In this document: positions 1-24,339 of the stretch, in pieces
How positions within the stretch are numbered: position 1 is the stretch's first letter
How the letters are laid out: every line of letters starts with the position of its first letter
Virus record (IMG/VR): IMGVR_UViG_3300022746_000050
Span: 1 to 24,339 of that record
Source of the DNA: a virus
DNA length: 24,339 nucleotides
Reading direction: 5' to 3' (one strand)
Notes under the pieces: generated by a model
The model's input: only the letters and a program-made list of their open reading frames with translations
Database searches by the model: none
What the model was told of the DNA's origin: nothing
Made by a program: the position numbers and the translations under genes

Positions 1-453
1 CTTGCTCCTAGCAATGGCACTACTGTTCTGGATGTGGTTAATATCAATCTGTATTGGGGTAACACTCGTGTACCGATGGATTATCTTTCTTGGACTGACT
101 TTAATGCTCGTTTACGCTTTTGGCAAAACTACATAGGCAGACCATTAGCGTTCTCTATTTATGGGCAACAACAAATTTTTATTGGACCTGTTCCAGATCA
201 GATTTACCAGATTGAAGTAGATTGCGTGGTATTGCCAAATCCTTTGTCGCAAAGCACGCCCAACGCTACCGATGTCATTAATGATCCTTATACAACGGCT
301 GTCAAATTCTATGCTGCATATTTGGCTAAGTTTTATGAGCAAAGTTTTGGCGAATCTGAAATTTACAAGCAACAATATGAGAAGCAGATTGGATCTATTC
401 TCAATAGTACATTTACCCGTAGGATTCCTAGCGTTTATAGTTCACCTTACTAA
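1..453 (+). CDS. Podoviral head-tail adaptor-like protein (5'-truncated)
   Basis: The reading frame is open to the left edge: eleven codons precede the GTG at 34, so the true start lies outside the window and this is the C-terminal part of the protein. The visible 150 residues are rich in Tyr, Phe and Gln with mixed alpha/beta character. The C-terminal half (DVINDPYTTAVKFYAAYLAK and onward) looks like the helical part of head-tail adaptors of the SU10 / T7 gp11 type. Such proteins form a ring between the portal and the tail nozzle. Its position immediately before a large nozzle-like gene, 2 nt away, supports this. The assignment rests on fold impression and gene order rather than a diagnostic motif. 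It could be another connector protein. Confidence 0.6.
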   Translation, partial: LAPSNGTTVLDVVNINLYWGNTRVPMDYLSWTDFNARLRFWQNYIGRPLAFSIYGQQQIFIGPVPDQIYQIEVDCVVLPNPLSQSTPNATDVINDPYTTAVKFYAAYLAKFYEQSFGESEIYKQQYEKQIGSILNSTFTRRIPSVYSSPY

Positions 454-455
454 AC

Positions 456-2456
456 ATGGCAGCAGCGGAACAGAAAAAGTCATATCAGGTCATTAAAGCC
501 TTTAAAGGGTTAAATACCAAGGCTAACCGAACCGCCATCGGAGAGGATGAGTTTTCCTGGTTAGAAAACGCACAGCCAGTTGGAAACAGTAACTTACGCA
601 TTACGCCAGTCCAATCTGTAATTAAAAGCGGTGGCAATAATGTCACCTTTTCAAGCTCTACAATTCATTTATCTTCTGCAAATATTGATATTAGAGATTT
701 TGTTTTGCAGTTTGGCGCTGATGGATCGGCTCAGTATTACAACATTACCAATGGTGTAAAAGGCAATATTGCTGCTCCTGGATACTTTTCTGGTACTGGA
801 ATTGAAACTGCTCAGTATGACAATAGCAAGGTATTCATTTTAGATAGGCAAAAAGGTCTTTATCTTTGGGATGGTAATGTCACCTTAACCGTTGGTTCAG
901 TTGGTTTAATTGCGCTCACCAATGTGGGATCTGGCTATACCAGCGTGCCTACAGTTACCATTTCTGGTCCAGATGAACCTGGTGGAGAACAAGCTACCGC
1001 TACTTGCTCAATTGGTGTGGCTGGTTCTGGTAATGCCGTTACTTCTGTTAGTTTGACTAATGCTGGATCAGGCTATACCAATGCTGCCAATTTGGTAGTG
1101 ACCTTTAGTGGCGGTGGTGGAAGTGGAGCTGCTGCCTTGGCTGAAATTGCCACATTCCAACAAGGTACTGTAGCAATTGCGGTTATCAATAGCGGTAATG
1201 GATACACCAACGGAACGCTACCTGTAACTGTAGCTGGCGGTGGCGGTACTGGCGCAGCAGGAACAGCGATTGTGCGTAACAATGCGGTTCAAGTAGTAGT
1301 GATGACAAACTATGGTCAAAACTATACTAATAACGCCAATATCACAGCCACAATCAGCGGTGGCGGGGGTTCTGGCGCTAATTTAAAAGCCGTTATTAAT
1401 AACGAGCCTAATGTGGGTGTTGCAACCTTTTCTGGTCGTGTTTGGGTGGCTTATGGGCGTACTGTAGCCTATAGCGCATCTATATCTCCAACTGACTTTA
1501 CCTCAGTTTCAGCGGGAACGGTAGTCATTACGGACAGTACGCTGCACGGAAACATCCAGCAATTGCTATCTGCTAATAACTTCTTGTACATTTTTGGCGA
1601 TGATTCAATCAATGTGTTCTCTGATGTACGAGTGGACACCAATGGATTTACTATATTTACCAATACCAATGTGAGCGCATCCGTTGGTTCTCAGCGTGCA
1701 AACGCTATTTTCCCGTACTTCCGTTCAGTATTGTTTATGAACGATTATGGCGTGTACGCTTTAGTCGGTTCTACTACTTCTAAACTTTCCGATCCGCTTG
1801 ACGGAATGTTCCAATACATTGACTTTAACAGCCCGATTTATGGCGGTCAGGTATTGATTAACAACATTTTGTGCGCTGCATTTAATTTCCGTTATTACGA
1901 TAATCTATTTAGTAATAGCTATCGGTATATTCAAGCGGTATTTTTTGAGAAAAAATGGTTTTTGACCAGCCAGGGTAATGACCTTAAATATGTTACTTCT
2001 GTACCTATTGGCGGAAAAATAGCCCTTTATGGCGTGGCAAACGATACTCTTTTCAAGCTCTATAACGATACTTCTAACTCTATTAGCAGTATTGTTCAAA
2101 CCGCTTTATTACCATTGAGTGATCCAATCCGTACTAAGCAAGCGCTTAAATTTGGTATTGAGGCTACCCTTGGTCAAGGCGGTATTTTAAATGTAACTGT
2201 AGATTCAGAAAATGGATCTTCACCAGTTTATGACCTGCAAAATGTCATTACCTGGTACAACAATAGTAATACGACTATCCCTTGGCAGAATGTCAACAAC
2301 ACAGTAATATCATGGGTAGGCGGAACGGGGTATCAATTGTACAAGTCGGATGCAATGCAATGGGGTAAATACCTAGGTTTAACCCAAAGATCCAATTCGG
2401 CTGGTTTTGTGATTAACACTTATGAATTTGAACATGAATTGAGAGTGAGGTTCTAA
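456..2456 (+). CDS. Tail nozzle / stabilization-like structural protein with inserted repeat domain
   Basis: The 666-residue protein starts at ATG 456, two bases after the preceding stop. The outer parts (residues 1-145 and 320-666) are beta-rich, with statements such as NFLYIFGDDSINVFSD and YGVYALVGSTTSKLSDPLDG. This pattern is common in podoviral nozzle or P22 gp10-like stabilization proteins that build the tail tube. Between them, residues about 145-315 hold four copies of a G-(S/N)-G-Y-T unit followed by Gly-rich turns, which looks like a separate beta-structured insertion. Gene order adaptor-then-nozzle matches T7, P22 and SU10-type phages. The inserted domain could be exposed on the tail surface and bind host glycans, but that is inference. 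The exact family cannot be fixed by eye. Confidence 0.62.
   Translation: MAAAEQKKSYQVIKAFKGLNTKANRTAIGEDEFSWLENAQPVGNSNLRITPVQSVIKSGGNNVTFSSSTIHLSSANIDIRDFVLQFGADGSAQYYNITNGVKGNIAAPGYFSGTGIETAQYDNSKVFILDRQKGLYLWDGNVTLTVGSVGLIALTNVGSGYTSVPTVTISGPDEPGGEQATATCSIGVAGSGNAVTSVSLTNAGSGYTNAANLVVTFSGGGGSGAAALAEIATFQQGTVAIAVINSGNGYTNGTLPVTVAGGGGTGAAGTAIVRNNAVQVVVMTNYGQNYTNNANITATISGGGGSGANLKAVINNEPNVGVATFSGRVWVAYGRTVAYSASISPTDFTSVSAGTVVITDSTLHGNIQQLLSANNFLYIFGDDSINVFSDVRVDTNGFTIFTNTNVSASVGSQRANAIFPYFRSVLFMNDYGVYALVGSTTSKLSDPLDGMFQYIDFNSPIYGGQVLINNILCAAFNFRYYDNLFSNSYRYIQAVFFEKKWFLTSQGNDLKYVTSVPIGGKIALYGVANDTLFKLYNDTSNSISSIVQTALLPLSDPIRTKQALKFGIEATLGQGGILNVTVDSENGSSPVYDLQNVITWYNNSNTTIPWQNVNNTVISWVGGTGYQLYKSDAMQWGKYLGLTQRSNSAGFVINTYEFEHELRVRF
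921..1385 (+). repeat. Four protein-level GSGYT repeats inside the nozzle-like gene
   Basis: Motifs NVGSGYT, NAGSGYT, NSGNGYT and NYGQNYT begin near residues 156, 202, 245 and 285, a spacing of about 46, 43 and 40 residues. The last three are followed by a short strand (LVVTFSGGGGSGA, LPVTVAGGGGTGA, ITATISGGGGSGA); the first is followed by VPTVTISG without the Gly run. Each unit is probably a small beta module. The DNA copies have diverged at many positions, so the repeat is old at nucleotide level. Confidence 0.85.
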
Positions 2457-3001
2457 TGGGCGTTCCAAATGTATTCGGATCAGCGACAACCGCTATTCCG
2501 CTGACACAATTAGATGCAAACTTTAATACTCCCGCTACCCTGGGTAATACTTCTGTTGGATTAGGGAATACCACTACTACAGTAGGAAATTTGGCGTTAA
2601 CTAACGCTACAATTACTGAAATTCAGGAAACAGCTAATGTGACTGCCACGGCTGCTAACGGCACAATCAATGTGGATGTGTTGTCTAATGTGGTTTATTA
2701 CTTAACATCTAATGCTGCTGCCAACTGGACTATTAATTTCCGTGGAAATTCAGCCACTACTTTAAATACTGTAATGGCAACTAACGCATCTTTATCGGCA
2801 TCGGTATTGGCAAGCCAAGGACCTACTGCTTACTACAATAATAATGTCACTATTGATGGTGCAGCAACTAATGTGAAATGGCAGGGCGGATCAGCGCCAA
2901 CTAGCGGAAATGCCAACTCGGTTGATTGTTATAGCTATGTCATTATCAAAACAAGTACCAATACTTACAATGTTTTTGCAAGCCAAACTCAATTCAAATA
3001 G
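2456..3001 (+). CDS. Putative virion/fibre-associated protein, 181 aa
   Basis: The start ATG shares one base with the preceding stop (TAATG), so translation is probably coupled. The protein is rich in Asn, Thr and Ala with very few charged residues, typical of beta-structured fibre parts. Residues about 29-55 contain the module GNTSVGLGNTTTTVGNLALT, which recurs twice in the fibre-like protein at 5521-6747. The C-terminal half (TINVDVLSNVVYYLTSNAAA onward to VFASQTQFK) resembles beta-sandwich tails of aquatic phage structural proteins that end in a polar aromatic strand. No enzymatic motif is visible. It is probably a virion decoration or fibre-base protein. Exact role is unknown. Confidence 0.6.
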   Translation: MGVPNVFGSATTAIPLTQLDANFNTPATLGNTSVGLGNTTTTVGNLALTNATITEIQETANVTATAANGTINVDVLSNVVYYLTSNAAANWTINFRGNSATTLNTVMATNASLSASVLASQGPTAYYNNNVTIDGAATNVKWQGGSAPTSGNANSVDCYSYVIIKTSTNTYNVFASQTQFK

Positions 3002-3011
3002 GATTTAGTTA

Positions 3012-4724
3012 ATGCCACGCTTATCTAAAATCGGTGCTGCTGCTGTAGGTGCTTTTGGTTGGGCTAATTCATCCGCAGCCACTTCCAATGTATCAGTTAC
3101 CTATCTTATGGTAGCTGGCGGTGGTGGTGGTGGTGGTGGCGAATCAACTAATGGTGCTGGTGGCGGAGGTGGTGGTGCTGGTGCTGGTGGTCTTTTGTAT
3201 GGCACAACAACTGCTAACCCAAGAACTTCTTATGTTGTTACGATTGGCGGTGGAGGTTCTGGCGGAGCAAGCAATGGTTCTGGCGCTGCTCCTGGATCTA
3301 ATGGATCAAACACTACAGTATTTTCTTTAACTGCTATAGGCGGTGGTGCTGGTGCTTCTGAAGGCGCTGGAGGTGCTGGAAATGGAGGTTCAGGAGGTGG
3401 CGCTGGTGGAGATGGAGGTGGCGCACAAGGAACGGGAACTTCTGGTCAAGGATACGATGGCGGAATAAATGCAAGCCGTTGCGGTGGTGGTGGTGGTGGA
3501 GCTAGTGCAGTAGGTGGACCTGGTATTTCTACTAGAGGTGGCGCTGGTGGAAATGGAAGCGCTTACTCTATAAGCGGAGCATCTGTAACTTACGCTGGTG
3601 GTGGCGGAGGTGGTGGTGGTAATAGTACTCAAGCTGGTGCTTCTGGTGGAGCAGGAGGTGGCGGCACAGGTGGCGCATCTCAAGGTGCTGGCGTATCTGG
3701 CGGAGGTATTGCTGGTGGTAATGGTACTGCTAATACTGGAGGTGGTGGTGGTGGTACTGGTGCGGGCAATAGCCCTAATGGTGGATCTGGAGGATCTGGT
3801 GTAGTTATTATTTCTTATGCAAGTCCTCAAAAATTTACTGGGGGAACTGTAACCACTTCTGGCGGAAATGTTATTCACACATTTACAAGCTCTAGCTATT
3901 TTGTTGGAAATTCTGCGCCATCTTATTCCGCAACATATTTAATTGTTGCTGGCGGAGGTTCTGGAGGTTCTAGAGTTGATCGTGGTGGCGGAGGTGGTGG
4001 CGCTGGAGGTTATGTTACTGGAACAACCAGTTTAATAGTTGGTTATAACTACACAATTACAGTAGGTGGAGGTGGAGCTTCATCTGGTTCTGGTTCAGCA
4101 GGAAGTTCTGGTACTGATTCTTCTATTCCAAATGCTTTAATACCGCTTACCACAGCAGTTGGTGGTGGCGCTGGAGGTTCAGGCGGTGGCGGTAATGGTG
4201 GTTCTGGCGGAGGTAGCGCAGGAGATGGATCTCCTAACGGAACGGGTACTGCTGGTCAAGGAACTAATGGCGGTACAGGTGGCGGTAATGGTAATGATTT
4301 TGGCGGAGGTGGTGGCGGTGGTAGCAATACTGGTGGTGCTGGAGGAACAAGCAGCGGAGGTGGTGTAGGCGGTGCTGGTACCTCTAATAGCATTACTGGA
4401 TCATCTGTTACATATTGTGGCGGTGGTGGCGGAGGTGGTGCATCAAATATTGGAAACTCTATTCCTGGAGGTGCTGGTGGTTCTGGCGGAGGTGGCGCAG
4501 GTGGCGCTAAAGGAACAAATCCTGGTGGTAACGGTACGGCTAATCTTGGCGCTGGTGGCGGTGGTTCAGATAACGCAACTAGTGGTGCTGGTGGTTCTGG
4601 CGTAGTTATTTTGTCTGTGCCTACTGCAAACTATACTGGAACGGTTACAGGAAGTCCTACTGTCACTACTAGCGGATCAAACACTATTATTAAATACACA
4701 AGTTCTGGAACTTATACAGCGTAA
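3012..4724 (+). CDS. Glycine-rich adhesin-like tail protein (two tandem Gly-rich domains)
   Basis: The 570-residue protein is dominated by Gly-Gly runs. Two homologous halves are visible. The first begins near residue 29 with VTYLMVAGGGGGGGG and closes near 262-297 with GVVIISYASPQKFTGG. The second begins near 305 with ATYLIVAGGGSGG and closes with GVVILSVPTANYTGT. Each half has the (Y)LxVAGGGGGG entrance and GVVIxS exit of the phage glycine-rich domain family. By analogy with the S16-type gp38 adhesin, such Gly-rich stretches can pack as polyglycine-II helices and carry receptor-binding loops. It lies among fibre genes, so a host-recognition role is likely but inferred. Strong codon repetition (GGT/GGC/GGA) makes this region prone to recombination and assembly error. 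Confidence 0.8.
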   Translation: MPRLSKIGAAAVGAFGWANSSAATSNVSVTYLMVAGGGGGGGGESTNGAGGGGGGAGAGGLLYGTTTANPRTSYVVTIGGGGSGGASNGSGAAPGSNGSNTTVFSLTAIGGGAGASEGAGGAGNGGSGGGAGGDGGGAQGTGTSGQGYDGGINASRCGGGGGGASAVGGPGISTRGGAGGNGSAYSISGASVTYAGGGGGGGGNSTQAGASGGAGGGGTGGASQGAGVSGGGIAGGNGTANTGGGGGGTGAGNSPNGGSGGSGVVIISYASPQKFTGGTVTTSGGNVIHTFTSSSYFVGNSAPSYSATYLIVAGGGSGGSRVDRGGGGGGAGGYVTGTTSLIVGYNYTITVGGGGASSGSGSAGSSGTDSSIPNALIPLTTAVGGGAGGSGGGGNGGSGGGSAGDGSPNGTGTAGQGTNGGTGGGNGNDFGGGGGGGSNTGGAGGTSSGGGVGGAGTSNSITGSSVTYCGGGGGGGASNIGNSIPGGAGGSGGGGAGGAKGTNPGGNGTANLGAGGGGSDNATSGAGGSGVVILSVPTANYTGTVTGSPTVTTSGSNTIIKYTSSGTYTA

Positions 4725-4732
4725 GGAAAGTT

Positions 4733-5188
4733 ATGTCTTATTTTGCAAAAATTCAACCAACCGCAAATTCTTCTATTTACACAGTAACAGAAGTAATTTC
4801 TGCTGAACAAGATTTTATTAATTCTGGATATGTTGGTCCTCCAAGTTTATGGGTGCAAACCTCATACAACACTTATGGAAATGTTCATTACGCACCAAGT
4901 CCTCCTGCACCCCCCAAAACTCCAGATGGAGGAATACCTTTTCGTGCTAATTATGCTGGTATTGGTTATATTTATGACACTTCAGTAGTTATTGATAGTG
5001 TAGTGGGAGTTTTTTATGCGCCACGCCCATCAAACGGTTATGGTGTATTTAATAGTTGGATTTTAGATGCATCTACTTATTTATGGAATCCGCCAAATCC
5101 ACCTGGACCTGCACCAGATGACGGTCAAGTTTGGTATTGGGATGATCCTAATGTTGCTTGGACAACAACCCCACCTCCAGGAGCTTAA
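4733..5188 (+). CDS. Conserved phage TSYNT/Pro-Trp-rich protein, unknown function
   Basis: The protein starts MSYFAKI and carries LWVQTSYNTYGNVHY near residue 45, RANYAGIGYIYD near residue 72, and a C-terminal half of Pro-Trp segments (YLWNPPNPPGP, VWYWDDPNVAW). This order is the signature of a small protein family I recognise from many cyanophages and other aquatic phages, usually encoded among structural genes. Its biochemical role is not known to me. The many Trp/Tyr-Pro strands suggest a compact, possibly virion-bound protein. AGGAAAG at 4722-4728 (spanning the preceding stop) serves as ribosome binding site. The final PPPGA tail is unlike the rest and short. Confidence 0.7.
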   Translation: MSYFAKIQPTANSSIYTVTEVISAEQDFINSGYVGPPSLWVQTSYNTYGNVHYAPSPPAPPKTPDGGIPFRANYAGIGYIYDTSVVIDSVVGVFYAPRPSNGYGVFNSWILDASTYLWNPPNPPGPAPDDGQVWYWDDPNVAWTTTPPPGA

Positions 5189-5190
5189 TA

Positions 5191-5517
5191 ATGGGAATTA
5201 ACGCATTTAGTAAAACGGGAAATACTGTCACCTTTACGGCTGGCGTATCTGCTCCTACACCTGTTCAATGCTTATCAAGCACCTTGGGTGGCAATCAATA
5301 TCGCATCATTAATGCAGGTTCTACTATTGTATTTTTAGGATACGGTGTTGATGCTGCTAATGCTACAGCGTTTTCAGCCAATGTAACCTCTACTGGACAA
5401 GCCTTTCCGCTACTTGCTGGAACGGATGAGATTTTGACTTTTGTACCAAACGCCTACTTTACGGGTACAAGTACGGCTAATGCAACTATTTACATTACCC
5501 CTGGCGATGGAGTTTAA
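5191..5517 (+). CDS. Small beta-rich virion-like protein, paralogue of 13283-13621
   Basis: I chose ATG 5191 because it follows the upstream stop (5186-5188) with AGGAG about ten bases before it. The longer TTG start at 5158 would overlap the previous gene by 31 bases with non-homologous residues. The 108-residue product has the pattern NQYRIINAGSTIVFLGYG in the middle and ends ATIYITPGDGV. A second gene at 13283 has NQYRIANHSG at the same place and ends DVYITPGEGL. Both look like small jelly-roll or Ig-like sandwich proteins. A capsid- or fibre-decorating role is plausible, not shown. Confidence 0.65.
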   Translation: MGINAFSKTGNTVTFTAGVSAPTPVQCLSSTLGGNQYRIINAGSTIVFLGYGVDAANATAFSANVTSTGQAFPLLAGTDEILTFVPNAYFTGTSTANATIYITPGDGV

Positions 5518-5520
5518 GAC

Positions 5521-6747
5521 ATGGTTCTCAAGGTCGTTTCTGGTGGAGCAGGTGGTGGTTCTGGCACAGTAACCTCGATCAGCGGTACTTCTGGTCAAAT
5601 CAATACCACTCCTAGCCCGATTACAAGTACGGGCGTGGTATCGCTTGCCAACATTACCGTAGCGGGAACATACGGAAACGGCACTTCTGTACCAGCCATT
5701 AGCGTTGATGCTACTGGTCGTGTTATCTCAGCAGCCAATGTAACGATCAGCGGATCAGGCGTGCCAGCTCCAGGATACTGGGGTTCTTGGTATTCCAATG
5801 TCACTCAAAATGCTACCGTTATCAATACGGCTTATGGTGTAACCGTTAATAATTCTGATCCAGCAACCAACGGATTTACTTATTCTGGATCAAATATCAC
5901 CGTTATTACGGCTGGAACTTATAACTATCAATTCTCTGTTCAATTAGATAAAACAACTGGAAACACAGGATTAGCGTTTTTTTGGTTACGAGTAAACGGT
6001 ACGGATGTACCCGCTTCTGCTGGTGAAGTCACCGTTCAAGGAACTTCTGCCCAAACAATCGCTGCTTGGAATTATGTTCAGCAATTTAATGCTGGTGACA
6101 ATGTTCAGTTAATGTGGAGTACGGCTGATACAGGGGTTAAACTTTTGTATGCTGGAGCATCTTCTCCAGTACCCGCTATTCCTTCAGCAATCATTACCAT
6201 TCAGCAAGTCACAGGATTTGTCGCTGGCGCACCTACTGGCAATGCTGGAGGTCAGCTATCTGGTACTTATCCTAATCCCAACATCAATAGCTCAGTAGTC
6301 ATATCTAACCTTAGATTGGCTAACTTGAATGTGGCTAATGTGGCGGTAACTTTTCCTAATAGCTTTCTTGCAAATAACTCAGCAACCATTGGAAATACTG
6401 TTGTCACACTTGGCAGCACCGTAACTAATGTAGGAAATTTGGCATTACAGAACGCTAACATTCAAAGCGTTGCCAGCACATTCCCTAACAGCTATTTAGC
6501 CAACTCTAGCGCCACCATTGGTAATACCGTTGTTACTTTAGGTTCTACCACAACTAGCCTTGGAAATTTAACTTTAGCCAATGTGACCATTATTGGAAGT
6601 ACGGAAAACTTAACGACCAATCGCTATACATCCAACACGGCTGCCAATGCTACTTTTGCTTCAGCAACAATGATGCTTATTCCTGCGGGGTACATCATTG
6701 CCAATGTCAACAATGTGAATGTGAAGATCCCGTACTATGCCGTCTAA
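5521..6747 (+). CDS. Tail-fibre-like protein with C1q-like domain and repeats
   Basis: The 408-residue protein has three parts. Residues 1-80 carry GSGTVTSISG and VDATGRVIS, a common phage fibre leader. Residues about 86-230 begin YWGSWYSNVTQNAT and contain NTAYGVTVN and TAGTYNYQFSVQLDK, matching the aquatic-phage C1q/TNF-like jelly roll, which normally trimerises. Residues 236-255 contain GQLSGTYPNPNI, a fibre linker motif. Residues 277-360 hold two copies of a 43-residue module. It is most likely a trimeric fibre or fibre-associated receptor-binding protein. No intramolecular chaperone or endosialidase motif is visible at the C-terminus (VNVKIPYYAV). Confidence 0.72.
   Translation: MVLKVVSGGAGGGSGTVTSISGTSGQINTTPSPITSTGVVSLANITVAGTYGNGTSVPAISVDATGRVISAANVTISGSGVPAPGYWGSWYSNVTQNATVINTAYGVTVNNSDPATNGFTYSGSNITVITAGTYNYQFSVQLDKTTGNTGLAFFWLRVNGTDVPASAGEVTVQGTSAQTIAAWNYVQQFNAGDNVQLMWSTADTGVKLLYAGASSPVPAIPSAIITIQQVTGFVAGAPTGNAGGQLSGTYPNPNINSSVVISNLRLANLNVANVAVTFPNSFLANNSATIGNTVVTLGSTVTNVGNLALQNANIQSVASTFPNSYLANSSATIGNTVVTLGSTTTSLGNLTLANVTIIGSTENLTTNRYTSNTAANATFASATMMLIPAGYIIANVNNVNVKIPYYAV
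6349..6597 (+). repeat. Two-copy 43-residue module in the fibre-like gene
   Basis: Copies start at TFPNSFLANNSATIGNTVV (residue 277) and TFPNSYLANSSATIGNTVV (residue 320), exactly 129 bases apart. The second half of each (TLGST...GNL.L.N..I) also occurs once in the protein at 2456-3001 as GLGNTTTTVGNLALTNATI. This indicates module exchange between two virion genes. Confidence 0.88.
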
Positions 6748-6928
6748 TGCCGATACTACTCACCTCCTAATTGACGAAACCAAAGCTCGTCTGAATACCC
6801 ACGAAGCGGTGTGTGAACTTCGCTATGACAGCATTTGCGCTAGATTAAAAAGAATTGAACAAATTTTGGTGGCTTCGGCTGGTTTTATTGTGGCAGCTTT
6901 AGTATCTATTGCTTTCAAACTACACTAA
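6737..6928 (+). CDS. Small C-tail membrane protein, possible holin-like/XhlA-like
   Basis: This 63-residue protein overlaps the fibre gene end by 11 bases. Residues 1-40 are polar and probably helical (THEAVCELRYDSICARLKRI), and residues about 43-61 (ILVASAGFIVAALVSIAFKL) form one membrane helix at the very C-terminus. This layout, an amphipathic helix with E/R pairs followed by a terminal membrane span, resembles XhlA-type hemolysin/holin accessory proteins. It is far from the lysis genes, so it could instead be a virion membrane-contact protein. No decisive motif is present. Confidence 0.6.
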   Translation: MPSNADTTHLLIDETKARLNTHEAVCELRYDSICARLKRIEQILVASAGFIVAALVSIAFKLH

Positions 6929-6929
6929 T

Positions 6930-7271
6930 ATGGACTTCCAGACGCTATCTACCGTTGAATTTGGAAATGTTGAATCATTAAACGACTTCTTGTTTGTTAA
7001 TGGTCAACAACATCTGTTATTTAGGGATACTTTCCTTGCAAAGGGCATTACAGTACCCGCTTTCCCTATTTCAGACGCTAATCCGAACAATTTAGATGAC
7101 TGGTTATTGGCTCATCAGGTCGAACATCAGGCGTTTGCTAACTTGCTAAACCTCAATAATCCGTTCAATATGTTGGATGTGGACTTCAATGTACAGGAAG
7201 ATTTTTACGATTGGTTAGCATCCCATTTATACATTCATCAACAGATAGCTGCTGCCCTTAACCTACACTAA
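6930..7271 (+). CDS. Small protein with tandem DWLxxHxxxH repeats
   Basis: ATG 6930 follows the preceding stop by one base; a start further upstream at 6909 would only add seven residues inside the previous gene. The 113-residue product contains three related units: SLNDFLFVNGQQHLLF (residue 16), LDDWLLAHQVEHQAFANLL (residue 55) and FYDWLASHLYIHQQIAAAL (residue 93). The last two share DWL-x2-H-x3-H, a helix with two His on one face. Such paired His could bind metal or pack against another virion protein. The family is seen in aquatic podovirus structural regions, but I know no function for it. Confidence 0.65.
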   Translation: MDFQTLSTVEFGNVESLNDFLFVNGQQHLLFRDTFLAKGITVPAFPISDANPNNLDDWLLAHQVEHQAFANLLNLNNPFNMLDVDFNVQEDFYDWLASHLYIHQQIAAALNLH

Positions 7272-7272
7272 T

Positions 7273-7659
7273 ATGTTTAAGCCAATCTCTCCCGCCCCCC
7301 AGAAAAAATCGGATTTTGATGCAACGCAACAAAAAGACATTGAAAAAGATGTGATGGAAGCTGTTGCCAGAAAAGGAAAACCCAAGCAAAAAGATCCTGT
7401 AGAAAAAGCTAAAAATGATTTGCGTAGAATTGTTCAGCAAGTTGGCATAGATCCTATGCGGATTGTTCAAGCTGGTCAAATGGCTGAAATGGCGCTTAAA
7501 GACAAATCTTTATATCCAATGGTGATTGAACAGGCTATTAAATCTAATTTAATTTCTGAAAAAGATGTTCAAAAAGGCGTTGTTGATTACGGTATTTTGG
7601 CAAAAGGAATAACTGCTGGCAGATTAACTCAGCAATTATTAGATGAGGGAGCTTTGTAA
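7273..7659 (+). CDS. Hypothetical charged helical protein, 128 aa
   Basis: The gene begins one base after the previous stop and its own stop shares a base with the next start (TAATG). The first 55 residues are Lys/Asp/Gln-rich and probably disordered. Residues 55-128 look like a small helical domain (KNDLRRIVQQVGIDPMRIVQ, then MVIEQAIKSNLISEKDVQKG). No known motif is recognised. Position at the head of the ejection-protein block suggests a virion or assembly role. Confidence 0.55.
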   Translation: MFKPISPAPQKKSDFDATQQKDIEKDVMEAVARKGKPKQKDPVEKAKNDLRRIVQQVGIDPMRIVQAGQMAEMALKDKSLYPMVIEQAIKSNLISEKDVQKGVVDYGILAKGITAGRLTQQLLDEGAL

Positions 7660-8594
7660 TGGGTTCAGCTACCGAAATTATTACTGATGTTGTTGCTGTA
7701 GCGGTTTCTTTTATTGCTGGACCTGAAGTAGGTGCTGCTATTTTAGGTTTTGATACCGCTGCTGCTGCCGTAGAAGCTGGTTACGCTATGGAAACTTTAG
7801 CTACCCTTGGTGGTGCTACTACTAGCGCAGCATCTTCCGCTGTTAATACTGCTGCTGCTGGTGGAGATGCTGAAGCTATTTTAAAAGCTGCTGCTATTGG
7901 TGGTGCTTCTGGAGCTGTGGCGGGTTATGTTGGTGGAGAAGTTGGCGGTGGTGTAGAAGCCCCTGGACAAGCAGGACCAACGGCTGCTGAACTGGGATAT
8001 ACACCTCCACCATCACAAGTGATTGAACCTACTGGTATTGCTGGAGCAACCGATTCTGCTACTGCTGGAAGAATTGGGGGCGCTGGTGCTGGAGGATTTA
8101 CTAGAGGATTTACTCAAGCTGAGCTTTCTGGTCAAAACTTGCAGACTGCACTAAGGCGTGGTGAAATTGGTGGAATAACAGGGTTAGCAACCTCAGGAAT
8201 AAGTGAATTGTTGCAAGAAGGCGGAGCTACTCCTAGAGAAGCAAAGACACTTACAGCTTTATCAGGTCCTTATTTATCCAAAGAAATTGCTGGTTATTTT
8301 CCAACTTCTACTCCAGCATCACAAGTTAGCGGAACATCCTCTCGTCAAACTTCCGCTGGAGGATTACCAACTACAGGCTCACGCTCATTAGGCGGTGGAG
8401 GCGGAGGTGGTTACTATCCTGCCGTAGGATCTGCTGCATTAGGTCAAGCTCTTAATGTTGGTGGCGCTCAGTCTGGTACAGGGTCAACAGGTGGTTATGG
8501 AGCTGGTGGAGAATCGCTTAGCCCTGAAACAGGTGGTAAACAGCAAACAGTATGGAATATTGAATCGTTGCGGGTAAAACCAGAGGAATCTTAA
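7659..8594 (+). CDS. Putative internal/ejection protein, Ala-Gly-rich with glycine zipper
   Basis: The 311-residue protein is dominated by Ala, Gly, Thr and Ser. Residues 8-31 (ITDVVAVAVSFIAGPEVGAA) are hydrophobic and could insert into membrane. Residues 78-98 (AAIGGASGAVAGYVGGEVGGG region) show small-xxx-small spacing typical of glycine zippers in channel-forming peptides. AGPTAAELGYTP at 105-116 is the same motif that occurs three times in the next protein. Podoviral ejection proteins often combine membrane-active helices with low-complexity segments, so a DNA-ejection channel component is a fair guess. No enzymatic site is visible. Confidence 0.58.
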   Translation: MGSATEIITDVVAVAVSFIAGPEVGAAILGFDTAAAAVEAGYAMETLATLGGATTSAASSAVNTAAAGGDAEAILKAAAIGGASGAVAGYVGGEVGGGVEAPGQAGPTAAELGYTPPPSQVIEPTGIAGATDSATAGRIGGAGAGGFTRGFTQAELSGQNLQTALRRGEIGGITGLATSGISELLQEGGATPREAKTLTALSGPYLSKEIAGYFPTSTPASQVSGTSSRQTSAGGLPTTGSRSLGGGGGGGYYPAVGSAALGQALNVGGAQSGTGSTGGYGAGGESLSPETGGKQQTVWNIESLRVKPEES

Positions 8595-8595
8595 A

Positions 8596-9810
8596 ATGGC
8601 AAATAAATTAACCAGTTCATTAAAAACTGATCTGCCAGCATTGGCGGAATTATTGCGTTCTAAAGGGCGTGGTAAAGATTCGGTTCTTGCTCACATTACT
8701 CCTAAAGAAGCTGCTTTACTAAAACGCAGAGGTGGGCGTGGAAGTATTAACCCTGCTACTGGATTGCCTGAATTTGATGATGGTGATTTTGTTGATACTG
8801 GTTCTGTAGATGTATCTCCAGCTCCAGCTAGTTATGATACCGCACCCGCAGTAGATCCTGGCGCTGTTTATACTCAAGCCGAACAAGCTGGTCCTACTTA
8901 TGCAGAATTAGGTTACACACCTCAATACACTTATGAAGGCGGTGGAGATATTGGTCCTACCTATGCTGAGATGGGCTACACGCCAGCTTACGGTCCTACT
9001 TACGGTGAATTAGGCTACACACCTGGAGCGCTTCCAGCAACTTATGATCCTATGCAAGCATCACAAGAAGGCTTTGCTTATCCTGGATCTATGGGGCAAA
9101 CACTTCCTACTGGTGGTATTTATGGTCAAGATTATGCCAGCGTTTATGCGCCCATAACCTATAGCCCTGCTGATTTACAGCGTATTGCTGCTGGTGAATC
9201 TCCAGAAGCACAATTTGAAGCATTGTCTGATGAAGATAAAAAGAAAGTTGAAGAAGAAGCTAAAAAGACAGGTAAAGATTGGAAAGACGCATTGATGGGT
9301 CTTGCTGCTGCTGGTTTGATTGGTGGTCTTTTAGCTAAAAAACAGCAAACTGCTGGTACTCAGGCTGCTGAGCAAGCAAAACAAGCTGCTCAAGAAGTTA
9401 AAGCAATTGCTGCTCCGTACCAAATTCGTGGCACTAATTTAATGCGTGCTGCTGAAAAAGGTGAGTTGTCTGCTGCTAACCAACAAATTGTTAATGCTGC
9501 CCGTGCCCAAGCTGCTCAAAACATTCAGCGTAGAGGCGGTGTTGGCGTGTTGCAATATGCTAATTCTATTGCCGATTTGACTGATCGTTTATTACAAAAT
9601 CAATTTAATCAAGGACTTGCAGTTAGCCAAATTGGCGATAATTATGCCTTGCAAGCTATTCAAACTGGTCTATCAGGTCAACAAGCGGTTACACAAGCTA
9701 ATGCCAACTTCTATACTCAATTAGCTGGTATGTTAAGCCCATATATTTTCCAAACCTTAGGAACTAATGCTCCTACGGCTGCTCAACGACAAACTGGAAT
9801 AACACCGTAA
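8596..9810 (+). CDS. Putative internal virion/ejection protein with AELGYTP repeats
   Basis: Residues 29-60 (SVLAHITPKEAALLKRRGG and NPATGLPEF) match a motif pair I recognise from internal virion proteins of many podo- and siphoviruses. Residues 99-143 carry three GPTYxExGYTP repeats. Around residues 233-256 lies a hydrophobic segment (ALMGLAAAGLIGGLLAKKQ). The C-terminal 130 residues are helical and Gln/Ala-rich (QAAQNIQRRGGVGVLQYANS, FNQGLAVSQIGDNYALQAIQ), typical of ejectosome-type packing. It starts two bases after the preceding stop. A role in the internal core or DNA ejection is inferred from these features and gene order. Confidence 0.65.
   Translation: MANKLTSSLKTDLPALAELLRSKGRGKDSVLAHITPKEAALLKRRGGRGSINPATGLPEFDDGDFVDTGSVDVSPAPASYDTAPAVDPGAVYTQAEQAGPTYAELGYTPQYTYEGGGDIGPTYAEMGYTPAYGPTYGELGYTPGALPATYDPMQASQEGFAYPGSMGQTLPTGGIYGQDYASVYAPITYSPADLQRIAAGESPEAQFEALSDEDKKKVEEEAKKTGKDWKDALMGLAAAGLIGGLLAKKQQTAGTQAAEQAKQAAQEVKAIAAPYQIRGTNLMRAAEKGELSAANQQIVNAARAQAAQNIQRRGGVGVLQYANSIADLTDRLLQNQFNQGLAVSQIGDNYALQAIQTGLSGQQAVTQANANFYTQLAGMLSPYIFQTLGTNAPTAAQRQTGITP
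8890..9024 (+). repeat. Three GPTYAELGYTP-type repeats
   Basis: Residues 99-109 (GPTYAELGYTP), 120-130 (GPTYAEMGYTP) and 133-143 (GPTYGELGYTP). The previous gene carries a fourth copy (GPTAAELGYTP at its residues 106-116). The exact conservation in otherwise low-complexity sequence suggests a short binding peptide. Confidence 0.9.
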
Positions 9811-9811
9811 T

Positions 9812-11290
9812 ATGGCTACTAATCCTAACGAATCTCAAGACTTGTTTAAAAAACAGTTGGAACAAACACGCCCAGAGCGTGAAAAAAAAGAAGCTGACAT
9901 TCTTAAAGAAATGTCTGGAGAGCCTAAGGGTGGCGGTGCAGAACTTCCCATCACTGGTGTTGCCCCTGATTTAACTAAGATTTTGGAGCAAGACAGAAAA
10001 GCCAAGACAGTTAGAGAAAAAATGGGATTAAAGTCCCAAGTGGCAGAACAACTATTAAAATCTCAACAAGCAGAAGCTCAAGCAGCAGAACAAAAAACTA
10101 TTGGTCAAGCCCAAGCCAAAGGTCAATACGCTATTCAAGAAGCAGAAGCGTTTAAAAAAGTAGATGATGAGCGCAAAAAGAAATTGGCTCAAATGCAGAT
10201 TCCTGAGTTTCAGCCTACACAAGATAATTTATTGACACTTGGAACTATGGCAAGCCTTATCGCTGTAGTTGGATCTGTAGTTGGTGGTCAAGGTGGTTTA
10301 TCAGGTATTGGCGCTGTAAACGCTATGGCTGGCATGATGCAAGGGTATCAAGCTGGTCGTAAAGATATTTTTGATCGTGAAAAAGCCAAGTTTGATAAAG
10401 ATATGCAGACTTTAAAAGCTAAACAAGATGCTTTAGTTAAAGAGTTTGAAGCTGCTTACAAGCGTATTCCATACGATATGGCTGAAGCCCGTGCTGGCAT
10501 GGAAGTAACCTTGGCTAAATATGATGCCAAGCTATTAAAGGCTGTTTATGACAAACAAGGTCCTGAAGCTGTATTAAAAATATTAGACCAGTCTATAAAA
10601 GACACCATTAACTTAGATAAGATGACCGCTAAAGCCTTAGGTGGTGGTAAAGGTGGCGGTTCTAAGTCAGCTATTAATGAGCGCTTCCAAAACACCGTTA
10701 TCCGTTCTGCTAATGAAACATTGCGTTCTCTTGAATTGATGGAAAACATCGGTATTGATATTGGAAAAGGCGGTTTAGGTGGTGTTGTAGGAAAAGGAAC
10801 AATGACTTCCGAAGCCCTTGCAAACATTAGTAGAAAGATGACTAGCCAAGATCAATTGCGTTATAACGCTGCTGCTGGCGGTATGGCGCTTGAATTAGCT
10901 TATGTAATGAACGGTGGCTACAAACCTAATGAAAGCCAGATTACAGAGCTTAAAAATCTATACTTGGCTACACCTCAAGATTCTTATGAAACTGCTGCAT
11001 TTAAGTTTGCTGATGTGGTCGCAAAGCTCAAGGCTGCTGTTGAAGTTGCCCCTGCTTATACAGAAGATCAAAAGCGCAACAATGAAATGTTGCTGAAAAA
11101 AGTTGAGCGTTATGCAACTCCAGAAGAAATTTTGCAAAAAATTAGCGGTGAGCCAGTAAAACAAGATCCTTATGTTCGTGCGCCTCAAGCAAACATCAAA
11201 ACCGTAAGAAATCAAGCTGAATACGATGCGTTACAGCCTGGAGAGCAATATTATGAAGATGGAAAACTTTATAGAAAGCCAGCAAAATGA
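9812..11290 (+). CDS. Putative large internal/ejection protein with coiled coils
   Basis: The 492-residue protein is strongly helical. Residues 1-140 are Lys/Glu/Gln-rich with heptad-like spacing. Residues about 143-180 are hydrophobic (LLTLGTMASLIAVVGSVVGG) and could span a membrane. Residues 185-270 form another charged coiled-coil stretch (DREKAKFDKDMQTLKAKQDA). The C-terminal part is mixed (GGMALELAYVMNGGYKPNES), with a tail ending PGEQYYEDGKLYRKPAK. That last segment resembles short virion-protein C-termini with a YxxDGKxY turn. It overlaps the next start by four bases (ATGA). Function as an ejection or core protein is inferred. Confidence 0.6.
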   Translation: MATNPNESQDLFKKQLEQTRPEREKKEADILKEMSGEPKGGGAELPITGVAPDLTKILEQDRKAKTVREKMGLKSQVAEQLLKSQQAEAQAAEQKTIGQAQAKGQYAIQEAEAFKKVDDERKKKLAQMQIPEFQPTQDNLLTLGTMASLIAVVGSVVGGQGGLSGIGAVNAMAGMMQGYQAGRKDIFDREKAKFDKDMQTLKAKQDALVKEFEAAYKRIPYDMAEARAGMEVTLAKYDAKLLKAVYDKQGPEAVLKILDQSIKDTINLDKMTAKALGGGKGGGSKSAINERFQNTVIRSANETLRSLELMENIGIDIGKGGLGGVVGKGTMTSEALANISRKMTSQDQLRYNAAAGGMALELAYVMNGGYKPNESQITELKNLYLATPQDSYETAAFKFADVVAKLKAAVEVAPAYTEDQKRNNEMLLKKVERYATPEEILQKISGEPVKQDPYVRAPQANIKTVRNQAEYDALQPGEQYYEDGKLYRKPAK

Positions 11291-12642
11291 CCAGTAAATT
11301 TGGCGGTGAACCTATAGAACCAGTAAGCGAAGGCGGTTCAAAATACGGTGGAGAGCTGATTGAAAGACCAAGTAAATCCATTGCTAAACGCCCTGGAAAT
11401 CCATCTTTTCCACAACAAATGTACGGCATGGCTTATGGCGCTGGTACAGAACTGTTAGGCGCACCTGGAGAGATTGAGGAATTTTTTACTACTAGCGGTA
11501 AGGGCGAAAAATTAGGCGGTGAAGGTCAAGCCTTTCCTACTGCTGCTGAGATTCGTAAAGGCACAAGCGAAACATTCAAGCCAGCAAGAGGAACGGAAGC
11601 CATGCAAACCGTTGGTCAAGTTGGCGCTGATATTGCCATGCTCGCTCCTGCTGCATACCGTGGTGTTGGCAAAATGGTGGGTGGTACAACACAAGAAGGT
11701 GAGCGCATTGCGGGTATTGCAGAGCGTCTTGGATTCAAACTATCGCCATCACAAGTCCGTGCTGACGCTCCTGTAGCAGAAAAGGGCGCTGCTGGATTTG
11801 CCAAACAAAATCAAACTCTTGCAAACAGATTGGCTAGTAACGGCACTGGAAAATCTGTTGATGAGATTACTGAACCATTTTTGCGTAGCAGAATCAAAGA
11901 GTTAGGAAAAGAATTTGATGATGTTTATAAAGGTAAAGAGTTTGCTATTGACCCTAGCGCTGCAACATTTTTACAAAATTTAAGTTACTACGAACAGCAA
12001 CTTGGTTTTGGTGGTGTGCCAGCGGTTCGTTCTGCTGCTGATTCTATTTTGAATAACATCCAGACTGGCAAGATTGCTGGTGATGACTTACAACGCTTGC
12101 GTAATGCTCTTACTCAAACCGCTAGAACCAGCTCAGATCGTGGTAAAGCCCACGAAATCTATGATTTAGTTGATAAATTAGATGAAGCTGTTGAATCTAA
12201 AAATCCTGGATTAAAAGCAACTTTAGATGTTTTAAGACCAAAATATCGCAATACCGTGATTCTTGAGGACTTGTACAACTCAGGCGGTATTAAACAGGGC
12301 AATATCAGCTTAGAAAAACTAGGTAATCAGTTAGGTGATAAAGCTGCATTGCGTAGAAATCCACAAGATATTGACAATTTAGGGATGCTTGGAAGTCAAT
12401 TAGGCTTAAAAGCAAGATGGGAAAGTACAGGCGGTGATATTCCTGCCGTTATTGAAAAGACCACTAGAACTCATGGTCCTATATCTGCTGCCATCAGAAG
12501 CCTTGGAACACCGCTAAGAACTCGTCAAGCCCGTGCAGCTCAGCGCTATGCACAGCGTGGCACAACACCACAGAAGTTGGGCGAGGCGTTAGGCACAGTA
12601 CCCGCTATTGAAGAAGTTATTGGACCTAGTGAAAGAAAATGA
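11287..12642 (+). CDS. Putative internal virion protein, helical
   Basis: The 451-residue protein begins with two short near-repeats (SKFGGEPIEPVSEGG, SKYGGELIERPSK), followed by helical regions through residue 430. MYGMAYGAGTELLGAPGEIE near residue 41 recalls a segment common in large phage internal proteins. Residues 255-320 (DDLQRLRNALTQTARTSSDR, IYDLVDKLDEAVESKNPG) look like the helical bundle seen in virion proteins annotated near the ejection genes. It overlaps both neighbours by four bases. No catalytic motif is recognised. It closes the ejection-protein block. Confidence 0.58.
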   Translation: MTSKFGGEPIEPVSEGGSKYGGELIERPSKSIAKRPGNPSFPQQMYGMAYGAGTELLGAPGEIEEFFTTSGKGEKLGGEGQAFPTAAEIRKGTSETFKPARGTEAMQTVGQVGADIAMLAPAAYRGVGKMVGGTTQEGERIAGIAERLGFKLSPSQVRADAPVAEKGAAGFAKQNQTLANRLASNGTGKSVDEITEPFLRSRIKELGKEFDDVYKGKEFAIDPSAATFLQNLSYYEQQLGFGGVPAVRSAADSILNNIQTGKIAGDDLQRLRNALTQTARTSSDRGKAHEIYDLVDKLDEAVESKNPGLKATLDVLRPKYRNTVILEDLYNSGGIKQGNISLEKLGNQLGDKAALRRNPQDIDNLGMLGSQLGLKARWESTGGDIPAVIEKTTRTHGPISAAIRSLGTPLRTRQARAAQRYAQRGTTPQKLGEALGTVPAIEEVIGPSERK

Positions 12643-12845
12643 GTAAAAAACAAAAAGGTCTAAATCCAGAGTTAGAAGATGCCGTTAGCAAGCTGCTAGT
12701 GGCTGTTATGGCTGATGATATGGCTTCCCTTACCGATAAATGTAAGGTGATTGACCGTGCAATAAACATCGAAAAGCTAAAGCAAAAGATAAGTGATGAT
12801 GAATGGGGTAGTGGATTTATTGCAGTAGATGATGAAGAAGGTTAA
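12639..12845 (+). CDS. Small conserved podovirus protein (DDEWGSGF motif)
   Basis: The 68-residue acidic helical protein starts inside the previous stop (ATGA). It carries LTDKCKVIDRAINIEKLKQK followed by DDEWGSGF and an acidic tail. I recognise the pattern TDKxKVxDRAxxxExxKxKxxDDEWGSGF from small podovirus proteins that lie near terminase or lysis genes. The function is not known to me. A small-terminase-like or packaging accessory role is possible but not supported by any DNA-binding motif here. Confidence 0.62.
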   Translation: MSKKQKGLNPELEDAVSKLLVAVMADDMASLTDKCKVIDRAINIEKLKQKISDDEWGSGFIAVDDEEG

Positions 12846-12876
12846 ACTATGAATAGTTTACTTTCTAGGGGATATT

Positions 12877-13095
12877 ATGGATGCTGTAACTTTAATTCGC
12901 TTGGCGTTAGCCGTCATCTCAGACCGTTTGATTACGATACTGGCTTTGCTGGCATCGAGCATCATGTGTGGATGGACCATGTGGAATCCCATGTGGGAAA
13001 GAGTAACAACACTAGCCATATTCGTAGTATTCAGTTATCTTGTAGTCAATACCAAAGAGAGGAACAAAAATGAAACAAGCGAAAAGACCGAGTGA
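12877..13095 (+). CDS. Two-span small membrane protein, holin-like candidate
   Basis: ATG 12877 has AGGGGATATT before it, a good ribosome binding site. The 72-residue product begins MDAVTLIRLALAVISDRL and has hydrophobic spans at about 16-35 and 44-58, then a charged tail (NTKERNKNETSEKTE). The DRLITILALL motif recurs in small podovirus membrane proteins. A competing frame starting at 12849 lacks hydrophobic spans and family resemblance. This could be a holin, antiholin or inner-membrane protein. It ends 26 bases into the next gene. Confidence 0.65.
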   Translation: MDAVTLIRLALAVISDRLITILALLASSIMCGWTMWNPMWERVTTLAIFVVFSYLVVNTKERNKNETSEKTE

Positions 13096-13282
13096 AGTCA
13101 ATCAACAGATTGCTAAGTCAATACGCCCTCAGTTGCCCCGTGATGGCAGCGCTGGCGGTGTAAATCACCACGAATCAGGTAAGCGCCCACCATCAGGGTT
13201 TACTGCTGTTTGGAACTTTAACGGCAATACCAACACTAAAGATTCTTCAACAACAAAACCAGAAAAGAATAGGATTTGCTAA
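13070..13282 (+). CDS. Small polar protein of unknown function, 70 aa
   Basis: The gene starts at ATG 13070 preceded by GAGAGGAACAAAA, a plausible ribosome binding site. It is basic at the N-terminus (KQAKRPSEVNQQIAKSIRPQ) and polar elsewhere, probably disordered, with KRPPSGFTAVWNFNGNTNTK near residue 38. It touches the next gene (stop 13280-13282, start 13283). I do not recognise it. Confidence 0.5.
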   Translation: MKQAKRPSEVNQQIAKSIRPQLPRDGSAGGVNHHESGKRPPSGFTAVWNFNGNTNTKDSSTTKPEKNRIC

Positions 13283-13621
13283 ATGGCTAACAATATTGCC
13301 TTTCAACCGATGGGCAAGACGGTTCGTCTTGTTGCTAGTAGCTCGGCTGCTAACAATGCAAGTATCAATTCCGATAGCCCTGCAAATCAATACCGTATTG
13401 CTAATCACTCTGGATTGCCTGTTTATGTCTGGATCAGCCCAATTGGTTCACCAGTCAATGTGGCTGCGCCTGTAGGTTCTGCTTACGCTATTCCTGTACC
13501 AGCCAATGTGGTTTCAATCATTACTGGACCACAAGTGTCAGCAAACGCCAATGTACAGATTTCCGTCATTTGCGAATCAGGAACTCCAGATGTTTACATC
13601 ACGCCAGGCGAAGGTTTGTAA
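13283..13621 (+). CDS. Small beta-rich protein, paralogue of 5191-5517
   Basis: The 112-residue product shares with the earlier protein the NQYRI core (PANQYRIANHSGLPVYVW here) and the ending YITPGEGL (YITPGDGV there). The spacing between these two marks is similar. Both have Ala/Val/Asn-rich strands and few charges. One copy sits in the fibre block and this one sits just before the lysis genes. It may be a virion decoration protein placed late in the operon to obtain a different dose. Function is unknown. Confidence 0.62.
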   Translation: MANNIAFQPMGKTVRLVASSSAANNASINSDSPANQYRIANHSGLPVYVWISPIGSPVNVAAPVGSAYAIPVPANVVSIITGPQVSANANVQISVICESGTPDVYITPGEGL

Positions 13622-13628
13622 ACGCATA

Positions 13629-13805
13629 ATGAAATCGAGAACCATGTGGTTCTCGTTTCTTTTAGTGGTATTCGGAGCGTTGTATGACAATTTCTCTTAT
13701 CTGCAAAACATCATTGATCCTAAGTATTACGGTGTACTGCTTGTGGTTATCGGAATTATTGTGGCTATACTTCGTTTTATAACTAGTCAACCAATGAGAG
13801 ATTGA
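13629..13805 (+). CDS. Holin candidate, two membrane spans
   Basis: I chose ATG 13629 because it begins MKSRTMWFSFLLVVFGAL after the preceding stop; a start at 13506 would add 41 residues inside the previous gene in an unrelated frame. The 58-residue protein has hydrophobic segments at about 6-20 and 34-52 (YYGVLLVVIGIIVAILRFI) with a short turn containing DPKYYG. The MKSKTMWF...YGxxxxxxGIxxAxLRFxT layout is a small holin-like family often found directly ahead of Rz and endolysin genes, which is the case here. It probably permeabilises the inner membrane to release the endolysin or start spanin action. Confidence 0.7.
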   Translation: MKSRTMWFSFLLVVFGALYDNFSYLQNIIDPKYYGVLLVVIGIIVAILRFITSQPMRD

Positions 13806-13806
13806 T

Positions 13807-14223
13807 ATGTTTGGTTTGAATCCTTATGTCTTAATCGGTGCTGCGGTAGCATTAGTGATCTCTTTCGGTAGTGGCGTAGGTGTGGGTTATAAGTGGGAAA
13901 AGGCAAATTTTAATGCTTACAAGCTAGAACAAGAGCAAAATAGCCGTAAGAAAGAAGCTGAACATCAAGCGCAGACAGATCAGATTAGGAAGGACAAAGA
14001 TGCCAAGATTGCTGATATTAACAATAAGCTCGTTGATGCTATTACAGAGTTGCGCAAGCGCCCCGCCAGACCAGCAGAGATACCCACAGATGGACAAAGT
14101 TGCTCTGGGCGATCCCTTTATGCCGAGGATGCAATCTTTCTTGAACGGGAAGCTGCCAGAGCCGACATCCTCCGCACAGCCCTCGAAGCCTGTTACAGCC
14201 AATACGACAAAATAATTAAATGA
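13807..14223 (+). CDS. Rz: Inner-membrane spanin subunit (Rz-like)
   Basis: The protein has a single N-terminal membrane anchor (residues about 8-28, VLIGAAVALVISFGSGVGVG) and then a long charged helical region (YKWEKANFNAYKLEQEQNSR through KIADINNKLVDAITELRKRP). This is the class II i-spanin layout. The C-terminal part (YAEDAIFLEREAARADILRT) is also typical of Rz proteins. It lies one base after the holin candidate stop, and an outer-membrane spanin gene is embedded in its +1 frame. The stop overlaps the endolysin start by four bases. It should link the inner membrane to Rz1 across the periplasm and fuse or disrupt the outer membrane in the last step of lysis. Confidence 0.88.
   Translation: MFGLNPYVLIGAAVALVISFGSGVGVGYKWEKANFNAYKLEQEQNSRKKEAEHQAQTDQIRKDKDAKIADINNKLVDAITELRKRPARPAEIPTDGQSCSGRSLYAEDAIFLEREAARADILRTALEACYSQYDKIIK
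14000..14215 (+). CDS. Rz1: Embedded outer-membrane lipoprotein spanin (Rz1-like)
   Basis: This 71-residue frame lies wholly inside the Rz-like gene, in the +1 frame, as in lambda. It begins MPRLLILTISSLMLLQSC, a hydrophobic signal peptide with lipobox LQSC and predicted lipidated Cys18. After it come Pro-rich segments (SAPPDQQRYPQ, PEPTSSAQPSKP) typical of o-spanins. AGGAAGGACAAAG just before ATG 14000 gives a strong ribosome binding site inside the Rz coding region, which argues for real translation. The protein is expected to sit on the inner leaflet of the outer membrane and pair with Rz. Gln at -2 of the lipobox is somewhat unusual. Confidence 0.86.
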   Translation: MPRLLILTISSLMLLQSCASAPPDQQRYPQMDKVALGDPFMPRMQSFLNGKLPEPTSSAQPSKPVTANTTK

Positions 14224-14735
14224 CAGAAAACTTCCAACCTTCTTTAGACCTAGTTCTCAAGAGCGAGGGAGGATTCGTTCAAGACCCTGAAGATAGCGGA
14301 GGCGCTACTAACCTTGGCGTAACCATTAAAGCCTGGTCAGAATACTTAGGGCGTGCTGTCAATGTGAAAGAAATGAAAGAGCTAACCCCATTGATGGTTA
14401 AGCCTTTTTACAAAGAAAAGTATTGGAATCCTGCTGGATGCGATGCTTTTGCCAAAGGAGTTGACTATGCTGTATTTGACTTTGCCGTTAATGCAGGTGT
14501 TAGAAGATGTATCAAAACCTTACAAAAGGCAGTTGGCGCAGAGCCAGATGGCGTTTTGGGTTCTATTACACAGGCACTTATTCGACAGCATGATCCTAGC
14601 GATTTGTTGGACAAGTTTTCTAAAGCAAAGATCGAGTTCTATCAAAGCCTCAACAAACCACGATTTGAAAAAGGATGGTTAAATAGAGTAGAAGAAGTGA
14701 AGAAAAACGCTGAGAGGATGATTGCCCATGCCTAA
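14220..14735 (+). CDS. Endolysin, GH108-type muramidase with C-terminal binding domain
   Basis: The 171-residue protein has the GH108 (DUF847) hallmark LKSEGGFVQDPEDSGGATNL near its start. Glu16 of the EGG motif is the expected catalytic acid. The helical core continues through DYAVFDFAVNAGVRR near residue 83, and the C-terminal 70 residues (LQKAVGAEPDGVLGSITQAL) match the PG_binding_3 region that accompanies this family. It cleaves the glycan strands of peptidoglycan. No signal peptide is present, so export should depend on a holin. The start overlaps the Rz-like stop by four bases. Confidence 0.92.
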   Translation: MTENFQPSLDLVLKSEGGFVQDPEDSGGATNLGVTIKAWSEYLGRAVNVKEMKELTPLMVKPFYKEKYWNPAGCDAFAKGVDYAVFDFAVNAGVRRCIKTLQKAVGAEPDGVLGSITQALIRQHDPSDLLDKFSKAKIEFYQSLNKPRFEKGWLNRVEEVKKNAERMIAHA

Positions 14736-14952
14736 GAATGTAAATCTGTCGGTTGGTCGTGGTGAGAAGCTACCTGCTTCCCGTGGCGGTGGTCTAACAG
14801 AAAAAGGCAGAAGGAAATACAATAAAGCAACAGGATCAAAGCTGAAAGCCCCAACCAAATCAGGACCACGGCATAAATCATTTTGCGCAAGGTCTAAGAA
14901 TTGGAAGGGGGAAAGAGGAAAGGCTGCTCGTAGGCGTTGGGGTTGCCGTTAA
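14728..14952 (+). CDS. Small basic phage protein (DUF6321-like)
   Basis: ATG 14728 is chosen over TTG 14722; GAGAGGATG precedes it within the endolysin gene. The 74-residue product is strongly basic with GGGLTEKGRRKYNKATGSKL and KAPTKSGPRHKSFCARSKNW, the recognisable core of a small phage family with the order LTxKGRxKYNxxTGSxLKAP...RxxSFCAR. It ends RRRWGCR. Nucleic-acid binding or a virion role are both possible; function is not established. Its stop overlaps the convergent glycosyltransferase stop. Confidence 0.72.
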   Translation: MPKNVNLSVGRGEKLPASRGGGLTEKGRRKYNKATGSKLKAPTKSGPRHKSFCARSKNWKGERGKAARRRWGCR

Positions 14953-15689
14953 GCAGTAGGAATTAACCTACCCTCAAACGCATAAGTCCCAATATGGGAT
15001 AGCTGTACCCAAGGCGCTGCCCAAACTTTACCGCCAGCCATACGCCATTCACGGCAAAAATGATAGTCCTCAGACAATAAGCGATTGGTTTCAGGCTCAA
15101 TAGAGGTAGCAAAGAACTCTTTAATCTGCTCGTTTTGTTGCATATTACCGCTAAGATCGCCAACATCATTGGTATAGCTAGGTACTTTTTCAGCTAGTTT
15201 TTCCAGAACTTCACGCTTAATCAGCATAAATCCTGTACCTCCATTAAAGATTTCTACAGGATCTTTGATTGGAACGGTGACTTCACCAGCGTAGCCAACT
15301 AGGTTCACTACAAAACTTCCTGTGTGGTATCTCAAGTCTTGTTCGGGAATACCTTTATCCATAGCCATTTTTACTGTAGTCCAGTTAATTTCTTTTTTAG
15401 GGTAAATGCCACAGATAATCTCTTTATCAGCATCGAGCATCGGAATAATGTGTTCTGGAAAGAAGCGAATGTCTGAATCAATAAACATCAAGTGCGTGTT
15501 ATCTGTCTTTAAAAACTGATGTGCTAACGCATTTCTAGCCCGTGTAATCAGGCTCTCATTGAACATAAAGCTAAACGATAAGCCAACACCATGCTGAGCA
15601 AATACTTGTGACATAGTAAGAACGGATTGAGTGTAAAAGCCAGCACATTGACCGCCATACATCGGAGTTGCTACAAAGACTTTTTTCAT
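14949..15689 (-). CDS. GT-A-fold glycosyltransferase-like protein
   Basis: The start at 15689 (MKKVFVATPMYGG) has AGGAAATT directly before it; a longer frame from 15722 would overlap the radical SAM gene with unrelated residues. The 246-residue protein contains ESLITRARNALAHQFLK followed by THLMFIDSDIRFFPE. The DSD at residues 71-73 is the DxD-type metal and nucleotide-sugar binding motif. GGTGFMLIKREVLEKL later matches the acceptor-side motif of this GT-A class. LSEDYHFCREWRMAGGKVWA near residue 205 has the ED pair often needed for catalysis. It would transfer a sugar to an unknown acceptor. As the last gene of a coupled cassette it may act on the product of the preceding genes. Confidence 0.8.
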   Translation of the reverse strand: MKKVFVATPMYGGQCAGFYTQSVLTMSQVFAQHGVGLSFSFMFNESLITRARNALAHQFLKTDNTHLMFIDSDIRFFPEHIIPMLDADKEIICGIYPKKEINWTTVKMAMDKGIPEQDLRYHTGSFVVNLVGYAGEVTVPIKDPVEIFNGGTGFMLIKREVLEKLAEKVPSYTNDVGDLSGNMQQNEQIKEFFATSIEPETNRLLSEDYHFCREWRMAGGKVWAAPWVQLSHIGTYAFEGRLIPTA

Positions 15690-15696
15690 AATTTCC

Positions 15697-16791
15697 TCAT
15701 ACAAAGTTATCGGTGCTGGCATCTAACACCTGGTTAATAATGATGTTTTTGCGGTCATTAGAACATTCGTGCATACAGCGATGCTTAGCGTTAAATGACT
15801 GCATATATTCTTTTGTTTCCTGGCTAAACCACAGGTCCTTAAAACGCTTATCTTTAATTGATCCAATGCACCCTGTACTGTCAAAAGCCTTGTTATGGCA
15901 CGCATAGACCTTTTGATCCGCCCCAATTACAGGTACGGTCTGCATGATGTAGCATTGCTTGTAAGACCTGATATTGCTGTGTGAGCTACCTGGCTCGATG
16001 TTGTAAGTTGAATTGACGCTGAACTTGCTATCTACCAGATTTTGAATCTGAGCAAGCTGCGTGTTAACTTTCTCTGCGATTTTCGAATGGTAGTCATAAA
16101 AGTCAGGCGTGTACATAGGAGAAAAACGGACATTTTCAACGCCAGCAAATTTAAGTATTTCGGTAAATTCATAGAGGTTATCGCAGTTATTTTGATGAAC
16201 AATGTAGTTAACTGCTAAGTCGCAATCTTCATTCTTGATCTTAGCAAAGTTCTGTATGTTATTGATTACACTATTAAAACTCTTTTCAGGAACATTCCTA
16301 AAGCGTTTCATTTGAGCGCCATCGGTGTAGTCCATTGATACCCTGACCCACTTAGCTTTAGCCAACACCTCGGCACGATCTTTGACTAAGTTTTGCCCGT
16401 TAGTAATGATGGATAGATCAATGCCATAGTCCAGCGTGGCTTGCATGATTTTGACAATATCCTTGTGCATGAGAGGTTCGCCACCACCAGAGTAAGTCAC
16501 AGCCTTCACGCCCATGCTCCACAGGTCATCAAGGATCTCCATCATCTTCTCAGTAGAAATGACATCATTCTCATTCATATCTTCGTGCATCCCGCTGATG
16601 ATATGTTCTTCAGGACCACCATCCTTAACCCTAAATCCTGTGCTGTAAACGCAAAAGAAGCACCCGTGATTGCATAAATTGATTGGCTTGATGCGTACAT
16701 ATAGCGGTGCTGTGATCTCCCCCGCCACAAAAGAATTTAGCTTTTTTGGAAAGTTAAATATCTTGTAATCGCTGTATTTGTTTTGCCTCAT
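15697..16791 (-). CDS. Radical SAM protein with SPASM-like C-terminal cysteines
   Basis: The 364-residue protein has the radical SAM cluster motif CNHGCFFC at residues 40-47 (CX3CX2C), followed by VTYSGGGEPLMHKDI (SAM-binding GGE region) near residue 96 and a barrel-like middle. The C-terminal part carries further cysteines: KQCYIMQTVPVIGADQKVYAC, then GCIGSIKD, FKDLWF and CMHECSNDRK, which fits a SPASM or twitch domain binding auxiliary iron-sulphur clusters. Such enzymes modify peptides, sugars or other small substrates by radical chemistry. The substrate is unknown. The start overlaps the E1-beta-like stop by four bases, which ties it to the thiamine-diphosphate genes. Confidence 0.86.
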   Translation of the reverse strand: MRQNKYSDYKIFNFPKKLNSFVAGEITAPLYVRIKPINLCNHGCFFCVYSTGFRVKDGGPEEHIISGMHEDMNENDVISTEKMMEILDDLWSMGVKAVTYSGGGEPLMHKDIVKIMQATLDYGIDLSIITNGQNLVKDRAEVLAKAKWVRVSMDYTDGAQMKRFRNVPEKSFNSVINNIQNFAKIKNEDCDLAVNYIVHQNNCDNLYEFTEILKFAGVENVRFSPMYTPDFYDYHSKIAEKVNTQLAQIQNLVDSKFSVNSTYNIEPGSSHSNIRSYKQCYIMQTVPVIGADQKVYACHNKAFDSTGCIGSIKDKRFKDLWFSQETKEYMQSFNAKHRCMHECSNDRKNIIINQVLDASTDNFV

Positions 16792-17303
16792 ATTAAGTCC
16801 TTGTACTCCACTAAGATGGCTGATTCCTTACGGTTATCAATTAATTCGTACCCCTTGTTAACCATGCTTTCGGTTAAAAGCTGGTACACGGGAATATTAA
16901 TCATATCCCGCAAAGCGTTAGAGAAGTCCTGCGTATGAGTAGCCCCTGTGTACAAAGGCTTTTTCACATTACCAACTACGCAGCGAATGATGACAGCAGG
17001 ATCAAACTCGCCCTGGCTAATGTCTTTGATCTTATCTAAATGATTGACTAGCGCATCCATGCAATTCATTAAAAAGTCCATGCGTTCAATAAAAACAACT
17101 GGTCGCAAGCCTATTAAAGACAAACCAATAGCCATGCCCAACATCAAGTTCTCGGCTACTGGCATCTCAATAATCTGATTGTCTGGCACATTCTTGAGCG
17201 TTCCCATAGCACGCCCTTTTTGCAATCCATAACCAATAAACCGAACCTTAGGATCAGCAGCAAGGTAAGTGTTTCCCCTAATCAGAGCATCCTTATAGCT
17301 CAT
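16788..17303 (-). CDS. E1-beta / transketolase PYR-domain-like subunit (thiamine diphosphate), single domain
   Basis: The 171-residue protein matches the N-terminal pyrimidine-binding domain of E1-beta of pyruvate or branched-chain dehydrogenases. It shows FIGYGLQKGRAMG, EMPVAENLMLGMAIGLSLIG and LRPVVFIERMDFLMNCMDAL. Glu51 in VAEN corresponds to the catalytic Glu that activates the cofactor. Usual E1-beta is about 325 residues and has a C-terminal transketolase domain; that is absent. Paired with the PP-type protein at 17557-18171 it could make a minimal heteromeric enzyme, similar in size to the two-subunit sulfopyruvate decarboxylase. The substrate is unknown. Overlaps of four bases join it to both neighbours. 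Confidence 0.82.
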   Translation of the reverse strand: MSYKDALIRGNTYLAADPKVRFIGYGLQKGRAMGTLKNVPDNQIIEMPVAENLMLGMAIGLSLIGLRPVVFIERMDFLMNCMDALVNHLDKIKDISQGEFDPAVIIRCVVGNVKKPLYTGATHTQDFSNALRDMINIPVYQLLTESMVNKGYELIDNRKESAILVEYKDLI

Positions 17304-17560
17304 TCTTGTGCCTTTCTTAGTATTGCTTTAGCAAATGCAATGTAATTAAAAGGTTCAATTGGATGTTTTGGTTGAACCTGAGTTATTAAAAATGGTAACA
17401 GTACTTTCTGTATTTCCTCATCTGTTAGTGTCTTTGCTGGATGGGTGTAGAGTGGCTTTTCGTTTCTGTATTCATAATCAGGCAATCTTTGGTCAATAAC
17501 CCAAGTCCATCCTGTTATGTCATGTATTTGATACATCCACGCTACTGGTTCATTGTTCAT
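17300..17560 (-). CDS. Small PVAWMY-family protein between the two TPP subunits
   Basis: The 86-residue protein starts MNNEPVAWMYQIHDITGW and then has KPLYTHPAKTLTDEEIQKVL. The EPVAWMY...PLYTHP pattern occurs in many small bacterial and phage proteins of unknown function. The position is odd: it separates the E1-alpha-like and E1-beta-like genes, with four-base overlaps on each side. It may be an insertion of a mobile small gene or a partner of the enzyme. Nothing in the sequence points to a catalytic role. Confidence 0.65.
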   Translation of the reverse strand: MNNEPVAWMYQIHDITGWTWVIDQRLPDYEYRNEKPLYTHPAKTLTDEEIQKVLLPFLITQVQPKHPIEPFNYIAFAKAILRKAQE

Positions 17561-18171
17561 TTACGCTCCTTAAAGACAATATGTTTTTTAGTGCCGTTAC
17601 CAGCGTGAGGGTAGGTGGCTTTATATTTATTACGAATAACGCAAGAGGGCATTTCAAACTTAAATTTGTTTGGATTTCGCTCCTCAAAGCTCGTATCTAC
17701 TTGCCTGTCGTTATCTTCAATAATGAACATACACGGTAGGTCCTGACCTTCTACAAACATCACAGCTTCATAGAAATGCCCTTGCTCTTCAGCGCCATCA
17801 CCTAGGAAACAGTACACCCAGTTCTCGCTGCCTGATTCTTTGAGGGCGTAAGCCACGCCAGCAGCTATAGCGCAAGTGCCAGCAAGCACAGACGAAGTAA
17901 AAAAGTGACGGTTGCGGTCATAAACAAACATAGAATTGCCACCGAGAATATGTGCCAAAAGCTCATCTGCGGGTATTCCAGAAAGTAAAGCGTGATGATG
18001 ATTCCGATGAGTACTGAAAATCCAATCTCCATCTTTAATATCCTCCGTAAACAAATCAATTAAAAAGTCCTCGTTACCGCCTGATAAGTGAATCAGGTAG
18101 GGCAAATCCCCTGCCTCCCAATGCTCAGCTACCTTTTTCTCAAAATCAATTAATTCTTGTTTGCTTACCAT
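17557..18171 (-). CDS. E1-alpha-like thiamine-diphosphate PP-domain subunit, shortened
   Basis: The 204-residue protein follows the E1-alpha pattern: STHRNHHHALLSG (residues 53-65), a Gly-rich stretch with SSVLAGTCAIAAGVAYALK, then LGDGAEEQGHFYEAVMFV (GDG at 124-126) and LPCMFIIEDNDRQVDTS. GDG plus the downstream Asn (EDN, residues 152-154) is the metal-diphosphate binding motif; canonical E1-alpha has ENN. Usual E1-alpha is about 320-360 residues. Here the region after the cofactor motif is short, ending HIVFKERK. It should bind thiamine diphosphate together with the PYR subunit two genes downstream. No lipoyl-bearing E2 or E3 is nearby, so a dehydrogenase complex is unlikely unless it borrows host parts. 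Confidence 0.82.
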   Translation of the reverse strand: MVSKQELIDFEKKVAEHWEAGDLPYLIHLSGGNEDFLIDLFTEDIKDGDWIFSTHRNHHHALLSGIPADELLAHILGGNSMFVYDRNRHFFTSSVLAGTCAIAAGVAYALKESGSENWVYCFLGDGAEEQGHFYEAVMFVEGQDLPCMFIIEDNDRQVDTSFEERNPNKFKFEMPSCVIRNKYKATYPHAGNGTKKHIVFKERK

Positions 18172-18611
18172 GGTTCATCCAATTCAAATAAACGCCATTT
18201 ATCCGTTGGTACATCGTAGAAAAACTCACCTTGATTGACAGCCCTGTTTGGCACTTCAATGATGGGCGATGTAATGATCTCCATTACATTGATCCAATAC
18301 GCCCATTTCAGGTATTGATTGACTACGCACATATAGGTTGGTAAGTCGTTCAGAAAGAGTTTTTCCTTGCGTAATGGCACATGGATACTTGGATATGGGC
18401 AATAGTGCCAATGCTCACGCCACAAGCGCATCTCTACCTCGACATACGAATGAGGTATGAGGTCCTTGAAAGCCACTAGATCCACCTTGTATTTGTTTGG
18501 ATTAGGAATGGAATCGAGGCAATGCACTTGTTTTAGCCAACGCATTACGCTGCGCCTAGCAATCGGATCGCAAGCGTCATGGAGCTTCTGACTGAACGGC
18601 TTAGTAATCAT
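18165..18611 (-). CDS. Unknown protein, possible PD-(D/E)XK-like nuclease fold
   Basis: The 148-residue protein has YKVDLVAFKDL (Asp44) followed by YVEVEMRLWREHW (Glu58, Glu60) and then HVPLRKEKLF. The D-x13-E-V-E spacing followed by a strand with R/K resembles PD-(D/E)XK nucleases, but the diagnostic Lys of ExK is Met61-Arg62 here, so this is only a suggestion. Several Trp/His/Tyr residues are conserved-looking. It ends inside the E1-alpha-like gene (7-base overlap) and starts in an ATGA overlap with the gene before it. I do not recognise a named family. Confidence 0.55.
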   Translation of the reverse strand: MITKPFSQKLHDACDPIARRSVMRWLKQVHCLDSIPNPNKYKVDLVAFKDLIPHSYVEVEMRLWREHWHYCPYPSIHVPLRKEKLFLNDLPTYMCVVNQYLKWAYWINVMEIITSPIIEVPNRAVNQGEFFYDVPTDKWRLFELDEPW

Positions 18612-18820
18612 CTAGCAAAGACAACGGCAGCCCAAAAAACCCCAACAAGTGTGGCAAAGTACAAAAACAATTCAAAGTTCTTCCTGCGAACTGACTTGTA
18701 GTTTCCTAGCAACACCGATTGAATTAGCTCCATGTCATCACAGATTGGCGGTCTGCGATCAGGATGGTAGTTAGAGCCGATCTCTACGCCAGTCCTAGTG
18801 CGGTATGGTACTTGTTTCAT
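18608..18820 (-). CDS. Small conserved phage protein with C-terminal membrane span
   Basis: The 70-residue protein begins MKQVPYRTRTGVEIGSNYHP, a pattern (YRTRxGVxIG) I recognise from many small phage proteins. Residues about 50-68 (LFLYFATLVGVFWAAVVFA) make one membrane helix. AAGGGG precedes the start by a few bases. The basic N-terminal side would face the cytoplasm. Function is unknown; the family is usually carried in recombination/early regions of tailed phages. Confidence 0.65.
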   Translation of the reverse strand: MKQVPYRTRTGVEIGSNYHPDRRPPICDDMELIQSVLLGNYKSVRRKNFELFLYFATLVGVFWAAVVFAR

Positions 18821-18872
18821 GTTATCCCCTTGTTAGTGGCTGGTTGCTCAGAAAGATGCCAGCCTCACCTTC

Positions 18873-19262
18873 CTAACAGTCCTCTGGTAGAGAACTCACC
18901 TCTGAGCTAGTGGAGGGTATTTCCTCTATCAACACACGGATAGCCCCACCTTTGATCGGTTTACCCCGAACAATGGACAGTTCATCCACCTGAAAATCAT
19001 CGTCAAATACGCCAGCATCTTGCAAAGCATCGAGGACAGATTTGATGCGATTATCAATATCAATCTTCCGCTTGTCACGGGGAAACAACACCATTGAAAT
19101 TCGCAACTTCTTATCTCCTAATTTAGGTACTCGGTATTCAACAACATAGTCTGATACTGCTTGCTTAAATGCCCTGCCTTCTTTTGAAAGTCGCATCATC
19201 CCTCGATAGACTGTGCGATACGAGTTCACACTTGGAGGGAATGGCAAGTTCAAAAAGATCAT
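18873..19262 (-). CDS. rusA: RusA-family Holliday junction resolvase
   Basis: The 129-residue protein has the RusA hallmark PFPPSVNSYR at the N-terminus and KRKIDIDNRIKSVLDAL in the middle. Asp68, Asp70, Lys74 and Asp89 fall at the same spacing as the catalytic Asp70, Asp72, Lys76 and Asp91 of E. coli RusA. It would cleave Holliday junctions arising during replication or recombination so that DNA can be packaged. It follows an SSB-like and a RecT-like gene in the same direction, completing a recombination module. Its start overlaps the stop of a 49-residue gene (ATGA). Confidence 0.93.
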   Translation of the reverse strand: MIFLNLPFPPSVNSYRTVYRGMMRLSKEGRAFKQAVSDYVVEYRVPKLGDKKLRISMVLFPRDKRKIDIDNRIKSVLDALQDAGVFDDDFQVDELSIVRGKPIKGGAIRVLIEEIPSTSSEVSSLPEDC

Positions 19263-19408
19263 AGACAGGACAAGGGCGGGAAAACACCTTCAGTATCAGG
19301 ATTCCAACAGCATAAACCACCGCCAGGCACAACAATACATTTCTGTGCTGCTTGAACCTCTTTAGCTGGCAGGATATACAGATACAGACTAAAAAGGAAT
19401 ATCACCAT
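19259..19408 (-). CDS. Tiny secreted/membrane-like protein, 49 aa
   Basis: This frame begins at ATG (19408-19406) inside the 3' end of the SSB-like gene and stops TGA exactly over the RusA start (ATGA), the spacing used by most neighbours. It begins MVIFLFSLYLYILPAKEVQA, a hydrophobic leader resembling a signal peptide, then has KCIVVPGGGLCCWNPDTEGV with four Cys in the whole chain. This fills the only sizable gap between the SSB-like and RusA genes. There is no strong ribosome binding site, so coupling to the gene before is likely. No family is recognised. Confidence 0.55.
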   Translation of the reverse strand: MVIFLFSLYLYILPAKEVQAAQKCIVVPGGGLCCWNPDTEGVFPPLSCL

Positions 19409-19655
19409 CTTGGACACGATTGACCTCCTTTGGATATTGAGTATCTTGATTTGGTTTCCAGTTATCCTCAGACAAGCTAATTAACTGACCTTTGGGCGTG
19501 TTCTTAGTCCAACCAGCAATCTTGAGGGTTTGTCCTGCTTTGTAGTCCTCAGAGAGCAGCATCGTGCCTTTCCAGTCAGGTGCTTTCTCATGCTTCTTGT
19601 CGGTGTTCTGAAACAATACTCCCTTACCCATTTGGGCGATATGACCATTAGCCAT
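19389..19655 (-). CDS. SSB-like protein with DIPF C-terminal tip
   Basis: The 88-residue protein has a compact beta-rich body (GHIAQMGKGVLFQN, WKGTMLLSEDYKAGQTLKIA, GWTKNTPKGQLISLSE) and an acidic end NRVQDGDIPF. The last four residues match the tip of bacterial SSB proteins that docks replication and repair partners. The body resembles short DUF736/OB-like phage proteins. It lies right after RecT, with which ssDNA-binding proteins commonly work. AAGGAG precedes the start. I infer a single-stranded DNA-binding role; the fold should be checked. Confidence 0.72.
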   Translation of the reverse strand: MANGHIAQMGKGVLFQNTDKKHEKAPDWKGTMLLSEDYKAGQTLKIAGWTKNTPKGQLISLSEDNWKPNQDTQYPKEVNRVQDGDIPF

Positions 19656-20506
19656 TACATACTCCTTACTTTTTGAACTGCTGTTAAGAATTTAGCGGTT
19701 TGACCACCACTCCAGGTGCGTGTGAACTGATCGTTAGCTCTACGCAATAACTCATACTTGTGATTCTTTTCTTTACGATCAAACTTGTCAGACTTCTCAA
19801 TGCGATCAATGAGTTCGCAAAAGCCAGAAATCCAATCCTCAAGACTAAAGTAGCTGGCATAAGGATCATCGTTACCTGGCACATAGAGGTGATGTCTATG
19901 CAAGTGGCTGCCGATGTTGCCGTTGCCTGGAATCTTAGGAGCATCAGGAATGTCCTCAACGATGTCCACTAGCTCAGCAGGAGCAGCGATCTCGCCTGTG
20001 ACCTCATCTACTTTTCCAAAGTCTTTGGGCGGGGTGAAAGTTTCAACTTCCTCTGGAGTGTAGAACCCTGTAACAGATCCAGGGAAAACTGATCTAATCC
20101 CCTCTGAAATACAACGGCTTCGTAGCATCGCTCTGGGGAACTTTTGCCATCCAGACCCAGGTTTAACCAAGCCGATTTTGCTTGCTTGCTCAATAGTCCA
20201 TGTAACCGCAAGCTCGCCCCCGTTGGGGTGTGAAAAAACTCCAGTAACTTTGTCATCTGTGTACTCCTTCCAATCTACTTTCCCACCTGCGTTTTGAAAG
20301 CGTGCCAACATTGCATCTGCTTTGAGTGCTGGTCTGCCTTGGATAATGTGAAAGTCCCTAGCAGCCGTAGCAGGGTGCAATCCCTCGCTCTGAGCCACAG
20401 CCATAAGAGCTAACACGCTATTTTTGTCTTTCATGCCGAACAAGCCTGAAGCTGCGATAGCCTCTGCCATGCTCTGCATCTCTTGGAATGGAACTATGTT
20501 GCTCAT
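19655..20506 (-). CDS. recT: RecT-family single-strand annealing protein
   Basis: The 283-residue protein shows the RecT core: MAEAIAASGLFGMKDKNSVL, MAVAQSEGLHPATAARDFHI, GRPALKADAMLARFQNAGG and WQKFPRAMLRSRCISEGIRS. It pairs complementary single strands after resection by an exonuclease. The YqaJ-type exonuclease is 300 bases upstream in the same direction, which is the usual SynExo pair. The C-terminal 100 residues (from about 180) are acidic/basic mixed and not conserved. Stop and next start share one base. Confidence 0.92.
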   Translation of the reverse strand: MSNIVPFQEMQSMAEAIAASGLFGMKDKNSVLALMAVAQSEGLHPATAARDFHIIQGRPALKADAMLARFQNAGGKVDWKEYTDDKVTGVFSHPNGGELAVTWTIEQASKIGLVKPGSGWQKFPRAMLRSRCISEGIRSVFPGSVTGFYTPEEVETFTPPKDFGKVDEVTGEIAAPAELVDIVEDIPDAPKIPGNGNIGSHLHRHHLYVPGNDDPYASYFSLEDWISGFCELIDRIEKSDKFDRKEKNHKYELLRRANDQFTRTWSGGQTAKFLTAVQKVRSM

Positions 20507-20589
20507 GTCAATCTCTCCGATAGTTCAATCACTAGGTCAATGACACTTGTGGCAGCCATAAGCCATACTGCTATATCAATTGAGTTCAT
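20503..20589 (-). CDS. Micro-ORF, 28-aa membrane-like peptide
   Basis: The frame begins at ATG 20589 inside the end of the 82-residue gene and stops TGA over the RecT start (ATGA). The peptide MNSIDIAVWLMAATSVIDLV and its short tail are mostly hydrophobic. It bridges two genes with an overlap at each end. Its coding status rests on this spacing alone; it could simply be a leader that keeps ribosomes moving to RecT. Confidence 0.42.
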   Translation of the reverse strand: MNSIDIAVWLMAATSVIDLVIELSERLT

Positions 20590-20824
20590 GTTCTTTTTCC
20601 TCTTTGATCCATATTTTTAAAACATCCTCTAAACGGCTTTCCGCTTCTGCATAAGTTTTAAAAAATTTAGATATTTCTTCATGACAATAGCCATCGTGAA
20701 CAACTCTGTAACCCATAAACTCTCCTGAGTTCCAGCGCTTTTCAATAGAAAAATCCATATCTCTGCGCTTGTGGTGGTCCTGAGTTATGTAACCAAGATA
20801 TTCTTTTATGAGCTTTTCAATCAT
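20576..20824 (-). CDS. Hypothetical protein, 82 aa
   Basis: The protein is charged and probably alpha/beta: MIEKLIKEYLGYITQDHHKR, then RVVHDGYCHEEISKFFKTYA. Its start overlaps the exonuclease stop (ATGA), so it is a co-translated partner of the recombination genes. FKTYAEAESRLEDVLKIW resembles the end of small phage proteins that read sequence context for helicase or nuclease partners, but no named family is recognised. Confidence 0.6.
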   Translation of the reverse strand: MIEKLIKEYLGYITQDHHKRRDMDFSIEKRWNSGEFMGYRVVHDGYCHEEISKFFKTYAEAESRLEDVLKIWIKEEKEHELN

Positions 20825-21723
20825 TTGACTAAGAACCTCCGTGATCCTGGCTGCTCGACAACAAACTGCTGATAGATGTCGGGATAGCCTTGCTTTAATA
20901 AATCGGCTGAGAAGCGTTTAGAAGCCTTTGCAGCCTTCCAAGTCACTAGGGTAGTACCATCAAATGACCTGATCTCTGCGTTCTCGCCCATGGCGTTTCT
21001 AATCGAAACCTCTAGGCTTTCCTCTAATTCCTCTAACTGCTTGATCTGACCCTTGATTTGCTTGAGTTGACCGATCACCTGCTCTACTTGTTGCGTGGCT
21101 GTAATTACGCCAGCATTGTCGGCAGGGTAGATGATCTTGGTTTGCTCAATGGTTTCAGCTTCAGGGATCGTATTGGTTCGGCAATAGCCCCAAACCTTTG
21201 CCATCTTCTGTATCAGGTCTAACTTCTCCTGCTCGGTGATGGTGAACTCAAAGGTGTGAAACTCTTGACCACCAAAGAGAACCGCAAGGATGATTCTATC
21301 CACCCCTTGAACCGCTGCTTCATGCACTAACTGGGCGTAGTCGGCTGGCGGTATGCGATTGGTTTCAGGGTCGAACTTGTTACGCACTCCTGCGTTGTAG
21401 TTCTTAGCCTCTACTAATACTTTGCCAGTTGTGTCAATGAAGTCAAAGTGTGATTTAAACCACGGCTCTGTTGGGTGAGCAAGAGATATGTCGTGATCTC
21501 TTAGCTCTAGCCCTAACTTGTCCTGCGTTAGTCTGCCGATCAATGGCTGCATGATATGACCCATCTGCACAGCTTCTACTCCTGATAAGTCGGGTAGCTC
21601 TTTCTTGCCTTGCTTCTCTAGCACTACATCGAGCATCTTGCCATTGGCTACTTTACGGCTATCACCAGACCAAATTGCGGAGTTCCGCAATTCTGGTGCA
21701 AAGTCCCCACGATCATTTGCCAT
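20821..21723 (-). CDS. YqaJ/lambda-exonuclease-like 5'-3' exonuclease with coiled-coil tail
   Basis: ATG 21723 is chosen because AAGGAGGCAAAG precedes it; a TTG start at 21738 would put that site inside the gene. Residues about 18-30 (WSGDSRKVANG) and 50-66 (MGHIMQPLIGRL) are the N-terminal nuclease core. HFDF (Asp94) and VEAKNY (Glu105, Lys107) form the D...ExK catalytic set. In the usual G-x-x-x-E-P motif this protein has Q59-P60 in place of E-P. Residues about 215-255 (VEQVIGQLKQIKGQIKQLEE) are a coiled coil, and SFDGTTLVTWKAAKASKRF follows, as in other YqaJ proteins. It should resect double-stranded DNA for RecT. Confidence 0.87.
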   Translation of the reverse strand: MANDRGDFAPELRNSAIWSGDSRKVANGKMLDVVLEKQGKKELPDLSGVEAVQMGHIMQPLIGRLTQDKLGLELRDHDISLAHPTEPWFKSHFDFIDTTGKVLVEAKNYNAGVRNKFDPETNRIPPADYAQLVHEAAVQGVDRIILAVLFGGQEFHTFEFTITEQEKLDLIQKMAKVWGYCRTNTIPEAETIEQTKIIYPADNAGVITATQQVEQVIGQLKQIKGQIKQLEELEESLEVSIRNAMGENAEIRSFDGTTLVTWKAAKASKRFSADLLKQGYPDIYQQFVVEQPGSRRFLVK

Positions 21724-21901
21724 CTTTGCCTCCTTCAATAATGCGGTCAGCCATGCGGTAAGCCCTTTGAATGGCTACCTTCTCCCACTTGTCAACCTGT
21801 TCCTCGGGTGTCATCTTAGAGGTATCCCCGATGTTCAAGTTCCAGTCAGCTTCAATGATGGATTTGAGGATGGATAGTGCTATCTCTGCTCTAGTCATCA
21901 T
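21713..21901 (-). CDS. Hypothetical small helical protein, 62 aa
   Basis: The product starts MMTRAEIALSILKSIIEADW and continues MTPEEQVDKWEKVAIQRAYR. Both ATG codons of the MM pair are near AAGGGGGC; the second (21898) has the better spacing, so the first residue is uncertain. It is alpha-helical and charged. It overlaps the nuclease start by 11 bases and the preceding stop by four. No family recognised. Confidence 0.6.
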   Translation of the reverse strand: MMTRAEIALSILKSIIEADWNLNIGDTSKMTPEEQVDKWEKVAIQRAYRMADRIIEGGKDGK

Positions 21902-22110
21902 GCCCCCTTGGTTAGGATGTTAAGTAAAGCAATCAAGTGATTCACCTGTTTACGGTAGAACTCGACTGATGCTCGTAAATCGGTGATCTGATCGTTTGCT
22001 TGCGCTATGAGGTTATCTTGCTTATCCACTAGATTGCGTAGGCGCAAGAGCGTTTCTGCTTGCTCTGATACATTCTTGCGTGGTCTGCCTGGTTTGCGTT
22101 TCGTTACCAT
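21898..22110 (-). CDS. AT-hook DNA-binding protein with coiled coil
   Basis: The N-terminus MVTKRKPGRPRKNVSEQ contains the classic AT-hook core GRP flanked by basic residues (residues 4-13), which binds the minor groove of AT-rich DNA. The remaining 55 residues are a coiled coil (LRNLVDKQDNLIAQANDQIT), so the protein probably dimerises. It lies immediately after a zinc-binding gene and 240 bases from the AT-rich, repeat-bearing control region. AGGAGAAACAC precedes the start. Binding to that region is possible but not shown. Confidence 0.75.
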   Translation of the reverse strand: MVTKRKPGRPRKNVSEQAETLLRLRNLVDKQDNLIAQANDQITDLRASVEFYRKQVNHLIALLNILTKGA

Positions 22111-22128
22111 GTGTTTCTCCTGTTAGGG

Positions 22129-22353
22129 TTATTTGCCGAAAGGGATTGTTGAGAGATCATCAAGGTCGGCATCCTCTTTGACAGGCTCAAACCAATTGCC
22201 ATTAGGACCGCACAGGGAAATACTGTCCCTGACCAAATGGGCGTTGGTATAGATTTCTTGACCAGTTACTAGACTGGTGGTGTGGTGAAGTGAACACTCC
22301 AACCGCTTAGCGATGAAGTTGTCGCAGTCTTTACATAGGCGTGCGTATGACAT
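22129..22353 (-). CDS. Small Cys-rich, probably zinc-binding protein
   Basis: The 74-residue protein has CKDC at residues 7-10, Cys20 and Cys48 in the order C-x2-C ... C ... C (RLCKDCDNFIAKRLEC, DSISLCGPNG). This is a plausible four-Cys zinc site. The pattern CxxC...C...G....R....CG..G.W.EP is familiar from small phage proteins with an unknown role. The first gene after the control region, with AGAGGGAG at its start, suggests it is expressed early. Confidence 0.68.
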   Translation of the reverse strand: MSYARLCKDCDNFIAKRLECSLHHTTSLVTGQEIYTNAHLVRDSISLCGPNGNWFEPVKEDADLDDLSTIPFGK

Positions 22354-22414
22354 AAATGCTCCCTCTGTTAGGTTAAAAGGTTAATACAAGAATGATACTA
22401 CTACAAGAATTATT

Positions 22415-22443
22415 TATATACAACTACTTTATTCGTTTGTGAA
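22415..22443 (-). promoter_or_regulatory. Sigma-70-like promoter candidate
   Basis: Reading leftward, -35 TTCACA (22438-22443, one mismatch to TTGACA), a 17-base spacer, then -10 TATATA (22415-22420). Predicted start near 22408 leaves a leader of about 55 bases before the zinc-protein gene. AT-richness makes chance matches common, so this is a moderate call. Confidence 0.5.
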
Positions 22444-22474
22444 GCATACATAGATGCTACTATATGTCTATAAT

Positions 22475-22495
22475 ATATATATAGACTATATATAT
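22475..22495. repeat. Perfect 21-base palindrome with ATAGACTAT core
   Basis: ATATATATAG-A-CTATATATAT reads the same on both strands apart from the central base. Its core ATAGACTAT (22481-22489) recurs at 24270-24278 and 24293-24301 in the other control region. Probably a binding site for a dimeric protein, or DNA unwinding element. Confidence 0.7.
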
Positions 22496-22502
22496 TTTTC
22501 GA

Positions 22503-22534
22503 AGAATAGATACTTCGTAGAATAGATACCTCGT
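22503..22534. repeat. Two tandem 16-base repeats
   Basis: AGAATAGATACTTCGT and AGAATAGATACCTCGT are adjacent with one mismatch; a third partial copy begins AGAAC at 22535. The exact 16-base period suggests iteron-like binding sites. Confidence 0.88.
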
Positions 22535-22576
22535 AGAACTATCGCCTATTCTCTTTCTATCCATAGTCGTTTAAGT

Positions 22577-22632
22577 AGAATAGACATAGAAACAGAATAG
22601 GTATAGAAACAGAATAGATATCGTATAGAAAC
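22577..22632. repeat. Three tandem 17-base (one 22-base) repeats
   Basis: AGAATAGACATAGAAAC (22577-22593), AGAATAGGTATAGAAAC (22594-22610), and a longer copy with five extra bases (22611-22632) ending TATAGAAAC. The first seven bases AGAATAG are shared with the 16-base repeats. Iteron-like. Confidence 0.88.
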
Positions 22633-22637
22633 ATAGA

Positions 22638-23189
22638 TTAGGAATTCCCCCATTGTTGTGCCATCGCATCAGCAATACCCTGAAAAGTCTTGGACCTTAA
22701 CTTCCATCTGTCCTCTGAGGGTGGTAGCTTGTGAACCCTTGCCTCTCTACCAGACACGATGTTCGTAGGCGTAAGCGGTTTAAGCCCTCTGAGCCATAAA
22801 CAGGTTGCTTTGGTTTCACCATGCCCAAACTGCCAAGGTTGAATGATTTGGTCTGGTTTTCTGATTCTGCTGGAAATAATGCTAATCGGGTTCTCTAATG
22901 CAATTTTAGGAATTGGAGCATCAAGCAGCGTTTGAACAAACTTGAGTGCATCAGCTTGCTCTGCTTGTTTATCCTTAAACCATCTTGCACCAGACACCGC
23001 TAAATGAGTGCAAGGCGGGTGAGCTATCATCAAGTCCCAACCATCCTCAAGGATGTCTAAGACATCGCCCTGGTAATGATTGCCAGGCGATTCAGTAGGG
23101 AGTAGGTCGCAACTCATGGCGTAATGCCCTAATTTGGCAAAAGCATCCCGAACCACGCCTGAAAACTCGCAAGCGATTAAAACACGCAT
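22638..23189 (-). CDS. Compact C5-cytosine-methyltransferase-like protein
   Basis: The 183-residue protein carries several methyltransferase marks in order: VLIACEFSGVVRDAF at residues 3-17 (cofactor motif I), IAHPPCTHLAVSG at 55-67 with Cys60 in PPC (motif IV), ALENP at 98-101 (motif VI, ENP in place of ENV), and a C-terminal FQGIADAMAQQWG helix (motif X-like). Normal C5 methyltransferases exceed 300 residues and have a target recognition domain; there is no room for one here. It may methylate DNA with relaxed specificity, need a partner, or act on another substrate. A terminator lies just upstream of its start, so its expression may be kept low. Confidence 0.75.
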   Translation of the reverse strand: MRVLIACEFSGVVRDAFAKLGHYAMSCDLLPTESPGNHYQGDVLDILEDGWDLMIAHPPCTHLAVSGARWFKDKQAEQADALKFVQTLLDAPIPKIALENPISIISSRIRKPDQIIQPWQFGHGETKATCLWLRGLKPLTPTNIVSGREARVHKLPPSEDRWKLRSKTFQGIADAMAQQWGNS

Positions 23190-23198
23190 AAAGACCTC

Positions 23199-23226
23199 AA
23201 AAAAAGAGGGGTGATGCTACCCCCTC
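23199..23226 (-). terminator. Rho-independent terminator, leftward
   Basis: Reading leftward: GAGGGG, nine-base loop, CCCCTC, then seven T residues (A7 at 23199-23205 on the given strand). It follows the 30-residue micro-gene and precedes the methyltransferase gene by 10 bases, so it should end the first early transcript or act as partial attenuator. Confidence 0.85.
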
Positions 23227-23246
23227 AAGTCACTCGAACAAACGCC

Positions 23247-23339
23247 CTACAACACCATTAAAAGCCAAATAAGAGGAATAACGGCAAACAAACTGACCGT
23301 CATAATGACCTTATCTTGCAAAGTATCTTCTTTATACAT
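23247..23339 (-). CDS. Micro-gene, 30-aa membrane peptide with strong SD
   Basis: ATG 23339 is preceded by AAAGGAGGTACTTTGT, which contains the near-perfect Shine-Dalgarno AAGGAGGT eight bases upstream. The peptide MYKEDTLQDKVIMTVSLFAV continues IPLIWLLMVL, a short polar head with one membrane helix. It overlaps the 38-residue gene by eight bases and is followed by the terminator. The strong initiation site and downstream terminator argue that it is expressed. Role unknown; small early membrane peptides often modify host membrane enzymes. Confidence 0.68.
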   Translation of the reverse strand: MYKEDTLQDKVIMTVSLFAVIPLIWLLMVL

Positions 23340-23448
23340 ACAAAGTACCTCCTTTGTTTACATGAACCCAAGCATTGAAAGACAGCGGTTTTAACCCCTG
23401 CTTCGCAGCCCAATAAAGATAAGCAGAATATTTCACCTGGTAATTCAT
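23332..23448 (-). CDS. Micro-gene, 38 aa
   Basis: ATG 23448 overlaps the stop of the 93-residue gene (ATGA). The product starts MNYQVKYSAYLYWAAKQGLK and ends VHVNKGGTLYV. It is basic and aromatic-rich. The GGAGG of the next micro-gene lies within its 3' end, so translation of this gene could open or mask that site. No family recognised. Confidence 0.58.
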   Translation of the reverse strand: MNYQVKYSAYLYWAAKQGLKPLSFNAWVHVNKGGTLYV

Positions 23449-23726
23449 TGCAGCACCATGTTGTCGGTGAATGGCAAAGTGTTGCCGTTGTACTCTACAA
23501 ACCAGTCATAATTTCTTTGATAAACCTGAAAACCAAGACCGTCTTGATTGCTTGCCTGGTTCATTGCTGTCTTAGTAGTATTGGTTCTCCATCCTCCAGA
23601 ATTGAGTTTTATCCCTCCATCTGATAGAACCGTCACTACTGCTGTCTTGTGATAAACATAATGTTTACCTTCATCTGTAGTATGAATTGCCCGTGCTGTA
23701 CCACGGAAAACATGAGTTTGTGCCAT
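23445..23726 (-). CDS. Conserved small phage protein (GGWxTxTTKxxMNQ family)
   Basis: The 93-residue protein contains YVYHKTAVVTVLSD, then KLNSGGWRTNTTKTAMNQ and LGFQVYQRNYDWFVEYNG. The order YHxTxVV ... LNxGGWxTxTTKxxMNQ ... VxQ...WxV is a small family I recognise from phages and plasmids, with unknown function. AAGGATCAATAAA precedes the start. It is in the earliest part of the leftward block, consistent with a host-takeover or accessory role. Confidence 0.68.
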   Translation of the reverse strand: MAQTHVFRGTARAIHTTDEGKHYVYHKTAVVTVLSDGGIKLNSGGWRTNTTKTAMNQASNQDGLGFQVYQRNYDWFVEYNGNTLPFTDNMVLQ

Positions 23727-23746
23727 TTTATTGATCCTTCGTTAGG

Positions 23747-24121
23747 TTAGATGTATTGATACAATTCTTTGCCGAGTAATGCTTTTAGAATGTCTTTAGA
23801 TTCAACAAGATAGTATTCTTCTGGTTCAATCCATTCTTGCAATTCTTCGTCAAAATATGCTTCTGGTTCGGATTCAATTACTTCACCGCAAAGACCATCA
23901 ACATAGACATCGTGAATGTTTGGCAATGCTTCTGAAATAAGGTCCAATGCTTTAGCGAATCCAGGGTATGTATCTCCATCTTGGTTCATCTCAAACCCTT
24001 CTTCTACTGGACCGAAGTAAAGGTCATAGTTTGCCTGGTTGATTAATGGTTTGATATTGGAAGGTAAAGAATCCCAGATACCTTGTGCATAGCTGCTTAC
24101 TGCTTCGTCAATCATCTTCAT
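23747..24121 (-). CDS. Highly acidic early protein, possible DNA mimic
   Basis: The 124-residue protein is strongly acidic, with clusters such as GPVEEGFEMNQDGDTYPGF and VIESEPEAYFDEELQEWIEP. It ends with ESKDILKALLGKELYQYI, a helix I recall from small phage proteins of unknown role. GAGGTGAAAT precedes ATG 24121. It is the first gene after a strong promoter with an operator. Many acidic early phage proteins inhibit restriction enzymes or RNA polymerase by mimicking DNA; this is only an idea here. The second Met at 24115 is an alternative start. Confidence 0.62.
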   Translation of the reverse strand: MKMIDEAVSSYAQGIWDSLPSNIKPLINQANYDLYFGPVEEGFEMNQDGDTYPGFAKALDLISEALPNIHDVYVDGLCGEVIESEPEAYFDEELQEWIEPEEYYLVESKDILKALLGKELYQYI

Positions 24122-24150
24122 ATTTCACCTCATAGTTAGGATTATGATGT

Positions 24151-24167
24151 ATAGACAATCTGTCTAT
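24151..24167. promoter_or_regulatory. Operator-like palindrome at the promoter start
   Basis: ATAGACA-ATC-TGTCTAT is a perfect 7-base inverted repeat with a three-base centre. It lies just downstream of the -10, where a dimeric repressor could block transcription. Confidence 0.62.
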
Positions 24168-24173
24168 GTATGT

Positions 24174-24202
24174 AGAATAGATGTATTGCTTTATACTGTC
24201 AA
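24174..24202 (-). promoter_or_regulatory. Strong sigma-70-like promoter
   Basis: Reading leftward, -35 TTGACA (24197-24202, perfect), 17-base spacer, -10 TATTCT (24174-24179, four of six). The predicted start lies near 24167, at the edge of the palindrome at 24151-24167. It should drive the leftward early genes. Confidence 0.7.
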
Positions 24203-24266
24203 TAGGTAATTTAAGATAGTTTTGTAATGTTGATAGAAAACAACATAGCTTTTAGTTATGACTATT

Positions 24267-24281
24267 AAGATAGACTATCTT
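24267..24281. repeat. Perfect 15-base palindrome
   Basis: AAGATAG-A-CTATCTT; the core ATAGACTAT (24270-24278) is shared with 22481-22489 and 24293-24301. Confidence 0.75.
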
Positions 24282-24291
24282 CTATTTTCTA

Positions 24292-24302
24292 TATAGACTA
24301 TA
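24292..24302. repeat. 11-base palindrome with ATAGACTAT core
   Basis: TATAG-A-CTATA, the third copy of the shared core in the two control regions. Confidence 0.6.
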
Positions 24303-24339
24303 GATATATAATATATGTATGTCTAAGTTATAGATAACT

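Follow-up and report, generated by a model that had tools for sequence, protein, structure and literature searches.

A conserved E1a–E1b–radical SAM gene trio in lake phages probably reshapes a sugar

The window analysed here is the whole of a 24,339-base IMG/VR virus record (IMGVR_UViG_3300022746_000050), in which five adjoining genes are read leftward on the minus strand. The first, E1a (17557..18171), encodes the PP-domain (alpha-like) subunit of a predicted minimal thiamine diphosphate (ThDP) enzyme (204 amino acids; Pfam E1_dh, 1e-19). It is followed by a variable insert encoding an 86-amino-acid PVAWMY protein (17300..17560) and by E1b (16788..17303), which specifies the PYR-domain (beta-like) subunit (171 amino acids; Transket_pyr, 6e-8). 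The fourth gene (15697..16791) codes for a radical SAM (rSAM) protein of 364 amino acids with a C-terminus resembling a one-cluster SPASM or twitch domain (Radical_SAM, 2e-18; SPASM, 5e-5), and the fifth (14949..15689) for a glycosyltransferase (GT) that is GT-A-like by its FIDSD motif and matches phrog_1574 (1e-48), phrog_34859 'glycosyltransferase' (9e-7) and, weakly, Anp1. On the other side of E1a, and on the same strand, lie two small genes of 148 and 70 codons (18165..18820), which come and go among relatives both with and without the E1a–E1b–rSAM trio. A gene for a RusA-like resolvase (18873..19262), identified by family search, is the constant left neighbour of the insertion site.

All five open reading frames were found where an initial annotation had placed them, together with the ATGA-type four-base overlaps at 17557/17560, 17300/17303 and 16788/16791, and the families proposed there for E1a, E1b, rSAM and GT were matched in Pfam and PHROG searches. 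The 7-base spacing between rSAM and GT applies if GT starts at its second ATG (15689) and not with the longest frame (ATG at 15722), which overlaps rSAM by 26 bases. Strong purifying selection acts on E1a, E1b and rSAM: relative to the nearest relative, dN/dS is about 0.05–0.08 for these genes and for GT (about 0.07 for E1a against L005) and about 0.24 for RecT. In a megablast search with the whole window the sole match consisted of 272 bases of an uncultured phage. Elsewhere in the window, positions 3012–4724 encode a 570-amino-acid glycine-rich protein (Gly_rich_2) with a GC content of 51% and a third-position GC content of 17%, in which it differs from its neighbours.

Viral contigs were scanned independently with E1a and with rSAM as queries, which yielded 66 distinct contigs of the window group, some of which may represent one phage assembled more than once. 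E1b, rSAM and GT were all present in 33 of 33 lake-phage contigs extending at least 3.6 kb beyond E1a. E1b and rSAM are separated by no more than 2 bases in each of the 61 contigs with both genes, and the spacing between rSAM and GT ranges from 9 to 78 bases (49 contigs). The gap between E1a and E1b was empty in 27 of 57 contigs, held a member of the 86-amino-acid family in 14 and other DNA in 16. Because the 86-amino-acid gene is absent from most relatives it is not counted as a member of the unit; its family occurs also upstream of GT in phages without E1. In two contigs (L074:6935-7486 and L196:3784) the insert is a homologue of the DNA methyltransferase encoded at 22638–23189 of the window. 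The conserved unit is E1a–E1b–rSAM with a separate core GT beside it. Of the five-gene cassette suggested initially, the trio was thus retained, and the cassette as such was discarded since most relatives lack the 86-amino-acid gene and GT is a core gene, not a dedicated member.

A scan with GT as query returned at least 599 viral relatives. At the RusA-to-GT site the trio is missing from 45 of the 61 GT-bearing contigs with at least 1.5 kb of upstream sequence, and in the circular 35.6-kb phage MW202753 RusA is directly followed by GT. GT is a core gene of this phage group, whether the trio is there or not. Three changes account for the distribution of the trio on the GT tree, compared with a mean of 14.3 after shuffling, and it therefore tracks lineages and is not scattered. 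The trio is a compact movable plug-in beside the core GT in lake phages. A search of PDB sequences with GT gave no match. In trio-less phages an FkbM methyltransferase gene can be found immediately behind GT (for example L240:6738-7451); it follows GT in 17 trio-less contigs and in none of 16 trio contigs, a contrast that was set aside as evidence since few independent changes underlie it.

The GDG motif of E1a (residues 124–126) is invariant and N154 is kept in most sequences; both align with Mg/ThDP residues of the alpha subunit of pyruvate dehydrogenase (PDH) E1. E51 and H123 of E1b are invariant, the former across split and fused forms of the enzyme. The roles of these residues are presumably those of their counterparts in PDH E1. 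With the GDG...N motif, the catalytic glutamate and the PP plus PYR fold, the pair has the hallmarks of the E1/transketolase ThDP superfamily. The fold was assessed on a model of a fused E1ab homologue representing the window pair (pLDDT 85, pTM 0.89), in which the PYR half matches PDH E1beta (Z 19.9) and transketolase aligns with both domains over 349 residues (Z 19.6). E1b ends after the PYR domain and lacks the C-terminal (transketolase_C) domain of E1beta. A split minimal ThDP enzyme, as initially annotated, is supported by these retained residues and the modelled fold, with ThDP binding and subunit pairing as predictions. The nearest solved sequences to E1a are PDH E1alpha proteins; identity with PDH itself was rejected because the PDH equivalog cut-off is missed (95.5 bits versus 393.85 in NCBIfam).

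In rSAM, the cysteines of the CX3CX2C motif (C40, C44, C47) are invariant among 24 sequences. C280, C298, C339 and C343 are invariant as well; they bear out the extra cysteine motifs noticed earlier and are enough for one predicted auxiliary cluster. A structural model (pLDDT 83; the row from a 735-kb phage was left out of its alignment) matched DesII (Z 24.4), SkfB (23.3), BlsE (23.2), PqqE (21.0), MoaA (19.5) and BtrN (17.4), where ranks less than 1 Z apart count as tied and the peptide maturase SkfB stands about 1 Z from the top. Because SkfB ranks so close, the fold alone cannot fix a sugar substrate. The closest solved sequence is BlsE (2e-8). A PADLOC match to the viperin family pVip (1e-19) reads as a general rSAM signal; the viperin cut-off is missed (57.7 bits versus 180 in NCBIfam), and a role as a defence system was dismissed on these grounds.

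The same trio is present in the 735-kb phage (L004), in the order E1b–rSAM–E1a, and in the archaeon L096, in the order E1a–E1b–rSAM and with an rSAM 40% identical to that of the window. In Nanoarchaeota (L100) and in deltaproteobacteria (L095, L098), E1a and E1b have rSAM paralogues as neighbours; several of the archaeal and bacterial rSAMs counted are paralogues just 20–25% identical to the window protein. In the phylum of Nanoarchaeota and relatives E1a was found in 7 of 327 genomes; for the phylum containing deltaproteobacterium L098 the figure is 1 of 345. The genes are thus kept together in phages, archaea and bacteria, which contradicts a random, separate occurrence. Heptose genes are often found next to the trio, or next to E1a/E1b accompanied by rSAM paralogues, in DPANN archaea, deltaproteobacteria and the 735-kb phage: a GT9 heptosyltransferase-type gene is nearby in L096 and HldE in L100 and L281. 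At L277, a single locus brings together fused E1ab, rSAM and an SDR protein with a kinase and a nucleotidyltransferase of HldE type and a GmhB-like phosphatase. An archaeal contig (L278) carries two diverged E1a/E1b pairs (2372–4505 and 12884–15167), the more diverged of which (2372–3539) is accompanied by HldD-like and cupin genes and has no window-type rSAM adjoining. In a podovirus (L191, MW202801; 4998–9661) an rSAM gene (23% identity to that of the window) is situated close behind the major capsid gene, along with genes for a glycosyltransferase, PhyH, a methyltransferase, a NodB-like protein and a second glycosyltransferase. A distant rSAM (28% identity over 40% of the query) lies within a heptose cluster of cyanophage SynMITS9220M01 (L265:7905-9029).

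HldE, HldD and GmhB genes surround homologues of the trio; heptose genes were seen neither in the 24-kb window nor in the scanned open reading frames of a near-complete 36.8-kb relative (L282/L283). That relative encodes a second GT next to the terminase and an amidoligase–GATase pair; in L282, the amidoligase gene adjoins that of a class-II glutamine amidotransferase (10870–13217), and the GT adjoining the terminase is of type GT2 (7930–8649). Base-modification families had no match among its scanned open reading frames, a subset of all.

In a sister branch, comprising cyanophages and others, E1ab is a single fused chain and a zinc alcohol dehydrogenase takes the place of rSAM. Fused E1ab is directly preceded by the dehydrogenase gene in 76 of 83 cyanophage-type loci; in most of the remaining ones the dehydrogenase gene is one or two genes off, or the contig ends near E1ab. 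Neighbouring genes encode a PfkB protein resembling D,D-heptose-7-phosphate kinase, a nucleotidyltransferase resembling rfaE domain II, an HldD-like epimerase, a capsule-type phosphatase and an SDR protein. On the E1 tree, the window clade has as its sister L053, with split E1 and a zinc dehydrogenase (100/98); L277, with fused E1 and rSAM, falls inside the dehydrogenase branch (99/93). The partner has switched at least three times, three changes being forced by the starred branches. None of the loci examined contained both rSAM and the dehydrogenase, and the respective other partner was absent from the complete record of each of 12 phages of the dehydrogenase type and 9 of the rSAM type, in a search run without internal positive control on records that may be incomplete. 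The swap of partners may reflect different substrates instead of equivalent steps.

Considering the sugar-building genes around the same set elsewhere, the trio probably reshapes a sugar. Gene identity, integrity of the unit, catalytic residues, folds, glycan-gene context in relatives and partner exchange were computed. From there we infer the reaction, its order, the substrate, GT as transfer step and the biological effect. Together, E1a and E1b would form a member of the E1/transketolase superfamily, a minimal ThDP enzyme composed of PP and PYR domains and devoid of the C-terminal domain. rSAM would provide the redox step carried out by the zinc alcohol dehydrogenase in the sister branch, most simply by oxidising a hydroxyl group on the sugar to give a ketone. 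Oxidation is placed before ThDP-dependent carbon–carbon chemistry because alcohol oxidation is the chemistry presumably common to both partner classes. The resulting alpha-hydroxyketone might be cleaved, or extended by a C2 or C3 unit, on ThDP. We propose that the product is an altered sugar, probably heptose-related in some relatives at least, that host enzymes activate it in the case of the window phage, and that it ends up in a surface or virion glycan, plausibly via the neighbouring phage GT, where it might serve receptor masking or virion decoration. The link to heptose is inferred from relatives whose E1 is about 50% identical. The initial annotation envisaged a single pathway of carbon–carbon chemistry, radical modification and transfer; sugar chemistry is the best-supported reading, and neither membership of the 86-amino-acid protein nor dedicated membership of GT was supported. 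We give about even credence to the model as a whole, in which E1ab and rSAM reshape a sugar for a surface or virion glycan by oxidation and ThDP-dependent carbon–carbon chemistry. More tentatively, and with less confidence, it is conceivable that a new sugar-reshaping pathway is common to phages, DPANN archaea and bacteria, with rSAM and zinc dehydrogenase repeatedly interchanged before the ThDP step and with lake phages using it as a plug-in by their core GT.

Precursor supply, with E1ab as a transketolase-like ketose maker for heptose or nucleotide-sugar synthesis, rSAM or the dehydrogenase acting on another intermediate and no new sugar being formed, would agree with the alignment of transketolase over both domains of the fused model and with the heptose-type genes adjoining E1ab in relatives. 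We nevertheless consider it unlikely, as the residues are E1-like and not those of a full transketolase, as hosts possess their own transketolase, and as freshwater phages carry only E1ab and rSAM, with no heptose genes in the regions read. A PDH-like function raising host carbon flux is much less probable: E1a matches an E1 Pfam family and is nearest to PDH E1alpha among solved sequences, yet scores are far under the PDH cut-offs, the E2-binding C-terminal domain is absent, no E2 or E3 gene was noticed in the neighbourhoods read, and E1ab is always paired with rSAM or the dehydrogenase plus glycan genes.

The location of GT amid replication and recombination genes, and the glycosylation of DNA that occurs in some phages, would fit a group made by the trio and put on phage DNA by GT. 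This reading had been left open initially; it is weakened by the lack of base-modification families in the scanned open reading frames of the 36.8-kb relative and by the occurrence of trio homologues within polysaccharide loci of phages and cells, and we regard it as very unlikely, though less so than the PDH-like function. Between these two in probability we rank modification of a peptide or cofactor, with rSAM as a maturase and the E1 pair making its small-molecule partner. Peptide maturation is common among SPASM proteins and SkfB is among the best fold matches of rSAM, but no conserved small open reading frame accompanies the trio and most contigs lack the 86-amino-acid gene. Least probable of all is a chance gathering of separately useful genes at a phage hot spot. 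The site does accept varied small genes, and inserts are tolerated between E1a and E1b, but this explanation is already contradicted by the co-occurrence counts, the three genes recurring as a set in phages, archaea and bacteria that are unrelated, and by the tight overlaps and the purifying selection.

If the sugar-reshaping model is correct, carbon–carbon and radical chemistry would join the means by which phages alter surface or virion sugars, PHROG 34187 and many viral relatives would gain a function, and rSAM and zinc dehydrogenase would offer a natural comparison of two enzymes on the same job. No published account of the trio or of the E1ab–dehydrogenase pair was found in the open-licence literature, a weak sign of novelty, and a literature search for a threitol/transketolase capsule pathway gave no result. 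Heptose genes, but not E1ab, come up in one paper on cyanophages (PMC7378029).

The E1 alpha and beta subunits of PDH and BCKDH, as well as AcoAB, share with window E1ab the PP and PYR domains, the catalytic glutamate and histidine and the Mg-ligand motif. By contrast, E1ab is about half their size, lacks the C-terminal domain of E1beta, is accompanied by no E2 or E3 noticed and scores far below the family cut-offs. PHROG 34187 ('transketolase central region-containing protein', cyanophages S-SM2 and P-TIM68; listed as of unknown function) is homologous to E1a–E1b, with identities of 52–53% to E1a and 46–51% to E1b. It differs in being a fused chain that is associated with a zinc dehydrogenase and a large sugar cluster and not with rSAM. 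Phage O-antigen-modifying genes of the gtr type likewise combine a phage-borne GT with optional modifying genes; flippase genes of that type were not noticed here, and the chemistry is that of ThDP and rSAM enzymes. DesII and BlsE, which act on sugar nucleotides or nucleosides, are the best or near-best structural matches to rSAM, but share only 13–22% identity with it and belong to antibiotic pathways. In the butirosin and neomycin routes, the rSAM enzyme BtrN and a zinc alcohol dehydrogenase perform the same sugar-alcohol oxidation. By analogy, and although BtrN is a weaker match to rSAM, this pair may provide a precedent for the exchange of partners beside E1ab.

Follow-up and report, generated by a model that had tools for sequence, protein, structure and literature searches.

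A ThDP enzyme of E1 descent, pared down to one PP and one PYR domain, was found on the minus strand of a lake phage genome (IMG/VR record IMGVR_UViG_3300022746_000050), of which the window, the whole stretch of DNA analysed here, comprises 24,339 nucleotides. It is well supported that its two subunits, alpha and beta (together mini-E1), are catalytically competent as predicted from their sequences, and equally that they have an obligate partner gene, which encodes a radical-SAM protein in this phage and a Zn-alcohol dehydrogenase (Zn-ADH) in others. These findings suggest that mini-E1 takes part in making an uncommon sugar or a comparable molecule and does not serve energy metabolism. The reading put forward here, held with slightly less than even confidence, is that mini-E1 is a minimal, ThDP-dependent carboligase and works together with an enzyme that oxidises an alcohol, in a phage module that modifies a small molecule, most likely a sugar. 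The open-access literature searched yielded no report of a phage mini-E1 or of its pairing with a radical-SAM protein.

Table 1. Features of the mini-E1 operon, with positions counted along the window
Feature	Position	Strand	Family match or remark
148-aa protein, directly upstream of alpha	18165-18611	-	No family match
Mini-E1 alpha, PP (ThDP/Mg-binding) domain, 204 aa	17557-18171	-	Pfam E1_dh; phrog_34187
GDG of alpha	17794-17802	-	
Asn154 codon of alpha	17710-17712	-	
86-aa ORF between alpha and beta	17300-17560	-	Variable insert
Mini-E1 beta, PYR domain, 171 aa	16788-17303	-	Pfam Transket_pyr; phrog_34187
Presumed catalytic Glu51 codon of beta	17151-17153	-	
Radical-SAM/Twitch protein, 364 aa	15697-16791	-	Radical_SAM; SPASM
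CX3CX2C motif (C40, C44, C47) of radical-SAM protein	16651-16674	-	
Auxiliary-cluster Cys 280, 298, 339 and 343 of radical-SAM protein	within 15763-15954	-	
Glycosyltransferase-like protein, 257 aa, DSD motif	14949-15722	-	phrog_1574; phrog_34859

The genes are tightly packed, with overlaps of 4 bases between alpha and the 86-aa ORF, between this ORF and beta, and between beta and the radical-SAM gene; the latter also overlaps the glycosyltransferase-like gene, which lies in the same overlapping operon as mini-E1. The 86-aa ORF, for which no family scored above its cut-off, is missing in many relatives, whose alpha and beta genes overlap with nothing in between. Many contigs show either this direct 4-base overlap or an insert, and gene fission and an assembly artefact were both rejected on these grounds. 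The 148-aa gene overlaps alpha by 7 bases and has a relative in one other locus (L009, at 70%); its product had no match in Pfam, PHROG or curated-model searches, and it is perhaps co-translated with alpha as a putative member of the cassette.

The alpha subunit matches E1_dh (1e-19, 71.1 bits) and the beta subunit Transket_pyr (6.3e-8), both over the curated Pfam cut-offs, and the two align with positions 10-198 (E = 1.6e-70) and 237-402 (E = 1.3e-49) of phrog_34187, respectively. In alignments with PDB chains, G124-D125-G126 and N154 of alpha fall on the GDG...N set of E1 alpha and H55-R56 on its YR, whereas in beta E51 corresponds to the conserved Glu of E1 beta and H123 to the His of the QHSQ motif of human E1 beta; by analogy with E1 enzymes, we take these residues to have the same catalytic roles. 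A sequence-only reading of this DNA had described ORFs of 204 and 171 residues with one domain each, in which GDG...N and Glu51 are retained and the transketolase C-domain of beta is missing. The ORFs and Pfam matches confirm the first of these points and the PDB-chain alignment the second, while the third agrees with a beta profile that spans residues 6-172 of the 329 of E1 beta, which takes in PYR but nothing of the C-terminal domain; the protein itself ends after PYR.

Conservation across relatives is nearly complete: G124, D125 and R56 are found in 159/159 alpha rows and G126 in 158/159, N154 in 143/159 (the other 16 have Asp), and both E51 and H123 in 153/153 beta rows. The dN/dS values against near relatives were 0.046-0.095 for alpha (4/4 pairs) and 0.049 and 0.071 for beta (2/4 pairs, dS being saturated in the other two). 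Values below 0.1 together with this conservation imply that mini-E1 reflects neither chance nor decay, and a truncated pseudogene was excluded on the same grounds. Relatives occur as split pairs or as one chain of ~400 aa, the short lengths being native across many phages. The predicted model of one fused homologue (L180) has two domains and a pLDDT of 93.1; as a single chain without dimer or ligand, and from another locus than the pair in the window, it aligned with transketolase through both domains (Z 21.5, 351 residues, 3.5 A). Conserved residues, purifying selection, native length and this model all argue for the working, stripped-down two-subunit enzyme that had been proposed from the sequence.

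Among viral sequences, 330 matches were obtained, of which the best 80 were analysed, and the mini-E1 cassette recurs in freshwater phages, cyanophages and huge phages. Outside phages, at least 11 loci were found in genome contigs, five belonging to the family and six resembling ordinary ThDP enzymes; in the phylum of locus L060, a match was present in 1/395 genomes, which was the query's own. All plasmid matches had less than 60% identity, and the five listed were matches of 28-34% to ordinary E1 alpha.

The partner rule was derived from loci drawn from scans that each kept the best 80 matches (of 330 relatives in one scan and of 129 in another), leaving out alpha matches of 100 bits or less (ordinary E1, e.g., L004 and L062) and fragments shorter than 150 aa. 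The 234 loci that remained, in which a contig was often represented several times, gave 67 representatives after dereplication at 90%, and exactly one partner was present in each (67/67), a radical-SAM protein in 35 and a Zn-ADH in 32. At least 3 kb was available on each side in 53 representatives; the other 14, lacking this on one side, comprised ten radical-SAM loci with beta, three ADH loci with beta and one ADH locus in which no beta was seen. In three loci (L053, L181 and L185), the ADH lies between beta and alpha, which is the position of the radical-SAM gene in their relatives and is expected if both perform the same oxidation. Among full-context representatives, the form with ADH was fused in 25/28 and the form with radical-SAM split in 25/25; thus, kinship explains part of the partner pattern. 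The tree requires three changes of partner type, although well-supported branches force just one, and repeated partner swapping during evolution is therefore likely. As a separate observation, the exchange of the two partners fits a shared oxidation, and the ADH may instead run as a reductase.

The radical-SAM protein matches Radical_SAM (1.6e-18) and SPASM (5.2e-5) in Pfam. Its four auxiliary Cys are kept in 21/21 representatives and the three SAM-cluster Cys in 20/21, 20/21 and 21/21, one sequence (L131) lacking two of them as called. The predicted model (pLDDT 88) is similar to DesII (Z 25.2, 335 aligned, 4.4 A), BlsE (Z 23.6) and BtrN (Z 17.3, 224 aligned, 3.2 A), BtrN not being the closest fold. 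It also matches the peptide enzyme SkfB (Z 24.7) and the cofactor enzyme MoaA (Z 20.3), and a sugar substrate therefore does not follow from the fold. BtrN is described as an alcohol-oxidising Twitch enzyme with one four-Cys auxiliary cluster (PMC9012708, PMC6231123), and DesII as oxidising TDP-D-quinovose (PMC11434129). The partner shares its fold with these two enzymes, one of which oxidises an aminocyclitol and the other a sugar alcohol, and has, like BtrN, a four-Cys auxiliary site, whereas its sequence relation to both is at profile level only (BtrN 9.2e-12, DesII 5e-9). Because of the four-Cys site and the exclusion with Zn-ADH, we infer by analogy a probable BtrN-like two-electron oxidation of a secondary alcohol. 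In other aminoglycoside pathways, the 2-deoxy-scyllo-inosamine dehydrogenases are Zn-ADHs of the NeoA/GenE type; the available account of GenE assigns it this dehydrogenase step.

A scan with the radical-SAM protein only (matches above 60 bits required) showed that, among the best 80 loci, 72 had mini-E1 and 3 were at a contig end, while a mini-transketolase pair replaced mini-E1 in the remaining five, four of which were near-copies (L293, L295, L296 and L298) and one divergent (L294). This swap supports carboligation, because E1-like and transketolase-like ThDP enzymes share carboligation chemistry.

The sugar context of the module is moderately supported. An HldE-N-like kinase adjoins mini-E1 in 19/28 full-context ADH representatives, whose surroundings also contain an HldE-C-like nucleotidyltransferase, a BcbF-like phosphatase and epimerases; the megaphage set is flanked by two sugar-type C-methyltransferases, and one locus (L058) has a PseB-like 4,6-dehydratase and a GT9 protein. 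A GT9 label for a recurrent 254-aa neighbour (cluster c7) was rejected, as it had no Pfam or PDB match and an hhalign probability of 0.3%. In the phage of the window, no sugar gene was found besides the glycosyltransferase-like one. The latter matches phrog_1574 (1.2e-48, no function given) and the glycosyltransferase family phrog_34859 (8.7e-7), with Pfam Anp1 under its cut-off (9e-5) and no PDB sequence match, and its putative assignment as a glycosyltransferase is weak.

Among the closest described systems are AviB1/AviB2, Pau11/Pau12 and Plm8/Plm9, E1-lineage pairs without E2 that are assigned, in the portions of the reports available, to pyruvate-derived two-carbon branches on keto-sugars (PMC4425429, PMC4753412, PMC4802897). 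As described there, they resemble mini-E1 in being E1 alpha/beta-type pairs with no E2/E3, and their neighbours make or transfer sugars, with a ketoreductase in some. However, they belong to Streptomyces antibiotic pathways and not phages, the same portions report no obligate radical-SAM/ADH pair, and Pau11 and Pau12 are given as full-length proteins of 325 and 345 aa, compared with 204 and 171 aa in mini-E1. The E1 alpha/beta subunits of PDH and branched-chain 2-oxoacid dehydrogenase (E1_dh, Transket_pyr) share family and active-site residues with mini-E1, which differs in having no transketolase C-terminal domain, an alpha subunit ~40% shorter and about 30% identical or less, and no E2/E3. 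Homologues are annotated as 'transketolase central region-containing protein' in the cyanophages S-SM2 and P-TIM68 (phrog_34187), with identities of 52-53% to alpha and 46-51% to beta; this homologue is fused in one chain and accompanied by a Zn-ADH and a long LPS-type sugar cluster, in contrast to the radical-SAM and glycosyltransferase-like genes of the window.

In the proposed carboligase pathway, the radical-SAM protein or Zn-ADH would first oxidise a sugar or nucleotide sugar, of host or phage origin, at a secondary alcohol, yielding a ketone. Mini-E1 would then convert a 2-oxo acid (e.g., pyruvate) into a ThDP-bound acyl-anion equivalent and transfer these two carbons to the carbonyl, so that a branched or extended sugar results. 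The new keto group might then be reduced by an SDR in some phages only; as the SDR is missing in 40/53 full-context representatives, this step is not general. Finally, the glycosyltransferase-like protein would attach the product to a virion or host-surface glycan. A broader and more tentative possibility, which we consider somewhat doubtful, is a widespread, undescribed phage module that installs C-C-branched or extended sugars on such glycans. It would have one slot for a ThDP enzyme, occupied by mini-E1 or by a mini-transketolase that was reduced independently (both consisting of PP + PYR only), and another for an oxidising enzyme, either a Twitch radical-SAM protein or a Zn-ADH.

Several other functions were weighed against this carboligase reading. 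A chain-extending ketose synthase (transketolase- or DXS-like) could add C2 to an aldose phosphate; the product, an uncommon ketose of the long-chain or deoxy kind, would be activated as a nucleotide sugar by the HldE-like kinase, phosphatase and nucleotidyltransferase. Those heptose-type genes around the ADH type, the phosphoheptose isomerases annotated in S-SM2, the mini-transketolase substitution in five loci and the alignment of the fused model with transketolase all fit such a role, but it is unlikely: known members of the E1 lineage use 2-oxo acids, heptose-type genes occur generically in phage LPS clusters and are not found near the radical-SAM type, and there is no obvious step for the radical-SAM/ADH partner. 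Less probable still is a plain 2-oxo acid decarboxylase that works like those for sulfopyruvate or phosphonopyruvate and releases an aldehyde for reduction by the ADH. ComD/ComE consist of two small subunits of one domain each, and the likeness to sulfopyruvate decarboxylase noted in the sequence-only reading stands as regards size, and a Zn-ADH neighbours mini-E1 in 32/67 representatives. Family kinship does not hold, since ComD/ComE belong to the TPP_enzyme_N/C families, whereas alpha reached only 0.024 with TPP_enzyme_C (14.9 bits against a cut-off of 21.9) and beta had no TPP_enzyme_N match; moreover, the radical-SAM partner of the other 35 representatives would not reduce an aldehyde, a transketolase-lineage pair would be an unexpected substitute, and no gene resembling PEP mutase was noticed in the neighbourhoods examined.

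Two readings involving host complexes are far less probable. Phage subunits might stop host pyruvate oxidation by binding to halves of the host E1 or by tying up ThDP; a virus with truncated copies of host-like subunits makes such an interfering or decoy role conceivable, as phage host-takeover proteins of this type are, but the conserved active site, the obligate partner genes and the fused single-chain forms make it very improbable. Even more remote is a reduced E1 that still feeds host E2 for 2-oxo acid oxidation during infection. PDH E1 alpha/beta models were indeed the best curated matches, yet with scores far under their cut-offs (95.5 vs 393.85 bits and 47.2 vs 321 bits), and the missing beta C-terminal domain is the one that binds E2. 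PDB entry 1w85 is, by its title, an E1-E2 binding-domain complex. Within the phage records, to which the search was confined, lipoyl (PF00364) and E2 (PF00198) domains were found in 0/12 related ones, most of them perhaps incomplete, while controls matched in 14 and 10 of 14 genomes. This extends the earlier remark that no E2/E3 is near, and mini-E1 is predicted from the genes to act outside any 2-oxoacid dehydrogenase complex.

Few enzymes of the E1/transketolase group would be as small as mini-E1, and two lineages that take each other's place in one gene slot would both have lost the third domain, which makes the role of the C-terminal domain directly testable. The present analysis also offers a testable function for phrog_34187, a phage family without an assigned function, and the mutual exclusion of radical-SAM and Zn-ADH provides a natural experiment on alternative oxidations of one alcohol. 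If branched sugars are indeed built, phages would bring carbon-carbon bond chemistry to surface glycans, which would be relevant to virion decoration, to changes of receptor and to superinfection exclusion.

The window, a 24.3-kb IMG/VR virus record, carries RecE- and RecT-like recombination genes, tail and structural genes, and genes that look RusA-, SSB- and endolysin-like by sequence. On its minus strand, a row of overlapping genes running from 18611 down to 14949 includes the mini-E1 pair, i.e., the 204-aa PP (ThDP-binding) protein alpha and the 171-aa PYR protein beta (see table). Elsewhere in the window, a 570-aa protein (3012-4724), tail-fibre-like by position, is very glycine-rich, with repeats and marked GC skew.

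The sequence-only reading had proposed that each E1 subunit is reduced to one domain with its key residues kept, and both points were borne out: alpha matches E1_dh and stops past the PP core, beta, a Transket_pyr protein, lacks the C-terminal domain, as shown by a profile built from beta that covers E1-beta residues 6-172 of 329, and alpha GDG...N and the beta catalytic Glu align with human and bacterial E1. These positions are invariant or nearly so in an alignment of 159 alpha and 153 beta rows, and dN/dS values (alpha, 0.046-0.095; beta, 0.049 and 0.071 in the two pairs where it was measurable) indicate purifying selection. The small size is native, with median lengths of 205 aa for alpha (107 distinct sequences), 172 aa for beta (100 distinct sequences) and 400 aa for single-chain alpha-beta forms (55 distinct); PHROG 34187 (405 aa, without annotated function) covers both proteins. 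In an AlphaFold2 model of a fused homologue from L180, the same contig as L054 (mean pLDDT 93.1, pTM 0.93), the PYR part matched E1-beta residues 1-177 (Z 23.3; 1.7-1.8 A over 169 aligned residues), and the two domains taken jointly matched human transketolase (Z 21.5; 3.5 A over 351 aligned residues). Judged from sequence, the aligned active-site residues, near-invariance, purifying selection and native length support the suggested stripped-down enzyme, and alpha and beta very probably form a working ThDP enzyme; the proposed likeness to sulfopyruvate decarboxylase holds for size only. The alpha/beta junction is a hot spot for small insertions within this two-subunit enzyme operon: where the window has the 86-aa ORF, some relatives lack any insert, and others carry either a relative of that ORF or different inserts of 63 to 376 aa.

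Relatives from viral contigs, phage records and genome contigs fall into two kinds of gene order. In the radical-SAM type, one order, shared by the window, is alpha-beta-radical-SAM plus a glycosyltransferase-like gene; a different phage group has c7-beta-radical-SAM-alpha, and megaphage LR756501 (735 kb) has beta-radical-SAM-alpha. In the second type, found in cyanophages S-SM2 and P-TIM68 and further phages, a Zn-alcohol dehydrogenase (ADH) is followed by a fused alpha-beta chain, often with an SDR. All 67 representatives, dereplicated at 90% of alpha from scans keeping the best 80 of 330 and the best 80 of 129 relatives, had exactly one partner (35 radical-SAM, 32 ADH), and beta was also present in all 53 with full context, i.e., at least 3 kb on either side (25 radical-SAM, 28 ADH). 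The alpha tree needs three partner-type changes, one forced by strongly supported branches alone; three representatives (L053, L181 and L185) with the order beta-ADH-alpha, in which ADH occupies the radical-SAM position, fall within its radical-SAM portion. A functional tie between the mini-E1 and these partners is very probable. The c7 family (254 aa, e.g., L093:5637-6395), directly upstream of the cassette in 13/53 full-context representatives, had no match in Pfam or PDB.

When the radical-SAM profile alone was used for scanning (best 80 of 201 relatives kept), mini-E1 alpha or beta was found at 72 of the 80 loci and ADH at none; three of the remaining loci were ended by the contig end and five lacked both. 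At these five, a second small ThDP pair lies beside the same radical-SAM family, comprising a PP protein of 211-213 aa, for which Transketolase_N is the top Pfam family (4.3e-12 and 1.5e-14), and a PYR protein of 151-157 aa (Transket_pyr, 1.6e-22 and 1.9e-18); L293, L295, L296 and L298 are near-copies, and L294 (230-kb contig) is divergent. As this pair occupies the same slot, a mini-transketolase, likewise cut down to PP and PYR, replaces the mini-E1, a second case in phages of a ThDP enzyme reduced to two domains. With 72 mini-E1 and five mini-transketolase loci, a minimal ThDP pair adjoins the radical-SAM gene at 77/77 judgeable loci among the best 80 of 201 relatives.

Genes of the window row and mini-transketolase pairs of relatives
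Feature	Position	Strand	Remark
148-aa protein of unknown function	18165-18611	minus	overlapping row
alpha, E1_dh protein	17557-18171	minus	Pfam E1_dh 1e-19
86-aa ORF between alpha and beta	17300-17560	minus	overlapping row
beta, Transket_pyr protein	16788-17303	minus	Pfam Transket_pyr 6.3e-8
radical-SAM	15697-16791	minus	overlapping row
glycosyltransferase-like gene	14949-15722	minus	overlapping row
mini-transketolase pair	L293:3200-4293		mini-E1 slot
mini-transketolase pair	L294:3879-4984		mini-E1 slot

The radical-SAM protein has CX3CX2C and exactly four more conserved Cys (280, 298, 339, 343), kept in 21/21 representatives. Twitch enzymes bind one auxiliary cluster, which four Cys ligate in BtrN, an enzyme oxidising an alcohol to a ketone, and which has an open site in MoaA, whose reaction is redox-neutral (PMC9012708; PMC6231123). 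The predicted model (pLDDT 88.0) matched DesII (Z 25.2), SkfB (24.7), BlsE (23.6), SuiB (21.9), MoaA (20.3), anSME (19.5) and BtrN (17.3). DesII works on TDP-sugars and dehydrogenates TDP-D-quinovose (PMC11434129); since peptide and cofactor enzymes share the match list, the fold leaves the substrate unfixed. In the radical-SAM gene predicted at L131:4294-5265, the first two Cys of CX3CX2C are missing; its start may be misplaced, or it may be a broken copy next to a second radical-SAM gene.

A sugar-like substrate is fairly likely. The 28 full-context ADH representatives include an HldE-N-like kinase in 19, epimerase-family genes in 16 and a c40-type SDR in 12, and an HldE-C-like nucleotidyltransferase, a BcbF-like phosphatase and a GDP-fucose-synthase-like epimerase were also matched near cassettes. 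Two proteins with a Methyltransf_14 domain, which belongs to sugar C-methyltransferases, flank the megaphage set. ADH-type cassettes at L054:6898-9856 and L053:1965-7325 lie inside an apparent structural operon, beside capsid-like and connector-like genes; this placement hints at virion glycosylation. In L054, the genes on either side are putative capsid and head-tail genes by position, so a virion target is possible there. The LPS-type cluster of S-SM2 is described in PMC3037559 as having no known use. L060 (Desulfobacterales) is genuinely chromosomal: its genes include those for aspartate carbamoyltransferase, signal peptidase I, LptC and LptB, each matched above its cut-off, as well as two additional radical-SAM genes. 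On the MAG contigs L057, L060 and L061, which are cellular or look so, the mini-E1 is surrounded by two or three radical-SAM genes, differing in kind, together with glycosyltransferases.

In the proposed mechanism, the radical-SAM or ADH partner would oxidise an alcohol to a ketone, the mini-E1 would carry out carboligation, and an SDR would in some cases reduce the new keto group; with a transferase besides, the phage module would have the parts required. Carboligation is favoured over simple decarboxylation because the mini-E1 is exchanged with a transketolase-lineage pair and both lineages carboligate. Taken whole, a minimal ThDP carboligase with an alcohol-oxidising partner, probably acting on sugar, is offered tentatively, at somewhat less than even probability. 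The E1-family ThDP chemistry, already known, is here found within a phage module with two exchangeable positions, a ThDP slot and an oxidation slot; either position can be filled by one of two proteins or pairs that are unrelated or share distant kinship.
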